A stretch of DNA of 64,000 nucleotides from Chloroflexota bacterium (lineage in GTDB: Bacteria > Chloroflexota > Dehalococcoidia > UBA2979): positions 1-64,000 of the forward strand of contig PBBA01000003.1 of the NCBI GenBank assembly GCA_002716405.1. The letters run 5' to 3'. The notes under the pieces are model-generated. The model did not search any database. It had not been told where the DNA came from and was given only the letters and a program-made list of their open reading frames with translations. Position 1 is the stretch's first letter; each line of letters opens with the position of its first letter. Both the position numbers and the translations under genes were made by a program. This document shows, piece after piece, positions 1 to 64,000 of this stretch.

Positions 1-1034
1 CTTCAGCATCTGGTATATCTGGATCAGCATCTGGATCAGCATCTGGATCAGCATCTGGATCAGCATCTGCTTCACATGCACACGACCACGCAGCAATCGG
101 TGGCTATAAACCAGCATCTGATGTTGTAAGCCACTCATTGGTAGTGGTAGATGTAGCAGAAATCAACGCACTACTCGGTGCAGATAAAATTGATTTTGCA
201 GCAGTAAAAGCGCTTTATGAAGATGGGAAAAATTCAGTTAAATCATCTGGAATTCGAACCATCGCAGGATTTGCACGTAGTGAACGTTCTGAGCGAATTT
301 GGGACGATTATACTGCGTACTACAACGACCCCACTTGGTTAGACACCTATGTAACCCATGCTATTGATGGCACTGGACCATTCGAAGGTGAAGCTGATGG
401 AGTTCGAAAGCAAGGTATTCAAAAAGGTATTCAAAACCAAATTATGATTGCTTGGGCACTTCATGAAGTTGTCGCTGCTGAAGAAAAGGTCGCTGCAGGA
501 AATATTGATGTAAATAAAGGTGCTCCGCATAACTGGGATGAATGGTGGGCTTTCTACCATGGAGACAACGATGCAGCACCTAAAGGCTCGCCTTTTGCAA
601 CGGCTGATAAAAGAGGTGGGAACTTTGGAACAGGTTCTGCTGTGAACGATGCTTTATTGAAAGCAACGAACGAAGGACTTGAAGCAAGTAAGAGTGGAGA
701 TGCATCAGCTTTAGCTGCTGCAGCTGACGAAATACTACGACAAGTAACCATCACTTACGTTCAGGCAACTATCCGGTACGGAAGTAAAATGCAAGCCGAT
801 CTTGAAGCTGGAGACGACGCAAAAGCTCGTATCCATCAAGCTGAAGGTTGGGCTTTCTTCCGTGTCATTGAGCCTCTCGTAGCTAAGGCAAATGCCTCAA
901 GTGCGAAAGATCTTAATGCTATCTACAACTTAGAAAATCAACCTTCTAAGTCAGCAGCTAAGGTACTTAGTGCCATAGAAGCTGCATATAGTGGTTTGAA
1001 CATCACTAAAGCAGAAGTAGGAACTTTACAATAA
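1..1034 (+). CDS. Fea1-like iron-assimilation (low-iron-inducible periplasmic) protein, 5' end off window
   Basis: The reading frame is open from base 3 to the stop at 1032-1034, so 343 residues are visible and the N-terminus, presumably with a lipoprotein or secretion signal, lies outside. The visible start is a Ser/Gly/Ala repeat linker followed by a His-rich HAHDH stretch. The body carries blocks I associate with the Fea1 family of algal and bacterial iron-assimilation proteins: GPFEGEADGVR, GAPHNWDEWWAFYHG (about nt 522-563), FATADKRGGNFGT and AEGWAFFRVIEP. Such proteins are extracytoplasmic and linked to iron uptake. An Fe3+ ABC importer lies 5-9 kb away, which fits but is not proof. A TTG at 138 could serve as a start, but the continuous upstream frame with protein-like composition argues the gene is simply truncated by the window edge. 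Confidence 0.72.
   Translation, partial: SASGISGSASGSASGSASGSASASHAHDHAAIGGYKPASDVVSHSLVVVDVAEINALLGADKIDFAAVKALYEDGKNSVKSSGIRTIAGFARSERSERIWDDYTAYYNDPTWLDTYVTHAIDGTGPFEGEADGVRKQGIQKGIQNQIMIAWALHEVVAAEEKVAAGNIDVNKGAPHNWDEWWAFYHGDNDAAPKGSPFATADKRGGNFGTGSAVNDALLKATNEGLEASKSGDASALAAAADEILRQVTITYVQATIRYGSKMQADLEAGDDAKARIHQAEGWAFFRVIEPLVAKANASSAKDLNAIYNLENQPSKSAAKVLSAIEAAYSGLNITKAEVGTLQ
21..68 (+). repeat. Four perfect 12-bp tandem repeats (GGATCAGCATCT)
   Basis: Units at 21-32, 33-44, 45-56 and 57-68 are identical, with a decayed related unit just upstream (3-20). In the frame of the Fea1-like gene each encodes Gly-Ser-Ala-Ser, so copy changes preserve the frame and only lengthen a flexible linker. 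More copies may lie off the window edge. Confidence 0.93.
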
Positions 1035-1048
1035 TAAAGTTTCATTAG

Positions 1049-1078
1049 TTCTAGGGGGACGATATCGTCCCCCTAGAA
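1049..1078. terminator. 30-base perfect palindrome after the Fea1-like gene
   Basis: Arm TTCTAGGGGGACGAT (1049-1063) is followed directly by its exact reverse complement ATCGTCCCCCTAGAA (1064-1078). As RNA it forms a very stable GC-rich stem with a minimal loop, starting 14 bases after the stop codon. There is no clear T-run on either side, so it could be an imperfect intrinsic terminator, an RNA-stabilising 3' hairpin, or a dimeric protein site. A terminator is the likeliest reading from position. Confidence 0.6.
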
Positions 1079-1097
1079 TCACATAAATGGGAACAAC

Positions 1098-1883
1098 ATG
1101 ACAAAAGTAACGATCGCAGGATATGGTTCAGTAGGTCATTATGTGGCAAAAATATTTGATAAATACAGCCCTGTTATATATGACCCTCCACTTGGTTATA
1201 ACGAACCGAACGATTTAATTGATACTGATTTTGTAATTATATGTGTCCCTACAGCACGTCTTATTTCAGGTGCATGTGATACATCCATTGTTGAAGAAGT
1301 TGTCAGACTTGCAGATCCTAATGAAGCAATTATTTGCCACAGTACAATTAGTGTAGGAACAACTGATAGACTAATTAAAGAAACAAAGAAACCTTTGGTT
1401 TTCGTGCCAGAGTATGCTGGGGAGTCAGAAGCACATCCTCTGAGAAATCCAGATAACAGAGAATTCTTAATATACGGAGGCTATGAACCAGCTGTTTCAA
1501 AAGTACAGTCACTCTACGAAAACGTATATACCAATAACAACATCCAGCACTTCCTTACAGAACCAAAAACTGCAGAAATTGTGAAATACATGGAGAATGC
1601 TTTTTTGGCAACAAAGGTCGCCTTCTGTAATGAATTCTATGATCTCTGCGTAGCAACTGATGTTGATTATGAAGAAGTAAAATCACTCTGGCTTCAAGAT
1701 AACCGTATCAATCAAAGTCATACTATCGTTACAAAAGAACGTGGATTTGGCGGACAATGTTTACCGAAAGATTTAGCGGCAGTTTGTAATACTGGACGTA
1801 ATATTGGCTCACCTATGCACATACTCGAAGCAGTAGAAGAGGCAAACAATAATCATCGGCAAAAAGCACAAGGTGAATTATAG
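1098..1883 (+). CDS. UDP-glucose/GDP-mannose 6-dehydrogenase-like protein, short form
   Basis: This resembles the family that oxidises nucleotide-sugar C6 to the uronic acid using NAD+. A Rossmann motif GYGSVG lies at residues 8-13, the central-helix block EIVKYMENAFLATK at 160-173, and the catalytic-Cys loop GFGGQCLPKD at 216-225 with Cys221. At 261 aa it stops soon after the catalytic loop and lacks the C-terminal nucleotide-sugar-binding domain that brings ordinary members to 400-450 aa. There is no frameshift: the stop is followed at once by the ATG of the next gene. It may be a distinct short subfamily with another substrate, or an ancient truncation. A GGGAAC stretch precedes the ATG. 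Confidence 0.75.
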   Translation: MTKVTIAGYGSVGHYVAKIFDKYSPVIYDPPLGYNEPNDLIDTDFVIICVPTARLISGACDTSIVEEVVRLADPNEAIICHSTISVGTTDRLIKETKKPLVFVPEYAGESEAHPLRNPDNREFLIYGGYEPAVSKVQSLYENVYTNNNIQHFLTEPKTAEIVKYMENAFLATKVAFCNEFYDLCVATDVDYEEVKSLWLQDNRINQSHTIVTKERGFGGQCLPKDLAAVCNTGRNIGSPMHILEAVEEANNNHRQKAQGEL

Positions 1884-2363
1884 ATGAATCATCTAAAATT
1901 ACGAATTCGAAGTTTGCGCCCTGAATTATGTGCATGCAACCAACATGCCTGGGTCACCTTACACCCTGTAGATCACGATAAGCATGTTCGGTTAATTATA
2001 CGAAAAGAGTTAATAAGCTTTTTAGACTTTAAAGATGAGAAAATCTTAAACCACACAGCTTATCTTTTATCGGGCTTTTTAGAGCTCTATCATGCAATCG
2101 GTTGTGAACCTGTAGCAATGCTCATTCATAATAAAGGTGTAAAAGCTGAAGTTAGATTACGCTTTTCAAATGGACACACACAAACAGATATAGCATGTGA
2201 CACACTCATGGCATTATTAGTTGCACATGAATGCCAGTTACCAATTTTACTATCCCAAACAACTTCTTCTCTCAGCAAACTGAGAGAAGAAGTTGTTACC
2301 TCAATACCTGATATCTTCCATGACACATTAATAGAACTTAAATTAATGTCGGATACTAGGTAA
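1884..2363 (+). CDS. DUF151/bifunctional-nuclease-like protein
   Basis: The start codon directly abuts the upstream stop, so it is probably co-transcribed with the dehydrogenase-like gene. Residues about 78-122 (VAMLIHNKGVKAEVRL, then TDIACDTLMALLVAHECQLPIL) follow the pattern of the DUF151/BFN fold, in which a beta hairpin is followed by a D-x-RPSDAIxLAL helix and a PI strand. The family's RPSD core is not conserved (ACDT here), so nuclease activity cannot be assumed. The 3' end carries a perfect 18-bp inverted repeat (2258-2297) that encodes part of the predicted C-terminus (about TTSSLSKLREEVV). The assignment is from pattern only and moderately uncertain. Confidence 0.5.
   Translation: MNHLKLRIRSLRPELCACNQHAWVTLHPVDHDKHVRLIIRKELISFLDFKDEKILNHTAYLLSGFLELYHAIGCEPVAMLIHNKGVKAEVRLRFSNGHTQTDIACDTLMALLVAHECQLPILLSQTTSSLSKLREEVVTSIPDIFHDTLIELKLMSDTR
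2258..2297. repeat. Perfect 18-bp inverted repeat with 4-base loop
   Basis: The left arm AACAACTTCTTCTCTCAG (2258-2275), loop CAAA (2276-2279) and exact right-arm complement (2280-2297) lie inside the 3' end of the DUF151-like gene. The gene on the other strand ends at 2375, so for its transcript the hairpin would lie about 80 bases past the stop. No T-run follows on either strand. Confidence 0.95.
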
Positions 2364-2374
2364 AATCCTTGAAG

Positions 2375-3784
2375 CTAGTTAAGAATAGTTTTCGATCTGA
2401 ACGTTATTAGAATCACTAAAGTTCCTAGTACGATCCAAATCAATGTTAAAAACCATGTCATTGCATTCCAAGATGTATATAAAGGAAACAAATTGTTAGT
2501 GAATTGAATAACAGGTGAACTCATTTCAAAAGGGTCAACTGCAATTACAATTTCACGACGATGTCCTGCTATAGCAAGCGCTACAGTAATCAATACTGAA
2601 TAGGTACCACTAATGATCAAAGGTAATCTAAATCGAGAATAGAAATTAATGACAAAAAAACTTAATGGAATCGTCAATAATGGAAATATTGTCATCAATG
2701 TCCTTCCAGAGAACCACCAACCCATCATGGTTATAGCCACAAAAGTAGCCATCAATATTTGCATTATAATTAAACTAAAAACAAGGCGATGCAGAGCATT
2801 CCCACGTATCGTAAGAGCTAATCCAGGAATTACAAAGAGAAGAATCGGAGCCCACCTTGCAATCCCAAAATGTCTGTCAATAAATAACCCCCACAACCTA
2901 TAGAATCTATCGAAAAAATTGACATGTCGTTCCACGATTGAGACGGTAGAATCACCAGCATAAACGAGATTTACATAGTACGGAGTCAAGGAATCATATG
3001 CAGCAAGATGAAAGAGAATATATGCAAAGGCAAACAATAATCCAACCACTATAAGTAATATTCGCGCAATTGAAGTAGATTTCCATAGAGTGTACAAACC
3101 AACAAGTGCTGCTAAGGGAACATATTTTACAGCAAGCCAAGGCAGTGTAGATATACAAATCAATATTGTTAAAGAACGTATGACATGTACCCGATCACTT
3201 TTCACAAGAAGAAGTAATGACAATACAAGAAAAAATGCAGCAGGTATTTCAGGATATATTTCAGAAGAGTAGATAAATGCTGAAGCACTGAGAGCAATAA
3301 TTATCGTTACCAACCAAACAAATAGCGGTTTCAACGGCATCAATTTCAATGTCAGAAGGTAAGATAAAACCCAAGTAGAAGCTGATAATAAAACCATTTG
3401 AATTTGCGTCCCGATAAGACCGCCCATAAGAAAACCAGGAATTAATAATATAGTTAGACCAATATTATGTGGGCTGACAAGTCTTCCATCTTCCAGAGGA
3501 ACAGATTGTGTCCAAAGTCCATCAGGATGATCAAAAAAAGAACGATAAGAGTGGTCTTGATATTGAGCCCGCAAATCAATATTACTGTCTTGAATAAGAC
3601 TTTGCGTTGTAATCAAATAAAACGGTTCATCAGCTGTAATTGATGCCCCTCGTGTTGCTCTAATATCAATAGAAAAAAAATATACTAAAATTAAAACTAC
3701 AAACAGTGCTAAAGAACCCAATATCTCTGGACGTTTTAAGATTTGGATATTTAGAGCCAAAAAAATTCTCCAATACAAATACAT
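2375..3784 (-). CDS. Polytopic membrane protein, GT-C glycosyltransferase-like
   Basis: This 469-aa protein has roughly ten to twelve hydrophobic segments from residue about 22 to the C-terminus. The first extracytoplasmic loop contains TADEPFYLITTQSL with Asp52-Glu53, the acidic pair typical of GT-C transferases that use polyprenyl-phosphate sugars (PMT/ArnT-like folds). Later loops have no motif I can name. It would act in the cytoplasmic membrane, moving sugars onto lipids, proteins or wall polymers. It ends only 11 bases from the oppositely oriented DUF151-like gene and lies 10 bases downstream of the nitroreductase gene, so it is probably the last gene of that transcript. Membrane topology is clear; the enzyme class is inferred. 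Confidence 0.6.
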   Translation of the reverse strand: MYLYWRIFLALNIQILKRPEILGSLALFVVLILVYFFSIDIRATRGASITADEPFYLITTQSLIQDSNIDLRAQYQDHSYRSFFDHPDGLWTQSVPLEDGRLVSPHNIGLTILLIPGFLMGGLIGTQIQMVLLSASTWVLSYLLTLKLMPLKPLFVWLVTIIIALSASAFIYSSEIYPEIPAAFFLVLSLLLLVKSDRVHVIRSLTILICISTLPWLAVKYVPLAALVGLYTLWKSTSIARILLIVVGLLFAFAYILFHLAAYDSLTPYYVNLVYAGDSTVSIVERHVNFFDRFYRLWGLFIDRHFGIARWAPILLFVIPGLALTIRGNALHRLVFSLIIMQILMATFVAITMMGWWFSGRTLMTIFPLLTIPLSFFVINFYSRFRLPLIISGTYSVLITVALAIAGHRREIVIAVDPFEMSSPVIQFTNNLFPLYTSWNAMTWFLTLIWIVLGTLVILITFRSKTILN

Positions 3785-3794
3785 CTAAGTATCA

Positions 3795-4367
3795 TTATGT
3801 AAAGTTGTACCAATTTACTATTGGCTGACGGCGTTGAGGTTCAGTATTCAGATCTTTTTTTCCATATCCCATATAAATGTAGCCTACAATGCGTTCATTT
3901 TTCCCCAATCCCAAAAAATTAAATACTCCTTTTTCATAAACTAATTTTCCCGTACTCCATTTCGTATTTAATTCTTCTGCATATGCAGCAAGAAGTAAAT
4001 TTTGAATAGCACAGGCACAGGCAGCATAATCCTCAAGAATCCGATCAGAGTCATCACTATCGTGTGAAAACTGGGTCACTATTATCATCAAAGGAGAACG
4101 GTAAAATTTCCTCTCAATAACAGCGATTTCCTTAGTAATATCTTCCTGAGCATACCCCTTAACGCGGTAATCATCTTGAATGGCACGCAATAATTGCTCA
4201 CGTGCTTTTCCTGCAATTACATGAAATCTCCAAGGCTCAGTACGTCGATGGTTAGGAGCCCAAGTTGCGGCTTCAATTATTTTCGAAATCAAATCTTTGG
4301 ACGGTATTTTTTCAACATCCCACTCTGTTGCAGTTCTACGATACTTTAGTGCGCTTAGTACATCCAT
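3795..4367 (-). CDS. Nitroreductase-family FMN oxidoreductase
   Basis: A 190-aa single-domain flavoprotein. The N-terminal YRRTATEWDVEKIP block (residues about 9-22) and TWAPNHRRTEPWRFHVIAG (about 35-53) match the FMN-phosphate-binding Arg-Arg and the WAPN/EPWRF motifs of YdjA-like nitroreductases. The C-terminal IVGYIYMGYG strand is also characteristic. Members reduce nitro groups, enones or other acceptors with NAD(P)H, and the substrate cannot be read from sequence. It lies between the GT-C-like gene (10 bases) and the VOC gene (27 bases), all leftward. Confidence 0.85.
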   Translation of the reverse strand: MDVLSALKYRRTATEWDVEKIPSKDLISKIIEAATWAPNHRRTEPWRFHVIAGKAREQLLRAIQDDYRVKGYAQEDITKEIAVIERKFYRSPLMIIVTQFSHDSDDSDRILEDYAACACAIQNLLLAAYAEELNTKWSTGKLVYEKGVFNFLGLGKNERIVGYIYMGYGKKDLNTEPQRRQPIVNWYNFT

Positions 4368-4394
4368 CTAAGATCCTTAATCTAAATAATCAGG

Positions 4395-4829
4395 TTAACC
4401 TTCACGTAAAGGAACAATTTCTGTAAGAACGCCACCTACACTACTTGGGTGAAAAAATGCAGCTGTAGGACGACCATCGGCAGTAGCCGATAATTCAATT
4501 TGCCTCATACCTTGTGCACGTAATCGTTCAACTTCTTCGTTTACATCCCTTGCCGCAAAGCAAATATGATGTAAGCCTGGTCCATTTTTTGCCAAATATT
4601 TTGCAGTCCCGCTAGTAGCATCTTCAGCAGGAATAAGAACTTCTATCTGTGTCTCACCTTTTGCGATTTGGAAAAAATAATTAAATGTTTGTTCTGGTGC
4701 AAAAAAACTACCATCGGGCCAATTGGATTTTTTCTCATCAATATCCAATCCTAATTGGTCTCCCAAAATAGTTTTTGCTTCATCAATTGTGTAAGCTACA
4801 AGCCCCACATGATCTAATCTTACAAACAT
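4395..4829 (-). CDS. Methylmalonyl-CoA epimerase-like VOC protein
   Basis: A 144-aa vicinal-oxygen-chelate protein. The ATG at 4829 is chosen because GGAGG lies five bases upstream; a longer frame reaches 4865 but would overlap the permease stop and has no such site. It reads FVRLDHVGL (His7), FNYFFQIAKG (Gln), GPGLHHICF (His) and GGVLTEIVP (Glu), which fits the His-Gln-His-Glu metal set of methylmalonyl-CoA epimerase, and the length is normal for that enzyme. That enzyme interconverts (R)- and (S)-methylmalonyl-CoA in propionate metabolism. No mutase or propionyl-CoA carboxylase is nearby, so another VOC function remains possible. Confidence 0.7.
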   Translation of the reverse strand: MFVRLDHVGLVAYTIDEAKTILGDQLGLDIDEKKSNWPDGSFFAPEQTFNYFFQIAKGETQIEVLIPAEDATSGTAKYLAKNGPGLHHICFAARDVNEEVERLRAQGMRQIELSATADGRPTAAFFHPSSVGGVLTEIVPLREG

Positions 4830-4861
4830 TGCACCCTCCAATTTATATAATCTACTTCTAT

Positions 4862-6514
4862 TCAACGTAAATGAGTTGAATTACGAATAACAACTAACCA
4901 AGTCAACACTGCTGACAAAATAACTAATAACAATGATGCCACTCCTGCATCAGCCAAAAATCCAGCTTCATTAAGAGCCCAAATATGAGTGGCAAGTGTC
5001 TTAAATCCTATTGGTGAGGCAAGTAATGTAGCAGGAAGTTCTTTCATAGTTGAGAGCATCACCAAACCTCCACCTGCTGCCAAAGCAGGTAACATTTGAG
5101 GAAGTTCAATTTTTATCAATAATAGCAATCGACCGGTACCAAGAGTACGTGCTACCTCACTGAGACGATTGTCAAGATTTAAAACTCCAACTTGAGCTGT
5201 TCGATATGCCTGTGCACCAAAATGGATAATATATGCAAGTAGTAATATCGGTAATGTTTGATAGAGAAAATAGAACCCTGTGACATTGATAGATAGAAAA
5301 ACTATTGATAATGCAACCACTAAACCAGGTAAAGCGAAACCTGACACGATTATCGCATTAATGGGAGTAATTAAAACACTGCGAAAACGTGTCACAAGAA
5401 AAGCAATAGGTAGTACTAAAAGTACAGTGGCTAAAGCTGCAGAAACGCTCATACCTACAGTATTAACTGTAGGTAAAGCAAGTGTCATCAAATCTGAAGT
5501 AGTTGCGAACCCGGCAGTTTGATTAACGAACCCTCTATATGCCCACCAAAAAAGAATAATGATTGGTGAGAATAATCCCGCACCAAGTGTAATTAATAGC
5601 GTAAGCAATGCAATTGGCTGCCAACGTCCTAATTTAAGCTTAATAGGACGAATTGCAGGGTTATCATTTACTAAATTTAATTCCTTGCTAAAGAATCTTT
5701 CACCTAAAACAATTAACAATGCCACAATCCCTAGAACCAAACCTAAGGCCAAAGACAATTCAGTATCAGCTAAGCGGGTATTGAATATTCGAGTGGTCAG
5801 TGTAGAATATCCCATCAGTTGAACAACGCCAAAATCGCTCACAACATACAAAAAAATTAATAGCGTACCTGCACGTATAGTAGGAAAAATTTGAGGTAAG
5901 GTTACACGTTTAAATGTGGCCAATGAATTATAGCCCAACAAGCGAGATGCTTCTTCAGTTGAAGATGGTAATGTAGAAAAACGAGCAGCTACTGGTAAAT
6001 ACACATAAGGAAACGTTATAAAAGTTAATACTAAAAAAGAACCAATATAGCCATCAAGTCTATGAAATTGCTCAATACCAAGTGGTAAAAATATAAACTC
6101 AAAAAAACCACCTGGCGAGTAAGCAGAAATTAGAGTGGTACCAACGACAAACGAGGGAAAAACCAAAGGTAATGGACACACAATTCTCCAAAATGAACCC
6201 CAATACACATCGGTACGAATGGTAATCCATGCCAACACTACCCCAATGAAAGAGGCTACAATCGAAACAGTGCACGCTAAATAGAGAGTTTTCATTAAAG
6301 GGTAGAAAGTTAATTTGGAAAAGAAAATATTCGCCAGATCATTAATATTGACTATATTACGCACTGCCAAATAAAAAAATGGAACGGCAAACAACAGGGC
6401 AACAACAATAGACACTAGAAGTAAAAGAACAGGTGTTTTTTCTTTTACCTCTAGTGCACTAAATGAATTCTTCTCTTCACTATCAGATCGACTAAATATC
6501 GAATCCTGCCTCAC
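4862..6514 (-). CDS. fbpB: Fe3+ ABC transporter permease, fused double-domain (FbpB-like)
   Basis: A 550-aa membrane protein with about twelve segments and two copies of the permease EAA loop: EEASRLLGYNSLATFKRVTLPQ (about 187-208) and SEVARTLGTGRLLLLIKIELP (about 455-475). This duplicated layout is standard for iron(III) permeases of the FbpB/SfuB/AfuB type. The start is GTG at 6514 with GGAG seven bases upstream, inside the 3' end of the substrate-binding-protein gene (23-base overlap), which points to translational coupling. It would carry Fe3+ through the cytoplasmic membrane, driven by the ATPase encoded at 7569. Thiamine or phosphonate permeases share the fold, but the binding protein favours iron. 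Confidence 0.85.
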   Translation of the reverse strand: MRQDSIFSRSDSEEKNSFSALEVKEKTPVLLLLVSIVVALLFAVPFFYLAVRNIVNINDLANIFFSKLTFYPLMKTLYLACTVSIVASFIGVVLAWITIRTDVYWGSFWRIVCPLPLVFPSFVVGTTLISAYSPGGFFEFIFLPLGIEQFHRLDGYIGSFLVLTFITFPYVYLPVAARFSTLPSSTEEASRLLGYNSLATFKRVTLPQIFPTIRAGTLLIFLYVVSDFGVVQLMGYSTLTTRIFNTRLADTELSLALGLVLGIVALLIVLGERFFSKELNLVNDNPAIRPIKLKLGRWQPIALLTLLITLGAGLFSPIIILFWWAYRGFVNQTAGFATTSDLMTLALPTVNTVGMSVSAALATVLLVLPIAFLVTRFRSVLITPINAIIVSGFALPGLVVALSIVFLSINVTGFYFLYQTLPILLLAYIIHFGAQAYRTAQVGVLNLDNRLSEVARTLGTGRLLLLIKIELPQMLPALAAGGGLVMLSTMKELPATLLASPIGFKTLATHIWALNEAGFLADAGVASLLLVILSAVLTWLVVIRNSTHLR

Positions 6515-7481
6515 GAATCAACTCCAGAGTACGTTCTAATCCACTTCCCAATATATTAAAATCACCGAAATCAATTGTAGGTGGTTTAGAAAGATCATGC
6601 TTCGATTCTATGCCTGCTAGTACAGGATATTCGTATGTACGATCAGTAAAATACTGCTGAGCTGCTGTGTCTAACAAAAAGCGAATGAGTTTTTCAGCAT
6701 TTTTTTCATTTCCACTAGGAATTATACCCGCAACAGTTGCAATAGTTACAGAACCAGAATCACCATCAACAAATCGATGATTCTCACTAGGGGTATCTGG
6801 ATTTTCCACTTTTAGGCGAGCATTATAATAGTGATTCACGAGACCACCATCTACTTCACCACGTGCAGTGGCTTGAACTATTGAATTGTTATTTGCATAA
6901 ACCTTAACGTCATTTGCAACCATTTGTTCCAACCAGTCCAGTGCAATATCGTCACCATGTTGTAGTCGGAATAAAGTGAAAAAATCTTGGAATGATCCAT
7001 TTCTTGGAGCAATTGCCAATCTGCCTTTCCATTTATCTTCTGTAAGTTCAAAGATACTCTCTGGTAATTCAGATTCCGTAACATTTTCTCGATTATAAAC
7101 TAACACACGTTGACGACCGCTTACTGCGACCCAATTACCTGCATCACTCCCTGGGCTAATTTCTAGCACATCTTCTGGAAGATCACTGAGTAAACCGCGT
7201 TCTGCCAAATACGCTACTGGACCAGGGCTCTTTGATATATAGACATCAGCAGGAGATTTTTCTCCTTCTTCTTCAATTAGTAACGCCAAGTCTACAGAAC
7301 CACCATAGCGTACTTGCACATCTATTCCTGTGCTCTCAGCAAAAGCATCAAGAATTGGATTTATCAAATACTGACTTCGCCCGGAATAAATTACAAGACT
7401 TTCCTCATCTGTATTATCACAGGCGATAAAAAGAGTGGAAAGAATAACTATTCCAAGAAAAGAGCATATATATTTTTTCAT
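6492..7481 (-). CDS. fbpA: Fe3+ ABC transporter substrate-binding lipoprotein (FbpA-like)
   Basis: The N-terminus is a lipoprotein signal peptide with lipobox LFIAC and acylated Cys21. The mature part starts LVIYSGRSQYLINPILDAF and contains YGGSVDLALLIEEEG and PADVYISKSPGP, typical of class-II iron-binding proteins. The VNHYYNARL segment supplies the adjacent Tyr218-Tyr219 pair that coordinates Fe3+ in FbpA/FutA. At 329 aa the length is normal. It is the middle gene of a leftward importer cluster: the ATPase gene lies 87 bases upstream and the permease gene overlaps its 3' end. Confidence 0.88.
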   Translation of the reverse strand: MKKYICSFLGIVILSTLFIACDNTDEESLVIYSGRSQYLINPILDAFAESTGIDVQVRYGGSVDLALLIEEEGEKSPADVYISKSPGPVAYLAERGLLSDLPEDVLEISPGSDAGNWVAVSGRQRVLVYNRENVTESELPESIFELTEDKWKGRLAIAPRNGSFQDFFTLFRLQHGDDIALDWLEQMVANDVKVYANNNSIVQATARGEVDGGLVNHYYNARLKVENPDTPSENHRFVDGDSGSVTIATVAGIIPSGNEKNAEKLIRFLLDTAAQQYFTDRTYEYPVLAGIESKHDLSKPPTIDFGDFNILGSGLERTLELIREAGFDI

Positions 7482-7568
7482 ATCAGGTTGACCTTTCTTT
7501 AAGAATTAGTATAGATACCATCTAAATCAAACCCAAAACACCTCTATATAATTCTTAAAATTCATTTT

Positions 7569-8660
7569 TTAACTATTTATAGATTGGTAAGCAATCGTTG
7601 GAGGACCAACATAACGAACAGAAACATAATCACCAGTTTGATAATTCAGATTAGTGAATGATCTCACTTGCAGTGTTTTGTTCTCATCGCCTTTAAGTTG
7701 ATACATCGAATCATGTCCATAAAACTCAACTGACGAAACTAGCCAATTTCCTCCTGATTGAATTTCCAGACATTCCGGTCGTAAGAGTACATCAACAGAT
7801 GAACCTGCTGCACAATCCAATTGCGTAGATAACGGAACCGCACCAAGAGAAGTTATTACACGTTGATTATCAGTTGATCCTGTCAGCATATTAGCTTCAC
7901 CTACAAACTGAGCAACCCAAGGATCTATAGGCTGCTCATAAATTGAATTGGGTTCACCAACTTGGAGGATTTGCCCCTCTTTCATTACAGCGATTTGATC
8001 ACCAAGTACAAAAGCTTCACCTTGATCATGTGTAACAAACAGACTTGTAATATTTAGATTACCGAGTAATTGACGCACTTCTGTACGTAATTGAACGCGC
8101 ATAGATGCATCAAGACTTGCGAAAGGTTCATCAAGCAATAGAACAGATGGTTCAGGAGCCAAGGCACGCGCAAGAGCTACACGCTGACGTTCTCCTCCTG
8201 AAAGGTTATCAGGTGATCGATCTGCCATTGCTGCCAAACCAACCATATCGAGAACATTTTTCACGCGATTATCACGACCAGGATTATTAGTTAAACCAAA
8301 ACGGACATTTTCAGCAACAGAAAGATGTGGAAATAAAGCACCATCTTGGAAGACCATTCCTACACGACGATCTTCTGGTGGAACAAATGTGTTTGAAGAG
8401 CTTACCACACGATTATTAATTGAAATGGTACCTGTTTTAAGCTTCTCTAAACCAGCGATCGATCGAAGTAACGTAGTTTTACCACATCCCGATGGACCCA
8501 ATAAAGCTAAAGATTGACCAGCTTCTACATTAAGAGAAACATCACGTAATACACTTACAGTATTAAAATTGAAACATGCATCTTCAATTTTGATACTAGA
8601 TGTATTGCTATTTTCTGAAAAAAAACCCTGCTCTTGCATAAAATATATGCTACCAAGCAT
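7569..8660 (-). CDS. fbpC: Fe3+ ABC transporter ATPase (FbpC-like)
   Basis: All ATPase motifs are present: Walker A LLGPSGCGKTT (about residues 54-64), Q-loop MVFQDGALFPHLSV, signature LSGGERQRVALARAL, Walker B LLLDEPFASLD and the switch His in FVTHDQ. A C-terminal TOBE-like region (VDVLLRPECLEI onward) matches the FbpC/PotA type. Possible starts are TTG 8663, ATG 8660 and ATG 8639; none has a strong ribosome site and 8660 is preferred because it is the first ATG. It powers the FbpA/FbpB importer and would be read first, after a 92-base gap from hemL that holds a weak terminator-like hairpin. Confidence 0.88.
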   Translation of the reverse strand: MLGSIYFMQEQGFFSENSNTSSIKIEDACFNFNTVSVLRDVSLNVEAGQSLALLGPSGCGKTTLLRSIAGLEKLKTGTISINNRVVSSSNTFVPPEDRRVGMVFQDGALFPHLSVAENVRFGLTNNPGRDNRVKNVLDMVGLAAMADRSPDNLSGGERQRVALARALAPEPSVLLLDEPFASLDASMRVQLRTEVRQLLGNLNITSLFVTHDQGEAFVLGDQIAVMKEGQILQVGEPNSIYEQPIDPWVAQFVGEANMLTGSTDNQRVITSLGAVPLSTQLDCAAGSSVDVLLRPECLEIQSGGNWLVSSVEFYGHDSMYQLKGDENKTLQVRSFTNLNYQTGDYVSVRYVGPPTIAYQSINS

Positions 8661-8707
8661 CAATTATTAGTAGCAACCATATTCAAATAATTACTATAGA
8701 AATATTA

Positions 8708-8725
8708 AAAATTAGGTCATCCTAA
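8708..8725 (-). terminator. Weak terminator-like hairpin after hemL
   Basis: On the minus strand TTAGG, loop ATGA and CCTAA are followed by TTTTT (8711-8707 side), about 27 bases beyond the hemL stop. The stem is only five base pairs, so it may only attenuate read-through from the haem operon into the iron-transporter genes. Confidence 0.35.
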
Positions 8726-8751
8726 GAAAAAATAAATGTACTACCATGTTA

Positions 8752-10056
8752 TCAATTAGATCGACATGCCATCAGAGCTTCATGGGCATAATTTACAGTC
8801 TGATCAATAAGTTTTTCATTATGTGCCAGTGACAAAAACCAAGCTTCATATTGAGAAGGTGCTAAATGAACACCTCTGTTTAACATTTCACGATGGAATT
8901 GAGCAAACATTGCAGTATCAGAACGAGTAGCTTCATCATAATTGGTAGGAACAGCATCCTGAAAAAATGCAGTCAACGTAGATCCAATTTGCACAACATT
9001 TAGAGGGATACCTACATCTTTGGCTACAGATACAAGCCCTGTAGCAAGTCTTACACCTAGAGAATTTAGATAATTATATGCTTCAGAATCTGCAAGTAAA
9101 ATATTTAACGTGGCTAACCCAGCAGCCATAGCAATCGGATTACCTGACAAAGTACCAGCTTGATAGATATCTCCAGTAGGTGCCATTTCTTCCATTAGTT
9201 CACGAGAACCACCATACGCACCTACTGGCAATCCTCCACCGATAATCTTCCCCAAAATTGTAAGATCAGGATGAACATCAAAAAAACCTTGAGCACCTGA
9301 AGCAGAAACTCGAAATCCGGAAATAACTTCATCAAAAATCAATAATGCGTCATTTTGATCACATAATAATCGCAATCCAGCAAGGTATTCTGGTTGAGGA
9401 GCAACGACACCCATATTACCGGCAACAGGCTCAACAACGACTGCAGCGATTTTATCTGGATGAGCTTCAAAAATAGACTTAACTGCCTCCAAGTTATTGT
9501 ACGGAGCAATTAGTGTTTGAGCTGCCATTGCTGCAGGCACACCTGGTGAATCTGGTAATCCAAACGTAGCCACACCTGATCCTGCAGAGGCTAACAATCC
9601 ATCAGCATGACCGTGATAACAGCCTTCAAATTTAATAATGAGATCTTTTTTTGTTTGTCCGCGAGCTAGACGTATAGCGCTCATAGCAGCTTCTGTACCA
9701 GAATTTACGAATCGGACCATCTCTATTGAGGGAAACGTTGAGGCCACTAATTCAGCTAAATCAACTTCAGGTTCAGTGGGTGCACCAAAAGAGGTGCCGG
9801 ATTTTGATGCCTCTTGCACTGCGTGAATAACATCCGGATGGGCATGTCCGAGTATTAGAGGACCATACGAATTCACATAGTCAATGTATTCATTACCATC
9901 AACATCAGTGATCATCGCACCATTACCACTCCTCAGAACAACTGGATCTCCGTCCACAGCGCGATAAGCTCTGACCGGTGAATTAACACCACCAGGCAAA
10001 TGTGCACGCGCACGATTCATTATTTCGAGTGATTTTTTAAAATTGCTACTAGTCAT
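8752..10056 (-). CDS. hemL: Glutamate-1-semialdehyde 2,1-aminomutase
   Basis: This PLP enzyme converts glutamate-1-semialdehyde to 5-aminolevulinate, the second step of the C5 pathway. The start (INRARAHLPGGVNSPVRAY-like, residues 13-31), GHAHPDVIHAV, NSGTEAAMSAIRLAR, FDEVISGFR and the PLP-lysine block ILGKIIGGGLPVGAYGG with Lys270 are all canonical, and 434 aa is the usual length. Its start overlaps the hemB stop by eight bases, so the two are probably translationally coupled. It is the last gene of the tetrapyrrole operon. A separate HemL-like paralogue lies at 19893; this one, in the operon and close to consensus, is the likely true HemL. Confidence 0.96.
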   Translation of the reverse strand: MTSSNFKKSLEIMNRARAHLPGGVNSPVRAYRAVDGDPVVLRSGNGAMITDVDGNEYIDYVNSYGPLILGHAHPDVIHAVQEASKSGTSFGAPTEPEVDLAELVASTFPSIEMVRFVNSGTEAAMSAIRLARGQTKKDLIIKFEGCYHGHADGLLASAGSGVATFGLPDSPGVPAAMAAQTLIAPYNNLEAVKSIFEAHPDKIAAVVVEPVAGNMGVVAPQPEYLAGLRLLCDQNDALLIFDEVISGFRVSASGAQGFFDVHPDLTILGKIIGGGLPVGAYGGSRELMEEMAPTGDIYQAGTLSGNPIAMAAGLATLNILLADSEAYNYLNSLGVRLATGLVSVAKDVGIPLNVVQIGSTLTAFFQDAVPTNYDEATRSDTAMFAQFHREMLNRGVHLAPSQYEAWFLSLAHNEKLIDQTVNYAHEALMACRSN

Positions 10057-11047
10057 TGGCCCTCAACCATTGTGCTGCTTCTTTAGCGTGATACGTAATT
10101 AGAATATCTGCTCCCGCACGACGAATCGCAGTTAACGTTTCTAAAATAACACGTTCTTCTTCTAACCAGCCATTCTGAATAGCGGCTTTGAGCATCGAAT
10201 ACTCTCCACTCACGTTATAGGCTGCCAAAGGAAGATCTGTTCTTTCGCGAACACGTCGAATGACATCTAAATAAGCAAGAGCAGGTTTTACCATGACAAT
10301 ATCTGCTTGTTCATCAATATCTGCCTCGACTTCACGCAATGCCTCTCGAACATTTGCATAGTCCATTTGATAGCCTCTACGATCACCAAATTGAGGTGTT
10401 GAATCTGCAGCTTCACGAAATGGCCCGTAGAACGCTGAAGAATACTTTGCGCTATAGGCCATAATTGCTTTTTGTGCATGGCCTGTCTCATCAAGTGCAT
10501 GTCTAATAGCTTGCACTCTACCATCCATCATGTCAGATGGAGCTATGATATCAGCTCCTGCATCTGCACAAGTTACCGCCATCTCAGATAATAAAGACAG
10601 ACTTTCATCATTAAGCACTTCACCGTTTGTATTAATCAGCCCGCAATGACCATGATCAGTATATTCACACAAACAAACATCACAGATGACAATTAATTCA
10701 GGGTCCGCATCTTTCAAAACCCTTACAGCTTGTTGCACGATTCCATCAACAGCGTATCCTTCTGTTCCTTCGGCATCTTTATAAGATGGAATCCCAAAAA
10801 GTAATACTGCACGCACACCTAAAGACTTCAATTCTTTTGCTTCGTTAGGAAGCTGATCCAAAGAAAGACGATATTGACCAGGCATAGCAGCAATTGCTTG
10901 GCGTACATCCTGACCATGTGTCACGAAAATTGGATAGACAAAAGAAGAGGGTTCTAAATGTGTTTCTTGAACTAAGCGTCGCAGATTATCAGTCCGCCTT
11001 GTTCGGCGAGTGCGTGTAAATAAAGCTTGATGCGTATTAATTGTCAT
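10049..11047 (-). CDS. hemB: Porphobilinogen synthase (5-aminolevulinate dehydratase)
   Basis: Condenses two 5-aminolevulinates to porphobilinogen. The zinc site is present as VCLCEYTDHGHCG, giving Cys125, Cys127 and Cys135, so this is a Zn-type enzyme and not the Mg-only Asp-rich form. Schiff-base lysines are Lys201 (YSAKYSSAFYGPFR) and Lys254 (MVKPALAYLD). At 332 aa the length is normal. It lies 14 bases after the cobA-hemD gene and overlaps hemL, within the leftward operon. Confidence 0.96.
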   Translation of the reverse strand: MTINTHQALFTRTRRTRRTDNLRRLVQETHLEPSSFVYPIFVTHGQDVRQAIAAMPGQYRLSLDQLPNEAKELKSLGVRAVLLFGIPSYKDAEGTEGYAVDGIVQQAVRVLKDADPELIVICDVCLCEYTDHGHCGLINTNGEVLNDESLSLLSEMAVTCADAGADIIAPSDMMDGRVQAIRHALDETGHAQKAIMAYSAKYSSAFYGPFREAADSTPQFGDRRGYQMDYANVREALREVEADIDEQADIVMVKPALAYLDVIRRVRERTDLPLAAYNVSGEYSMLKAAIQNGWLEEERVILETLTAIRRAGADILITYHAKEAAQWLRAND

Positions 11048-11061
11048 AATCAGTTCCCATT

Positions 11062-12600
11062 CTATACCGTACTATTGCTCCAATGGTATATCCGTAAGGC
11101 TTGAAGCAAGCCATTAATTGAATGCTCCTTTGCTACGATATCAGGCTCTAGCCCTAAATCTCTAACAGTTGATGCTGTAGTCGGCCCAATACATGCAATT
11201 AACACATCATCTAAGCATTTACGATCATCTCCAAGTATTCTCACTAAATTTTTTACTGTCGAAGAAGATGTAAACGTAGCAATATCTAGTCCACCTGATC
11301 GAATGACTTTCAACATCTCATCTGAAGGAATAGCAGGTGGAACAGATAGATAGAGCGTCAATTCATCAACATGCATTCCTTTCTCGTTAAGTACATTAAA
11401 CAACGCTGGATCTGCATTTTCAGCACGTGGCAAAAGAATAGATTTTTCAGAACCGGCACATTGAGTAAGTATTGCATGTGCAAGATCTTCACCAGTGGAG
11501 TTTTCAGGGACAATATCTGGGAAAAGCATGTACGATCGTAGTTCCTCAGATGTCGCTTTACCAACAGCACCTATTTGAATATCCCCCAACTGTCTCACAT
11601 CAATATTTTGCTCAATTAACAATTCAAAAAACGCTCTTACAGCTACGGCGGAGCTAAATGCAATCCATTCATATTTCCCTGCCAATAAATTTTCTACTGT
11701 CGCAGAAAGTTGCTGATCATCTACACGCCTTTCAGTTTCGATTGTAGGCAATACAATAGGAAATGCTCCTTCTGCACGAAGTGATTCTACGAATATTGAT
11801 GCTTGCTGTCGGCTTCGGGTAACCAATACACGCTTACCTGCCAGTGGAGCTAACCGACTAGGGTTCAATTCAGAACGCAAATTGACTACATCACCTATTA
11901 CGAAAAGTGCAGGTGAACGAATTGCATGATCTACTGCAGCTTGAGCAATTTCTGATAAAGGAGCTGTTACTACACGTTGATCAGGAGTAGCTGCTTGTTG
12001 TACTAACGCAGAAGGCGATTGTGGATTTCGCCCTCCTGCAATGAGTTGTTCAGCAATAAGATCAATCCGATCTACACCCATCAAAACAACCAATGTGTCG
12101 GTCGCTGTGGCTAATTTTCTCCAATTGGCTTGTTCACTAGGCTTCGTGGGGTCTTCGTGACCGGTCACAACAGAAAAAGAAACGGCAACACCGCGATATG
12201 TCACAGGAATACCCGCTGCACTTAACCCAGCAATTGCTGAAGTGATCCCTGGCACTACAGTACAAGGGATACCTGCCTCAGCTAAAATCTTAGCTTCTTC
12301 TCCACCACGTCCAAAAACATACGGATCTCCTCCTTTGAGTCGAACGACTTTCTTCCCCAACCGACCGTAAGAAATTAACGTCTCATGAATTTCATCTTGA
12401 GAAAGCTTTTGTTGGTTTGGTGATTTACCTGCGTCTATAACAATCGCTGAATCTGGTACAAAAGTCAGAAGTTCTTTTGGAGCTAACCGATCAAACACAA
12501 CAACATCTGCGTCTCGAAGTATCTTTCCCCCAATATCAGTGATCCAGCCAGGATCTCCTGGGCCAGAGCCTACTAACCAGACATGTCCGAGATCAGTCAC
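11062..12600 (-). CDS. cobA-hemD: Uroporphyrinogen-III C-methyltransferase / uroporphyrinogen-III synthase fusion
   Basis: A 512-aa two-domain enzyme. Residues about 6-245 are a SAM-dependent methyltransferase (VWLVGSGPGDPGWIT at 7-21, VVRLKGGDPYVFGRGGEEA at 85-103, PGITSAIAGLSAAGIPVTYR), which makes precorrin-2 from uroporphyrinogen III. Residues about 250-510 are a HemD synthase (KRVLVTRSRQQASIFVESL, FTSSSTVKNLV, IGPTTASTVRDLGL), which closes hydroxymethylbilane to uroporphyrinogen III. Fusing these consecutive steps would channel flux toward sirohaem. Its ATG overlaps the hemC stop by four bases. The same fusion is known in other bacteria, so fusion alone is not unusual. Confidence 0.95.
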   Translation of the reverse strand: MTDLGHVWLVGSGPGDPGWITDIGGKILRDADVVVFDRLAPKELLTFVPDSAIVIDAGKSPNQQKLSQDEIHETLISYGRLGKKVVRLKGGDPYVFGRGGEEAKILAEAGIPCTVVPGITSAIAGLSAAGIPVTYRGVAVSFSVVTGHEDPTKPSEQANWRKLATATDTLVVLMGVDRIDLIAEQLIAGGRNPQSPSALVQQAATPDQRVVTAPLSEIAQAAVDHAIRSPALFVIGDVVNLRSELNPSRLAPLAGKRVLVTRSRQQASIFVESLRAEGAFPIVLPTIETERRVDDQQLSATVENLLAGKYEWIAFSSAVAVRAFFELLIEQNIDVRQLGDIQIGAVGKATSEELRSYMLFPDIVPENSTGEDLAHAILTQCAGSEKSILLPRAENADPALFNVLNEKGMHVDELTLYLSVPPAIPSDEMLKVIRSGGLDIATFTSSSTVKNLVRILGDDRKCLDDVLIACIGPTTASTVRDLGLEPDIVAKEHSINGLLQALRIYHWSNSTV

Positions 12601-13511
12601 TTCGCACCATCTTCATTAGGGCCTGACAATAATTGCCTCCCCAAATTCGATCCAATTGCTATAGCTTCATCTATACCACCAATTGCATCACCAAAATCAG
12701 GCATAGTTTTAGTATCATCAGTTAATACCATTGCCCGTAAATTAATAGTCTTATTATCAACCACGGCATATGCACCTACAGGGAATGAACAACCCACACC
12801 CAGTACACTTAAAAAAGCACGTTCAGCATCTGTTGCACGTCGAGTATTCGCATGGTCAATACTTTGCACAATACTTTTTATATCTTCGTCATTATCGCGA
12901 CATTGCACGGCAAGAGCACCTTGACCAGGCGCTGGGATAAATTCTTGAGGATCAAATCTCTGACTAATTTCATCGTCCATTCCCAATCGTTCTATTCCAG
13001 AAGCAGCCAGAATGACAGCATCAACCACACCATCATGTACTTTTTGTATACGTGTATCTATATTACCTCTGATATCGACTACTTCTAAATCAGGTCTTAT
13101 CGCACTTAACAAGACTGCACGACGCCTCGAACTCGTCCCGATTTTGCAACCTGCACTTAACTCAGCAAGTTTATATTTATTGTTTGCAACAAGAACATCA
13201 CTAGGATCTGCTCTCTCTGTAATAGCCGGAAATATTAAACCTGAAACTTCTTCAGTAGGGACATCTTTAAGCGAGTGCACTGCAATATCAGCAACATCAT
13301 CTAATAACGCTTGTTCAACTGCTTTTACAAATACACCTCTCCCACCCAGAACAGTCAGTGGAGTTTCTCGATCAATATCACCTTCAGTCTCAATTAGCAC
13401 TAGCTCTATAGAAAGTTGTTGATTAATTCTCTTCAATGCATCCATTACTAAGTTGGCCTGCTCAAGTGCAAGTCGAGATTTTCGAGTCGCAAGACGAATG
13501 GTAGTAGTCAT
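12597..13511 (-). CDS. hemC: Hydroxymethylbilane synthase (porphobilinogen deaminase)
   Basis: Polymerises four porphobilinogens to hydroxymethylbilane. RLATRKSRLALEQANLV at the N-terminus, HSLKDVPTE with the catalytic Asp83, GTSSRRRAVLL, DIRGNIDTRIQKV and APGQGALAVQCR are all conserved. Cys241 in LGVGCSFPVGAYA corresponds to the dipyrromethane-cofactor cysteine (usual context GGCQVPIGA, so the local sequence is slightly divergent). At 304 aa it is of normal size. Start and stop touch the flanking hemA and cobA-hemD genes. Confidence 0.95.
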   Translation of the reverse strand: MTTTIRLATRKSRLALEQANLVMDALKRINQQLSIELVLIETEGDIDRETPLTVLGGRGVFVKAVEQALLDDVADIAVHSLKDVPTEEVSGLIFPAITERADPSDVLVANNKYKLAELSAGCKIGTSSRRRAVLLSAIRPDLEVVDIRGNIDTRIQKVHDGVVDAVILAASGIERLGMDDEISQRFDPQEFIPAPGQGALAVQCRDNDEDIKSIVQSIDHANTRRATDAERAFLSVLGVGCSFPVGAYAVVDNKTINLRAMVLTDDTKTMPDFGDAIGGIDEAIAIGSNLGRQLLSGPNEDGAK

Positions 13512-14806
13512 TACAATCGATCATCTTCAGGTTGATCACTGACAGACAAGTCCGTTAACGATGGAAATTCATCATTCAGTCCAAACAGTTTATGAACCAC
13601 TTCTACATAGTGAGTATCCTGATTGCCATATTCTCTCAATGCAACAATGGGATCATGTAAAATTCTCTTCACAATTGCTCGAGTTAATGCATCAATTTCA
13701 TCTTGTTGAGCTTCATCAAGATGCAGGCGCCGTAAGGATTTCTCAACTGCATCTTTTCGAATTTTTTCAGATCGAGCGCTAAGACTTGCAATAGTAGGTT
13801 GAGTTTGAAGATTTTCAAGCCATACAGAAAATTCTTTTAGTTCTTCTTCTATAAGGTGTTCCGCTGCACCAATTTCTTGAGCACGTGCCTTACCATTTTC
13901 AGCAGCAATCTCCTGTAATGCCTCCATATCAAAATAGGTTACATTCGGTAAATCAGAGACTCGGGGTTCAACATCACGAGGTAACCCGATATCCATAATA
14001 AGTAAAGGTGTGTTTTGTCGAAACTGTATCGTCTTGTTCATTTCTTCGAAATTGATAAGTGTGCCTGGTGCCCCTGTAGCCGTAATTACTACATCAACAT
14101 CATTAACAACTTCCATCAAATTTGAATATTGCACCGCAATACCATCTAATTCTTTTGCCAACGATTCAGCACGTGACTGAGTTCGGTTAGCCACATAAAT
14201 TTGTGAGACATCTTGTTCAACTAAAGATTCAGCAATTAACCTTGCGGCCTCACCCGCTCCAATTATCAATACATTAGCTTTTTGCAAGTCATTATGATGA
14301 TCACGTATTTTTTGAACTGCAATAGAAGATACGGAAACTGAACGATGCCCGATACTAGTTTCTGATCGAACACGACGTCCTGCACGTATTGCACCGTGAA
14401 ATAAACGTACCAGCATCGAATCATCTACACCTGAATCTGCGGCATGCGCAAAAGCAGTACGAACCTGTCCAAGTATTTCTGCTTCACCAATTACCAATGA
14501 TTCTAAACCTGATGACACCCGATAAAGATGCCTTACAGCTGATTCTCCTTGATATATTCGGAAATAATCTTGAACTTCGATTTCATTCATATGGGTTTCT
14601 TGCTGAAGATAAGTAGTTAATTGTTCAAGATTTTCAGTACCTGTTGTATAAAACTCAAGACGATTACATGTACTAATGATAGCGGTGGGACCTAGGTGTC
14701 GTTGAACACGTACAAGAAGATCATCGAGTTCATTTTCAGCGACAGAAATCTTCTCTCTTACATCAAGTGAGGCCGTATGGTGATTAACAGTTGCAACTGA
14801 CAGCAT
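13511..14806 (-). CDS. hemA: Glutamyl-tRNA reductase
   Basis: First enzyme of the C5 route, reducing glutamyl-tRNA to glutamate-1-semialdehyde with NADPH. The nucleophile is Cys47 in IISTCNRLEFY. VSSGLESLVIGEAEILGQVR, the NADPH-binding IGAGEAARLIAESL and the helical dimerisation domain at the C-terminus follow in order. At 431 aa it is normal. It shares its first base with the last base of the precorrin-2 dehydrogenase gene, and its last base with the first of hemC. The window has no ALA synthase, so ALA is made from glutamate. Confidence 0.95.
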   Translation of the reverse strand: MLSVATVNHHTASLDVREKISVAENELDDLLVRVQRHLGPTAIISTCNRLEFYTTGTENLEQLTTYLQQETHMNEIEVQDYFRIYQGESAVRHLYRVSSGLESLVIGEAEILGQVRTAFAHAADSGVDDSMLVRLFHGAIRAGRRVRSETSIGHRSVSVSSIAVQKIRDHHNDLQKANVLIIGAGEAARLIAESLVEQDVSQIYVANRTQSRAESLAKELDGIAVQYSNLMEVVNDVDVVITATGAPGTLINFEEMNKTIQFRQNTPLLIMDIGLPRDVEPRVSDLPNVTYFDMEALQEIAAENGKARAQEIGAAEHLIEEELKEFSVWLENLQTQPTIASLSARSEKIRKDAVEKSLRRLHLDEAQQDEIDALTRAIVKRILHDPIVALREYGNQDTHYVEVVHKLFGLNDEFPSLTDLSVSDQPEDDRL

Positions 14807-15546
14807 TATAGATCACCTGCATCCTCAGCCGATTGAGCACGATCTTTTAATGGCTCATCGATCTTCAAAGAACTAATTAACCTGTCTTTCGCTGAGTCAT
14901 ATTGTCCTTGATGCAATAACCCTCTTAAATCGTCATCAATTGCCTGTTGCCATAACTCAGGCTCAATTCGATTAGGACATTCTTTACACAATAATGGTGG
15001 TGGTGTTTGCGTGAGATTACATTCACTTGCACATTCACGGTCACGCTGACGCACCAAAATCCTTACTTCAGCCAAAAGATCTCCGAGAGACACCACCTCA
15101 TCTGAAAGGAAAAGTTCCATTTGTGTACGTAGCCAACGAGCCAGAGCAGGACTACTTCCACCCGTTGATGTAGCAATAGCAATTTTGCCACGCTTCGCTA
15201 GCGATGGAAGGATAAAATCACAATTTGCAACATCATCAGCAGCATTAACCCAAATACCTTTAGCACGAGCTTCATCAGCGACTTGCTTATTGATCGCTCC
15301 ATTATCAGTCGCCACCATAACAACTTCAAAGCCATCAGTGTCGCCAGGTTCAAAACTTCTCTCATGCCAAATAGCTTGACCATTCTCTACATATTTTTGC
15401 ACTTCAGGAATGAGATCAGGAGCAATAATCGTAACTTGGGCACCAGCATCAACCAACTTATGAATTTTTTCATCGGCTACATTTCCTCCGCCAACCAATA
15501 AAACGGGGCGCTCTTCCATTTCCCAGAAAACAGGATAATAACCCAC
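14806..15546 (-). CDS. Precorrin-2 dehydrogenase (CysG N-domain/Met8-like) with a four-cysteine segment
   Basis: Oxidises precorrin-2 to sirohydrochlorin with NAD+, and Met8-type members also insert iron. The start GYYPVFWEMEERPVLLVGGGNVADEKI, VMVATDNGAINKQV and NAADDVANCDFILPSLAKRGKIAIATSTGGSSP are typical, the NAADD Asp matching the catalytic Asp of CysG/Met8. After residue 170 the protein has Cys172, Cys176, Cys187 and Cys190 (C-x3-C-x10-C-x2-C), a possible metal or Fe-S site that I do not know from standard CysG-B proteins. The gene sits between the AhbA-AhbB fusion and hemA, sharing one base with each. No separate CbiK/SirB/CbiX chelatase is seen, so this protein may also be the ferrochelatase. 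Confidence 0.88.
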   Translation of the reverse strand: MGYYPVFWEMEERPVLLVGGGNVADEKIHKLVDAGAQVTIIAPDLIPEVQKYVENGQAIWHERSFEPGDTDGFEVVMVATDNGAINKQVADEARAKGIWVNAADDVANCDFILPSLAKRGKIAIATSTGGSSPALARWLRTQMELFLSDEVVSLGDLLAEVRILVRQRDRECASECNLTQTPPPLLCKECPNRIEPELWQQAIDDDLRGLLHQGQYDSAKDRLISSLKIDEPLKDRAQSAEDAGDL

Positions 15547-16703
15547 TACAAATTACCTCCTGCTGTCATATCGCCTAAGTCAATACCATTACTTTCACAC
15601 CACTGTTGGTACGCAAGAGGAGAAATTTCAGATGGTTTAATTTCACTGCGTCCACCCCAAAAAACATTGGTATAACTGACTGGTATATTCAGTTCATTCA
15701 AATGATTATCAATGGCTTTTTTATGATCTAAAATCAATTGCTTATCAGTTCCATGAACTACGCCCATAACATTAACATTTTGAAATTCAGGACCACCTTC
15801 ACGCCAATAAGCATGGGTCATAATATGGTGCCGACCCAATTCTTGACCTGCCTGAAGTTCCATGCCTTCAGGAACTGCCCAATGAAATAAAGCATTGTAG
15901 CGAGTGACCCTTTCACCATCAGCAGTAGGTTTCACATGCTCAAGAAAAGTGGAAAATCTTCCTATCAATCCTTTAGCTTCAAGTTCATCTGCCGTGTCAT
16001 AAAGTTCTTGAAGAGTAATTCCTATCTCATCAGCTCTTTGCTGCCATAAATCTTGTACCAATTCTGAAACTGCAAATTCACGTTTTAAAACTTCCATAAT
16101 TTTCCATTGTTCTGATGTGAGAGGAATAATTTCGGTATCAATTACTCGCCCAGGATCTTCACTACGTGACCCAGGGAGAATTTGTTTACGACGAGTATGA
16201 CCTACCCCAAGAGCAAATAATTTCTTGGCAGGCATTAATCGATACGACTGTGCCCCAACTTTTTCAGCAAGAAAATCAGCATGCTTTTCAAGTGAAAATT
16301 GTGGAGGCACTTTCAATGTCGTCCACAAACGATAACGTTCACCAGCAGAACCGACATCTGCAGTTCGAATTACGACATGACCTGAAAAAGGATCTTCTTG
16401 GAACATATAATCGAATGCATCATTCAATTTACTTTCCTCTAATTGCCATGCAACTAATGAACCACGGGCAAGACTGGTTGTAATCATAGTTTGACGCACT
16501 CGGCGTATAGTGCCCGATGCAAGCATTGCTTTAACACGATCTATAACAATATCGACAGGTATTTCTGTAAGACGAGATATCTCTCCAAATGGATCCGTTT
16601 GAAAACCGGAAAGGAGATCTTCAGAAACTGACAATATTTTTTGATTAATTGGATCACTAATTGCTACTGGAATAGTCGTTCCTATCGCATTTTTCACTAT
16701 CAC
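15546..16703 (-). CDS. ahbAB: Sirohaem decarboxylase, AhbA-AhbB fusion (Lrp/AsnC-like)
   Basis: AhbA and AhbB together decarboxylate sirohaem to 12,18-didecarboxysirohaem in the alternative haem route. They are usually separate proteins of about 150-170 aa; this 385-aa protein has two tandem copies. Copy 1 (about 20-165) has a winged-helix start (SRLTEIPVDIVIDRVKAML), then GTIRRVRQTM and YRLWTTLKV. Copy 2 (about 200-350) has LYDTADELEAKGLIGRF, RYNALFHWAVPEGMEL, GRHHIMTHAYW and NVNVMGVVHG, resembling the catalytic ferredoxin-like part of Ahb/NirDLGH proteins. It lies between hemQ (4-base overlap) and the sirohaem-forming dehydrogenase gene, which favours an enzyme over an Lrp regulator. NirDL in haem d1 synthesis is the main alternative, but no nirS/nirF/nirN is present. 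Confidence 0.83.
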   Translation of the reverse strand: MIVKNAIGTTIPVAISDPINQKILSVSEDLLSGFQTDPFGEISRLTEIPVDIVIDRVKAMLASGTIRRVRQTMITTSLARGSLVAWQLEESKLNDAFDYMFQEDPFSGHVVIRTADVGSAGERYRLWTTLKVPPQFSLEKHADFLAEKVGAQSYRLMPAKKLFALGVGHTRRKQILPGSRSEDPGRVIDTEIIPLTSEQWKIMEVLKREFAVSELVQDLWQQRADEIGITLQELYDTADELEAKGLIGRFSTFLEHVKPTADGERVTRYNALFHWAVPEGMELQAGQELGRHHIMTHAYWREGGPEFQNVNVMGVVHGTDKQLILDHKKAIDNHLNELNIPVSYTNVFWGGRSEIKPSEISPLAYQQWCESNGIDLGDMTAGGNL

Positions 16704-17491
16704 TCTCCAGTATTTTTGGCGTCTTCAGAAATAGTATTTGATGAACCAAGCCCAATGTGATTAATTAGCTGATCTATTTCCATTCTTCGACATGTAAACA
16801 TTGGGGTATCAAAATCAGTAAAATAGGTAGACTCAGAAACTCGTAAATCACGTACCAAAGCTAAAAATTGTCCTGGAGAATCTCCTTCAAAGGCTACCAC
16901 AAATTCTTGATCGTCTAATCCATAAGAATATGTAGTGTTAATCTTAATTTCAGGGTAGGCATGACCAATTCGAATATGCTCAGCCATAGCCTTATTACGA
17001 AAGGTACTTGAAGATTGATACCAATCTTTAGTTTTTGCCATCGGATAAACAAACAGCCAATCATTAACTCCACCATCTTCACGAAATCGATCTCTTTTCT
17101 CTATACCATCAGTAAATTGATTTTGATATTGAGAACGCATTGTCATTGAAAGAAAAGAGTGCGATTGCTCCAAAGTCCAACTAAGATCATTATTCAATAA
17201 CAAAGACTGCCAATTCATTATTTCTTCCAAATCATCAGAAACTTGCCAAATTAAGAAATCAGTATCAGCCCTAGTACCAACAGTGGAGTACACACGCGTA
17301 AGCATTTTCTCAGAAGAAATACTTAACAATGACACTAACTCTGTACCTAAATCAGCACGCTCATGAGAATTCAATGCACGCACAGAATGATGTAGTTTAT
17401 AAAAATTAAATTTTACAAACTGTTTCCCATGAGGAGATTGTGACGGTGGTGGAATAGACGAAGAGGCCTTTAGCCATGAAGGTTGACTCAT
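16700..17491 (-). CDS. hemQ: HemQ/chlorite-dismutase-family protein, probable coprohaem decarboxylase
   Basis: A 263-aa haem-binding family protein. The VYPMAKTKDWYQ segment (Tyr149, Trp157) matches the catalytic-Tyr loop of coprohaem decarboxylase, and MAEHIRIGHAYPEIK (His172 the likely proximal ligand) with TYSYGLDDQEFVVAFE fits the family core. HemQ oxidatively removes two propionate carboxyls from Fe-coproporphyrin III to give haem b. The N-terminal 25 residues are Pro/Ser-rich and probably disordered. It overlaps the aldo/keto reductase stop by four bases and the ahbAB start by four bases. True chlorite dismutase is less likely, given the haem operon. Confidence 0.85.
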   Translation of the reverse strand: MSQPSWLKASSSIPPPSQSPHGKQFVKFNFYKLHHSVRALNSHERADLGTELVSLLSISSEKMLTRVYSTVGTRADTDFLIWQVSDDLEEIMNWQSLLLNNDLSWTLEQSHSFLSMTMRSQYQNQFTDGIEKRDRFREDGGVNDWLFVYPMAKTKDWYQSSSTFRNKAMAEHIRIGHAYPEIKINTTYSYGLDDQEFVVAFEGDSPGQFLALVRDLRVSESTYFTDFDTPMFTCRRMEIDQLINHIGLGSSNTISEDAKNTGE

Positions 17492-18498
17492 CTTGTCGAC
17501 AAACCTGCTTCCCTAACTCTTTCAAGACCATAATTCGATTCAAAAAGCTGTTCAATTTTGTTCGCATGATCTTCCGAAATATCTGGAACATCAGCGGCTG
17601 TTGCAAATTCATTTAATTGATCAAAATTATAAATATTCGGGAAAGCGCTCACAACCTGAGGCGATCGCATCACATATTTTAATGCCACTTGTCCCAAAGT
17701 GCGATTATTTTCTGAAGTAAGGAATCCGAGTTGATCAACTTTCTTAATACCATTTTCAAGCCATGCACGTGGTCGATGCTTCCTATGATCGTTAGGCCCA
17801 AATTGGGTATCTAAAGTATATTTTCCTTCCAACATACCGCTTGAATGAGGCACTCTAACTAACAAAGATTTATTATATTTTTTCGCTCCACGTATAAGCT
17901 CTCGGCCGGGATCTAGTTCTAAAGCGTTATAAATCATGTAGACTAATTCGATTGGAAGATGTTCGAGTGCATACATACCTTCATCAAGCCATCCAATAGC
18001 AGGACCTAAAGCTACACCAACTGATCTAATCTTCCCTTCAATACGAAATTTATCTAGTAACGTCCATATATCATCACGCAAAAGATGTTCCATGCGGACA
18101 TTATGTAGTTGCCATAAATCTATATAGTCAGTACCAAGACGTTGTAATGAATTATTTAATGCACGTTCTATGAAATCAGGCTCAAAACAATGTTCTGCCG
18201 GTTGATGATCTTTTTTAGAACGATCTACTGACTCCCAGTCGTAACCAAATTTAGTACTGATAACGATTTTGTCTCTGGCAGCGCCAGGAAATGCGTGAGC
18301 AAGAATCTCTTCTCCACGACCGCGACCATAAGTGTCAGCAGTATCAATAAAGTTAATCCCCAAATCAACTGCACTTTGCAACATATCTACCGCCGCAGAA
18401 TCAGAATAATCTCCCCACCAACCTGCAGTCAGCGTCCAAACGCCAAATCCAACTTCAGAAACTTCAATATCTGTACCTGCAATTGTCCTGTACTGCAT
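17488..18498 (-). CDS. Aldo/keto reductase
   Basis: A 336-aa NADPH-dependent TIM-barrel oxidoreductase. The ATG at 18498 is chosen because GAAGGG lies about six bases upstream; the frame continues to 18531 without such a site. The catalytic tetrad is Asp52 and Tyr57 (NFIDTADTYGRG), Lys83 (VISTKFGYD) and His132 (LWQLHNV). It is the first gene of the haem operon, overlapping hemQ by four bases, yet no haem-pathway role is established for this family. A general carbonyl reductase carried in the operon is possible, as is an unassigned step. Confidence 0.85.
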   Translation of the reverse strand: MQYRTIAGTDIEVSEVGFGVWTLTAGWWGDYSDSAAVDMLQSAVDLGINFIDTADTYGRGRGEEILAHAFPGAARDKIVISTKFGYDWESVDRSKKDHQPAEHCFEPDFIERALNNSLQRLGTDYIDLWQLHNVRMEHLLRDDIWTLLDKFRIEGKIRSVGVALGPAIGWLDEGMYALEHLPIELVYMIYNALELDPGRELIRGAKKYNKSLLVRVPHSSGMLEGKYTLDTQFGPNDHRKHRPRAWLENGIKKVDQLGFLTSENNRTLGQVALKYVMRSPQVVSAFPNIYNFDQLNEFATAADVPDISEDHANKIEQLFESNYGLERVREAGLSTR

Positions 18499-18574
18499 TA
18501 TGCCCTTCTTAAATTTTCTCTTAGTGAACAATCGCTCTAATTGTCACCAACATCAACTGTAAATTCATAAGATA

Positions 18575-18603
18575 TATGTAGTTTTAAGTAGATTTTCCAC
18601 CAA
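18575..18603 (-). promoter_or_regulatory. Candidate promoter of the haem operon
   Basis: The 157-base gap upstream of the aldo/keto reductase is the only sizeable one before the operon. On the minus strand it holds TTGGTG (18603-18598), 17 bases, then TACATA (18580-18575), a fair match to a sigma-70-type promoter about 77 bases before the start. No Fur box or riboswitch was recognised. Chance matches are common in AT-rich DNA. Confidence 0.25.
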
Positions 18604-18655
18604 ATTTACAAAGATTTCAGCAATTTATTACAAATTTTTGTGCTACTTCTAACAA

Positions 18656-19447
18656 TTATACAACTGGTGCCATACCACCATCGACATTAATCGATGCCCC
18701 TGTGACATAACTAGCCTTATCAGATGCCAAGAAACAAATTACATCACCTGCTTCTTCTGCTTCACCTATACGTCCTAGTGGCACCCGAGAACCCATTTTT
18801 TCATAATAGGTATCCAGACTGAGATTAGAATCTTCTGCTTGAGCAGTTGCATACCTACGTTCATGCTGCCCTGCCTTAATTAATCCAATACAAACGGTAT
18901 TCACAAGTATATTATCTTTTGCTAAATCACGAGACATTGCTTTTGTCATAGCAATACCTGCAGCACGAGAAAGACTAGTAGGTAACGAAGATGCGGCAGG
19001 AGCTTTCCCACCTCCAGTCGTAATATTGATAATTCTACCACCGCCTAAAGCACGCAAATGAGGGATAACTGCCTGTGATGCATAAAGAGCCCCATAAACT
19101 TTTAAAGTAATGTCTGAAGTCAATGTAACTTTTGTCATGTCTTCAACAGACATAGCAGAAGACGTACCAGCATTATTGACAAGAATATCTATACGCCCCC
19201 AATTTTCGTGCACTTGTGCTACCATTTGCCTGACCGCATCCTCATCAGTGACATCGCATACATAAGCTTCAACATCTCCCGAGGCCTTTGAGCGAATTTC
19301 TTCAGCAGCAGCTTCTAAAACATCCTTGCGTCGAGCACATATAGCAACTTTTACACCTTCTCGGGCAAGAGAAAGAGCTGCACCTTTACCAATACCTTCA
19401 CTGCCGCCTGTCACGATCGCAACCTTACCGTTTAATCCTAAATCCAT
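18656..19447 (-). CDS. Short-chain dehydrogenase/reductase
   Basis: A 263-aa classical SDR. It has the NAD(P) motif TGGSEGIGKGAAL (residues 14-26), the structural NNAGTSSAM motif and a C-terminal SYVTGASINVDGGMAPVV typical of the family. The usual active-site Tyr of YxxxK is not evident: the segment reads LPTSLSRAAGIAMTKAMSRDL, so the position normally holding Tyr appears to be Ser or Arg. It may therefore differ in chemistry or be non-reductive. Substrate unknown. It follows the carbinolamine dehydratase gene by 60 bases. Confidence 0.85.
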   Translation of the reverse strand: MDLGLNGKVAIVTGGSEGIGKGAALSLAREGVKVAICARRKDVLEAAAEEIRSKASGDVEAYVCDVTDEDAVRQMVAQVHENWGRIDILVNNAGTSSAMSVEDMTKVTLTSDITLKVYGALYASQAVIPHLRALGGGRIINITTGGGKAPAASSLPTSLSRAAGIAMTKAMSRDLAKDNILVNTVCIGLIKAGQHERRYATAQAEDSNLSLDTYYEKMGSRVPLGRIGEAEEAGDVICFLASDKASYVTGASINVDGGMAPVV

Positions 19448-19507
19448 TTCCTACCACCATTTCTAATACTTTTTATTGACATCAACTTCGAATATTTTCA
19501 GTTTCCA

Positions 19508-19786
19508 CTATAAGTCGTTAATCGCACTCGCCAACATAATATCTTTATCCGTAACACCACCTGCGTCATGCGTAGATAAAATAATAGAAACACGATTATA
19601 AACATTCCAGATCTCTGGATGGTGATCCGCTTTTTCTGCCAGCACACCTATCTTAACTATGAAACTCAGAGCTTCAATAAAATCTGCAAAAACAAATTCA
19701 CACTTGATTTGTTCATCATACACATGCCAATCACTTAAATTGGATAAAGCTTTAGTGATTTCATTAGATGAAAGTAAATCTGACAT
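19508..19786 (-). CDS. Pterin-4a-carbinolamine dehydratase
   Basis: A 92-aa protein with the diagnostic signature EKADHHPEIWNVYNRV (His55-His56-Pro57) followed by STHDAGGVTDKD with His73 and the terminal Asp. This enzyme dehydrates 4a-hydroxytetrahydropterin, made by aromatic amino acid hydroxylases; none is seen in the window. Bacterial members also occur without a hydroxylase, possibly in molybdopterin metabolism. A strong GGAGG lies six bases before the ATG. Length and all signature residues are standard. Confidence 0.93.
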   Translation of the reverse strand: MSDLLSSNEITKALSNLSDWHVYDEQIKCEFVFADFIEALSFIVKIGVLAEKADHHPEIWNVYNRVSIILSTHDAGGVTDKDIMLASAINDL

Positions 19787-19892
19787 TTAAACCTCCAATA
19801 TTCGCTACCATCAGAGTATAATAATTAGAATACTTGTCTAAGAGTAATACTAAACTGAAACTATTGATAAAGGCTAAATAAGTAGGTAAATC

Positions 19893-21248
19893 ATGGCAAA
19901 TATTCTGGCAAATTTTGAGTTACTACATTCTTCTTCAAAAAAATTAGCTGCAGAGGCATCATCGGTATTTCCTTCAGGGGTAACACATGATGCACGAGCA
20001 TTTGAACCTTTTCCCATTTATGTAGAAAAAGCTCAAGGTCCCCGAAAATGGGATGTAGATGGTAATGAAATAGTAGATTATATAGGTGGACATGGTTCGT
20101 TACTATTAGGTCACAATCGCCCGGAGGTAATCGAAAATGTAAAAAATGCACTCCTCCGAGGTACACATTTTGGATCATCACATGATTTAGAAATAGCCTG
20201 GGGGCAACAAGTGCTCAAAATGGTGCCATGTGGAGAGAAATTACGATTTACAAGTTCAGGTACAGAAGCAACAATGATGGCACTACGATTAGCACGTGCA
20301 TATACCGGGCGTGAAAAAGTGGTCAAACTAAGTGACCATTTTCATGGCTGGCACGATATTGTGGTCGGCAAACTAAGCAATGACGAATCTCAACCACAAT
20401 CTTTAGGGGTACCAGATAGTTTTTATGAATCTCTCATAATTGTAAAACCAAACGACATAGGAAGTTTGTCGGATGTTTTGGCAAATAATGAAATAGCAGC
20501 CGTAATACTTGAACCAACTGGAGCACATTGGGGGGAAATACCACTTGATTCAGGATATTTACAAAAAGTAAGAGAACTTACCAAAAAAAACAATACTTTA
20601 ATGATAATGGATGAGGTCATTACAGGTTTTCGAATGGCACCAGGTGGAGCGCAAGAATACTACAATATACTGCCAGATCTTTCGACACATGCAAAAATTA
20701 TTGCAGGTGGTTTACCGGGTGGATGTGTAACTGGGCGTGAAGAAATAATTAATATTTTAGAAATGAATGCCGGTGGTTCAAACCATCATTCACAACAACA
20801 AGATCGCGTTGCACATCAAGGTACTTACAATGCTAATCCCATTTCAGCTGCTGCAGGTCTCACAGCCTTAAAAATAATCAGTACAGAAAATGTAACTGAG
20901 CAGGCAAACTTAACAACGAAAAAACTTGTTAATGGATTGAATAATATTTTTCGTGAATTATCAGTACCAGGATCAGCATGGGGAATGTCGAGCATGTGGC
21001 ATTTTAATTTAGGATATGAAGCACCATTCCCAAATAATATAGAATGGGATGCAAGGGAAGCTCCCCGTGGGGTTCCTGATAAAAAATTAATGCAGGCATT
21101 ACGATGGTCATTATTTAACCACGGAGTTGACTTGATGAGTCATGGTGGAATGGTTTCTGCTACACATGGAGACAAAGAGATAGATGACACTCTTACAGGG
21201 TTCACCAATGCAATAGCTGATTTGCGGTCAGAAAAACTGCTAGCGTAA
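19893..21248 (+). CDS. HemL-like class-III PLP aminotransferase/aminomutase
   Basis: A 451-aa fold-type-I PLP enzyme of the aminotransferase class III group. It shares the HemL layout: EASSVFPSGVTHDARAFEP, FTSSGTEATMMALRLARAY, LSDHFHGWHD, IMDEVITGFRMAPGGAQ and PLP-lysine Lys268 in HAKIIAGGLPGGCVTGR. It differs from HemL in the substrate region and the C-terminal third, and a consensus HemL is already present at 8752. It probably acts on another amino acid or beta-keto substrate. It is divergently arranged from the dehydratase gene with a 106-base gap and precedes the AAA+/VWA pair by 119 bases. Confidence 0.8.
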   Translation: MANILANFELLHSSSKKLAAEASSVFPSGVTHDARAFEPFPIYVEKAQGPRKWDVDGNEIVDYIGGHGSLLLGHNRPEVIENVKNALLRGTHFGSSHDLEIAWGQQVLKMVPCGEKLRFTSSGTEATMMALRLARAYTGREKVVKLSDHFHGWHDIVVGKLSNDESQPQSLGVPDSFYESLIIVKPNDIGSLSDVLANNEIAAVILEPTGAHWGEIPLDSGYLQKVRELTKKNNTLMIMDEVITGFRMAPGGAQEYYNILPDLSTHAKIIAGGLPGGCVTGREEIINILEMNAGGSNHHSQQQDRVAHQGTYNANPISAAAGLTALKIISTENVTEQANLTTKKLVNGLNNIFRELSVPGSAWGMSSMWHFNLGYEAPFPNNIEWDAREAPRGVPDKKLMQALRWSLFNHGVDLMSHGGMVSATHGDKEIDDTLTGFTNAIADLRSEKLLA

Positions 21249-21367
21249 AGTTTAACTTCACGGATCTCAATTAATTTAGCAGAAAAAAAATAAATAATTA
21301 GACGTGGCGCATTCCAACGAGTAGATTATCGACATTGACATCTCAAATTATGTAGAAGGAATGATCA

Positions 21368-22777
21368 GTGACAAAAAAACTCCCAACCAACCTACGAGGA
21401 TTAAAATCTAATAACTACCAACTCTTACCTGTCCGGGAAGAGTTAAGAAAAAATTTGATAACAAAACTACAGAATGATGAGAAGATTTTCCCCGGTATAG
21501 TTGGTTATGAAAACACAGTAATACCACAATTGCAAAATGCTATTCTTTCCGGGCAAGACATCATACTTCTTGGTGAACGTGGACAGGCAAAATCTCGAAT
21601 TATAAGAAGCTTAACTACGTTATTTGATGAATGGACTCCAATCCTCGCCCACTGTGAAATACCAGAAAATCCATTTTCCCCAATTTCACCTCAAGGGCAA
21701 GAGATCATTGCTGAAGAGGGAGATCGTGCTGAAATTCATTGGATGCACCGAGATGAGCGTTATGGTGAAAAATTGGCAACACCGGATATTACGATTGCAG
21801 ATCTTATCGGTGAAGTTGATCCTATAAAAGTAGCTGAGGGACGCTATCTTTCGGATTCACTTACTTTACACTACGGATTAATTCCTCATACAAACAGAGG
21901 GATTTTTGCAATCAATGAATTACCTGACCTTGCTGAAAGAATTCAGGTGGGACTATTGAATGCAATGGAAGAACGAGATGTCCAAATTAGGGGACATAAA
22001 GTTCGACTGGCATTAGACGTTTTAATAGTTGCAACTGCAAACCCTGAAGACTATACAAATCGCGGTAGAATTATCACACCCCTTAAGGATCGCTATGGTT
22101 CTCAGATTCGAACACACTACCCACAAAACATTGACCATGAAATTTCTATTATGGAGCAGGAAGGTCAAATTTTCGCTACGGATGACTTCAAAATAGAAGT
22201 GCCCGATTATATGAAACACATAATTGCAGAGATTACTCGCTTAGCGAGAAAATCCCCTGATGTGAACCAACGTTCCGGTGTTTCTGTCAGGGCGTCAGTA
22301 GCAAATTATGAAGCACTACTTGCTAACTCTCTAAGAAGATCCATAAGGCTAAAAGAAGTAAATGTTGCGCCAAGAATCTCCGACCTACCTTTTGTTGTAC
22401 CTGCGCTACAAGGAAAAGTAGAACTTGAAACTGTTGAAGATGGCAAGGACCAACAAATCATCGAAAGACTGATTCTCGGAGCAATAGTTTCTGTTTTTAA
22501 TGAAATCTACGAAGAAGATGAATTGGAAACCATTGTAGATTCATTTAATTCTGGACTTTCAGTACAAACGGGTGAATTAGAATCTTCTGAAAGTTACACA
22601 GAAATGATCAAAAATGTAAATGGACTTGAAACTTCTATACATCAACTAGTTGGAGAACAATCTTCAGATGCAGTAAAAGCTTCCGCAATAGAATTTATTT
22701 TAGAAGGTTTGCACCTAAACAAGAGATTGAATAAAGAAACTCTATCTCCCCTAGGTGATTCTATATATAAAGCTTAG
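21368..22777 (+). CDS. AAA+ ATPase, ChlI/MoxR-like
   Basis: A 469-aa AAA+ protein related to the magnesium-chelatase I subunit/MoxR group. Walker A is an altered GERGQAKS (residues 69-76), a form seen in this subgroup; Walker B is GIFAINELPDLAERIQ (178-193); sensor-1 is ATANPEDYTNRG and an arginine finger is near PLKDRYGS. The GTG start at 21368 has AAGGAA seven bases upstream; an ATG at 21361 is out of frame. The VWA gene follows after 18 bases. Such pairs form ATP-driven chaperones that insert metals or remodel partner complexes; the target here is unknown. Confidence 0.82.
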   Translation: MTKKLPTNLRGLKSNNYQLLPVREELRKNLITKLQNDEKIFPGIVGYENTVIPQLQNAILSGQDIILLGERGQAKSRIIRSLTTLFDEWTPILAHCEIPENPFSPISPQGQEIIAEEGDRAEIHWMHRDERYGEKLATPDITIADLIGEVDPIKVAEGRYLSDSLTLHYGLIPHTNRGIFAINELPDLAERIQVGLLNAMEERDVQIRGHKVRLALDVLIVATANPEDYTNRGRIITPLKDRYGSQIRTHYPQNIDHEISIMEQEGQIFATDDFKIEVPDYMKHIIAEITRLARKSPDVNQRSGVSVRASVANYEALLANSLRRSIRLKEVNVAPRISDLPFVVPALQGKVELETVEDGKDQQIIERLILGAIVSVFNEIYEEDELETIVDSFNSGLSVQTGELESSESYTEMIKNVNGLETSIHQLVGEQSSDAVKASAIEFILEGLHLNKRLNKETLSPLGDSIYKA

Positions 22778-22795
22778 TTACTGATCGGTTGGAAA

Positions 22796-24823
22796 ATGGC
22801 ATTAAAATATGAATACAGTGGCTGGGATGACTCACAAAACACTGAGGAGCTTTCTGCTGATGAAATATTAGATAGTCTTTCAGATGAACTACTGAATTCG
22901 GGTAATTTACAACAAGCACTTCAAAATCTTTTACAACGTGGCCCTGGGTCTGCGCAATCTGATCAAATGCAAGGGTTACGTGATTTATTACAGCAACTAC
23001 GACAAATGAGGCGTGACCAACTAGATAAGTATGATCTCAGTAGTGCAATAGAAAATATTAATCAGACAATGGAAAATATTTTAGAACTTGAAAAAGATAC
23101 ATTAAATGAAAGTATCAATAAAACCAGTACTGATAATAGCCTTACCGATCCTGACAATGCAGAATTTCAATCAATACTTGAAAATATTGCCAATAAAAAA
23201 CAAAACTTTCTTGACCAACTACCATCCGATACGGCTGGGCAAATTCAATCATTAAAAGACTATGAATTTCTAAATCAACAGGCACAAAACGAATTCAATA
23301 ATTTAATAGAACAATTAAAAAGTTCTGCGGCAAGTTCATATTTTAAAGATACATCCGAATTCATAAACAATTTATCAGAAGATAAACAATCTCAATTAAA
23401 AGAAATGATCAAAGAACTCAATGACATGCTCGTAGAAAAAATGCGTGGAGGCAATCCAGATTTTGAATCATTTATGGAAAAATTTGGTGATATGTTCGGT
23501 GACTCCCCTTCTGAATCTCTAGAAGAATTAATTGCTGGAATGCATGAACAAATGAATGCAATGAACTCATTAATGGAATCGTTAAGCCCAGAACAGCAAA
23601 TGGAATTAGAAGATTTATTATCAAATCAATTAGGTGACAATGAATTAGATGGAGAATTAAAAGAGCTTGTTCAAAATCTAAATTTTTTAGGGCCAAAAGG
23701 TAGTCGAGAAAGCCGTTATCCATTTCGCGGCAGTGAAGAACTTACTCTTGATTCTGCAATGTCTGTTATATCTGAAATGCAAGATATTAATACATTGGAA
23801 CGAGCGTTAGAAAACGCTCAACGCTCTGGTGATTTGGAACAAATTGATCTGGAACAAATACAGAACCTACTAGGTGGAGAAGCAGTTGAAATAATCGAAA
23901 ATCTAAAAAAATTACTCGAAACCCTCGAAGATGCAGGATATCTCCGTAAGGAAGGGGATAAATGGGAACTTACGCCACGCGGCACAAGAACAATTGGACA
24001 AAATGCATTAGTAGAAATTTACAGACAACTCAAAAATCAAAAAATTGGTAACCATCCTATACCTGAATCAGGTCGTCACGGAGAACGTTTAGAGGAATCT
24101 AAGCCATACGAATTTGGAGATCCTTTTCATCTTGATATGAGAAAAACCATAATGAATGCTATTGAACGTGAAGGAACTAAAGCAACACCAGTCAAACTAA
24201 ACCCAGATGATTTCGAAATTTTCCGTTCAGAGTTAGTCACCCAAACATCAACAGTCTTGATGGTCGATCTAAGTTGGTCGATGGCATTACGCGGTTCTTT
24301 TTTAGCTGCAAAAAAAGTAACACTAGCCTTGGAAAATTTGATTAGAGCTCAATACCCTAGAGACAATCTATATATTATTGGTTTTTCTAATTATGCCCGA
24401 GAACTACCATCTCATGAGTTACCTTATGTTCGCTGGGATGAATCAGTAGTTGGAACCAATATGCATCATGCATTAATTATCGCTGAACAACTCTTAGCTA
24501 AGCATCGTGGAGGGACTCGCCAAATATTGATGATCTCTGATGGTGAACCAACAGCACACCTAGAAAACGGTAGATCACAATTTTCCTACCCACCTAGTCC
24601 AATTACTATCCGTGAAACATTAAAAATGGTGAAACGACTCAGTCAACAAGAAGTAACAATTAATACATTTATGCTAGATACCAATTATTATCTAAAAGAA
24701 TTTGTAAATCAACTCGCACGACTTAATGGTGGGAGGGTATTTTATACAACGCCTGATCAATTAGGCGAATATATATTGGTAGATTATGTGCAACACAAAC
24801 GCAAAAAATTAAACGGACGCTAA
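22796..24823 (+). CDS. VWA-domain protein, ChlD-like partner of the AAA+ ATPase
   Basis: A 675-aa acidic protein. Residues about 20-370 are strongly helical and Gln/Glu/Leu-rich with coiled-coil character. Residues about 376-405 look like a winged helix (AGYLRKEGDKWELTPRGTRTIG). A C-terminal von Willebrand A domain runs from about 480, with MIDAS residues in VDLSWSMALRG (Asp491, Ser493, Ser495) and ISDGEPTAHL (Asp582). With the preceding ATPase this resembles Mg-chelatase I/D and MoxR-VWA systems. No BchH/CobN large subunit is seen, so chlorophyll or cobalamin chelation is not supported. It ends base-to-base against the convergent VOC gene. Confidence 0.82.
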   Translation: MALKYEYSGWDDSQNTEELSADEILDSLSDELLNSGNLQQALQNLLQRGPGSAQSDQMQGLRDLLQQLRQMRRDQLDKYDLSSAIENINQTMENILELEKDTLNESINKTSTDNSLTDPDNAEFQSILENIANKKQNFLDQLPSDTAGQIQSLKDYEFLNQQAQNEFNNLIEQLKSSAASSYFKDTSEFINNLSEDKQSQLKEMIKELNDMLVEKMRGGNPDFESFMEKFGDMFGDSPSESLEELIAGMHEQMNAMNSLMESLSPEQQMELEDLLSNQLGDNELDGELKELVQNLNFLGPKGSRESRYPFRGSEELTLDSAMSVISEMQDINTLERALENAQRSGDLEQIDLEQIQNLLGGEAVEIIENLKKLLETLEDAGYLRKEGDKWELTPRGTRTIGQNALVEIYRQLKNQKIGNHPIPESGRHGERLEESKPYEFGDPFHLDMRKTIMNAIEREGTKATPVKLNPDDFEIFRSELVTQTSTVLMVDLSWSMALRGSFLAAKKVTLALENLIRAQYPRDNLYIIGFSNYARELPSHELPYVRWDESVVGTNMHHALIIAEQLLAKHRGGTRQILMISDGEPTAHLENGRSQFSYPPSPITIRETLKMVKRLSQQEVTINTFMLDTNYYLKEFVNQLARLNGGRVFYTTPDQLGEYILVDYVQHKRKKLNGR

Positions 24824-25738
24824 TTATTTTGTATTCCAAGAGTAAAAATGGATCAGCAAACCTCTAATTTGAGGAGGGGCAATAAAAAATTCATTCCAGT
24901 TACCTGTCTTGCTAAATCCACTATGCAGGCCAAATACTTGAATCCCATATTGTTTACATACCTTCGATACAAAATCAATATTTGCTACTTCAAAAGAAAT
25001 ATGATGAATAGTACACCCAAAATCTTGTAAGAATTTTTGCACGTAGGAATTTGTTTTTAGAGGTTTTAAAATTTCCACGTTCATTTTATTATTGGGAAAT
25101 CTAAAAGTTTGGACTGAAAAACTATAATCAGTGGGACTTGGATTCCAAAAATAAGTCGCCTCCAAACCAAATATTTTTTCATACCAATCTGAGAGAGAAT
25201 CGTCATGATTCGAAACATGCGCCCAAGCACTAAGTTTCTTAATACCAATTCCTTGAGTTGTATTATCAAGAAAATAATTAGGTAAATGCTGTGCATTACC
25301 ATCAAAAATCTCATAGTAAAAATCTGATTCATCTTTCCACCCAGGTGAAATATGCAAATACGACCCTTCACCATCTGGTCTTAAGTTTGGTTCAAATGGG
25401 ACGAATTTATTAGAGCTCATAGGCGCTAGAGTCTTGATATACAAGTCATTAACCGAACTAAGCATCAGGGGAAGATTCTCGACTTGAAGTCCCACATGAT
25501 GAACAGAAATTTTTTTATTAATCAAAGAATGAGCATTAGAAACATCATTTTTCTCATTCTTTAATATTTCAATGGAGATTCCTTTAGTACCAGGAATTTC
25601 CATGTCAATACCACTATATCCTGAACGTATAAATGAAGATCCAACACGAAATCCAAGTAATGATTCAAAAAATTGCACTACTGTTTCAACTTCATCAACA
25701 ATCAAACTAATATGATCTATTCTATTAATTTCAAACAT
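24824..25738 (-). CDS. Two-domain VOC-family protein (4-hydroxyphenylpyruvate-dioxygenase-like fold)
   Basis: A 304-aa protein with two VOC modules. Module 1 starts NRIDHISLIVDEVETVVQFFESLLGFRVG and has ISVHHVGLQVENLP; module 2 starts KLSAWAHVSNHDDSLSDWYEKIFGLEA and has CTIHHISFEVANIDFV. The layout recalls extradiol dioxygenases and HPPD, but module 2 opens with AHV, so the metal His set should be checked. The substrate cannot be read. It starts next to the recF stop and abuts the VWA gene with no gap. Confidence 0.7.
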   Translation of the reverse strand: MFEINRIDHISLIVDEVETVVQFFESLLGFRVGSSFIRSGYSGIDMEIPGTKGISIEILKNEKNDVSNAHSLINKKISVHHVGLQVENLPLMLSSVNDLYIKTLAPMSSNKFVPFEPNLRPDGEGSYLHISPGWKDESDFYYEIFDGNAQHLPNYFLDNTTQGIGIKKLSAWAHVSNHDDSLSDWYEKIFGLEATYFWNPSPTDYSFSVQTFRFPNNKMNVEILKPLKTNSYVQKFLQDFGCTIHHISFEVANIDFVSKVCKQYGIQVFGLHSGFSKTGNWNEFFIAPPQIRGLLIHFYSWNTK

Positions 25739-26914
25739 TTAATTCTCGACTCGTAACGTCTTGACACCGCCATTAGTGACCTCATATTTACTAGCTGTCG
25801 GCAAAAATTGCTCTTGCACAATATTTTCATCAGGAACAGTAATAAAAACTTGATCAACTTGATAAGACATATTGATCACTTTATCTCTATGATTCGAATC
25901 CAACTCTGACAGAATGTCATCTAAAAGTAAGACTGGCGGATCACTTGTAATTTCAGTTGAAAGGTTAACTTCAGATAATCGTAATGCTAATACAGCGGTT
26001 CGTTGTTCTCCTCTTGAAGCAGCACTAGCAGCACTTTTACCATCGATTAAGAAATTCACGTCATCACGATGAGGACCGAATCTAGAACTACCTCGTAATA
26101 AATCACCTTGTCTTCCTTCGAGAATGATCTTATGCATCTCACTCGCTAAATCAAATGTTTCCATTTCCTTATCAAACTTAATAGGCAATCCAGGAAGGTA
26201 ACCAATAGAGAAATTTTTATCTTCATCACCTAATTCTGAATAATGTCTTTCTGCTCCATTTGCCAATTTATCAAGTACTACTTGTCTTTCAAGGAGGATG
26301 ACTGCGCCGATCTCAGCCATTTCTTGATCCCAAAAATCTAATTCATCAACGGACCCGCGTCGATCTCTGATGTTACGAAGTAAATTATTTCTTTGAACTA
26401 GAATTCGATTATATCTCTGTAGTGCACGGACATATTCTCGATTGAATTGAGAGATAGTAATATCTAGATAACGCCTTCTATCTGCAGGGGAACCAGTAAT
26501 AATCGTAAGGTCATCAACTGAAAACATTACTACGCGTAAGTGACCTACAAAATCTGAAGCACGTCTATTGATTCCATTCACACGAAAACGTCTGCTACTT
26601 TGCCATTCCAAGCTATTGCGATGTTTTGTTGAAGAAATAGCTATTTCTAAATTAACAGAGAATTTTAATCCTTCAACTTCTGCAAAAATTCTTGCAGTTG
26701 GGAACTCTTCTTCTTCAAATGCATCCCAGCTGAGTATTTCAATCTCTTTTGCATGCCGGTGACTTTTAGTTGTAGCAAGTTGTGAAATTGCATCTAATAG
26801 ATTAGATTTTCCTGAGGCATTTTTTCCTATGAAAATATATACGCCCGGATTAAAATTAATTTTTAATTCACGATATGTGCGAACATTTTGCATAAGAAGG
26901 TGTGTTAAATACAT
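25739..26914 (-). CDS. recF: DNA replication/repair protein RecF
   Basis: An SMC-like ATPase that with RecO/RecR loads RecA at gaps. The start MYLTHLLMQNVRTYRELKI, Walker A IGKNASGKSNLLDAI (about 29-43), signature region ASRGEQRTAVLALRLSEV and Walker B PPVLLLDDILSELD are all RecF-specific, and 391 aa is normal. It is not beside dnaN or gyrB, as it often is; its neighbours are a VOC gene and a divergent oxidoreductase. The genome also encodes SbcCD/HerA-NurA, so both gap and end repair appear to be present. Confidence 0.95.
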   Translation of the reverse strand: MYLTHLLMQNVRTYRELKINFNPGVYIFIGKNASGKSNLLDAISQLATTKSHRHAKEIEILSWDAFEEEEFPTARIFAEVEGLKFSVNLEIAISSTKHRNSLEWQSSRRFRVNGINRRASDFVGHLRVVMFSVDDLTIITGSPADRRRYLDITISQFNREYVRALQRYNRILVQRNNLLRNIRDRRGSVDELDFWDQEMAEIGAVILLERQVVLDKLANGAERHYSELGDEDKNFSIGYLPGLPIKFDKEMETFDLASEMHKIILEGRQGDLLRGSSRFGPHRDDVNFLIDGKSAASAASRGEQRTAVLALRLSEVNLSTEITSDPPVLLLDDILSELDSNHRDKVINMSYQVDQVFITVPDENIVQEQFLPTASKYEVTNGGVKTLRVEN

Positions 26915-26989
26915 CTATTGATATCTATCATGAAATAATACGTATATATACTTTACGAATAATAATTACATTACAGAGCGAGGTAAGCA

Positions 26990-28030
26990 ATGAGTAATGA
27001 AAAATTAAGAATAGGCTTTATAGGGGCTGGTGGAAATACTACATCACGACATATACCAGGATTTCAATCACTCAACAATATTGAGTTAACCGCCGTATGC
27101 AATAGGACTATCGAAAGTAGCACGCGTGTTGCAAATCAGTTTGGTATCGAAAAGGTTGTCAACAAGCCAGAGGATATTTTTGATTCTCCTGAAATCGATG
27201 CTGTTTGTATTGGCACATGGCCATACCGTCACAGTGAATATTCAATTGCTGCACTTCAGTCAGGGAAGCATGTCCTTTGTGAAGCACGTATGGCTATGAA
27301 TGTTACTGAAGCAGAATCTATGTTGGCTATCGCAAAGAAACATCCAAATTTAGTGGCGCAAATTGTACCAGCCCCTATGGATTTACCCGTATGGCAAACT
27401 GTACGAAGGTTGATAAATGAACAAAAAATTGGCGAACTTAGAGAAGTACATGTAGATGTTCTTAATGGAACTGCTATAGATGAAACACTACCATTACACT
27501 GGAGACATCAAAAAAAATACTCTGGCATGAATATTATGATGTTCGGAATTTTCGCCGAAATAGTGACACGTTGGACAGGAAAAACAAAATCATTAGTAGC
27601 AGATGCTCAAGTTTTTATACCTTCCAGAAACGATACAGAATCTGGAAAATTAGTCCAAATTGAAATCCCAGATAGTTTAGGTGTCTTCGCAAAACTTGAA
27701 AGTGATATACGAGTTACGTATAGAATTAGTACTGTTATAAATGACAAACCATCAACTTCAATTTCACTTTATGGCTCTGAAGCAGCTTTACATTGGGATG
27801 GCCGAGATCACTTAACATTGAGCAATTCACAATCAGAAAAGGAAATTATTCCAGCAGATACCCAAACTGCTATAGGATGGAACGTAGAAGCGGATTTTGT
27901 CTCATCAATCCGAGAAAATAACCCTGTCCAATTGACCAACTTTGAGGACGGACTACATTACATGAAAATTACTGAGGCAGTTAATCGATCATTAATAAAC
28001 CATAGTCAAGTAAATCTCGATGCGCTATAA
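26990..28030 (+). CDS. Gfo/Idh/MocA-family oxidoreductase
   Basis: A 346-aa NAD(P)-dependent oxidoreductase with N-terminal Rossmann motif RIGFIGAGGNTTSRH (about 6-20) and a C-terminal alpha/beta domain. The usual EKP motif that holds the catalytic Lys reads CEARMAMN here, so Lys is replaced by Arg or lost, which may mean altered or non-redox function. LHWRHQKKYSGMNIMMFGIF takes the position of the substrate-binding segment. An AGGTAA site precedes the ATG. It starts a short rightward pair with the membrane gene. Sugar or inositol-like substrates are typical for the family. Confidence 0.8.
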   Translation: MSNEKLRIGFIGAGGNTTSRHIPGFQSLNNIELTAVCNRTIESSTRVANQFGIEKVVNKPEDIFDSPEIDAVCIGTWPYRHSEYSIAALQSGKHVLCEARMAMNVTEAESMLAIAKKHPNLVAQIVPAPMDLPVWQTVRRLINEQKIGELREVHVDVLNGTAIDETLPLHWRHQKKYSGMNIMMFGIFAEIVTRWTGKTKSLVADAQVFIPSRNDTESGKLVQIEIPDSLGVFAKLESDIRVTYRISTVINDKPSTSISLYGSEAALHWDGRDHLTLSNSQSEKEIIPADTQTAIGWNVEADFVSSIRENNPVQLTNFEDGLHYMKITEAVNRSLINHSQVNLDAL

Positions 28031-28044
28031 CCAAGAACAAAAGA

Positions 28045-28470
28045 ATGAATTTTAGAATTTATAGATTTGAAGAAAATATTGAGGAAAAACCATCACTAAA
28101 AAATTTTCTCATCAACTATATGGGCAATTTTTTTGGTCTAGCAATTGCAAGTTTATTAATTACAGGAGTTTCTGTAGATGATCTTCCATCATTAGTAGCA
28201 GCGACTGCAATTTTTGCAATAATCCATACCTTCATTAAACCTTTTGCCTACCTTGTATCTTGCTGTTTAATTGCAGTGACATTCGGATTCTTTATTTTTG
28301 TGATTAATGCTCTCTTACTCATTATGACTTCAAAAATATCAACTTCATTAGGATTAACTTTTAATGTAGAAAATTTTATATCAGCATTCCTCGGAGCATT
28401 AATCATTACAGTCATTTCATCGATTAACAGGTATATTTTTCGAAAACGTATAAATAAAAAAACTTTCTAA
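28045..28470 (+). CDS. Small membrane protein of the phage-holin-4/YvlD type
   Basis: A 141-aa protein with four hydrophobic segments: NYMGNFFGLAIASLLITGVSV, LVAATAIFAIIHTFIKPFAYL, LIAVTFGFFIFVINALLLIM and FISAFLGALIITVISS. The N-x-IKP-like second segment fits PF04020 membrane proteins (YvlD), which despite the holin name are ordinary chromosomal genes. The charged C-terminal RKRINKK is cytoplasmic by the positive-inside rule. Function is unknown. The stop overlaps the convergent formate dehydrogenase stop by four bases. Confidence 0.72.
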   Translation: MNFRIYRFEENIEEKPSLKNFLINYMGNFFGLAIASLLITGVSVDDLPSLVAATAIFAIIHTFIKPFAYLVSCCLIAVTFGFFIFVINALLLIMTSKISTSLGLTFNVENFISAFLGALIITVISSINRYIFRKRINKKTF

Positions 28471-31250
28471 AAATTATTTTTCAATACACGTTTTTTTCCT
28501 TGCCGAGCAGGAGTACCTGGAGGCTCTATGCGTACTGCACATGCTTTATATTCTGGAATACCAGCGAGAGTATCAAGTTCATCATTTGTCAAAAAATTTG
28601 CTGCGACCCCTTCTAATTGAACAAAGGGAACAAATAATTCACCACGACGTTGGCGTTTACCTGTTTGCACTTGTGCGATAATTTCACCTCGACGAGAAGC
28701 TAATTGCACATCATCACCATCTTGTAAACCTAATTGAATTGCATCGTCAATATTAATATCCACAGTAACCACTGGTACCATATCAACCAATCCTTTTACA
28801 CGACGTGTAATAACACCACCGTGCCAATGATACAAAGTTCTCCCTGTGATTAATGTGAATGGGAATCTCTTGGATGGAAGTTCTGCAGAAGGTGGTCCTT
28901 GTCGAACTCCAACAAATTTACCTCTTCCACGTGGGAATTCTTCAGTAAATAATCGAGGAGTCCCTGGGTGATTACGATCAGGACATGGCCATTGTATACC
29001 ACCTTCACGATCTAATCGCTCGTGTGATAAACCACCTATAATAGGCATTAAAGAAGACATCTCATCAAAAATATCTGAGGCAGATTCATGCGAAAATCCT
29101 TCATCAGAACGTCCTAGTATTCTTAAGACTCTTCGAGCAATTTCACTGATTATTTTCCAGTCTTCTCGTGCTTCCCCAGGAGAATTCACAATTCTACGGA
29201 CAAGTTGTACTCGCCGTTCACTATTAGTAAACGTGCCATCTTTTTCAGCAAATGCAGCGGCAGGTAGTACAACATCAGCAATTTCTGCAGTTTCATGCAT
29301 AAAAATATCTTGAACTACTAGAAAAGATAATTTTTCAAATGCCTCTGTAGCATGTGCTAAAAATGGATCTGATAAAAGTGGGTTTTCACCTACGACATAC
29401 ATTGTATTGATATCACCTGTAAGCATCGATTCAATCATTGCCGTAGACTGTAGCCCTTTTTCAGAAGTAAGTGTAGTATTCCAAGCAGTAGACCATCTGT
29501 CATGGCTTTCAATTGCATCCACTGACTCATAGCCTGGGAAAACATTTGGAAGGCAGCCAACATCTGAGCAACCTTGAACATTATTTTGACCTCGCAGTGG
29601 TGAAATTCCATTACCAACTCCACCTACTTGACCACATAGCAAAGCAAGATTAATCAACGCACGAGCATTATCTGAGCCCATAGTATGTTGAGTAACACCC
29701 ATACCCCATATAGTACATGAACCTCGAGAGTCTCCTTCTTTTGAAAGTGGAGGAGCTGCGAATAATCTTGCAGCACGACGAATATCATGAGCTGACACGC
29801 CACAAATTTTTTCTGCATCCTCAGGAGAAACTTGTTCAACAGTTTCTTTCCATTCTTCAAATCCTTCAGTTCGTTGTTCGATGAAAGATTGAGATTCCAA
29901 TTTTTCTTCCAAAATTATATTTGCCATTGCATTTAATAATGCGACATCAGTTCCAGGGCGTGGTTGGAGATGTACTGTAGCTACTTCGCATAATTCAATT
30001 TCGATAGGATTTATAACAACCAATGCTGCGTCATTTTCTTGCACAGCCTTCCGCAATCGAGAAGCAATAACTGGATGATTTTGTGATGTATCACTACCAA
30101 CTACAAGTAATGTTCCAGCCTGTTCGTAATCTAAGTATGAATTACTGGTAGCACCTGAACCTACTTGCTCCATTAAGGCTACAACAGATGGTGCATGACA
30201 TAGACGAGAACAATGATCTATTGAATTAGTTTGCATTACTGCACGAACAAATTTTTGCTGAATGTAACCATCTTCATTCGTCGCTTTTGCAGAGGCAATT
30301 GAAGCGAAACTACCTTGAGCTTCGACAAATTTTTCTGCAACCAATTGTAATGCTTCCTCCCATGAAGCAGATTGTAATTGGCCATTTCGTCGAATTAATG
30401 GAGTGGTTAATCGCTCTTCAGAATGTACAAAATCAAGTCCGAACCGACCTTTCACACATGTCATACCTAATGAAGATTGATTATTTTGATCACCGTCAAC
30501 CCATACTATCTTTTCTTCTGCACGATGTACTACTAGACCGCAACCAACTCCACAATATGGACATGTCGTACTTACGCTATCAGTATCTTGCCCCATACGA
30601 TGACTTGAAGAAGATCCGATCAATGTTTTTGGCAACAATGCTCCTGTTGGACACTCTGACACACATTGACCACAAGATGTGCAATTAGACTCCCTCCAAG
30701 AAACATTAAAAGCCGATCCTACTTGAGCTGTTTCACCTAGGCCATTTATTCCAATAGCACCAATATGCTGTGTGTTTTGACATGCATCAACGCATCGACC
30801 ACAGAGTATGCAATCATTCATATCTAAAGAGAAAAATACGTTAGACTCATCTTTGTATGATCGTGGATTTGGTATATATGTCGAAGAATCTAACCCATGT
30901 GAATTTGCATAAAGAGTAGCTTGACCTTGACCACGACCATCTGCAGACATCCCTATCGTTAAATCTAATACACCACGCCTAATTCGATTAGTACGCTCAG
31001 AATCTGTAGATATTTCCATACCTTCTGCAACAGGTGTATGACAAGCAGCGACCAATCGAGAACTACCAGAAATTTCAACTAAACATGTCCGACAAGCACC
31101 AAGTGGACCTTGTGCATCACTTTTACACAAATGCGGAATGTCAATTTTGCAAGACAAAATCGCATCAAGTATCATACTGCCTGCAACAACTTCGGCCTTC
31201 ACACCATCGATTGTAATTTGGAGTAATTTTGGAGTTACCTCGAGCGACAT
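28467..31250 (-). CDS. fdhA: Formate dehydrogenase catalytic subunit (Mo/W-bisPGD), Cys-type
   Basis: A 927-aa FdhA of the soluble NAD+-linked kind. From the N-terminus: a [2Fe-2S] domain (CKSDAQGPLGACRTC, residues about 42-56), two ferredoxin [4Fe-4S] clusters (CILCGRCVDAC, CTSCGQCVSECP), the MopB cluster CPYCGVGCG and the Mo/W ligand Cys at about 349 in DHCSRLCHAPS, where selenium enzymes have Sec. A C-terminal molybdopterin-dinucleotide-binding region (LITGRTLYHWHGG onward) is complete. ATG 31250 is chosen over TTG 31256 because AAGGA lies seven bases upstream. It oxidises formate (or reduces CO2) together with the two subunits encoded just upstream. Confidence 0.93.
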   Translation of the reverse strand: MSLEVTPKLLQITIDGVKAEVVAGSMILDAILSCKIDIPHLCKSDAQGPLGACRTCLVEISGSSRLVAACHTPVAEGMEISTDSERTNRIRRGVLDLTIGMSADGRGQGQATLYANSHGLDSSTYIPNPRSYKDESNVFFSLDMNDCILCGRCVDACQNTQHIGAIGINGLGETAQVGSAFNVSWRESNCTSCGQCVSECPTGALLPKTLIGSSSSHRMGQDTDSVSTTCPYCGVGCGLVVHRAEEKIVWVDGDQNNQSSLGMTCVKGRFGLDFVHSEERLTTPLIRRNGQLQSASWEEALQLVAEKFVEAQGSFASIASAKATNEDGYIQQKFVRAVMQTNSIDHCSRLCHAPSVVALMEQVGSGATSNSYLDYEQAGTLLVVGSDTSQNHPVIASRLRKAVQENDAALVVINPIEIELCEVATVHLQPRPGTDVALLNAMANIILEEKLESQSFIEQRTEGFEEWKETVEQVSPEDAEKICGVSAHDIRRAARLFAAPPLSKEGDSRGSCTIWGMGVTQHTMGSDNARALINLALLCGQVGGVGNGISPLRGQNNVQGCSDVGCLPNVFPGYESVDAIESHDRWSTAWNTTLTSEKGLQSTAMIESMLTGDINTMYVVGENPLLSDPFLAHATEAFEKLSFLVVQDIFMHETAEIADVVLPAAAFAEKDGTFTNSERRVQLVRRIVNSPGEAREDWKIISEIARRVLRILGRSDEGFSHESASDIFDEMSSLMPIIGGLSHERLDREGGIQWPCPDRNHPGTPRLFTEEFPRGRGKFVGVRQGPPSAELPSKRFPFTLITGRTLYHWHGGVITRRVKGLVDMVPVVTVDINIDDAIQLGLQDGDDVQLASRRGEIIAQVQTGKRQRRGELFVPFVQLEGVAANFLTNDELDTLAGIPEYKACAVRIEPPGTPARQGKKRVLKNNF

Positions 31251-31297
31251 CGACAAGTCCTTAATGTGATCTTCTTCTACAATAATTATAAAAAGAG

Positions 31298-32773
31298 TTA
31301 ACTATTATCAAATTCATGCTTGAACTGTTCCAGTGCTGATAAAACTGGTCTCCCAGCCATCCCGCCCAACTGACAAAGCGAACTCTCAGTCATAATTTCA
31401 ACTAATTCATAAATTTTCTTTTCATTTCCTTGTGTATTTTCCAAAAGAGCTGTTAGACGCTCTGAACCTTCTCGGCATGGTGTACATTCACCACATGATT
31501 CTCTTTTATTATAAGCTGCGAGAGAATTAGTAATGTGTTGAATGTCAGCATTTGAATTCAAAACAACGACCCCACCAGCTCCTAATTTCGACATTTCTAG
31601 AACATCATCAAATTGTTGAAAATGAATAAATTCTCCAGATGGACCGCCTACTAATAATGCTTTTATTTCTTGAGGATTTCTACCTGCATTAGCTATCATC
31701 CCCGACCATGTCATAGCACCGTCTACTGGAACTTCATACAAACCAGCTCTAGGTATATCACCTGACAGTGAAATTAATTTAGTTTGAAGCGGAGGATTGT
31801 CAAAAAGAGTAGTTACTGCACACAAAGTCTCGACATTATTGATTACTGTTGGTTTCCCAAACAAACCAACATCTGTAGCAAAAGGCGGTTTATAACGAGG
31901 GACAGGTCTTTTACCTTCAATGCTGTTCAAAATGACAGATTCTTCACCGCAAACATAACCACCAGCACCTGAACGTATATTAATTGTTAGTTGAAAGTTG
32001 CGATCCCAACATTCCCCGCTAATGATCCCAGCTTCTCCTGCATCTGACAATGCCTTCTCAAGGCTAAGTTGTGCTTGTCTTGCCTGACCATTGACGTATA
32101 TGTATACAGCCTCGAACCCTACTGCGTGGTGTGCAATAAGGACACCTTCTAGCAATCGATGAGGATCACCCTCAAGCATATGTCTGTCCTTGAAGACACC
32201 GGGCTCACCTTCTTCAGCATTCACTACCAAAATTTTTTGTTGATCTGAATGTGTTCTTGCAAATCGCCACTTTTGTGCCACAGGAAAGTGTGCACCACCC
32301 CTTCCGGTAAGCCCAATTTCAGAGAGTCTATTAATAACTTCTTCAGGTGAAAGCTGTAACACACGATCTAATGCCGTATAAGCACCTTGTGATAAAACAT
32401 CGCCAAGAGAACCATCATTTCGACCCATTCGGGATGTGATACCTTTTTCTCCTGTTCCAGCATATCTTGCAGCATCCCCACAATTTCCATGAAAACATTC
32501 AATCAACTCATCAACTCCATTAAGATCAAGTCTTTCAAATCTGCGCATAAAAGTCCCTTGAGCTACAGTTGCAGATGGAGCAGCCCAATTTGCTCCGTCT
32601 GAACAAACGTCAACAACAAGATGGGACTTTCCTTCAAGTATTCTTCGAATACGATCACCATATTCAGAAACTCCTACTGCATCTCCAGCAGTACCTCGAT
32701 GTATCAAAATACGAGAGATAGGGGGAGCAACATACTTTGTTCTTAATCTAGCCAGAGGATGTAGTGCGTTCAT
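31298..32773 (-). CDS. fdhB: Formate dehydrogenase NADH-binding subunit (NuoF/FdhB-like)
   Basis: A 491-aa flavoprotein that passes electrons between NAD(H) and the Fe-S chain. FMN/NADH motifs LTGRGGAHFPVAQKWRFA and NAEEGEPGVFKDRHMLEGDPH are present, then GAGGYVCGEESVILNSIEGKR and the [4Fe-4S] site ESCGECTPCREGSERL with SLCQLGG. ATG 32773 is chosen because it overlaps the upstream stop as ATGA and has GGTGA before it; another in-frame ATG at 32785 exists. The N-terminal 100 residues correspond to the thioredoxin-like part of fused FdhB proteins, but only Cys residues near VDVCSDGAN and HGNCGD are visible. Confidence 0.92.
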   Translation of the reverse strand: MNALHPLARLRTKYVAPPISRILIHRGTAGDAVGVSEYGDRIRRILEGKSHLVVDVCSDGANWAAPSATVAQGTFMRRFERLDLNGVDELIECFHGNCGDAARYAGTGEKGITSRMGRNDGSLGDVLSQGAYTALDRVLQLSPEEVINRLSEIGLTGRGGAHFPVAQKWRFARTHSDQQKILVVNAEEGEPGVFKDRHMLEGDPHRLLEGVLIAHHAVGFEAVYIYVNGQARQAQLSLEKALSDAGEAGIISGECWDRNFQLTINIRSGAGGYVCGEESVILNSIEGKRPVPRYKPPFATDVGLFGKPTVINNVETLCAVTTLFDNPPLQTKLISLSGDIPRAGLYEVPVDGAMTWSGMIANAGRNPQEIKALLVGGPSGEFIHFQQFDDVLEMSKLGAGGVVVLNSNADIQHITNSLAAYNKRESCGECTPCREGSERLTALLENTQGNEKKIYELVEIMTESSLCQLGGMAGRPVLSALEQFKHEFDNS

Positions 32774-33201
32774 TTTTTCACCCATTCTTGGAAGTTATCT
32801 GTAGTTACACGACCATAGAGTTGTTCATGCTGATCAACTACAACAGGTGCTAAAGCACATAAAAATTGGCAATCAATTTGTTCAACATTATCAACACAAG
32901 TTATTAACTCTGATGCACCAGCAAGGTCACAGGCCACACCCATACATACATGCCATTTAAAAGGGGTTGGTTTTAAAAGATTTAGCTCAGAGTAACCGGT
33001 AGCAATTGAATAGACTTCAGAAAGGGGAAGCATTAGATGATTAGCAACATACTCTATTGAAGCTTCAGGTAACCAATGTAATTTCTGTTGAAAAATTTCC
33101 AGCGCAGGTAAAAGTTGGTCACGTTTTTTTGGTAACTTACCAACTGCAATTTTCGCTTCACGAAATGCTTCAGATGTAGAATCGAATGTTTCTTCTTTCA
33201 T
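32770..33201 (-). CDS. fdhG: Formate dehydrogenase small [2Fe-2S] subunit (NuoE/FdhG-like)
   Basis: A 143-aa thioredoxin-fold ferredoxin. The cluster cysteines Cys86-x4-Cys91 (HVCMGVACDLAG) and Cys111-x3-Cys115 (CQFLCALAP) keep the NuoE spacing. The helical N-terminus (LLPALEIFQQKLHWLPEASIEYVA) is also NuoE-like. It is the first of three genes (G, B, A) and lies only 34 bases after sbcC, so read-through from the nuclease operon is possible. No fdhD or fdhE is in the window. Confidence 0.92.
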   Translation of the reverse strand: MKEETFDSTSEAFREAKIAVGKLPKKRDQLLPALEIFQQKLHWLPEASIEYVANHLMLPLSEVYSIATGYSELNLLKPTPFKWHVCMGVACDLAGASELITCVDNVEQIDCQFLCALAPVVVDQHEQLYGRVTTDNFQEWVKK

Positions 33202-33235
33202 TTTTCCATTGTAACGATGTGATCCAAATTTGTAT

Positions 33236-35986
33236 TTATTCAGCTATATAACTTAGATTTCCATTCTTAATCACTTCAATGCGATCGGGAATGCGTTCTC
33301 CTAATTCTCCAACATGTGAGATAACGCCAACCAATCTAGAACCTCCAGCTAAGGTTTCTAAACCTTGTACTGCAAGATCCAAGGATTCAACATCAAGGGT
33401 ACCGAAACCTTCATCCAAAAATAAGGATTCAAGTGACATGCCACCACCAAGCCCAGATAATTCAGGTAAATGCTCAGAAAGAGAGAGTGCCAATGCCAAA
33501 CTTGTGAGAAAACTTTCACCACCTGATAAAGTTTTTACAGATCTTTTTTCGTCACCATTCAACCGATCAACGACAGAGAAATCTCCTGATTCAGCAATCA
33601 ATTCGTATCGGCCATTTGTAAATCTATCAAGCCAAGATGAAGTATCCGTAGCTAATGAATTCATTGCTTCTGTTTGAACAAATTCAATAAATCTTGAACT
33701 TTGTAATTCGGTAGCAAGGCTTTTATGTAATTCTCCAGTTTTGCGTTTATCTTTAATTTCTTGGCGCATTCTGACAGCAGACTTGCGTTCATTTTGGGCT
33801 TGCAACAATTGAGCTTCAAGGGATCCAACTAGAGCATTGTTTTCATTTTCCTCGTTTTGATGTGCTTCCATAATACGCCGTAACTTTTCAAAATCTGGTT
33901 CTCCGTCTTTTTCAATCGTAACGTTCCATTTTTGTTTTAAATCTGCATTTAATTTCTTTAATATCTGCTCAACTTCATTAACAGCTTCTTCTGCATTCTG
34001 AACAATTTTTTCGTGCCGAACCACTCCGGCTTTTTGTGTATCTGCTTCAATTTTATGATCATTAATTTTGCTTTTATATGATTCAATTTTTTTGTTCATC
34101 TCTTCATATTTATCAAATAGCTGGTCATAATCTTCAATCGCCTTTTTTATCCCACTTTCAGTGATATTTGCTGTCTCTGAGTTGACTTCATTAATTTGTT
34201 GAAGCAAGTCGTTAAGTTGTTCTTCAACAATAGAAAAACCTGTATCAGCGGAAAGTAATCCATTGAATTGGTCCAATTCATTCTCCAAATCACGACACTC
34301 TTTCTCCAATTTAGAGATTTCTTCAACATTTGTAATCAATTCTTCCAGAAGAGTAATCATCCCATCAATTTCATTAGTACTCGTCCCCAGATTAACTAAG
34401 TGCTCTTCAATTGCACCCATTTTCCTTCTCACTATTTGAAGATTATCCGTGGTGATTTTAACTTGATTTTCGGCAACACTGAGCACACTAATTGATTTTG
34501 AAAAAACCTCATTTAATTTCTCAGAGTCAGCATAGGTTTTTTCAAGAGCTTCGTGCAGATCATGTAATAGCCCTTCTACAGGATTATCTTGCATAGTAAA
34601 CATCTCTTGACCACATACAGGACACAAATCACCACTTTTAAGACCACTTAATAAATCCGCAATGACATTTTCTTTTTGTGCATTCGCATATTCAGTTTGT
34701 TTTTTAATTAGCTTCTCTTCTATATTTTTTTGTTTAGCTAAAATACGATTATGCTCGAGTTGTACATTCTTAACATTTTTCTTATGAATTGCTATTTCTT
34801 CAGACAATTTTTTTTCTTCCAAAAAGTATTCAGTCAGTTGATTTTTTTGTTTTTCTATTTCACGTTGTTTTTCTTGTAACAACTGATAGATGTCCTCAAT
34901 AGGATCATTTATGTCAATCAAATCCAACGAACTACTCTTTTTTAGTAAATCCTTCTGTTTAAATACAATGTTCTTTTGATGTTCTCTTAAAGCATCTTCA
35001 GTCTCTGAGATATTTTTTTTGATCTCTCGTTGCTTGTCATTCAATTTTTTCAATTGTTCACGTTTTACCACAATTTTTAGTTGCACCTTCAATTCGTTAT
35101 GAATATCTGGGTTATATTCAAGATCTTTACGTGTTTGTATTACAAATTCAAGAGAATTTTCGAACTCCTCAATATTCTTTAATGTTGATTCCAAACTATC
35201 TTGAGTCTCCTTATAACCTTTCTTCGAATCTTCATAATTCTGATTCAGCGTCTTCAATAAACTTTCTTTTTCCCGAGTATCCGTAAAAGTGGTACCTAAT
35301 GTATGTAAAGTTTCCTTTCTTTTGGTTAATCCATCTAGAATTTGATTTGTCTTTTTTAATTGATCTTTAAATTTTTGAATATCATCAGGTGAGGAAAGTT
35401 TAAGTTGTTCAAGCTGATCTTCTATAGTTCTTGCAGTATTGTGTGCATCGTCAGCTCGTTTATTGGCAATGCTACGTGCTTTTTCATACATACTTAGACC
35501 TAGCAATTTTACTAAGATGTCACGCCTGGCTTTTATATCACTTTTCAGAAAGGCATCGAATTGACCTTGCGGTAAAATCACAGTTCGTGTGAAAGTTGAA
35601 AAATCCATACCTAAAAGGTCAACAATTTTATCTGTTACATCTCTTGAACGATCGGCTATTAAATTCCATTTTCCTTCGCCTTCTTGTATCTCTAATCTGT
35701 TGGAATTATCTGAAGGATGTTTTCTCACAACACGAAAATTTTTACCACGAGCTTGAAACTCAAATAGGACATGCATTGACTTCACACCATTTGATTTTAG
35801 TTGCGATGTTGATGCACCAACTCTAGGTACATTTCCATAAAGTGCCCACATCATGGCATCTAGTAACGATGATTTACCTGCACCAATTGAACCAGTAATC
35901 GCAAATAAAGTACGTCCTTCGAAATCCACAGATGTTTTTTCTCGGAAAACCGTAAATCCTTGTACTTCCAATCGAAGTGGCTTCAT
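33236..35986 (-). CDS. sbcC: SbcC/Rad50-type SMC ATPase
   Basis: A 916-aa SMC-type ATPase. N-terminal Walker A TGSIGAGKSSLLDAMMWALYG (about 31-50), a Q-loop near VILPQGQFDAFL, then two long coiled-coil arms around a zinc hook CPVCGQEM (about residues 454-461). The C-terminal signature LSGGESFLTSLALALSLSEHL and Walker B LFLDEGFGTLD follow. With SbcD it tethers and processes DNA ends. The size is nearer to archaeal Rad50 (about 880-900 aa) than to E. coli SbcC (1048 aa). The start overlaps the sbcD stop by four bases, as expected for a stoichiometric complex. Confidence 0.95.
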   Translation of the reverse strand: MKPLRLEVQGFTVFREKTSVDFEGRTLFAITGSIGAGKSSLLDAMMWALYGNVPRVGASTSQLKSNGVKSMHVLFEFQARGKNFRVVRKHPSDNSNRLEIQEGEGKWNLIADRSRDVTDKIVDLLGMDFSTFTRTVILPQGQFDAFLKSDIKARRDILVKLLGLSMYEKARSIANKRADDAHNTARTIEDQLEQLKLSSPDDIQKFKDQLKKTNQILDGLTKRKETLHTLGTTFTDTREKESLLKTLNQNYEDSKKGYKETQDSLESTLKNIEEFENSLEFVIQTRKDLEYNPDIHNELKVQLKIVVKREQLKKLNDKQREIKKNISETEDALREHQKNIVFKQKDLLKKSSSLDLIDINDPIEDIYQLLQEKQREIEKQKNQLTEYFLEEKKLSEEIAIHKKNVKNVQLEHNRILAKQKNIEEKLIKKQTEYANAQKENVIADLLSGLKSGDLCPVCGQEMFTMQDNPVEGLLHDLHEALEKTYADSEKLNEVFSKSISVLSVAENQVKITTDNLQIVRRKMGAIEEHLVNLGTSTNEIDGMITLLEELITNVEEISKLEKECRDLENELDQFNGLLSADTGFSIVEEQLNDLLQQINEVNSETANITESGIKKAIEDYDQLFDKYEEMNKKIESYKSKINDHKIEADTQKAGVVRHEKIVQNAEEAVNEVEQILKKLNADLKQKWNVTIEKDGEPDFEKLRRIMEAHQNEENENNALVGSLEAQLLQAQNERKSAVRMRQEIKDKRKTGELHKSLATELQSSRFIEFVQTEAMNSLATDTSSWLDRFTNGRYELIAESGDFSVVDRLNGDEKRSVKTLSGGESFLTSLALALSLSEHLPELSGLGGGMSLESLFLDEGFGTLDVESLDLAVQGLETLAGGSRLVGVISHVGELGERIPDRIEVIKNGNLSYIAE

Positions 35987-37149
35987 TGAATATTTACCAC
36001 CTCACCAAGTATTTCACGAAATAAGACAAGTAATTCATCAGATGGATTTGTTCCATGTCGTTCTTGGTAATAACGCACAAAAAGTTCTTCAGGTTTCAAA
36101 TCTTGTAATGAGACAGTAGAAATATTTTCTTCAAGCCGATCATAATCTAAACGAATATCGACTATCCCATCAGCACTATCTCGCATTTTTTGAGCTATAC
36201 CAGCTTCAGGAGCATCCACATCTAATACTGCACGTATATAAGCATTTTTATATTGTTCTGATGCAACTAAAACTTGTTCAGGTGTACCTCGTAATTCGAT
36301 TAATGGCTTACCGGAGGTCAGTGGAATAATTTTTTGCTGAACAGGTCGATTTGGAACTAGATCAACTATCCGTACTATTTTTTGTTGCCCACGTTCACCA
36401 AAATCTAACTGTAATATTGACCCCGCATAAGCTGTTGCACCGTTGGGAACTCCTAAAATTTCTTGTGGATGATGAATATGCCCTAGAGCTAAATATTGCG
36501 GACTTGAAGGTAATCGATCTTTATCTATTCCATATGCGATATCTATATGTAATCGACGTTCAGAACCGTCAATATCTGCAAGTAATGCGCCATCGACAAA
36601 TACATGACCAACTAATAAATGGATCGCTCCAGAGGTATATCCTTGTACGACATTGCTATATACGGTTTCAACTGCATCTTGATACATGCTGAGCGTTTTT
36701 TGTGCATCAGAAAGAACTTCAATCGCATTCAATGCTTTCCCATCAGGTACCCATGGAATAGCAGCAATTTCTGCCAGTACATCACCACGATTAATTCTAA
36801 TGATGCCTCCAGCATCATGTGAACGAACGTAGGCTTGTGTGTGTACATTTAGTAAATCACTCAATTGTCCAACCGCATTAAGCTTATGTGCACTATCATG
36901 ATTGCCAGCTATGAGTATTACTTCAATATCGTTAGTAACAAATTCTCTCAACGCACCGAATAATATCCTATCTGAATCAGAGGAAGGAGAATTGGTATCC
37001 CAAATATCACCTGCAACAAGTACTACATCAACATTTTCAGAAACAGCAATATCTTTAATCTCTGTTAGCACAGCTTCAAATTCTGAAGCACGACTTCGTC
37101 CACGGATTTGCCTACCAATATGCCAGTCAGCAGTATGTAAAAACCGCAT
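35983..37149 (-). CDS. sbcD: SbcD/Mre11-type nuclease
   Basis: A 388-aa Mn-dependent metallophosphoesterase that cuts DNA ends and hairpins with SbcC. Phosphoesterase motifs in order: TADWHIGRQ (Asp8, His10), VAGDIWDTNSPS (Asp48), IAGNHDSAHKL (Asn83, His84), LLVGHVFVDG and LALGHIHHPQ. The C-terminal third would be the capping and SbcC-binding region. It follows herA by 23 bases and is coupled to sbcC. Confidence 0.95.
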   Translation of the reverse strand: MRFLHTADWHIGRQIRGRSRASEFEAVLTEIKDIAVSENVDVVLVAGDIWDTNSPSSDSDRILFGALREFVTNDIEVILIAGNHDSAHKLNAVGQLSDLLNVHTQAYVRSHDAGGIIRINRGDVLAEIAAIPWVPDGKALNAIEVLSDAQKTLSMYQDAVETVYSNVVQGYTSGAIHLLVGHVFVDGALLADIDGSERRLHIDIAYGIDKDRLPSSPQYLALGHIHHPQEILGVPNGATAYAGSILQLDFGERGQQKIVRIVDLVPNRPVQQKIIPLTSGKPLIELRGTPEQVLVASEQYKNAYIRAVLDVDAPEAGIAQKMRDSADGIVDIRLDYDRLEENISTVSLQDLKPEELFVRYYQERHGTNPSDELLVLFREILGEVVNIQ

Positions 37150-37172
37150 TAAATATCCATTCCTACAATCTA

Positions 37173-38942
37173 TTAAAATCTTCCCATGATATCTCGCCCA
37201 CTGTTTTTATCTGTTGGTAAGGAAACTTCAGATTTACGAGTAGCCCAAGATGGATGAGGAAATCTTACTAACAAAGGGACAGGAATGTCCGTTTGCTGGA
37301 TAAGCATTGAACCGGGAGTTAGTAATGTCGCTCGTTGTCTTAGAGAAGAAGTCCGTAAAAATCTATATTCATTTCTTTCAACTTCAGCACCATCAAGGCG
37401 CCCTACAACTCTAAATGCCGCATTACCAACCACACGATGTTCTACTTCACTCGCAGTTTGTTGCGCTCCAATTAGTATGACACCGAGAGAACGTCCTCGT
37501 TCAGCTATATCAATTAAAATATCTTTTATAGGACTAGTACCATCACGAGGAGCGTATTTATTCAACTCATCAACAACAACAAAAATTGGTGAACGATTCG
37601 CTGACGACTCACGTTCAATCATTAGCTCATGTAGTAGAACACCAACGACAAAACGCTGTGCACGATCGTGCAATTTATGAAGATCAATAACATTAACTTG
37701 ATGTCGGCGCTCTATTCGATGAGCGTTAGTATCACTTATTTCTTTTTCAAAATACGGTTCACGAATCAGATAGCCAACATGACGAGCTGCTGAGCGTAAT
37801 CTACGCATAAACGCTCGAATTGTTCCGGTAGAAGCTGCACCTGAACCTCTTCCAGCCCAGGATGGCAATTGCTCCGTATCATATGAATCATCTTGGGAAT
37901 TGAATAAATGTAAGTCAATTTGCTCGACTAATTGATCAAAATTTTCTATCGCAATACCGTCTATCTGCATGCCTTCAGAAGAACTTTTACGAGCAGCATT
38001 TCGTAAGTGGTCGGAAACATTATCAACAAGTAAAGAAATTTGTGTTTGATCAGTATCAGCATCAACAAATAAAAATTGTAAATATCCTGATTCACAAAAT
38101 TCATGTAACGACCAGAAAAAAGCATTTACATTTTCTGACCTAGAACCAGTATCAGGAAATGGTTTTGCCTTTGAATCGCGACGCAACGGTGCATAAAACC
38201 CAACTGATTTAAATTCTCCAACAGGTAATCCTAATTTGGCATATTGATCTTTAATTTTCTTATCTTCAATTAATTTACGGTTAGGACAATCCAAAAAAAG
38301 TAGATCCTCATCTTTAACATTAAAAATTAGAGCCGTTGAATTACTGGCATCATCACCTAACACTTCTCCTTCAAATAACGAATAAAGAAGATAAGTCGCA
38401 TAAGAAGTTTTAGTTGCTACACCTGAAATCCCAGAGATATTAACATGTGCCCCTTTCTTACCATTTATAAATTCAATGTTGCCGTATACAGGCAAGGCGC
38501 CTAATACTTCACCTCGGGAAAGACCCAGAGGTAACCTTTTATCCATACCGTCAAAGAATAATGCAACCTCTCTTGATTCTTCACTAGCAATATTGACGAT
38601 GTCTCCTGGAGTCGGAGGTATGTAAATTTCTGGCTCTATACGAGTTACTGATATATGTGCTGACATTACAGATGATGCAGGTAGTACACCTTCATTGACT
38701 AATGCAACGTCAGATGTCAATTGGACTCCTTCATGTTTAGCAATTACTTCATCAACTACTCCATAAATATCTATAATTTCTCCATCAGGTAATATTGTTT
38801 GAACATGCACAACATCATCAAGTTGTAAATATCTTCCTGGAGCAACAAACACCGAAAAATCTAAAGGTTTTGCAAATTCTTGTTCTGTTCCTAATACATA
38901 GCCACGAAAATTATCGTCATTAACTGAATTATTGATCATCAT
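37173..38942 (-). CDS. herA: HerA-type hexameric DNA-translocase ATPase with variant P-loop
   Basis: A 589-aa HerA-like protein. Residues about 10-110 form a HAS-type beta barrel (YLQLDDVVHVQTILPDGEIIDIYGVVDEV). The ATPase core has ISGISGVATKTS (169-180) where HerA has GxTGSGK[ST]; the glycine before the Lys is replaced by Thr and one residue is inserted. Walker B is PIFVVVDELNKYAP (452-465), followed by a HerA-like LIGAQQTASEVEHRVVGNAAFRVVGRLD (490-517). I believe the variant P-loop occurs in related bacterial proteins, but cannot confirm it here. It lies between nurA (16 bases) and sbcD (23 bases). HerA pumps DNA into the NurA nuclease during resection. A defence-type HerA is less likely, as no DUF4297 or SIR2 partner is present. 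Confidence 0.85.
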   Translation of the reverse strand: MMINNSVNDDNFRGYVLGTEQEFAKPLDFSVFVAPGRYLQLDDVVHVQTILPDGEIIDIYGVVDEVIAKHEGVQLTSDVALVNEGVLPASSVMSAHISVTRIEPEIYIPPTPGDIVNIASEESREVALFFDGMDKRLPLGLSRGEVLGALPVYGNIEFINGKKGAHVNISGISGVATKTSYATYLLYSLFEGEVLGDDASNSTALIFNVKDEDLLFLDCPNRKLIEDKKIKDQYAKLGLPVGEFKSVGFYAPLRRDSKAKPFPDTGSRSENVNAFFWSLHEFCESGYLQFLFVDADTDQTQISLLVDNVSDHLRNAARKSSSEGMQIDGIAIENFDQLVEQIDLHLFNSQDDSYDTEQLPSWAGRGSGAASTGTIRAFMRRLRSAARHVGYLIREPYFEKEISDTNAHRIERRHQVNVIDLHKLHDRAQRFVVGVLLHELMIERESSANRSPIFVVVDELNKYAPRDGTSPIKDILIDIAERGRSLGVILIGAQQTASEVEHRVVGNAAFRVVGRLDGAEVERNEYRFLRTSSLRQRATLLTPGSMLIQQTDIPVPLLVRFPHPSWATRKSEVSLPTDKNSGRDIMGRF

Positions 38943-38958
38943 TTTTTTCTCTACCTAG

Positions 38959-39942
38959 TCACACAATTTGACGATTTACAAAACTAGTTATTTTTCTATT
39001 CAACCAGAGTTGATCACCAAGACGGTGAGTGAGTACTTTCTCTAATCTGCCTACAGGAACAAAATTATGAGGCGCACGGGGATCTTGTCCAGGTATAGAA
39101 GATAGCGCTGGTAAGATTTGTACTGATTCATCAGCTAAAACTCTTGCTTGTTCAATCGGCATAGATGCATCGGTTTCCAACCGCATTATCCCACCTAATG
39201 GATGATAGGCTGAACCAAGCTGTCTTAATCGTATAAACCAAGAGTAACGCCCACCTGATTGGGTATTATTAATTTCTGTATTGGATGGAATATGAAATAA
39301 AGGAGTTCGTTCATTAACAGCTAATCCATACAACAAGTTTCGTTGTCCGTCATTAATATACCATTGGTGGATACGCTTGATATAACCAATGACTCTTTGG
39401 CCGGGAGATCTAAGAGACCTGAGAGGTCCATCAACAAAAGTAATTTTAGATTCATCGCGGGAAAGCTCAGAAGCCAAAAGTATTTCTGCATCTAGCATAC
39501 GACGTTGAAGACTGTTTAATAAAGTTATTATGTTACTCGAATCAGGTATGCGCTGAGACTTAAATTGTAGCGATGATTTTCCCTCACTAATTGTAATCGA
39601 AGGAAAAGATCTCCCTGAATGCAGGTACACTCTTTCAACGCATATTGTATCTTCAAGTACATGGGCTTTTTCTTCACACAACACTGCTCCAACAGCAAAT
39701 GAACCAAAAAGGCCAAAAATTGCCCCTTCAACTGGATCTTCTTGCATGACATGCACTTCTGCACGGCGTACACCATCAATTATTTGCGCAGGAATTCTTG
39801 TAGCATTCTTAACAGTAATTGCATCCCATTTTTTTTGTTCAACAGCTACATCTACAGAAACTAAAACATTTTCACTATCATCCATATCGTATGACAAAGA
39901 AGTACCATATTCTGATTGCCATGGGAGTAAGCGAAGTGTCAT
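38959..39942 (-). CDS. nurA: NurA-domain nuclease
   Basis: A 327-aa protein fitting NurA, the 5'-3' exo/endonuclease partner of HerA. NurA-like acidic motifs are IIDGVRRAEVHV (Asp56) and ITFVDGPLRS (Asp171), and the C-terminal DPRAPHNFVPVGRLEKVLTHR block (288-308) matches the DPRYPxxLxxAxRL-type end of NurA proteins. The first Asp motif reads IDGV rather than the common VDGS. AGGTGG lies about five bases before the ATG. It is the first gene of the four-gene nuclease operon. Confidence 0.85.
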   Translation of the reverse strand: MTLRLLPWQSEYGTSLSYDMDDSENVLVSVDVAVEQKKWDAITVKNATRIPAQIIDGVRRAEVHVMQEDPVEGAIFGLFGSFAVGAVLCEEKAHVLEDTICVERVYLHSGRSFPSITISEGKSSLQFKSQRIPDSSNIITLLNSLQRRMLDAEILLASELSRDESKITFVDGPLRSLRSPGQRVIGYIKRIHQWYINDGQRNLLYGLAVNERTPLFHIPSNTEINNTQSGGRYSWFIRLRQLGSAYHPLGGIMRLETDASMPIEQARVLADESVQILPALSSIPGQDPRAPHNFVPVGRLEKVLTHRLGDQLWLNRKITSFVNRQIV

Positions 39943-40081
39943 GTTACCACCTGACGGGGAGATAAATTCATTCTAACATGATTCAAAACAACGCAGATGT
40001 AATGTCTTTAGATTTATATACTAATTAATAACAAAAATGTTTATGTAGTCCAGACTGAAAAGCCTAGGTAAAGTATTTTCA

Positions 40082-40828
40082 ATGAAAAAAGATCAACCCT
40101 CAGTAAAAGAAGCTTTTACATCTTCTACAAATCGTGCAGATTATGTGCAAAGTATGTTTGGATCCATAGCAAATCGCTACGATTTTATGAATTCAATCAT
40201 GACCGGTGGGCGACATCATTTTTGGCGACGTTTGGTTGCCGAAGAATTAGTGACTCCTGGAGATATAGTAGTCGACGTGGGCTGTGGTACGGGTGACCTT
40301 AGTTTTGCCTGTCTAAAACAATCTGCCTCACAAGCTATTGGGATTGATTTTGCTCGCCCAATGCTACCCATAGCATTAGAAAAAGCTAAAAAACTTTCTA
40401 CGAAAGATAAATTTACTGTAACCGTAGGTGATGCAACGTCATTACCAATTGCTGACGACTCAGTAGATGCATGGTGTTCTGCTTTTGTAATTCGAAATAT
40501 CCCTGATATGGATGCAGCATTTTATGAGGCATGGCGAATACTTAAACCTGGAGGGAAAATAGCCATATTAGAAATCACAAAAATGCAACCAAGCCTATTG
40601 AGACCTTTTATTCGTCTTCACTTTAACCATGTGGTCCCTTTTATAGGAAAAATAATTTCTCGACATAATAGTGCTTATGAATATTTACCTGTTTCCGTAG
40701 ATCAATTTGAAACCCGAGAAGAACTTTGTGCACGTTTAGATAAAGCTGGATTTAATATTAATGTAGTTAGATCTTTGATGTTTAGAACTATAACTCTGTT
40801 AGTAGCAACAAAGCCAAAGTTACCCTAG
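40082..40828 (+). CDS. ubiE: Demethylmenaquinone methyltransferase (MenG/UbiE)
   Basis: A 248-aa SAM methyltransferase with MFGSIANRYDFMNSIMTGGRHHFWRR (residues 25-50), motif I VVDVGCGTGDLSFA, VIRNIPDMDAAFYEAWRILKPGGKIAILEITK and the UbiE-specific YEYLPVSVDQF. It makes the last methylation of menaquinone or ubiquinone; for a Chloroflexota-like genome menaquinone is likelier. It is divergent from nurA across 139 bases. Its TAG stop shares the CTAG palindrome with the stop of the convergent globin gene. Confidence 0.93.
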   Translation: MKKDQPSVKEAFTSSTNRADYVQSMFGSIANRYDFMNSIMTGGRHHFWRRLVAEELVTPGDIVVDVGCGTGDLSFACLKQSASQAIGIDFARPMLPIALEKAKKLSTKDKFTVTVGDATSLPIADDSVDAWCSAFVIRNIPDMDAAFYEAWRILKPGGKIAILEITKMQPSLLRPFIRLHFNHVVPFIGKIISRHNSAYEYLPVSVDQFETREELCARLDKAGFNINVVRSLMFRTITLLVATKPKLP

Positions 40829-41274
40829 TCCAACCAAGTGTCAGCAAGAGGTTCTCTAGGGACATTATCATTTGCGTTCACCATGTGTTTTGCCATCGGT
40901 CCAAAAATAGCAACTACCTCTGCTAGTTCCTGCTCTCCAATACCACAATAACGAAACGATTCAATCATGTGTCGTAACCATAAACCGGCAAGTTTTTCAG
41001 TAATCACAAAAGGGAAATGTCTCCGACGTAATCGAGGATGTCCGTACAGATCAGTATATCGTGATTCACCTCCCAACCATTGTTCAATAAATAGTTTTTG
41101 CTTTTCTTTTCCTTCTCTTAAGTTTGATGGAAATAATGCACGAAGCTCCTCATCACTTTGGACGAGTTTGTAAAAGTGCTCTACAACATGATTAATTTTT
41201 TTGCGACCACCTAACCGACTAAATAAATAAGGTTTGATTTCAGTAGGTTTACGCTCTGGTATAGATGAGTTCAG
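40825..41274 (-). CDS. Truncated haemoglobin, group II (GlbO-like), with non-ATG start
   Basis: Reading the minus strand past 41076, where only a TTG is available, gives a complete 149-aa globin: KPYLFSRLGGRKKINHVVEHFY, then EELRALFPSN, WLGGESRYTDLYGHPRLRRR and HFPFVITEKLAGLWL. This is the group-II signature; the proximal His is His86. The frame is closed by TAG at 41284-41286, and upstream of the globin start there is no ATG, GTG or TTG. AGGAG (41285-41281) lies six bases before a CTG (41274) and three before an ATT (41277), so CTG, or less likely ATT, is the start. Role: O2/NO binding or peroxidase-like detoxification. A sequence error hiding an ATG cannot be excluded. Confidence 0.85.
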   Translation of the reverse strand: MNSSIPERKPTEIKPYLFSRLGGRKKINHVVEHFYKLVQSDEELRALFPSNLREGKEKQKLFIEQWLGGESRYTDLYGHPRLRRRHFPFVITEKLAGLWLRHMIESFRYCGIGEQELAEVVAIFGPMAKHMVNANDNVPREPLADTWLD

Positions 41275-41368
41275 AATACACTCCTAAATCAAACATTAAT
41301 ATATACATTTAAAATTTACACTAGACCCAAAACACATTACTAGCCTATGCTTAAGTCCAATATTTTGT

Positions 41369-41410
41369 AATGTCACATTCTTGGACAAATCCCTGTAGTG
41401 ACATTTTAAT
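41369..41410 (+). promoter_or_regulatory. Candidate promoter and dyad before the DEAD-box gene
   Basis: The 165-base divergent gap between the globin and helicase genes has TTGGAC (41381-41386), 18 bases, then TTTAAT (41405-41410). An 8-bp inverted repeat, AATGTCAC (41369-41376) and GTGACATT (41398-41405), brackets the -35 region, which could be an operator. A three-codon minicistron (ATGAACTAA, from 41428) precedes the helicase ATG. No further gene is visible in the gap. Confidence 0.3.
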
Positions 41411-41439
41411 TATCATACACATTGGAGATGAACTAATAC

Positions 41440-43248
41440 ATGTCGCCGTTTCCCGGCTTTTTAAAGCGTCTGGTTGGAGAAAATTCCCAATCAAAAACAC
41501 AAACAAAACAACGAAAATCGAAAAATAATCGAAAAACAACACAAAAGGAAAAACATAACAAACAAAATAATTCTCAAAACCAAACAAATGTAGTTAGAAA
41601 TAAAGCGAAAAACGCTAAAAGACCTACTCGCCGCAATTCTTCATCTAATCAAGTACAACGATCTCAAAGTATGCAGAAGGAACATATTCCTAAAGATCGT
41701 AAAGAAAGTTACGCATGGGGAAGTGTTGCTGATGACGATGGCAAAAAAGAATTACTCAATGAACGTCGAAGACAATCACAAAGACGTTGGGGACAATTCA
41801 ACCCTAGAAGAAAAACTTTAGAAGTACCTCTACCTGAAGATGTAGCATTTCGTTCTATCGAAGATGGTGGTGCGGGAAATATTCTCCCAAGCAAAAGAAA
41901 TCGACCCCTAGGGATTAAGTCTACTGAACGAGTGATCGTTGGAGGTGCACGTTCGCTAGGTGGTATCCCCGTTATTGGTGATTACCATGCTACTTTAGAG
42001 AAAAATGAAAAACAGCTAGAAACTGCGAAAAAAAATGAACCCGTAGTAATAGATAAAATTATTTCAGACAAGATAAATCATTCTGAAGCAACCAGCATCA
42101 CAGAAGATAATGACAAAATTGAACCGATAGCAAAACATAGTTTTGAAGACCTAGGCTTAGATAGTCAATCTCTCAAGTCAGTTAGCAAACTAGGATTCAA
42201 CAACCCGACACCGATCCAAGAGAAATCAATCCCAGAATTACTAGCTGGACACGATACCGTAGGTCTAGCACAAACAGGAAGCGGGAAAACTCTTGCCTTT
42301 TCTTTACCAATGATGCAATCAATAGATCCGAAGTTAGAAGAAGTACAGGCCATCGTGCTCGTACCTACTAGAGAATTAGCTCAACAAGTACTAGAAGTAG
42401 TTACGTCACTTGGAGGTGATCGAAACATACGAGCAATCGGATTATTAGGTGGTCATTCAGTAAAACAGGACCTAAGAAATTTAAACAAACCGACTCAGAT
42501 AGTTGTAGGCACACCTGGTCGTATTATCGACCACTTGCAGCGCAATACGCTAACACTAAAAAAGGTTAAATATGCAGTACTTGATGAGGCTGACCAAATG
42601 TTAGATATAGGTTTCCTACCAGATATTAGAAAAATTCTTGGTAGAACCCCCAAAAGCAGACAGACTATTCTTTTCTCTGCAACAATGCCAACACAAATCC
42701 GTAGATTAGTTTGGCAATTTATGTCAGAAGCCGTGACAATAAAAGTAGATTCAGAATTAAGTACGGTCGATAGTATTACACAAGTTTATTTTGAAGTTGC
42801 AGAACGCGACAAAATTAACGGGTTACTCGAATTAATAGAAAGTGAACTTAGAGGAAGAACTCTCGTATTTTGCAATATGCGACGTGGAGTTGATGATGTA
42901 GCTGATCAATTAAAACAGAACTCCATTAAAGTTGGAGCGCTACATGGGGATATGGACCAGAAAAAGCGTGACCAAGTGGTTAACCTATTTCGAAAGGGAA
43001 ATTTAGATATATTAATTGCAACTAATGTTGCAGCAAGAGGTATTGACATACCTGAAATTACCCATGTTGTTAATTTTGATTTACCACAGAATACAGAAGA
43101 ATATATTCATCGAATCGGGCGCACTGGTCGTGCTGGTCGAAATGGAAAGGCAATTACTTTTGTGAGTGAATGGGATTTTGAAAGATTTATGCAAATATCT
43201 GAACAGCTTGAACAAACAATCCTTCAAGAACACCTAACTTTCTATTAA
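41440..43248 (+). CDS. DEAD-box RNA helicase with long basic N-terminal extension
   Basis: A 602-aa helicase. Residues 1-235 are a Lys/Arg/Asn/Gln-rich, apparently disordered extension, densest in 18-80 (QTKQRKSKNNRKTTQKEKHN and more). The core follows: Q motif about 243-260 (GFNNPTPIQ), Walker A AQTGSGKT (277-284), PTRELAQQ, VGTPGRI, DEADQMLDIGF, SAT, then domain 2 with LHGDMDQKKRD, ATNVAARGIDI and YIHRIGRTGRAGR. It unwinds short RNA duplexes in ribosome assembly or decay; the basic tail probably binds RNA. It ends a base from the convergent hydrolase stop. Extensions normally sit at the C-terminus of bacterial DEAD-box proteins, so an N-terminal one is notable. Confidence 0.94.
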   Translation: MSPFPGFLKRLVGENSQSKTQTKQRKSKNNRKTTQKEKHNKQNNSQNQTNVVRNKAKNAKRPTRRNSSSNQVQRSQSMQKEHIPKDRKESYAWGSVADDDGKKELLNERRRQSQRRWGQFNPRRKTLEVPLPEDVAFRSIEDGGAGNILPSKRNRPLGIKSTERVIVGGARSLGGIPVIGDYHATLEKNEKQLETAKKNEPVVIDKIISDKINHSEATSITEDNDKIEPIAKHSFEDLGLDSQSLKSVSKLGFNNPTPIQEKSIPELLAGHDTVGLAQTGSGKTLAFSLPMMQSIDPKLEEVQAIVLVPTRELAQQVLEVVTSLGGDRNIRAIGLLGGHSVKQDLRNLNKPTQIVVGTPGRIIDHLQRNTLTLKKVKYAVLDEADQMLDIGFLPDIRKILGRTPKSRQTILFSATMPTQIRRLVWQFMSEAVTIKVDSELSTVDSITQVYFEVAERDKINGLLELIESELRGRTLVFCNMRRGVDDVADQLKQNSIKVGALHGDMDQKKRDQVVNLFRKGNLDILIATNVAARGIDIPEITHVVNFDLPQNTEEYIHRIGRTGRAGRNGKAITFVSEWDFERFMQISEQLEQTILQEHLTFY

Positions 43249-43249
43249 T

Positions 43250-44113
43250 CTAAAAATCAGACAAAAACATCTTGACTACCTCCAAAGTTGATTCCAACTG
43301 ATCGTGGTGTAACCAATGTCCTGCATTGTCAATAGTTATAGTTTGAGAATGAGCAAAGTAATCATTAACAGAGCGTCCATTAACTTTGTCAGAGTCAAAG
43401 GTTGACTCATCACCGCATAAATGTAATACCGGACAGGTGATTTCCAGCCAGATTTTTTCAACTTCTTCCAAACGTAAGCAAAACATCATATGACGACTAT
43501 TGACCCAAGGATCAAATTTCCACACATACCCTCCAGCAATTGCATTGGTCCCCCATCTAGCCAAATGTGTTGCTAAAGATTCCGAAAATTTGGGGTGTAC
43601 TTCTTGTATACGATCTCGAGCGGCTTCAACAGTTGGATATACCCGATAATCTTGACCTTCGATTTTTTTTGTACGTTCTGCCCATTGTCTAATACGTTCT
43701 GGCAGAACATGTTCTTCAGTTCTTATCCAAGGTCCTGCACCTTCAATAGATACGATTCCTTTAAATCGATCAGGGAACAACCCCCCTGCCAAAAGAGAGA
43801 TTGAACCTCCAAAGGAATGACTAACTACAAATGCAGAACCACCTAACAGGTCAATTAAAGTAATTAAATCAAGTACATGATCAAGAATTCCATAATGACT
43901 ACCTATCGCATGATCAGAATCACCGTGTCCACGTAAATCACACGCCACAACAAAAAAATCTTTCTTTAAATTATTTGCCACGTTATCCCAAGCTCGCGAA
44001 TGATCTAATCCTCCATGTATAAGAATTAATGGAGGATTAGAAGGATCACCCCATGTCCAATAACTTAATTTTAGTCTCTGCGAATGAAAATAATGCTGCC
44101 GTGGCTCTGACAT
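43250..44113 (-). CDS. Alpha/beta hydrolase
   Basis: A 287-aa alpha/beta-hydrolase-fold protein. ATG 44113 is chosen over 44131 because AGAGGG lies about six bases before it. Oxyanion HGGLDHSRAW, nucleophile Ser in VVSHSFGGSISLLAGG, acid Asp after LHLCGDESTFDSDK and terminal His in DNAGHWLHHDQ form the triad. Closest in style to epoxide hydrolase/haloperoxidase-type esterases, but the substrate cannot be inferred. It is transcribed alone, convergent with the helicase. Confidence 0.85.
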   Translation of the reverse strand: MSEPRQHYFHSQRLKLSYWTWGDPSNPPLILIHGGLDHSRAWDNVANNLKKDFFVVACDLRGHGDSDHAIGSHYGILDHVLDLITLIDLLGGSAFVVSHSFGGSISLLAGGLFPDRFKGIVSIEGAGPWIRTEEHVLPERIRQWAERTKKIEGQDYRVYPTVEAARDRIQEVHPKFSESLATHLARWGTNAIAGGYVWKFDPWVNSRHMMFCLRLEEVEKIWLEITCPVLHLCGDESTFDSDKVNGRSVNDYFAHSQTITIDNAGHWLHHDQLESTLEVVKMFLSDF

Positions 44114-44198
44114 ATTTTGTCCCTCTTTCATTATCCAGTATCAAAGTTGACTTATGTTCATACTTGACCGACTCACTCTAGCTTCTTAATGTTTTATA

Positions 44199-45845
44199 AT
44201 GATGTCTTCAATTTCAAATTCTAAAGATATTTTTCATTCCAATCAGGTTTTACCAGATTATGTCAATGCTTTACTTAACCCAGAAACTTATGATTTCGAT
44301 GTTAATGAAATTACATTAATCCAAACACATATTTCATATGTTTTCCTTACAGGTGAAAGAGTTTATAAAACTAAAAAACCAGTCAATTTTGGTTTTATCA
44401 ACCAACTTGACTTAAAGCAACGTCATAAAAATTGCATCCAAGAAATAGAGCTAAATAAGAGATTAGCTCCTGATATTTATACAAATATAGTCACGATCGC
44501 AAAATCACGATCAGGTGAATTTAAAATTTTCACAGACAACATTAAAGAAGACTTCATTATAGTTGAGTATGCAGTTGAAATGAAACAACTACCCAGTAAG
44601 GCTATTTTGGGAAATATTCTAGAAAAAGGTACAGTACCTAAAGAATTTTCACGTCAGTTTGCTGAACTTCTATTAGACTTTCACTCAAAAAATAGCTCGC
44701 AAAATTCTACCATCAAATTTGCTGGAGAATCTGCTATGAAAAATTGGTGGGTCAGAGAAAGTCAAGAAGCATCAAAGTTTATTGGTTCAACTTGGAATCC
44801 AAAAGAGGCTGAAGAATTTAATGAGACAATTCAAAAATTTTTAAAACAAAATACCGAACTCCTAAATAATCGTACCCGCCAAGGAAATATCGTTGAAGGT
44901 CATGGTGATTTACATTCCATGCACGTTTATCTGTTAGATGAAAAAATCGTGATAGTAGATTGCATTGAATTTAACGATTGGTTCAATTTTCGAATTCTTG
45001 ATAAAGGATATGATATCGCTTTTATAGCCATGGATTTGGAAGCCAGAGGATTTCCTGAAATAGGAGATGATATTGTGGGAAGGTATATTGTTGCATCTGG
45101 TGATGAAACCTTACCCGTACTACAACCATTACATCGTGCTTTTCGAGCTTTCGTAAGAGGTAAAGTCGAATCAATAGAATCCCAACAAATAGGTATACCC
45201 ACTAAGCAAAAAAGAGAAAAAGCAAAGTCAGCAAGTGAGTATTTTTCACTAGCGACAAAATTAATTGGTAAAGGAAAAGAACCAGTGCTAGTCCTGATGT
45301 GTGGACTATCTGGTACAGGAAAATCTACTATCGGATCCCAATTATGTGCACGTATAGGCGCAGCATACCTATCATCAGATATTGTTCGAAAAAAAATTGC
45401 TGATCTTCCCTTATACGGTAAAATTTCAAGGCAACAAAGAGATGAAATTTATAGTGCGAAAATGACGGAACAAACCTATCGAAATATGCGAGAAAAAGCA
45501 GAACAATATATCCAAAAAGGTTATTCAGTCATTCTAGATGCTACATATACAAACATACTAGATAGAAAAAAAGTATTAGACATAGCCAGAAAATATAATT
45601 ACAAAACTTTAATCATCGACCTAAAAACTACAGAATCAGAGGCACTTAGCCGTATCGCATACAGAATGTTTGATCACTTAAATGTCTCTGATGCCACCTC
45701 AGCAATATATCGTGGACAAGTCGAACAATTAGTGCCGATTACAGAAAAAGAGGGAACAGTAATGGTGATAGAAAATAATGATTCTCCGTATAAGATAGTT
45801 CAGCAAATAATACAAAAAATATCCCTGCTAACTGATAACAAATAA
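44199..45845 (+). CDS. APH-like kinase fused to a P-loop kinase domain
   Basis: A 548-aa two-domain protein. The N-terminal half resembles aminoglycoside phosphotransferases, with the catalytic-loop segment VEGHGDLHSMHVYLL (about 232-246) and the metal Asp in IVDCIEFNDW. The C-terminal half is a P-loop kinase with Walker A GLSGTGKST (369-377) and a later VILDATYTNILDR. Proteins with this APH plus zeta-toxin/gluconate-kinase-like fusion are known as conserved hypotheticals; antibiotic resistance should not be assumed. ATG codons at 44199 and 44202 are both possible, and no clear Shine-Dalgarno sequence is visible. The acyl-CoA dehydrogenase gene follows after 12 bases. Confidence 0.78.
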   Translation: MMSSISNSKDIFHSNQVLPDYVNALLNPETYDFDVNEITLIQTHISYVFLTGERVYKTKKPVNFGFINQLDLKQRHKNCIQEIELNKRLAPDIYTNIVTIAKSRSGEFKIFTDNIKEDFIIVEYAVEMKQLPSKAILGNILEKGTVPKEFSRQFAELLLDFHSKNSSQNSTIKFAGESAMKNWWVRESQEASKFIGSTWNPKEAEEFNETIQKFLKQNTELLNNRTRQGNIVEGHGDLHSMHVYLLDEKIVIVDCIEFNDWFNFRILDKGYDIAFIAMDLEARGFPEIGDDIVGRYIVASGDETLPVLQPLHRAFRAFVRGKVESIESQQIGIPTKQKREKAKSASEYFSLATKLIGKGKEPVLVLMCGLSGTGKSTIGSQLCARIGAAYLSSDIVRKKIADLPLYGKISRQQRDEIYSAKMTEQTYRNMREKAEQYIQKGYSVILDATYTNILDRKKVLDIARKYNYKTLIIDLKTTESEALSRIAYRMFDHLNVSDATSAIYRGQVEQLVPITEKEGTVMVIENNDSPYKIVQQIIQKISLLTDNK

Positions 45846-45857
45846 ATTAGGAGTATC

Positions 45858-47015
45858 ATGCCTGATTCACTTCCATTAGATTTACAAAATTTACAAACCA
45901 AAATGCAATCTTTTATCGATGATGTGCTTACGGATATCGAAGCAAAAATAGAATCGAATATTAATCAACCTATACCAAACAATATACTCGACGAAGCAAG
46001 GATACGTTCTATCGAAAGTGGAATCTGGGGGTTAACGCAACCTGCAGAATTTGGAGGTAGCGAAGCTAATATACTTGAAATGACTATCGTCCGTGAAATT
46101 CTGGGACAGGCTAATTTGAGAATAGGTAATCATGTACTTGGTCCACATCCAGGAATTCTAGCCTCAGTTAAAGGAAAATTGCGTGAAGATTACTTGCTAC
46201 CTTTAATGAAGGGTGAAAAAAGAGGAGCCTTTGCCTTTACGGAAGCACAAACAATACCTAATGGTAAACCAACTTGGGCATCTTTAGAAAATCAAGAACT
46301 TACAATTACAGGACAGAAATCTTTCGTCAGCGGAGGAAGTAATGCCGACTTTTTTTCAACTTTAGTAAATATTGAATCGAAAAATAGAACTAGTGGCACG
46401 GCGATAGTTTTAATTGATAAAAATTCCAAAGGTCTATCAATTGAACGTGAATTCCGAAGTATAGACGGCAGTAGTCATATTTCGATCATTTTGAATTCTG
46501 TAAAGGTCCCTGATTGGCACATTGTTGGAGAAATAGGTGAAGGAATGCCAAGGGCTCTACGAAATATCAGTAATGTACGTATGGCTATCGCTGCAAAATC
46601 AACTGGCATAGCAAGTTGGGCAACTCAATTTACAGTTAAAAATATCCAACAACCTCACCGAAGTGGAATATCTCTCAGTGAACGGGAGGGAGTTCGCTTA
46701 CGACTAGCAGACATGTTAATTCAAGTATACGCAATGCGAAGCATACTTTATCGTACTGCAAAAATTGCCAACACAAATAATACCCCCGTCATGAACGAAG
46801 TCCTGACAACTAAAGTTTTTTGTACTGAGCAGGTAGGAATGATAATTGATCGGGCAATTGATCTTTGTGGAGGAAGTTCCCTCATTGAAGGACATCCCTT
46901 AGAACGTACTTATCGCGATGTAAGATCGTTACGTTTTGCAGAGGGAGCTTCAGATACCCTAAGACTAAATCTAGCTAAAGATTATCTAGAATCAGACAAT
47001 TCAATTCGTTTCTAG
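45858..47015 (+). CDS. Acyl-CoA dehydrogenase
   Basis: A 385-aa FAD flavoenzyme. N-terminal helical domain, then FAFTEAQTIPNGKPTWASLENQ with GQKSFVSGGSNADFF (middle beta domain), then a helical C-terminus with IDLCGGSSLIEGHPLERTYRDVRSLRFAEGASDTLRL. The GGxxxxxxHPLER-like block and the AEGASD segment hold the usual position of the FAD contacts and catalytic Glu. AGGAG lies five bases before the ATG. It would introduce a 2,3-double bond in an acyl-CoA; the substrate is unknown. Its C-terminal active-site Glu identity should be confirmed by alignment. Confidence 0.87.
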   Translation: MPDSLPLDLQNLQTKMQSFIDDVLTDIEAKIESNINQPIPNNILDEARIRSIESGIWGLTQPAEFGGSEANILEMTIVREILGQANLRIGNHVLGPHPGILASVKGKLREDYLLPLMKGEKRGAFAFTEAQTIPNGKPTWASLENQELTITGQKSFVSGGSNADFFSTLVNIESKNRTSGTAIVLIDKNSKGLSIEREFRSIDGSSHISIILNSVKVPDWHIVGEIGEGMPRALRNISNVRMAIAAKSTGIASWATQFTVKNIQQPHRSGISLSEREGVRLRLADMLIQVYAMRSILYRTAKIANTNNTPVMNEVLTTKVFCTEQVGMIIDRAIDLCGGSSLIEGHPLERTYRDVRSLRFAEGASDTLRLNLAKDYLESDNSIRF

Positions 47016-47082
47016 AAATAAACGCTGTTACGCTTTCCATAAGAAATGCAAAGCTAACTATTGGCTACGAAATTTTTGATAT

Positions 47083-48432
47083 ATGAAACATCATTTTTCA
47101 CAAAAAGTTAAGCCAGAAAATCTCACTGACCCTGAAGTGGCTATCAGCCCTTTCCCTGCATCAAAAACAAAATATGAAGAAAAACAACAAACTCCCCCAA
47201 CAGGCATCTGGAAAACATTAGATTCACTTCGTGTTCCAGGATATCGATGGTTTGTTTCAGCTCTAATGTCGAGTTTTGCGGCAATGAACATACAAATGTT
47301 CATTAGAGGGTATTTGGTTTTTCAATTAACCGATTCGTATGCTTATTTAGGAGCTCTTTCTATAGCGCAAGGACTTCCAATGCTGATTCTATCGGTGTTT
47401 GGAGGGGTACTAGCAGACTCTGTACAAAAAAAATACGTTGTCCAGGTTGGTCAAATTGTAAATTCACTTAATGCCTTCCTAATTGCTTTCTGGATTATTT
47501 CTGATCTAATTGTAGTAGAACACCTCCTTGCCGCAGCGTTTGTACAAGGTGCAGTAATGGCACTCCAACAGCCTTCACGTCAAGCTTTAACCCCTGAAGT
47601 AGTAGGCTTAGAACGTTTAACAAATGCCCTAGGATTAAGCATGGTAGGCCTCAACATCAACCGCTTAATTATGCCAGCGCTTGCAGGTTCTATATTAGCA
47701 ATCATCAACCCTGAAGAAGGAATTGGTGGTGCAGAATATATTTACATAGTGATGGGGTCTTTTTATCTACTCGCATCTGTATTAATGATTCCTGTTCCTA
47801 AATCATCGCGAGAGAATAAACAAAAACGTACAATTCAAAATGCACTCAGGGAATTGCAAGATGGAATGATCTACGTAAAAAATAATTCTACCGTAAGAAT
47901 TTTACTTATAACAAATTTACTAGTTGTAAGTGGATCTATGCCATACCAAATATTATTACCTGGAATAGTTGATGAAGTACTAGGTGTTGGTAAAAGTGGT
48001 CTCGGTTTTTTAATGAGCTTACAAGGAATAGGTTCTATCTTTGGTTCATTTTTCATAGCGTCGATGGGTACAAAAAAACGTGGACGTACAATGCTTTATA
48101 GTGGAGTATTATTAGGGATATCACTTCTATTTTTCTCTATTTCGACAAATTATTTCCTAACAGCAGGCATATTAATAATTGTAGGTTTAAGTCAAATTGG
48201 AAGAATGTCATTAGGAAATGTTCTGATTCAATCTTACAGTGAAAATGAGTATCGTGGACGTGTAATGTCTCTTTTCTATGTTTCCTTTGGAATCAGCATG
48301 TTTGCAACTTTCTTAATAGGAATTATTGCCTCTTGGGTAGGACCACAAATAGCAATAGGGGCTTCATCGGTTTGGTTGCTTATTCTTGTTTTTTACCTGA
48401 TGCTAAAGACGAAAATTCCAAACCTTGACTGA
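47083..48432 (+). CDS. MFS transporter, EntS/DHA3-like exporter
   Basis: A 449-aa membrane protein with about twelve segments after a roughly 50-residue cytoplasmic N-terminus. SLRVPGYRWFVSALMSSFAAMN, GGVLADSVQKKYVVQ (motif A-like) and GSFFIASMGTKKRGRTM fit the DHA3/enterobactin-exporter-like group, which exports drugs, siderophores or dyes. No siderophore synthesis genes are nearby, so the cargo is open. The GAF gene begins 15 bases after its stop. Confidence 0.85.
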   Translation: MKHHFSQKVKPENLTDPEVAISPFPASKTKYEEKQQTPPTGIWKTLDSLRVPGYRWFVSALMSSFAAMNIQMFIRGYLVFQLTDSYAYLGALSIAQGLPMLILSVFGGVLADSVQKKYVVQVGQIVNSLNAFLIAFWIISDLIVVEHLLAAAFVQGAVMALQQPSRQALTPEVVGLERLTNALGLSMVGLNINRLIMPALAGSILAIINPEEGIGGAEYIYIVMGSFYLLASVLMIPVPKSSRENKQKRTIQNALRELQDGMIYVKNNSTVRILLITNLLVVSGSMPYQILLPGIVDEVLGVGKSGLGFLMSLQGIGSIFGSFFIASMGTKKRGRTMLYSGVLLGISLLFFSISTNYFLTAGILIIVGLSQIGRMSLGNVLIQSYSENEYRGRVMSLFYVSFGISMFATFLIGIIASWVGPQIAIGASSVWLLILVFYLMLKTKIPNLD

Positions 48433-48447
48433 GCCTTGGAGAGATTG

Positions 48448-48978
48448 ATGGAATCGAAAGATAGTCAATTGGCAGACATTAGAGACCCAGAAGTAATAGC
48501 TTTAAGAGCACTTGCAGGAAAGCTCAGTGAATTACCACAAAAACATCGTCCTGATGAATCTTTACAGGTCGTTGCTGACTTGGCACGTACTTTAACAGAT
48601 GCTACATATTGTGCACTTGCTATTACAAATATAAATAACGATACCGAAGGATTTTTTGTATCTGGTTTAGATGAAGTAACTTTACGTCACTTGAAAACAG
48701 CTCCGCAAGGACATGGACCTTTGGGATCGTTAAGGCTAGATGGAATACCTGTTCAATTCGATAATGTTTCAGAACATGCTAAAGCATTCGGATTTCCACC
48801 CAACCATCCTGAAATGGAACGCCTTTTGGGCGTAGCTATTTGGAGTAACAGAGAGGTTCGAGGTGCTCTCTATGTAACCGATCGGACAGATGGGGAAAAA
48901 TTCAACGAAAATGACAAAAAAATACTACTCACATTGGCAAAACATGCCTCGCATATAGTCACTGAGGAGTGGTATTGA
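48448..48978 (+). CDS. GAF-domain protein
   Basis: A 176-aa protein that is essentially one GAF domain (about 30-175), with the pattern DATYCALAITNI, HGPLGSLRLDG, AFGFPPNHPEMERLLGVAIWS and GALYVTDRTDGEKFNENDKKILLTLAKHA. ATG 48448 is chosen because GGAGA lies five bases upstream; a TTG at 48436 also exists. It has no kinase, HTH or cyclase domain, so it would need partners; ligand unknown. It is cotranscribed with the MFS gene and converges on the dienelactone hydrolase gene, with a hairpin shared at their ends. Confidence 0.82.
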   Translation: MESKDSQLADIRDPEVIALRALAGKLSELPQKHRPDESLQVVADLARTLTDATYCALAITNINNDTEGFFVSGLDEVTLRHLKTAPQGHGPLGSLRLDGIPVQFDNVSEHAKAFGFPPNHPEMERLLGVAIWSNREVRGALYVTDRTDGEKFNENDKKILLTLAKHASHIVTEEWY

Positions 48979-49012
48979 AAACTATTTAAAGTTCAACTCA
49001 AATAGTTTTCAA
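48975..49012. terminator. Bidirectional terminator-like hairpin between convergent genes
   Basis: The arm TTGAAAACTATTT (48975-48987), a 12-base loop, then its exact complement AAATAGTTTTCAA (49000-49012) span both stop codons. The A/T tracts at the stem base make it work-like in either direction, a common compact 3' end for convergent genes. Confidence 0.55.
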
Positions 49013-49661
49013 ACCAATTAACAGATTTAACCCATGAATCCATAGCCGCCTGTTCATGATACGCAGGTCTAGTGTCATTGAAAAAGGAGTGCTGCGCACC
49101 TTGATAAACAGTAATATCATTAGGAATATCATTCGCTTCAAGTGTTGCACGTAACATGTCGACTTGCTCAACAGGAATACCACCGTCTTCCGATCCGTAA
49201 GAACCTAAAACAGGGACCGTGATAGTAGCTATCTGCTCAGCTGATGGCATACCGCCCCCATAATAAACATGTACAGCATCTACACCAGAACCGGGACGAA
49301 TAGCAGCTGCTAATGTCAGACCACCGCCCATACAATAACCCACACATCCAGCCTTAGATACACCATGTTCATCGCGAAGCCAAGCGATAGCACCATCAAT
49401 TTCTTGCGCCGCTAAATCTCTTTCCATCGACATTGCCAATTTTCGAGCTTCATCTGGTTCAGTAGCAATTTCACCATGATATAAATCTGGAGCAAAAGCT
49501 AAATATCCTTCTGCAGCATAACGATCGGCAATTTCTTTAATGTCTTCTGTAAGTCCCCACCATTCTTGAATAACAATGAGACCAGCTTTTGGTTCATCTT
49601 CAGGTTCAGATAAATATCCTGAAATCTCTGTATTATTATGTGCAATTGTTATGTCTGTCAT
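48993..49661 (-). CDS. Dienelactone hydrolase family protein
   Basis: A 222-aa alpha/beta hydrolase with a cysteine nucleophile: VGYCMGGGLTLAA (Cys110), acid Asp159 in YGSEDGG and His191 in GAQHSFFND, with Glu33 in IQEWWGL as in dienelactone hydrolase. Substrates of the family range from chloroaromatic-degradation dienelactones to other esters, so the specific substrate is open. It is a single leftward gene, convergent with the GAF gene, and lies 30 bases downstream of the DUF192 gene. Confidence 0.9.
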   Translation of the reverse strand: MTDITIAHNNTEISGYLSEPEDEPKAGLIVIQEWWGLTEDIKEIADRYAAEGYLAFAPDLYHGEIATEPDEARKLAMSMERDLAAQEIDGAIAWLRDEHGVSKAGCVGYCMGGGLTLAAAIRPGSGVDAVHVYYGGGMPSAEQIATITVPVLGSYGSEDGGIPVEQVDMLRATLEANDIPNDITVYQGAQHSFFNDTRPAYHEQAAMDSWVKSVNWFENYLS

Positions 49662-49691
49662 GATTCCCCTTAATGGCTGATATCAACTTAC

Positions 49692-50318
49692 CTATTGTGC
49701 AAAATTTTCGGAAAATATCGGTCCTAAATATACCTTATCACCAACTGTAATCTCTCTATCAGTATACCAGTTAACAGGTACCTCTACAGCATACTTATAC
49801 AATGTAATGGGCACAATTAACTTTTCTGATTTTGGTTGCATTTGTTCAATTTGGAGGATTTTTCCTTCTTCATCAATAAATGCTATTGAAAGTTCAACAA
49901 AAGTGTCTTTCATCCAAAAAGGTTGGAGGACAAGGTCAGGAAACTTGAACAACATGCCCCTTCCTACTAGCGTATTACGTCCTGACAGGCCAATTGAATA
50001 TTCTTCACGTTTAGGCACCTCAACATGTAGAAAAATACGTTCACCATTTTTTTTGTAAAACTCAATTTTTGGAAGTTGGGAGGTAGGAATTGAATATGTA
50101 GAAGTGACTGGATAATGTGTAATTGATTGTGATAAGGAGACATTAGGAGTCTTAGTTGCTGTAACAATTTCTAATGTGGGTGTCTGAATAGTATTAGTCG
50201 CAAAAAAAATTTCTTCACTGACAGAAACTTTTTGAGAACGATCAAGTACAACGCCAATAATTGCAAAGACGAGAACTATCAATATTAATACATTACTATA
50301 TCGAAATTTTTTCATCAT
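49692..50318 (-). CDS. DUF192-family protein with N-terminal membrane anchor
   Basis: A 208-aa protein. Residues about 8-27 (NVLILIVLVFAIIGVVLDRS) are a signal anchor or signal peptide. Residues about 95-205 match DUF192: VGRGMLFKF, FWMKDTFVELSIAFIDEEGKI and YAVEVPVNWYTDREITVGDKVYL. The FWMKDT block and the EVP-W segment are the family hallmarks. DUF192 proteins are secreted or membrane-bound and of uncertain role. The Ser/Thr-rich segment at about 38-75 is a linker. Confidence 0.85.
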   Translation of the reverse strand: MMKKFRYSNVLILIVLVFAIIGVVLDRSQKVSVSEEIFFATNTIQTPTLEIVTATKTPNVSLSQSITHYPVTSTYSIPTSQLPKIEFYKKNGERIFLHVEVPKREEYSIGLSGRNTLVGRGMLFKFPDLVLQPFWMKDTFVELSIAFIDEEGKILQIEQMQPKSEKLIVPITLYKYAVEVPVNWYTDREITVGDKVYLGPIFSENFAQ

Positions 50319-50371
50319 TTCATTGTAGTGCAGGCGTTGACATGACGTAGCACCATTGAGAAAATTTTCAA

Positions 50372-51130
50372 GTGAAAGATACAGAAACTATTGATTTAGC
50401 ATTGCGCTTATGGCCTGAAGCAAGAGATTCAGGTTATGTTTCGGACCCTACGATGTTAGACATTCTATTGCAAACCTTAGGATCCGAAGGTGCATTAGGT
50501 TATGAATGCGGGTTGCGAACAACTTTTTCACCTTCATCACAAAGTGACAATTTGGCACCTATACTCCTACCTACAGGAGAAAAAACTCCAACAGATGAAC
50601 TCAATACTAAATTAATTGCGAATATTCTCATAACAAGAACTCTTATTGCTGCTGGATTACATGTTGATGAACGTGTCATTCGATCAATGGCAGATACGTA
50701 TGCGTTTTGTTGGGCACCAAAAGGTAATGCAGTTATAGCTTCACCTCTAGCACGTGCGTGTAGCCTTTGGTTAATTGCATTAGATCCTAGTAATGCCTCA
50801 GATAAACCTCTTCCGGTCAGCTGGGATGCTGAATGTTTCAACAATCCAGAAATTTGGGATACAGAATACCGTTTAATATCACATTATGATGTGCGTGAAC
50901 GTGCTATGGATTGGGCAGTATTCGTAAGTGGCGATACTGCAAGAAGAGATGGTTGTTCACGATGGACGATTATAGAACCTTTACTCAGGCTTAAAGATGA
51001 CTCAAGAACAAGAATAGCTTTAAGTGCTTATGCTGAATCAGAAGATGCAGTAGAAACCAATGCCTCAGCTGCTTCGATGTTAGAAAGAGGTAGAATCGCA
51101 AATCTTCTTAATGCAGTTGAATGGGATTGA
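50372..51130 (+). CDS. Conserved-looking hypothetical protein, function not recognised
   Basis: A 252-aa soluble protein with GTG start (50372); I see no strong ribosome site. It has no signal or membrane segment, and no motif I can name. Visible blocks are DLALRLWPEARDSGYVSD at the N-terminus, AFCWAPKGNAVIASPLARACSLWLIAL in the middle and RLISHYDVRERAMDWAVFVSGD towards the C-terminus. It reads as a mainly helical protein with Trp-rich segments. It is divergent from the DUF192 gene and convergent with a HAD gene five bases away. The coding call rests on length, composition and the tight fit between neighbours. Confidence 0.7.
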   Translation: MKDTETIDLALRLWPEARDSGYVSDPTMLDILLQTLGSEGALGYECGLRTTFSPSSQSDNLAPILLPTGEKTPTDELNTKLIANILITRTLIAAGLHVDERVIRSMADTYAFCWAPKGNAVIASPLARACSLWLIALDPSNASDKPLPVSWDAECFNNPEIWDTEYRLISHYDVRERAMDWAVFVSGDTARRDGCSRWTIIEPLLRLKDDSRTRIALSAYAESEDAVETNASAASMLERGRIANLLNAVEWD

Positions 51131-51135
51131 TATCG

Positions 51136-51528
51136 CTATTCATCTTCGGAAGCCATTTTATTTATAGCTTCGAGAACATCAAGTAACTCCCTATCATCTG
51201 GATCTGCCATATCAGAGATGTGGTATCCCTCAAAGGCATCTACAACACTTTTATGGTCATCAATGACAAAATCAGGAAATGTGTGGACATCAAAAGTTTT
51301 TAATCCTTCATGATGGTCTTGGAGAGGTTTTAAGAAATAATCTTCAACATATTCATCTAGCTTATGACGACGCATATCCCAACGCCGAATCCCTACGCCT
51401 GACCAGACAAATATTTTATGTCCATCTGCTTGAAGTTGTTCAAAAACTTCTTTGGCATGATTCCGTAGTTTCCCATCCCACATAATCAAAGTGTTATCTA
51501 CATCGAAAAAAATATTTAACTGACGCAC
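51136..51528 (-). CDS. HAD-superfamily phosphatase-like protein
   Basis: A 130-aa small HAD protein. Motif I is FFDVDNTLI (Asp9 nucleophile, Asp11), motif II the Ser in VWSGVG, and motif IV DFVIDDHKS. It lacks a cap domain of size and would be a small phosphatase or a mag-ion-dependent hydrolase. It is the last gene of a leftward operon, and its ATG shares a base with the alpha/beta hydrolase stop. The substrate is unknown. Confidence 0.78.
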   Translation of the reverse strand: MRQLNIFFDVDNTLIMWDGKLRNHAKEVFEQLQADGHKIFVWSGVGIRRWDMRRHKLDEYVEDYFLKPLQDHHEGLKTFDVHTFPDFVIDDHKSVVDAFEGYHISDMADPDDRELLDVLEAINKMASEDE

Positions 51529-52316
51529 TAATTATCTCCAAACTGTTCATGTAAAAAATCGTCAACAATACCATTAAAAACTTCAGGTGCTTCAAAATAG
51601 ACTGAATGTCCACAATCAGGAACAAGTATAAACTGAGATCCTGCAATCAATTGATGCACTTCTTTTATAATTTCTGGTGGAGTCAGTGTGTCTTCATTAC
51701 CGACTATAAACAAGCAAGGAACTGCTAACTTTTCTACATCTTCTTTGGATGGTTGCCAGTATGGAATATCCTTACCTTTATCTATTAGCACTGGATTCAG
51801 AGCTTGAATCTGTTGATAAAGAAAAGTTTTTTCAGGATTGTTAGCCTGGAAATCTCTTGCCAAAGCTCTATGTACTAGCGGCTTACTTGCACCTGGTCCC
51901 TTAGAAGTAAATTCACGTAATTTATTATCTAGAAATTCCCAATCAAAAAAGCCCCAAGTATCTGCCATAACTAATGCATTAACGCGCTCGGGATTACGTA
52001 CTGTAAATCCTAAAGCTGATCGACCACCCATAGATTGAGCAATGATAATGCAATCATTAATATTTAATGAATCTAGCAATAATTCTACATCGTCAACAAA
52101 TCGAGAATATCCTAAACCATCGGGATCCATGGATCGACCAAAGCCTCTTTGATCTAAGCTTAGACATCTATATCTTTCACGGAAATGAGGCATTTGTTGC
52201 CACCACGACATGTGATTTCCTGCTGCGCCATGTAAAAAAAGAATGGTTTCTTCTTTTTGATTAGGATTTTGTTCATCATAAAATAATGTACTACTTTCGA
52301 ATTCAATTGACGGCAT
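51528..52316 (-). CDS. Alpha/beta hydrolase
   Basis: A 262-aa hydrolase. LFLHGAAGNHMSWW (oxyanion), Ser95 in IIAQSMGGRSALGF, acid Asp in IVGNEDTLTPPE and His in PDCGHSVYFEAP make the triad. The Q-S-M-G-G nucleophile elbow and the topology resemble esterases/enol-lactone hydrolases. It is cotranscribed with the CinA-like gene (12 bases upstream) and the HAD gene, so it may act on a small acyl metabolite. Substrate unknown. Confidence 0.85.
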   Translation of the reverse strand: MPSIEFESSTLFYDEQNPNQKEETILFLHGAAGNHMSWWQQMPHFRERYRCLSLDQRGFGRSMDPDGLGYSRFVDDVELLLDSLNINDCIIIAQSMGGRSALGFTVRNPERVNALVMADTWGFFDWEFLDNKLREFTSKGPGASKPLVHRALARDFQANNPEKTFLYQQIQALNPVLIDKGKDIPYWQPSKEDVEKLAVPCLFIVGNEDTLTPPEIIKEVHQLIAGSQFILVPDCGHSVYFEAPEVFNGIVDDFLHEQFGDN

Positions 52317-52328
52317 AATCTACTTTCT

Positions 52329-52799
52329 TCAATCTACTAAAGATTCATTCAAAATTTTAAATGCATGCAATGCCGCTTCGTTCATAATCTCATCGCGATT
52401 ACCTTCAAATTGGAATTGTTCCACTACATTACTTCTATCAGAGAAACATCCAATAAAATACAATCCTGAAGATTTCTGGCTCCCTACAATTGGACTTGCA
52501 ATTCCAGATTCTGCTATAACAAAATCTGACTGAAATAATTCTTTTGCTTTTAATCCCATTTGCGTAACAACTTCAATAGAAACAGCACCATGTACATCCA
52601 TTACATCTTCAGAAATACTCAAAATATTAATCTTAGATTGATTCGAGTATGTCGAAATTGTCCCCCTGAAGACTTGAGATGCTCCTGGTATCGCGACAAT
52701 ACTTTGACCAAGCAATCCACCTAAAGAAGCTTCAGCACAGGCTAATGTAAGATCGTTATTTTTCAGTTTATTTAGACAAAGTTCCACTATAGATTTCAT
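52329..52799 (-). CDS. CinA C-terminal (PncC-like nicotinamide-nucleotide amidase-like) protein
   Basis: A 156-aa stand-alone CinA domain. IVAIPGASQVFRGTISTYSNQSKINIL, GAVSIEVVTQMGLKAKELF and VIAESGIASPIVGSQKSSGLYFIG fit the family. The usual AESCTGG active-site motif is AEASLGG here, so the family Ser is Ala and the Thr is Leu, although a Ser remains one place on; activity is therefore in doubt. It overlaps the enoyl-CoA hydratase gene by four bases. PncC deamidates nicotinamide mononucleotide. Confidence 0.78.
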   Translation of the reverse strand: MKSIVELCLNKLKNNDLTLACAEASLGGLLGQSIVAIPGASQVFRGTISTYSNQSKINILSISEDVMDVHGAVSIEVVTQMGLKAKELFQSDFVIAESGIASPIVGSQKSSGLYFIGCFSDRSNVVEQFQFEGNRDEIMNEAALHAFKILNESLVD

Positions 52800-53566
52800 T
52801 GTGCCTTCTGATTCGAAGACCTACCAGTAACACGAGCTGTCGCATCCGAAAAACGCTTTATGTGATCTGAACCACCTCGCAGAATTAAATCAGATTGCAA
52901 TTCAATGCCTATAGCATCTCCCCCCATGACAGCAGTGTTAATAACCCTTTTAGCCCAAGTAGTAGCCAAAGGGGAAGCACTAACAATAGATTCTGCAAGT
53001 TCAGTAGTTACCGATATTAATTTACTTCCATCAACAACACGATTTACTAATCCAATAGTTTGCGCCTCTTGAGCTTCCACAACACGAGAGGTGAAAATAA
53101 GCTCTTTGGCAACGACAGGTCCAACAAGCGTAGTTAATGCTGCTGCACCGACTACTAGACCATAATCAGCACCTGGAAAACGAAATTTTGCACGACTTGT
53201 AATGATCCTTAAATCACATCCACATGCCAATAGAGCTCCCGCACCGTAAGCTGGTCCATCAATCGAGGCTATAGTCGGTTTTTCTGAAGATGCAACACGT
53301 AAAGCAGCATCTCTAGAAGGATTAAACCTTCTATCACCTCCTTCTTCCGCACCAAGAGCTTCAGTCATATCAGCACCAGCAGAAAAAGATCCCCCTGAAC
53401 CTTGAATAACTATTACATGCACAGAATTATCAGTATCAAATTCTTCCATTTTCTCTTGAACAGCACTCGCTAAAGAAAAATTAATCGCATTTCTCTTATT
53501 TGGTCTATTCAAAGACAACCACCCAATCCCATTTTCTACATGAGACAAGACAATATCGTCGTCCAT
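52796..53566 (-). CDS. Enoyl-CoA hydratase/isomerase family protein
   Basis: A 256-aa crotonase-fold protein with oxyanion loops SFSAGADMTEA and IDGPAYGAGALLACGCDLRI and the central FPGADYGLVVGAAALTTLVG. The catalytic Glu pair of a true hydratase is not plain in the second loop (it reads FPGADYGLV, where hydratases have FPE-x-x-x-G), so it may be another crotonase activity. TGAGGTG lies about six bases before the ATG. It leads a four-gene leftward operon (crotonase, CinA-like, hydrolase, HAD). Confidence 0.88.
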   Translation of the reverse strand: MDDDIVLSHVENGIGWLSLNRPNKRNAINFSLASAVQEKMEEFDTDNSVHVIVIQGSGGSFSAGADMTEALGAEEGGDRRFNPSRDAALRVASSEKPTIASIDGPAYGAGALLACGCDLRIITSRAKFRFPGADYGLVVGAAALTTLVGPVVAKELIFTSRVVEAQEAQTIGLVNRVVDGSKLISVTTELAESIVSASPLATTWAKRVINTAVMGGDAIGIELQSDLILRGGSDHIKRFSDATARVTGRSSNQKAQ

Positions 53567-53706
53567 ATTTACACCTCATTGCATCCAAATACATGTTGAA
53601 TTTTTCACTTTATTGATACTTACCTTTATATCATGACTAAATAATTTTTGAATTAGTTTGCTCAAGTACTTGTGAACTACTCAATACACGCTTAGCTTAA
53701 TCTACT

Positions 53707-54936
53707 GTGAGCAAAGAAAAAAATCAGTCGTTATCTTTCAATTCGAATGAAAATTCATTCGACCAACTTTTTGCGTCTATCGTTGATAAATTACCGATCA
53801 ACACTTCGCTATCACCCTTACGCTATGATCTTAACGCTGGTGTGCCAGATCGTGACTCTTTACCTGCGACTGCGTTGTTAGCAGCAACAGAACATGTTTT
53901 ATCTCATGACGCTGGCGGAGCACTGACCTATGGAGGACAGCAGGGATATCTACCTCTAAGAGAATGGATTGCTACACGAACCAGTCATCTTTCAAACATT
54001 GAGACAAATGCTAATCAAATAACACTGACATCCGGAAGTGCACATGGATTGCAAAATGTAGCACTAACTTTCCTAGACCAAAATGATACTGTAATCTTGG
54101 GTGCGCCTACCTACCCAGGTGCAATTAGAACATTTCAAGCACGAGAGGCAAATATTGTTACCGTTACACAAGATACAGAAGGACTTATTCCAGAAAATCT
54201 TTTAGACACTATCAATAACTTAAAAGAAAAGTCTATTACACCGAAATTATTATATCTAATACCAACTTACGACAATCCGACTGGAACGACATTACCACTA
54301 GAACGCAGAGAGGCAATTATCAAGATCGCACAGGACAATAATATATTAATCATTGAAGATGAGGCATACGCTGGCTTGGATTTTGATGGCGTTCCACCTC
54401 CCTCCCTCTACGCAATTGCAGAAGGAGAAGGAGTCATTCAATTAGGTACTTTTTCAAAAACAATTGCATCTGGGCTTCGAGTTGGTTGGATTACCTCTTC
54501 TGAATCAATTGTAAAAACATTAGTCCACATGCGATTCGATAATGGAGCATCACCTTTCTTGCACCGTATCGTCCTGCACTTTTTAGAATCTGATGAGTAT
54601 GTTCCACATGTAAATAAACTACAATCCATATATCGAAAGCGAAGAGATGTAACTGAACTATCCCTTCGAAAACATGCAGGTCCTTACGTCGATTTTACTA
54701 AGCCAAATGGTGGATTTTTCTTTTGGTTGAGCCTAAAAGATCCTTTAACTGCCGATGAGCTTCGTAGTGCAGCTATGGAATCTAATGTAGCTGTAACTTC
54801 AGGTAGAACCTATTATTTTGGTCCCGGAGGTGAAAATAAAATTCGATTGGTATTTTCAGCATTACCTACTACAGATTTAGAAAACGCTGTAGAAATACTA
54901 GGTAATGTAATGAAAACACTCGTAAATAATAGCTAA
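53707..54936 (+). CDS. Class I/II PLP aminotransferase (MocR-type fold, no HTH)
   Basis: A 409-aa PLP enzyme. GAL TYGG at LTYGGQQGYLPLREWIA, TSGSAHGLQNVALTFL, YLIPTYDNPTG, IEDEAYAGL and the PLP Lys251 in GTFSKTIASGLRVGW are conserved. It resembles 2-aminoadipate/aromatic aminotransferases and the MocR C-domain, but lacks the N-terminal HTH. GTG start with no clear Shine-Dalgarno site. A paralogue follows 102 bases downstream. Amino acceptor not predictable. Confidence 0.87.
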   Translation: MSKEKNQSLSFNSNENSFDQLFASIVDKLPINTSLSPLRYDLNAGVPDRDSLPATALLAATEHVLSHDAGGALTYGGQQGYLPLREWIATRTSHLSNIETNANQITLTSGSAHGLQNVALTFLDQNDTVILGAPTYPGAIRTFQAREANIVTVTQDTEGLIPENLLDTINNLKEKSITPKLLYLIPTYDNPTGTTLPLERREAIIKIAQDNNILIIEDEAYAGLDFDGVPPPSLYAIAEGEGVIQLGTFSKTIASGLRVGWITSSESIVKTLVHMRFDNGASPFLHRIVLHFLESDEYVPHVNKLQSIYRKRRDVTELSLRKHAGPYVDFTKPNGGFFFWLSLKDPLTADELRSAAMESNVAVTSGRTYYFGPGGENKIRLVFSALPTTDLENAVEILGNVMKTLVNNS

Positions 54937-55038
54937 CAACTTGCCCTGACATACATATTTTGTCTAGGATGTCCCTTAGTATGTAGCCAAATTATGACTG
55001 AAATGTTCAAATATATATATAAAAAAATTAGGACAAAC

Positions 55039-56322
55039 ATGACGATCAATTCGAATCCCCAATCACTCATTGATGAGTTACATCAATTGTGGTCCCACCA
55101 TAACTTCAATGAATTAGCCAGCGATGCAGTAAAACATCTTACTTCTGGCTCTGCTACGGACTGGGGAATTCCTGCAGACGTGGAATCACCGATTACACCT
55201 ATCACCTTAGGGGGTGGCATTCCTGACGCTGGAACATTACCTAAAGAAGAATTACTTGATGCTATGCGTCGCGCCCTTGATGCCCCTGATGATGAACCAT
55301 TACGCTATGGAGGTGGAATTGGATATGAGCCACTTCGACACGAACTAGCAAAAAGATACACTAGAGATCGACACATCAGTGCGACGTCTGATCATTTTTT
55401 ACTTACTAATGGTAGTGCAGACGCAATAGATTTAATTTGCGGAACATTCCTTTCACCAGGTGATATTGTTATCTCGGAAGCACCCACATTTTCTGGGACT
55501 TTAAGAACATTTAGAGGACATCAGGCAGAAATCTTATCGGTAGGCATCGATAGAGAAGGTATGATTATTGATGAATTAGAACAATTATTATCAAAGTTAG
55601 AAACTGAAGGACGACGTGCTAAGATAATTTACGTAATCAGTAATTGCCATAATCCTGCCGGTATTTCTATGTCACACGCACGAAGAGAGTCATTACTTAG
55701 AACCGCAGCAAAATTTGGATGCTTGATAGTCGATGATGATGCGTACGGGGAACTTTATTATACACCTGAACCACCGGTTACATTATCAGAGCTATCTCAA
55801 GGGCAGGGAGTAATTACTGTTGGAACATTCTCAAAAATCATAGCTACAGGTCTAAGGGTAGGTTGGGTTTTTGCCGACCCCAGTATTATCGAACAAATTG
55901 TGCGCGTACGTTTTGATATGGGAAATAGTCCAATGTTGCATCATATGTTGTGGCAATTTATGCAAGATGGCAGATTAGACAAACATATCGTCAATATGAG
56001 ATCATTATATTCAGAAAAACTCGAATCTCTTGCATCCGCTCTACATGAATATTGTGAACCATATATGAGTTTCCAGAAGCCTAGTGGTGGTTTCTTCCTA
56101 TGGGCACAACTACACGAAAACCTTGATGCTTTAGAAGTACAACGAGAAGGGATAAAGCAAGGTGTCATTTTCGCTAATGGACATGGCTTTTTCCCAGATC
56201 ACCACGACTTAAGTCAGCATCTAAGGTTTGCTTTTTCTTGGGTTCCACATGAAGACATTCAAGAAGGGGCCCAACGCTTAGCAAAAGCATGTGCAATCGT
56301 ATCCGACAATAATAGAAAATGA
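55039..56322 (+). CDS. Class I/II PLP aminotransferase, tandem paralogue
   Basis: A 427-aa protein from ATG 55039, chosen for an AGGA six bases upstream; an ATG at 54994 would add 15 basic, low-complexity residues. Shared blocks with the preceding gene: RYGGGIGYEPLRHELA, LTNGSADAIDLICGTFL, ISNCHNPAGIS, VDDDAYGELYY and Lys266 in GTFSKIIATGLRVGW. The two are clearly homologous but well diverged, so duplication is old and specificity probably differs. The methyltransferase gene follows after 27 bases. Confidence 0.88.
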   Translation: MTINSNPQSLIDELHQLWSHHNFNELASDAVKHLTSGSATDWGIPADVESPITPITLGGGIPDAGTLPKEELLDAMRRALDAPDDEPLRYGGGIGYEPLRHELAKRYTRDRHISATSDHFLLTNGSADAIDLICGTFLSPGDIVISEAPTFSGTLRTFRGHQAEILSVGIDREGMIIDELEQLLSKLETEGRRAKIIYVISNCHNPAGISMSHARRESLLRTAAKFGCLIVDDDAYGELYYTPEPPVTLSELSQGQGVITVGTFSKIIATGLRVGWVFADPSIIEQIVRVRFDMGNSPMLHHMLWQFMQDGRLDKHIVNMRSLYSEKLESLASALHEYCEPYMSFQKPSGGFFLWAQLHENLDALEVQREGIKQGVIFANGHGFFPDHHDLSQHLRFAFSWVPHEDIQEGAQRLAKACAIVSDNNRK

Positions 56323-56349
56323 TCGGTCGAAACTCTCTCTGGAGCCTTT

Positions 56350-56982
56350 GTGGTAGAAATCAATTTTCAAAAAACTAACAATATCATCAACCAATTTCGA
56401 AAAGATATAACGTTTGAAACGACAATACGTGATCAAAACTTTCGATTTGATTCTACCTGGGGACTCTTTTCACCAAGAGAAATTGATAAAGGTACTCAAC
56501 TACTTCTTAATGAAATCCAAGTTGATCAATATGATGATTGTTTAGATTTAGGATGTGGTTATGGCCCAATAGGTATCACCCTTGGAAAATTAGCTCCAAA
56601 AGGACAAACAATTATGGTAGACCGTGATTATGTTGCTGTAGATTATGCAAAAATCAACATAAAAAACAATAATCTTAATAATGCTAATGTAATTATGTCG
56701 AATGGCTTTGCGAAAATATCTGACAAAAGAAAATTTAATATTATTGCTTCAAATTTACCTGCAAAAATAGGTAATGAAATGACTAGTATCCTTTTCGCTG
56801 ATGCTTATCAATACCTGCATGAAGACGGTCAATTAGTAGTTGTTACACTTTCAGGAATGCGAAAATATATCCAAAGATCACTTCTTTCTTTATTCGGAAA
56901 TTATGAAAAAGTAAGACAAACTGGTCAACATACTTTACATCGTGCAGTACGACACAGGACGAATGCTAAAATATCAAATTGA
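56350..56982 (+). CDS. RsmC-like class I methyltransferase
   Basis: A 210-aa SAM methyltransferase with motif I DCLDLGCGYGPIGITLGKL, motif II MVDRDYVAVDYAK and motif IV ASNLPAKIGNEM. RsmC-type 16S rRNA G1207 N2-methyltransferases have NPPF or NPPI at motif IV; here it reads NLPA, so the target base specificity may differ. GTG start at 56350 with GGAG five bases upstream. It is followed by the FabL-like gene, whose SD overlaps its 3' end. Confidence 0.82.
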   Translation: MVEINFQKTNNIINQFRKDITFETTIRDQNFRFDSTWGLFSPREIDKGTQLLLNEIQVDQYDDCLDLGCGYGPIGITLGKLAPKGQTIMVDRDYVAVDYAKINIKNNNLNNANVIMSNGFAKISDKRKFNIIASNLPAKIGNEMTSILFADAYQYLHEDGQLVVVTLSGMRKYIQRSLLSLFGNYEKVRQTGQHTLHRAVRHRTNAKISN

Positions 56983-56989
56983 GGTGATC

Positions 56990-57787
56990 ATGGTGGAAAA
57001 CAAAAAAATATATTCTTCACTCAATGGGAAAAATGCGCTCATCCTAGGTGGTTCACGTGGAATAGGAAAGGCAATATCAATCCGATTAGCACAAGAAGGT
57101 TGCAATGTCCTAATAAATTATGCACGTTCAAAAGATGCAGCTACAGAAACAGCTACAACATGTAAATCCTACGGTGTCGAAGCTAAAATCGTGCAAGGCG
57201 ATATTGGTAAAGAAAGTAGTGTTAAAGAAATTTATAAACAAATAAATGGCAATAACCTTGATATCTTAATCAATAACGCAGCTAGAGGACTTGAACGACC
57301 TAGACCAGCTATCGATCAAAAACCAAAGCACCTTCACAGTACGATGGATGTTAATCTCTTCGGGCCATGGCATGCTATCCAGCATGCCTTCCCATTGATG
57401 AAAGAAAAAGGTGGAGGAGTAATAATTAATCTACTGTCACCAGGATCAGAGCATTATATGCCTAATTATTCTGCAGTAGGTATTTCGAAGGCCGCGTTAA
57501 GTTCACTGACAATGTATATGTCTGTAGAACTGGCACCTTATGGAATTAGAGTGAATGGTATTTCTGCTGGGTGGGTTGAAGGCTCAGATGGTGAACATTC
57601 ATATCGAAAAGAAGTTAGTGAACGTGTTAAACCTTTTGTACCGATCGGAAGAAATGTATCACCTGAAGATATAGCATCTGCAGCCGCATGGATGTGTTCT
57701 GATGAATCAAGCATGCTAGTTGGACATGTCCTCCACATAGATGGAGGTTTTAATCATGGAGCTTGGAATGCTATCTTGGACAATTAA
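56990..57787 (+). CDS. SDR resembling FabL-type enoyl-ACP reductase
   Basis: A 265-aa SDR. ATG 56990 follows GAGGTG by four bases, a better start than 56942, which would overlap the methyltransferase gene. Features match B. subtilis FabL more than ordinary SDRs: GGSRGIGKAISIRLA, LINYARSKDAATETA, INNAARG, and an active site Tyr-x6-Lys (NYSAVGISKAAL) in place of Tyr-x3-Lys. FabL reduces trans-2-enoyl-ACP with NADPH in fatty-acid synthesis. Conserved FabL-like motifs are visible, but a substrate assignment needs alignment. Context (aminotransferases) does not support lipid synthesis strongly. Confidence 0.78.
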   Translation: MVENKKIYSSLNGKNALILGGSRGIGKAISIRLAQEGCNVLINYARSKDAATETATTCKSYGVEAKIVQGDIGKESSVKEIYKQINGNNLDILINNAARGLERPRPAIDQKPKHLHSTMDVNLFGPWHAIQHAFPLMKEKGGGVIINLLSPGSEHYMPNYSAVGISKAALSSLTMYMSVELAPYGIRVNGISAGWVEGSDGEHSYRKEVSERVKPFVPIGRNVSPEDIASAAAWMCSDESSMLVGHVLHIDGGFNHGAWNAILDN

Positions 57788-57793
57788 GTACTC

Positions 57794-59473
57794 TCAACCG
57801 GTTATTGCGCCTTTGTCTGCCTGAGAAACCAAACGTGAATACTTAGCAAAAACACCCTTCGCATATTTAATCTCTTGTACCGATCGGTGTTCAATACGAT
57901 TATTAATTTCTGAAACATCAACTTCCAAATTTAATTGCCTATTTTCAATATCAATAACGATATAGTCACCTTCCTCGACTGCAGCGATAGGACCTCCTAC
58001 CGAAGCTTCGGGGGCGACATGCCCAACCATCAACCCACGCGTTGCTCCAGAAAATCTTCCATCTGTCAGTAATGCAACTGATTCTCCTAAACCTTCACCT
58101 ACTATCGCAGCAGTCACAAGAAGCATTTCTCGCATACCAGGTCCGCCGACAGGACCTTCGTTACGAATAACAACCACATCATCCTCCACGATTTTCTTTT
58201 CCAGTACAGCTTGCATTGCATCTTCTTCACATTCAAAAACCCTTGCAGGTCCTCTATGAAATAATCGCTCATGACCAGCTACCTTAACTACGCATCCATC
58301 TGGTGCTAAGGATCCACGTAATATAACAAGTCCTCCTGTAGGCTTTAGTGCTTGCTCAACTGGTAATATCACGTCTTGACCTAGTGTTTCGATTGCAGAT
58401 TCTGCAATTTCAGCAATAGTTTCACCTGTCACTGTCATAACATCACCATTAAGTTTATTTGCTTCTAGTAAGCGTTTGGCCAAAAGTAAAGTCCCTCCAG
58501 CACGATCCATATCAAGTGCCACATATCGACCTCCGGGACGCATATCACCAATTAGCGGTGTTGCTTCGGAAATAGCATCAAAATCATCAATATCAATTTC
58601 AACTCCTGCTTCTGCAGCTATAGCTAAAGCATGAAGTACTATGTTTGTAGAACCACCCGTGGAAGCAGCACAAATAATTGCATTCTCAATAGCTTGACGT
58701 GTAATCAAATCACGCGGCAAAACACCACGACGTAAAACATCCATTACCAGTTTGCCTGCTTCTACACCAATTGCATCCTTGCGTTTATCAGTTGCACCAA
58801 CTGTAGCCGAACCCATCGGAGATATTCCCATGAATTCTAAAGCGGTAGCCATAGTGTTAGCTGTAAATTGAGCACCACATGCTCCAGCACCTGGGCAAGC
58901 TGCAGCCTCAAGAGCCGCTAAACCTTCATCTGATAGATCACCTACTGCATGAGCGCCAACACCTTCAAATACATCTTGAATTGTGACATCTTTGCCTTCC
59001 CAATTTCCTGGAGCAATTGATCCTGAATAAAGAACAATACCTGGGATATTTAATCGTGCTAAAGCCATTGCACCTGCGGGAATAGTTTTATCACACCCAA
59101 CAATAATTACTAATGCATCAAATGAATATCCAACTCCACAAAGTTCTATAGAATCAGCAATTACCTCACGTGATATTAGGGACGCCTTCATGCCTTCTGT
59201 CCCCATAGAGATACCATCAGAAATAGCAATTGTATTCACTTCCATTGGAGTACCTCCAGCTTCACGAATACCAGCCATTACATGTAGAGCCAAATCTCGT
59301 TGAGAATTAGTACATGGCATTGTACCTATCCACTCATGAGCAACCATCACCAAAGGTTTTTTGAGATCATCTACATCGTATCCAACTGAATGTAATTGAG
59401 ACCTTGCGGCAGCCCTGTCTGGGCCGTCTACTAGTACACGACTACGATGCCTTATATCAAATTGATCTGACAT
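57794..59473 (-). CDS. ilvD: Dihydroxy-acid dehydratase
   Basis: A 559-aa [2Fe-2S] or [4Fe-4S] enzyme of isoleucine/valine synthesis that dehydrates 2,3-dihydroxy-3-methyl acids. Cys-bearing motifs VIIVGCDKTIPAGAM and CPGAGACGAQFTANTMA (usual form CPGPGACGGMYTANTM), DGRFSGATRGLMVGHVAPEA and NEGPVGGPGMREML are conserved. ATG 59473 is chosen because AGAGGT lies six bases upstream; an ATG at 59488 lacks one. It follows the DUF3090 gene by 27 bases. Other dihydroxy-acid or sugar-acid dehydratases share the fold, but the length and motifs fit IlvD. Confidence 0.92.
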   Translation of the reverse strand: MSDQFDIRHRSRVLVDGPDRAAARSQLHSVGYDVDDLKKPLVMVAHEWIGTMPCTNSQRDLALHVMAGIREAGGTPMEVNTIAISDGISMGTEGMKASLISREVIADSIELCGVGYSFDALVIIVGCDKTIPAGAMALARLNIPGIVLYSGSIAPGNWEGKDVTIQDVFEGVGAHAVGDLSDEGLAALEAAACPGAGACGAQFTANTMATALEFMGISPMGSATVGATDKRKDAIGVEAGKLVMDVLRRGVLPRDLITRQAIENAIICAASTGGSTNIVLHALAIAAEAGVEIDIDDFDAISEATPLIGDMRPGGRYVALDMDRAGGTLLLAKRLLEANKLNGDVMTVTGETIAEIAESAIETLGQDVILPVEQALKPTGGLVILRGSLAPDGCVVKVAGHERLFHRGPARVFECEEDAMQAVLEKKIVEDDVVVIRNEGPVGGPGMREMLLVTAAIVGEGLGESVALLTDGRFSGATRGLMVGHVAPEASVGGPIAAVEEGDYIVIDIENRQLNLEVDVSEINNRIEHRSVQEIKYAKGVFAKYSRLVSQADKGAITG

Positions 59474-59500
59474 TATTACCTCTTTCATTATTAAAAAATT

Positions 59501-60034
59501 TTAATCGTCTTGTGAATCAGAAATCAAAAATTCCTTCGCATGTCCGTTACTACCAGGACAACCTATACATTTTCCATCTATATTCAACACTTGACCACAT
59601 AACTTACAAAGTGGGCGCCCACCTGCAACAACTACCTCAATAATAGAACTCAAATTAATTGCCTGAGATCTACTAAATGACATACTAAATGAAGGCCTCT
59701 CCATAGATGTCATTGCAGCTTCATCATCAACATTAACGATAATGCATTGCATCCCTGCATCAAATTCTAATGAAATTCTTAATGCCTGTATGTCTATATC
59801 TGGATTCGAAGGAAATACATCAATTGCATTTACTACATCAACAGGTTGGCCTCTTTCTTCAGACTGTTCTGCTAATAATTGAGATATTGAACGTCCCAAC
59901 TGTGCTAATTCTTGTTTTTCCAACCATATTGTTGCAAATTGTCCTTCTTTAACGACACGAACACGGAAAATTCGTTGGCCAGGTTCACCTATTGCCTCCG
60001 CGTCAATTGCATCAACCAAACCAAAATCAATCAT
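59501..60034 (-). CDS. DUF3090-family protein with C-terminal zinc-ribbon-like motif
   Basis: A 177-aa protein matching DUF3090, found mainly in Actinobacteria and Chloroflexota. The core IGEPGQRIFRVRVV and GQFATIWLEKQELAQLGRSI, then RPSFSMSFSRSQA, are characteristic, and the C-terminus has Cys143-x2-Cys146 and Cys156-x2-Cys159 (CKLCGQVLNIDGKCIGCPG), a zinc-ribbon-like pair. Function is unknown. It lies immediately upstream of ilvD in the same transcript. Its phylum bias supports the taxonomic inference made for the window. Confidence 0.85.
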   Translation of the reverse strand: MIDFGLVDAIDAEAIGEPGQRIFRVRVVKEGQFATIWLEKQELAQLGRSISQLLAEQSEERGQPVDVVNAIDVFPSNPDIDIQALRISLEFDAGMQCIIVNVDDEAAMTSMERPSFSMSFSRSQAINLSSIIEVVVAGGRPLCKLCGQVLNIDGKCIGCPGSNGHAKEFLISDSQDD

Positions 60035-60155
60035 TTATTCTCCCTATTCTCCTAGGATCAGGTTATGCTCAACTTTACGATTGAAACACCAAAGATCAAC
60101 TATTAGTATCTATTGCTTTTTTATAAGATAGAATTGTAATTGAAAGAAGATAAAA

Positions 60156-61550
60156 ATGAAGACATCATTCACTGATTTACCTGATTCACTAACTACTGCT
60201 AGTGACGCATTAGAAAAAAAATTACTTTCATCATCTGAGCTCTTAGAAATAAATATTACACGAATTGAAGAAACTGATGGAAAAGTTAATTCTTTCGTCA
60301 CGCGTATGTTTGAAACAGCACGGGAAGATGCATTATCTTCAACAGAACGAGCACTAAAAGGTTCACGATTAAGTCCATTGGACGGCATCCCGATTGCAGT
60401 CAAAGATATCTATGACACTGAAGGTGTAGTTACTAGTAGAGGAAGTGCAGCTTATAAAGATCACATACCTTCAAAAGATGCCACTACAGTAAAATTACTC
60501 CGTGATAGCGGCGCTGTAATTATAGGAAAGACAAATACTCACGAAGTTGCTCTTGGTGGAACAACCAATAACGTTAATCACGGAGCTACTCGTAATCCCT
60601 GGAATCTAGCTCATGTACCTGGTGGATCTTCTGGAGGATCAGCTTCTGCACTTGCAGCGCGTCAATGTTTAGGAGCTCTAGGATCTGATACAGGTGGTTC
60701 CATTCGCATACCTGCAGCTTTTTGTTCCGTAACTGGACATAAGCCAACATATGGACTTGTCAGCCGGGCAGGTGTTTTCCCTGTTTCCTATCTTTTAGAT
60801 CATGCGGGCCCTATGGCAATATCTGCCGAAGATTGTGCACTTATGCTTAATGCACTTGCAAAATACGATCCAGAAGATAGGGATTCAATAAATGTCGAAT
60901 CCAAAAATTATAGGGCTGAACTTAATAATGAAATTAAAGGACTTCGATTCGTTGTTATACCCTCTTTTCTAGAAGGATGTGAAACAGAAGTACTCGAGAA
61001 TTTTCATTTATCCCTTGAAGTCATGAAAAATTTAGGAGTAGCTATAGAATATTTTGAACCAATTGAAAATATAAATGAAATACGAGAAAAAATCGCCTGC
61101 TTAATTTCTGCCGAATCTGGAACTTATAACCTCATTGCTTTAGAAAAAGATCTCATTTCTGAGCCAGGAAGAACAAGGATGCTTGGTGGGCTTTCAACAC
61201 CAGTGGAAAAATATATTGAAGCAATTCAATTAAGAAAAGAAATTCAAGCACTCTATGAAAAAGGGTTGGAAAATTTTGATGCTTATGTTACACCAACAAC
61301 CCCAATGACTGCCGAAGCTATCGAAAAAGATCCCACACAAGAACAGCATATAACTAATAAATTCAAAAACACTCAAATTTTTGATTTTTCACATCAGCCC
61401 TCCATAAGTGTCCCTAATGGACTTAGTGCCAGCGGATTACCTACTGGATTAATGATTTCAACAAAGCTTTTTTCTGACTCCTTGACTTTACGTATTGGTC
61501 ATGCTTATCAACAAGTTACTAGTCACCATCTTCAAAGTCCGGAAATCTAA
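60156..61550 (+). CDS. Amidase-signature family protein, GatA-like
   Basis: A 464-aa amidase. The Ser-cisSer-Lys triad is Lys83 (IPIAVKDIYDTEG), Ser158 (PGGSSGGSASALAA) and Ser182 (GSDTGGSIRIPAAFC), with FCSVTGHKPTYGLVSR after it; the spacing equals that of GatA (Lys79, Ser154, Ser178). GatA is part of the glutamyl-tRNA amidotransferase, but gatB and gatC are absent from the neighbourhood, so a stand-alone amidase or a paralogue is equally possible. It shares base 61550 with murB (TAATG). Confidence 0.8.
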   Translation: MKTSFTDLPDSLTTASDALEKKLLSSSELLEINITRIEETDGKVNSFVTRMFETAREDALSSTERALKGSRLSPLDGIPIAVKDIYDTEGVVTSRGSAAYKDHIPSKDATTVKLLRDSGAVIIGKTNTHEVALGGTTNNVNHGATRNPWNLAHVPGGSSGGSASALAARQCLGALGSDTGGSIRIPAAFCSVTGHKPTYGLVSRAGVFPVSYLLDHAGPMAISAEDCALMLNALAKYDPEDRDSINVESKNYRAELNNEIKGLRFVVIPSFLEGCETEVLENFHLSLEVMKNLGVAIEYFEPIENINEIREKIACLISAESGTYNLIALEKDLISEPGRTRMLGGLSTPVEKYIEAIQLRKEIQALYEKGLENFDAYVTPTTPMTAEAIEKDPTQEQHITNKFKNTQIFDFSHQPSISVPNGLSASGLPTGLMISTKLFSDSLTLRIGHAYQQVTSHHLQSPEI

Positions 61551-62467
61551 TGACAAAACCTTCACCAAAACCACCAAATGATTTGAACTTAATAACTGGT
61601 GAATCACTAAAAAAACATACTTATATGCGCACAGGAGGAAGTGTCTCATTTTTTGCCGAACCCAAAAATTCTTCTGAATTATCCCAAACCATAAAATGGG
61701 CCAATTCCAATGAATTGCCAATAAAAATCATAGGTGGCGGATCTAATTTACTCATATCTGACGATGGTTTAAGTGGGGTAGTTATCTCGTTAAAGCATGC
61801 ATGTCGAGAAATAAATTTCGGTGAAAATCAAGTAACTGTCGGCTCTGGTGTTATGCTACCGGCGTTGTCAAAAGCAGCAGCCAACAAAGAACTCGGCGGA
61901 TTAGAATTTGCTATTGGAATACCTGGGACTGTGGGAGGGGCATTATGCAATAACGCTGGCATAGGAGATGGACGTAATTTTGGTTCCCTTGTCAAAGAAA
62001 TTACCGTTCTTAAGGAAACTGTAATATCTAAAATTCCAAAATCAGAATTACAATTTCATTATCGTTCTTCAAATCTAAAAAAGTGTAAGCTAATTATCCT
62101 TTCAGCAATACTTAATCTACAATTTCGTACAAAAAATGAATGTGAACTTGAAATGCGCAAATTATTGGAACAGCGACAAAAAACTCAACCCACATCTTCT
62201 AAAAATGCCGGATCAATGTTTAAGAACCCTACTAATCAATTTGCAGGGGAGTTGATTGAGAAAGCAGGCTGTAAAGGCATGTCGGTAGGTAATGCATCGG
62301 TAAGTAATTTACACGCAAATTTTATTGTGCATGACGGTAACGCAACCACAAAGGAAATTATCACACTCATGGAGTTAGTTGCGCAGAAAGTATTTTATAA
62401 TTCTGGTATAAAACTCGAACCTGAAGTAGAGTTATGGTCCGACAGTAAAAAATCAATTTTATTCTAA
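61550..62467 (+). CDS. murB: UDP-N-acetylmuramate dehydrogenase
   Basis: A 305-aa FAD enzyme that reduces UDP-GlcNAc-enolpyruvate to UDP-MurNAc. MRTGGSVSFFAEPKN, IIGGGSNLLISDDGLSG, IGIPGTVGGALCNNAGIGDG (FAD), catalytic Ser in SKNAGSMFKNP and Glu in LEPEVELWS are present. Its length suits the shorter (type II) form. It overlaps the amidase gene by one base. Its presence shows that the organism makes peptidoglycan, which not all Dehalococcoidia do. Confidence 0.95.
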   Translation: MTKPSPKPPNDLNLITGESLKKHTYMRTGGSVSFFAEPKNSSELSQTIKWANSNELPIKIIGGGSNLLISDDGLSGVVISLKHACREINFGENQVTVGSGVMLPALSKAAANKELGGLEFAIGIPGTVGGALCNNAGIGDGRNFGSLVKEITVLKETVISKIPKSELQFHYRSSNLKKCKLIILSAILNLQFRTKNECELEMRKLLEQRQKTQPTSSKNAGSMFKNPTNQFAGELIEKAGCKGMSVGNASVSNLHANFIVHDGNATTKEIITLMELVAQKVFYNSGIKLEPEVELWSDSKKSILF

Positions 62468-62481
62468 CAGGCAGGTTAATA

Positions 62482-63231
62482 ATGGAAACAGAATATAGCC
62501 TGATCTCAGCAATTACACTTGGATTTTTACTAGGGTTAAAGCATGCAACTGATGCTGACCATGTCGTAGCTGTAGTATCAATAGTTGATAAGTCTAAAAA
62601 TATTTGGCGCGGGCTTTGGGTTGGGTTTTCCTGGGGGCTAGGACACACGGCACCTTTATTAATTCTTGGAATAATAATTTTATTATTTAAGGAAGCAGTT
62701 CTCGACAAATATGAAAGCATCGCACCATTCTTTGAATTTTTGGTAGGCATCATGCTCGTACTACTTGGAATTCAGGTATTTTGGCAACTGAAGAAAAATA
62801 ATTTGCACATCCATCAGCATCAACATGATGAAAAGGAACATGTGCACATTCATACTTCTCACCAATTCAAAAAAGAAATTTCAAATACAAAAAAACACGA
62901 TTTTTTTAAACTTGGCGCACCAACGTTTAGAACTAAATCTTTTTTTGTTGGTATTATCCATGGATTAGCGGGGAGTGCAGCGGTAATGCTGGTTTTACTA
63001 CCGTCCATTCAATCTATATGGGTAGGGATCGCATATTTAATCTTATTCGGCGTTGGCACAGTACTTTCTATGTCTTTCATAACTGTTTTTCTCGCCGTGC
63101 CATTTTCCATGTCATCAAACAACAAAAAACTTTATCGTTACATCAGTTCATCTGCAGGAACAATAAGTATCCTTTTTGGGGTTACACTAATGTCTGATAT
63201 AGGACTTGGAACTAGCTTGATACCATTTTAA
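62482..63231 (+). CDS. NicO/NiCoT-like nickel/cobalt transporter
   Basis: A 249-aa membrane protein with about six to seven segments. The segment LGLKHATDADHVVAVVSIV contains the HxxxDH-type motif HATDADH (21-27) of nickel/cobalt permeases, and GHTAPLLIL (54-62) is a second metal-binding-like helix. A His-rich loop (109-128) has seven His in 20 residues, probably a cytoplasmic metal-capture loop. Ni2+ or Co2+ uptake, or export, is the expected role. Related genes sit next to urease or hydrogenase, none of which is visible here. Confidence 0.85.
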   Translation: METEYSLISAITLGFLLGLKHATDADHVVAVVSIVDKSKNIWRGLWVGFSWGLGHTAPLLILGIIILLFKEAVLDKYESIAPFFEFLVGIMLVLLGIQVFWQLKKNNLHIHQHQHDEKEHVHIHTSHQFKKEISNTKKHDFFKLGAPTFRTKSFFVGIIHGLAGSAAVMLVLLPSIQSIWVGIAYLILFGVGTVLSMSFITVFLAVPFSMSSNNKKLYRYISSSAGTISILFGVTLMSDIGLGTSLIPF

Positions 63232-63260
63232 ATTCTTAGCTACATATACTAATTCAAAGG

Positions 63261-63671
63261 CTATTTTCTCTGGAAAATTTCCATAAAAATGAAATTAGAT
63301 GATGTAGGATGGACCCAGGCATTGTCTCTACCAGGTATACGTGTGACGCGACCACCATTTTCTTCAATTTGCTTACAGAAAGCATCAACATCATCACAGT
63401 CATATGCAATTAAATAGATACCTTCACCATGAGGATTAAATGCATTTTTTCGTTCAGACATTAATTTTGCAACAGGGCTGTCTTCACCATTTCTTGGTTG
63501 CAACAGGTGACACAATGTTTCACCGTTATACCCCATTGGTACATAATCAAATTTACCAATACCGTTGTATCCTTTTTCACCAGTGGGAGTCATTCCAAAA
63601 CGAGAACCATAATCAGCAACAGCCTGTTCAAGGTCGTGCACTGCAACTGTATAATGATTAAAAGTCAACAT
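63261..63671 (-). CDS. VOC-family protein (glyoxalase/bleomycin-resistance fold)
   Basis: A 136-aa single VOC module: MLTFNHYTVAVHDLEQAVADYGSRFGM, AYDCDDVDAFCKQIEENGGRVTRIPG and NFIFMEIFQRK with a likely metal-binding His near NHYTVAV and Glu near EIF. AAGGA lies seven bases before the ATG. The partner on its 3' side is the ankyrin gene. No specific ligand can be named. Confidence 0.75.
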   Translation of the reverse strand: MLTFNHYTVAVHDLEQAVADYGSRFGMTPTGEKGYNGIGKFDYVPMGYNGETLCHLLQPRNGEDSPVAKLMSERKNAFNPHGEGIYLIAYDCDDVDAFCKQIEENGGRVTRIPGRDNAWVHPTSSNFIFMEIFQRK

Positions 63672-63696
63672 AATCTATCCTTTTCTTCAATTCTTA

Positions 63697-64000
63697 CTAT
63701 TTAGCACCTTTGTCTTTTAGATACTTTATTATTGCTGATCTATTCAATTCACTACCCATAAAAGGAGAGGTAATTGCAGCACCAAGCGGTGTATACCCAT
63801 TCTTATCAGCTTTATTCAAATCTGCACCTCTATCAACGAGAAATTCAACCATCTCAAGCTTACCAAAATAAGCAGCCCATCCAAGTGGTGTAGAGCCATC
63901 TCGATTTTTAGCTTCAATGTCAATATCAGCACCGCCGCTTAAGAGTACATCAATAACAGTTTTAAATAGCATTACCATTTCTGCATTTTTTGGACTAATA
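63697..64000 (-). CDS. Ankyrin-repeat protein, 5' end off window
   Basis: The frame is open to the window edge, so the start is outside and at least 101 residues are visible. It has two or so ankyrin units (NRDGSTPLGWAAYFGKLEMVEFLVDRGADLN, then KADKNGYTPLGAAI). An in-frame ATG at 63978 could be a false start. It probably acts as a protein-interaction scaffold. It lies 25 bases upstream of the VOC gene. Confidence 0.75.
   Translation of the reverse strand, partial: ISPKNAEMVMLFKTVIDVLLSGGADIDIEAKNRDGSTPLGWAAYFGKLEMVEFLVDRGADLNKADKNGYTPLGAAITSPFMGSELNRSAIIKYLKDKGAK

Follow-up and report, generated by a model that had tools for sequence, protein, structure and literature searches.

The locus described here lies near the start of the window, that is, the whole 64,000-nt stretch of contig PBBA01000003.1 that was analysed, from the draft genome of a Chloroflexota bacterium (hereafter G000). 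Close to the 3' end of an open reading frame that encodes a protein of 159 amino acids, two 18-nt arms pair at 18 of 18 positions around a four-base CAAA loop and thus form a perfect inverted repeat (Table 1). The hairpin ends 66 nt before the end of the stop codon, and 77 nt separate it from the 3' end of the convergent open reading frame. It runs from the third base of codon Q125 to codon V138, the spacer consists of the last base of S131 together with K132, and there is no N within the site. The coordinates and the pairing given in an earlier, sequence-only reading of this DNA are exact. When the RNA of positions 2240-2320 is folded, the plus strand reaches −28.3 kcal/mol (z −8.7) and the minus strand −29.9 kcal/mol (z −6.0), and none of 200 shuffles folds as well in either case. 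The terminator scan, which relies on a stem plus a T-tract, found nothing resembling a terminator on either strand of 2258-2297, and region 1000-4000 has no Rfam match at E ≤1. The same reading had proposed a genome search for the 18-mer, and in the 1.29 Mb of the genome that was read this search found no copy with up to two mismatches besides the two arms themselves and one place (L039:17440) with three mismatches; on these counts, a mobile repeat was rejected.

Table 1. Coordinates of the features discussed in the text (positions in the window unless a contig handle is given).
Feature	Position	Strand	Remarks
DUF151-like ORF (by predicted fold), 159 aa	1884-2363	+	hairpin at residues 125-138; low-confidence segment 126-141 overlaps it
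Left arm of perfect inverted repeat	2258-2275	+	tentative recipient (rewritten) arm; differences 6/18 vs G001, 7/18 vs G002
Spacer CAAA, 4 nt	2276-2279	+	orientation as in G001 (CAAA) and G002 (CAAG), not inverted
Right arm of perfect inverted repeat	2280-2297	+	tentative donor (template) arm; differences 3/18 vs G001, 7/18 vs G002
Convergent ORF, 469 aa, membrane-type by eye	2375-3784	−	faces the hairpin with its 3' end; unmatched in Pfam and NCBIfam
Permease-like ORF (by eye), 550 aa	4862-6514	−	
SbcD gene	36379-37149		in the window; profile search, over cut-off
Intergenic perfect palindromes	L015:6544-6591, L015:2039-2080, L031:11934-11975, L031:7278-7319, L063:959-1002, L064:3433-3475		

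Neither Pfam nor NCBIfam gives a significant family assignment for the 159-residue protein, and no DUF151 profile matched it in Pfam (maximum E 10, with filters that drop most weak matches) or in NCBIfam (maximum E 1). A fold search with its predicted structure, which was built from three sequences and is of low confidence (mean pLDDT 59), returned only four PDB matches at E ≤0.001, all of them to the DUF151 protein TM0160 (chains of 1sj5 and 1vjl). The probability of these matches is 1.00, but the TM-scores are 0.37-0.43 and the rmsd 10-12, on a low-confidence model. The DUF151-like label of the earlier reading thus finds its counterpart in the fold search and none in the profile libraries, and as a prediction from the structural model it appears reasonable. 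The family is rare, with matches at E ≤0.001 in nine of 294 genomes of the class, including the three of this genus. All four aligned members share residues C16, C18 and H21, which, judging from this conservation, may form a metal site. Residues 126-141 make up one of four low-confidence segments in the model, and in the protein alignment the same stretch differs in length among relatives; the low pLDDT and the length variation together place the hairpin in a linker that follows the last of the predicted core strands. Compared with the congener G001, four residues are changed in the left arm (T126, T127, L130 and S131) and two in the right arm (R134 and E135).

Comparison with relatives, likewise proposed in the earlier reading, was carried out across three genomes of the genus (G000, G001 and G002), all of which carry the gene. 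At the orthologous site, 10 of 18 positions pair in G001 and 8 of 18 in G002, so that eight and ten pairs, respectively, are broken; by our own estimate, unrelated arms at a GC content of 0.38 would be expected to pair at about 5 of 18 positions, and G002 is only modestly above this level. The alignment with G001 is free of gaps across both arms and the spacer, with 16 differences among 185 flanking positions, and G002 has one extra codon that aligns just upstream of the arms. Seven pairs (3, 4, 5, 10, 13, 16 and 18) are broken in both congeners. Because G001 and G002 are identical at pairs 4 and 13 and share the same left base at pair 3, pairing at these positions seems, under parsimony applied by eye, to have been gained towards G000. 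The changes that are firmly derived, in that both congeners agree against G000, are those at left positions 3 and 13 and at the right partners of 4 and 14, whereas left positions 14 and 16 differ among all three genomes. The ancestor is poorly fixed because only two congeners were compared and these are themselves much diverged here. By this comparison of aligned genomes, the perfect pairing is lineage-specific, and the combination of partial pairing in the congeners with the lack of an indel argues against the insertion of a duplicate and also against a conserved RNA structure.

Other palindromes occur in the window and elsewhere in the genome. Positions 1049-1078, between a Fea1-like ORF and the ORF at 1098, hold a perfect 15-bp palindrome without a spacer, which is identical over its 15 bp in G002 and has 13-bp arms and a 3-nt spacer in G001. 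It is possibly a terminator or an operator; the terminator scan did not list it. Near the 5' end of the permease-like ORF, a 17-nt inverted repeat (6413-6456) is 94% complementary. Six intergenic perfect palindromes in G000 have stems 20-24 bp long with 0-3 nt between the arms, and in one of them the spacer is NN.

The earlier reading had called the hairpin far beyond chance for codon-constrained DNA, and this judgement holds against synonymous-codon shuffles that preserve every protein and the codon use of each gene. Counting stems with perfect pairing and loops of up to 20 nt in 1128 ORFs of at least 100 aa (1.10 Mb; ORFs containing N were dropped), we found 33 coding stems of at least 12 bp in G000, compared to a mean of 2.6 in 20 shuffles; a looser set of ORFs of at least 80 aa gave 36. 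Two stems reach at least 18 bp, as against none in the shuffles, and not one of the 20 shuffles contained a stem of at least 16 bp. The 18-bp hairpin is therefore beyond chance; it ties with L014:457-501 as the longest perfect coding stem in the 1.29 Mb. A comparable excess was observed in G001, with 40 coding stems of at least 12 bp compared to 4.0 in 10 shuffles, ORFs with N being retained in this case.

The excess depends strongly on the perfection of the repeats. When G000 and G001 were pooled (2033 of 2524 ORFs, the 491 with N having been dropped; 1.96 Mb; eight shuffles), coding 15-bp arms with zero, one, two and three mismatches occurred 7, 38, 81 and 555 times, which corresponds to an excess over the shuffle mean of 56-fold (a value based on those 7 occurrences and a shuffle mean near 0.1), 12.7-fold, 1.5-fold and 1.2-fold, respectively. 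The ratio near 1 at three mismatches suggests that local composition accounts for little of the excess, and the genome-wide pattern fits a process that pushes repeats to perfection. These measurements come from two genomes of one genus, and we do not claim that the rate is unusual; the available part of a broader survey describes inverted repeats in prokaryote coding regions as generally normally represented, with wide differences among genera (PMC4060949). Broken down by the number of mismatches, the coding excess could serve as a simple statistic for comparing lineages or repair-gene repertoires.

Among the 73 coding hairpins of the two genomes (33 in G000 and 40 in G001), 59 have a usable orthologue in the other genome; the remaining 14 were left out because they had no match spanning the hairpin or because their arms contained a gap or an N. 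Only 10 of the 59 are still perfect in the other genome, and because most are not, genome comparison can be used to date such hairpins. The differences are distributed between the two arms more lopsidedly than expected: the sum of (L−R)^2 is 380 compared to 217 when randomised, with 7 of 2000 randomisations reaching 380, and for the two genomes taken separately the observed values are reached in 50 and 16 of 2000. Expressed as a ratio, lopsidedness is 1.77 at the hairpins, whereas 2613 random coding sites, out of 3000 that were drawn, give 1.03; a ratio as high as the observed one occurs in 84 of 5000 control sets with matching numbers of differences. Per hairpin, the arms showed no significant extra divergence over their flanks (mean difference 0.021, Wilcoxon p 0.31), which speaks against a simple hot-spot view; pooled, the divergence is 0.188 in the arms and 0.158 in the flanks (Fisher p 0.0023).

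Across the 59 hairpins, 51 pairs were changed on both sides compared to 38.6 expected (1330 vs 1330.2 at control sites), and 20 of the 51 were re-paired, so that selection for structure is possible at some hairpin sites other than the one at 2258-2297. One such site, the 15-bp coding hairpin L064:8545-8582, is fully paired in G001 and has one difference per arm, both in the same pair; from this compensatory pattern it is a candidate for a real structural role. Two other long coding hairpins pair poorly in their G001 orthologues, L022:6689-6726 (17 bp) at 2 of 17 positions and L014:457-501 (18 bp) at 11 of 18, and judging from these alignments may be further cases of the process discussed below.

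We consider that the hairpin at 2258-2297 probably arose through quasipalindrome correction, by template switching during replication. The observations behind this interpretation are the perfect repeat here, the imperfect repeats in both congeners, the absence of an indel relative to G001 and a coding excess in two genomes that rises steeply as the repeats approach perfection; the lopsided distribution of differences over the 59 hairpins is likewise in line with it. Under this model, the ancestral site would have been an imperfect inverted repeat in the variable linker. The nascent strand, having copied one arm and the CAAA spacer, would have folded back on itself and been extended with its own copy of the first arm as the template; upon return to the normal template, the second arm would have been left as an exact reverse complement of the first. 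Such an exchange would leave the lengths of the arms and the spacer unchanged and thus keep the reading frame, and the resulting amino acid changes would land in a linker that presumably tolerates them. We infer that one single event completed the pairing and that it took the fold-back (intramolecular) route, under which a spacer that is not inverted, as seen here, is allowed; the role of the right arm as donor is a weak inference. The arms differ unequally from G001 and equally, at seven positions each, from G002, so that this site, taken by itself, does not reveal the rewriting of one arm. Moreover, because the firmly derived changes fall two in each arm and the two arms are equally distant from G002, ordinary substitutions are needed besides the event, whichever arm was the donor.

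Several other explanations have to be weighed against quasipalindrome correction. That independent point substitutions built up by chance in a rapidly evolving linker would agree with the strong differences of this linker among all three genomes and with the spread of the firmly derived changes over both arms; it is nevertheless quite unlikely given that 20 codon shuffles produced no stem of at least 16 bp and that the enrichment rises steeply with perfection. The suggestion in the earlier reading of a 3'-end RNA structure for the convergent gene belongs to a wider class of functional RNA or DNA elements, such as a 3'-UTR stabiliser or a terminator of that gene newly evolved in this lineage. 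The high stability on both strands and the position past the convergent ORF's 3' end would suit such an element. However, full pairing is absent from both congeners, the site lacks a terminator-like signal and an Rfam counterpart, and the intergenic palindrome at 1049-1078, kept in both congeners, illustrates by contrast what a retained element looks like; the suggestion of a 3'-end structure was accordingly set aside, and we regard a functional element as very unlikely.

An artefact of the assembly or the library, namely a fold-back chimera of reads, comes to mind because the source is a draft genome of 12 contigs and 84.5% completeness in which, in addition to the NN-spaced intergenic palindrome, one coding stem contains N. 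Yet the frame, the length and the flanking homology are intact at the hairpin, the site is free of N, the spacer has its orthologous orientation and the separate genome G001 holds comparable coding palindromes, all of which renders an artefact highly improbable. The recent inverted duplication that the earlier reading had offered finds no support as an insertion. Two exact inverted copies with no other close copy in 1.29 Mb are what an inserted duplicate of one arm would leave behind, but G001 is equal in length with no gap across the arms and the spacer, and orthologous residues align with both arms, so that this explanation has almost no probability. The idea of a duplication was, however, near the mark if one arm was rewritten from the other, as quasipalindrome correction would have it.

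A missing repair nuclease was considered as a cause of the hairpin and set aside: SbcD (over the cut-off) and RecJ were found in all three genomes and XseA, the large subunit of exonuclease VII, in two (G000 and G002), with no match in G001, which is 94% complete. The exonuclease I C-terminal domain was found in none of the three, an absence that says little because the model matched only one of 14 control genomes (E. coli). The earlier reading had also proposed a site for the SbcCD nuclease; the SbcD gene is indeed present in the window, but nothing that we found ties it to the hairpin. With regard to replication, all eight 8-kb bins of the window have a negative GC skew, as do 13 of the 16 bins that cover the contig, the last of which spans 4 kb. 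By the usual GC-skew rule, if valid here, the fork moves leftward and the strand that copies the right arm before the left is the leading strand. Template-switch events in E. coli are reported to show a strand bias (PMC7202029, in the part available), towards the leading strand if the title of a reference cited there is followed. We place no weight on the direction of replication because there is a single case, the donor arm is uncertain and the skew rule is an assumption.

Taken together, these results present the event at 2258-2297 as a new instance of a known process and not as a new kind of element. If quasipalindrome correction is the right interpretation, the hairpin is a natural case in which a multi-base protein change is achievable in one step by a known mutation process. 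More generally, a striking coding hairpin need not be functional, given that the two genomes hold tens of them. A broader proposition, that template switching at short inverted repeats is frequent enough in this small-genome, Chloroflexi-related genus to make it a main source of clustered amino acid replacements in linkers, appears unlikely; if it were true, hairpins like this one would mark recent multi-residue jumps across the proteome.

An excess of short perfect inverted repeats in bacteria, or in prokaryotes more widely, was reportedly found by van Noort in 2003 and by Ladoukakis and Eyre-Walker in 2008. As in our data, perfect repeats are said to exceed imperfect ones in that work, and the excess is said to be read as mutational correction; unlike it, the excess reported here concerns coding DNA only and is measured against synonymous-codon shuffles in two related genomes. 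In an excerpt of a later paper, van Noort is cited for imperfect repeats mutating towards perfect ones (PMC6060812), and two further papers, in the parts available, are general inverted-repeat surveys only (PMC10434271, PMC13155455). Among the matches listed in literature from 2020, there was no study of template switching or quasipalindromes in this lineage, and no match was a bacterial-genome study of template-switching hairpins as multinucleotide mutation.

That quasipalindromes are corrected through template switching is established for phage T4, E. coli and yeast (PMC7202029, PMC8604942). The closest bacterial precedents are the Ripley model and the thyA hot spot and lacZ reporters of E. 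coli (PMC7202029), in which, likewise, an imperfect repeat is perfected by copying one arm; the lacZ reporter is based on an 18-bp quasipalindrome. However, the E. coli cases, as far as that excerpt describes them, were selected in the laboratory, whereas the present event is deduced from natural genomes and replaced bases without a frameshift. Homogenisation of arms in coding genes of S. cerevisiae (PMC8604942) similarly involves clustered changes, a perfect repeat, several neighbouring amino acid replacements and an intact frame. In the yeast REG2 case, as given in the available text, the repeat is 16 bp and the spacer is inverted, in contrast to the 18-bp arms and the spacer of unchanged orientation in this Chloroflexi-related bacterium; moreover, the yeast events were placed on branches of a strain tree, a placement that the event at 2258-2297 does not have. 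Finally, template switching is described as creating RNA hairpins (PMC8794818, in part), and there too a one-off event yields a perfectly paired stem, but those stems lie in RNA genes, whereas the hairpin at 2258-2297 lies in protein-coding DNA and gives no sign of an RNA role.

Follow-up and report, generated by a model that had tools for sequence, protein, structure and literature searches.

A conserved nurA-herA-sbcD-sbcC operon of bacterial type in the SAR202 lineage of Dehalococcoidia

Background

In archaea such as Sulfolobus and Pyrococcus, the genes herA, mre11, rad50 and nurA form one operon, and in S. islandicus all four are essential (PMC4351679). NurA and HerA are already known from several bacterial phyla (PMC8708640), and the reported identity between the archaeal and the bacterial NurA-HerA proteins is below 20% (PMC9960219). 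A bacterial complex has been described from Deinococcus radiodurans (PDB 7f6d; PMC9960219), in which HerA translocation goes with stepwise cutting of the 5' strand by NurA and the 3' strand is largely spared. The D. radiodurans genes form a nurA-herA operon that is not clustered with sbcCD (PMC8708640). The exact four-gene order, nurA-hepA-sbcD-sbcC, was published in 2017 for the bacterium Oceanithermus profundus, and described there as sbcCD having been recruited in a single genus of Thermales (PMC5448004). No account of the four-gene operon being widespread in bacteria was found in the literature, of which our coverage is partial, with some key older work lying outside it. Here we analyse such an operon in a window of 64,000 nucleotides (the whole stretch of DNA studied) from contig PBBA01000003.1 of a Chloroflexota bacterium.

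Organization of the operon and identity of its genes

Four intact open reading frames, nurA-herA-sbcD-sbcC, lie contiguously on the minus strand at 33236-39942 (Table 1). Spacers of 16 bases between nurA and herA and of 23 bases between herA and sbcD, together with a 4-base overlap between sbcD and sbcC, match exactly the layout described in an earlier, sequence-only reading of this DNA. The gene identities that it proposed are backed by Pfam, PDB sequences and NCBIfam, and its statement that the genome encodes RecF is borne out by a score of 294 bits with TIGR00611 (cut-off 172). Promoter and terminator scans gave a signal no higher than in shuffled sequence.

Table 1. Position and nature of the operon genes and of two further genes in the window
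Gene	Coordinates	Strand	Description
nurA	38959-39942	minus	327 aa; RNase H-like nuclease, bacterial (Deinococcus/Thermotoga) type
herA	37173-38942	minus	589 aa; hexameric HerA/FtsK-family DNA translocase, Deinococcus type
sbcD (bacterial Mre11)	35983-37149	minus	388 aa; intact phosphoesterase motifs; TIGR00619 above cut-off
sbcC (bacterial Rad50)	33236-35986	minus	916 aa; Walker A, CPVC zinc hook, LSGGE, Walker B
ubiE/menG methyltransferase	40082-40828	plus	divergent upstream neighbour of nurA; outside the machine
recF	25739-26914	minus	separate locus; likely component of a downstream RecA-loading pathway

Pfam recognizes NurA above its cut-off, SbcD through SbcD_C and Metallophos, and SbcC through AAA_23 and the SbcC Walker B domain; HerA has a match to DUF87 only, below the cut-off. 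HerA carries a Walker A motif (GISGVATKT, residues 171-179) and a Walker B motif (VVVDE, 455-459), and SbcD has the complete set DWH, GDIWD, GNHD, GHV and GHIH. The SbcC motifs of Table 1 belong to a split ATPase, whose Walker B, SLFLDEGFG, lies outside the strict motif pattern used and was detected by the Pfam model. The subfamily model TIGR00619 gives SbcD 160 bits (cut-off 77.65); for SbcC, TIGR00618 scores highest of all models at 263 bits, yet below its own cut-off of 478.5.

An AlphaFold2 model of NurA (mean pLDDT 84.6) has as its best solved match the Deinococcus NurA (7f6d_G, probability 1.00), followed by that of Thermotoga, and is weakly similar to one chain of the complex TdpAB, a defence system. 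Model and alignment together point to an RNase H-like fold with its catalytic acids in place. Loss of these acids, raised earlier as a possible objection, did not occur: the comparison of 91 near-full-length bacterial NurA sequences shows no variation at D56, E153, D171 or E256, which rules out a decayed NurA.

Several other genes surround the operon. A set encoding a formate dehydrogenase alpha-like subunit, a NuoF-like and a NuoE-like protein (28467-33201, minus strand) starts 34 bases past sbcC; the NuoE/NuoF neighbours are present in two close relatives (L042 and L044), and none were seen in more distant ones. On the plus strand, 44199-45845 encodes a 548-aa protein with a zeta-toxin/AAA_33-like kinase domain as its C-terminal half, and 21368-24823 an AAA (AAA_5-type) ATPase and, after it, a protein with a von Willebrand A domain, an arrangement reminiscent of a MoxR-VWA pair.

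The four proteins are of bacterial type

The sequence-only reading took the locus for an archaeal set of genes residing in a bacterium. A takeover of the whole operon from a thermophilic archaeon would account for the gene set shared with archaea, and for the Deinococcus-Thermus genes some authors have suggested descent from archaea (PMC12977600, PMC5448004). The sequences point the other way. HerA is similar over its full length to D. radiodurans HerA (E=2.7e-131, residues 13-574), whereas Sulfolobus HerA is reached only at E=0.25, even with a family profile. With the HerA family profile, a 592-aa 'DNA helicase' that we take to be Thermococcus HerA (9x1l) gives E 0.0066. The NCBIfam HerA model gives only 24 bits against a cut-off of 970. 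For NurA, the only plausible PDB matches at E up to 10 are the Deinococcus and Thermotoga proteins, with no archaeal NurA among them. The match of SbcD to E. coli SbcD spans residues 1-303 (1e-25), that to an archaeal Mre11 (1ii7) 93 residues (about 1e-12), and SbcD scores 160-185 bits with the best bacterial NCBIfam models against 63 with archaeal Mre11; SbcC likewise scores 263 bits with the bacterial model against 131 with archaeal Rad50. Closest relatives among archaea were thus found for none of the operon proteins in the PDB, profile and NCBIfam comparisons.

Judged by sequence, all four proteins are bacterial in type, and the label 'archaeal-style' is wrong as to origin. What is shared with the archaeal operon is the functional set and its grouping into a single operon; the proteins here differ, and the similarity of HerA and NurA between the two domains is at the edge of detection. 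A tree of HerA did not reject the family proteins as one clade (p-AU 0.56), in keeping with a single bacterial lineage. Of the two origins left open earlier, acquired or ancestral, the second stands, in that the operon appears ancestral and vertically kept within the family, and no sign of recent archaeal transfer was seen. We regard acquisition of the operon from an archaeon as very improbable and reject it on grounds of sequence similarity; an ancient transfer, earlier than the bacterial radiation, is still compatible with the data.

Resemblance to D. radiodurans extends to full-length HerA homology, NurA fold and acids, and the nurA-herA operon. Among the acids D78/E80/D81 through which D. 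radiodurans HerA contacts NurA, D78 alone is conserved in the aligned window HerA.

Conservation and distribution of the operon

HerA was found in 42 of the 44 genomes of the family to which the window belongs (Dehalococcoidia/SAR202), among them every one of the 15 best assemblies; the two in which it was not found have a completeness of 67% and 76%. The order nurA-herA-sbcD is the same in 28 of 30 loci from the family and class, and nearly all 28 also show the start of sbcC in the short stretches compared. The other two loci have sbcD roughly 2 kb farther along; one of their stretches extends far enough to show sbcC, which comes after sbcD there. Since nearly all family loci keep this order, down to about 40% HerA identity, a chance adjacency of the four genes is ruled out. 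Most family loci with enough sequence also have ubiE divergently upstream, a neighbour that marks a fixed locus. Named loci identical or nearly identical to that of the window bear the labels Dehalococcoidia, SAR202 or Chloroflexi. Within the phylum the family is unusual, because only 11 genomes of a 301-genome sample of Chloroflexota contain a strong full-length HerA match (>500 bits).

HerA itself varies within the family. Congeners (L006, L009, L043 and L044) have a HerA only about 63-68% identical to that of the window, against 77-80% for NurA and SbcD; HerA in that branch seems from these identities to have evolved faster or to have been exchanged. A divergent, long-branch HerA occurs in L027-L031 (genera g8, g9 and g15 of the same family), where nurA is still adjacent and sbcD-sbcC lies either immediately next to the gene or about 2 kb away. 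One family member (G011) has two different HerA genes, on contigs C11 and C12.

A scan of public genomes extended the linkage beyond Chloroflexota. The best 80 named loci are all bacterial, and 58 hold all four genes together; several of the other 22 are interrupted by contig ends. Nine of the 58 have the order nurA-herA-sbcD-sbcC. The remaining 49, most of them from Actinomycetota and Gemmatimonadota, read herA-sbcD-sbcC-nurA. Among these best 80 loci, four-gene sets occur in Actinomycetota, Gemmatimonadota, Acidobacteriota and other phyla. The loci of Micromonosporaceae, Acidimicrobiia and Gemmatimonadota contain the same genes, with HerA about 50% identical to that of the window, but nurA comes last in them and first here. 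In some relatives apparently unrelated genes lie between herA and sbcD. The O. profundus locus agrees with that of the window in its four genes and their order; the linkage described here differs in being family-wide and present in other phyla.

Other end-processing enzymes

Repair genes were checked by family-level searches. The genus of the window is represented by three sampled genomes, one of them 94% complete, and statements of absence rest mainly on the congeners because the genome of the window is 84.5% complete. Searches with the PD-(D/E)XK nuclease domain (positive in E. coli and B. subtilis controls) and with AddA found no AddAB/RecBCD in the three genomes, and no UvrD-type helicase fused to a PD-(D/E)XK nuclease. 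In the window's genome the sole AddA match is a 752-aa UvrD/PcrA-like frame. The only PD-(D/E)XK protein of the genus, common to all three genomes, is a stand-alone 271-aa nuclease that is Cas4/RecB-like (weakly Cas4-like) and was rejected as AddAB (G000:C4, about 59543-60358; L132:2044-2859); it is a possible extra end-processing nuclease. No genome of the three, not even the 94%-complete one, gave a RecQ score above the cut-off, and the only good RecQ match, at 42187-43227 of the window, is a DEAD-box RNA helicase (41440-43248). Ku was likewise not found in the three genomes, the 94%-complete one included. RecJ is present in the genus; RecO was missed in the window's genome, but the 94%-complete congener has it. 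Two genomes represent genus g5 (83% and 88% complete); they retain the operon, and RecJ was not found in them.

This pattern agrees with the earlier suggestion that the genes could form a complete end-resection machine: neither RecBCD nor AddAB was found in the three sampled genomes. The reverse picture, a standard enzyme beside a linkage that relatives do not conserve, is not what the genus and its relatives present. Elsewhere in the family strong AddB-type matches occur in 10 of 44 genomes, and fragmented assemblies may conceal a few more; relatives have true AddAB pairs, confirmed in one, and AddAB accompanies the operon in about a quarter of the family.

Proposed function

The best explanation overall, and one that we consider reasonably likely, is that the operon resects DNA ends and feeds RecFOR and RecA. 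SbcC-SbcD would bind broken, blocked or hairpin ends and open them by nicking; a HerA hexamer would then load on the duplex and pump DNA into a NurA dimer, in which the strands would part and the 5' strand would be cut repeatedly, leaving a 3' tail. On this tail RecA could be loaded with the help of RecFOR, perhaps together with RecJ. Complex formation, strand polarity, the cooperation of SbcCD with NurA-HerA and the role as main pathway are what we infer from the comparisons. The full-length match of HerA to D. radiodurans HerA, a NurA model whose top match lies within a HerA-NurA complex, the gene order conserved in the family and the linkage in several phyla all argue for such a function. 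Since the searches of the genus turned up no AddAB/RecBCD, RecQ or Ku, double-strand breaks here are probably resected mainly by the products of this operon.

End resection by HerA-NurA in cells is disputed. Deletion of nurA or herA in D. radiodurans or T. thermophilus results in modest or even improved damage resistance (PMC9960219), and Thermococcus HerA-NurA cuts both strands, the authors of that 2026 study doubting end resection and proposing an antiviral role (PMC12977600). NurA-HerA might instead serve mainly to destroy foreign linear double-stranded DNA, with SbcCD as a companion nuclease. HerA homologues do act with Sir2 or DUF4297 in defence, degradation of both strands by the Thermococcus pair would suit such a role (PMC12977600), and the NurA model and HerA show faint likenesses to TdpAB and to PADLOC models, respectively. 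We nevertheless judge an anti-phage role unlikely. The genes occupy a housekeeping locus by ubiE and are near-universal in the family, unlike patchy mobile defence genes; they are linked to sbcCD; and PADLOC gives nothing for NurA and just 16-32 bits for HerA. No Sir2 or DUF4297 effector of a defence-type HerA adjoins the gene, whose neighbours are nurA and sbcD, and the fixed locus and weak PADLOC scores likewise disfavour a defence island. A housekeeping role is favoured by the fixed locus and the near-universal presence in the family. Repair and defence are not exclusive, RecBCD doing both.

The operon could also house two independent machines, SbcCD acting on hairpins or palindromes and NurA-HerA, for example, in replication-fork or chromosome processing. 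The separation of nurA-herA from sbcCD in Deinococcus and Thermus (PMC8708640, PMC5448004) and the unrelated genes that part herA from sbcD in some loci would fit such a division. Against it stand the recurrence of the four-gene linkage in several phyla and in two orders, as in archaea, and the contact of archaeal Mre11 with HerA (PMC2288612), and we hold two separate machines to be quite unlikely.

Returning to end resection, we suggest more tentatively, with slightly less than even confidence, that in the streamlined SAR202 genera g1 (that of the window) and g5 the operon would be the sole end-resection helicase-nuclease, AddAB/RecBCD, RecQ and Ku having been lost, so that the archaeal four-protein logic would start recombination with bacterial proteins and RecA.

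Implications

What our analysis adds is the breadth of the operon, together with an apparent absence of the usual enzymes from streamlined marine genera. Far from being a hallmark of archaea, the four-gene resection operon recurs in several bacterial phyla, and cultivable actinomycetes, Micromonospora and Actinoplanes for example, are among its carriers. Genomes with the operon and without AddAB/RecBCD, RecQ and Ku offer a natural setting for the dispute over HerA-NurA resection. The operon matters mainly because its small-genome marine host seems to be without the usual bacterial end-trimming enzymes.
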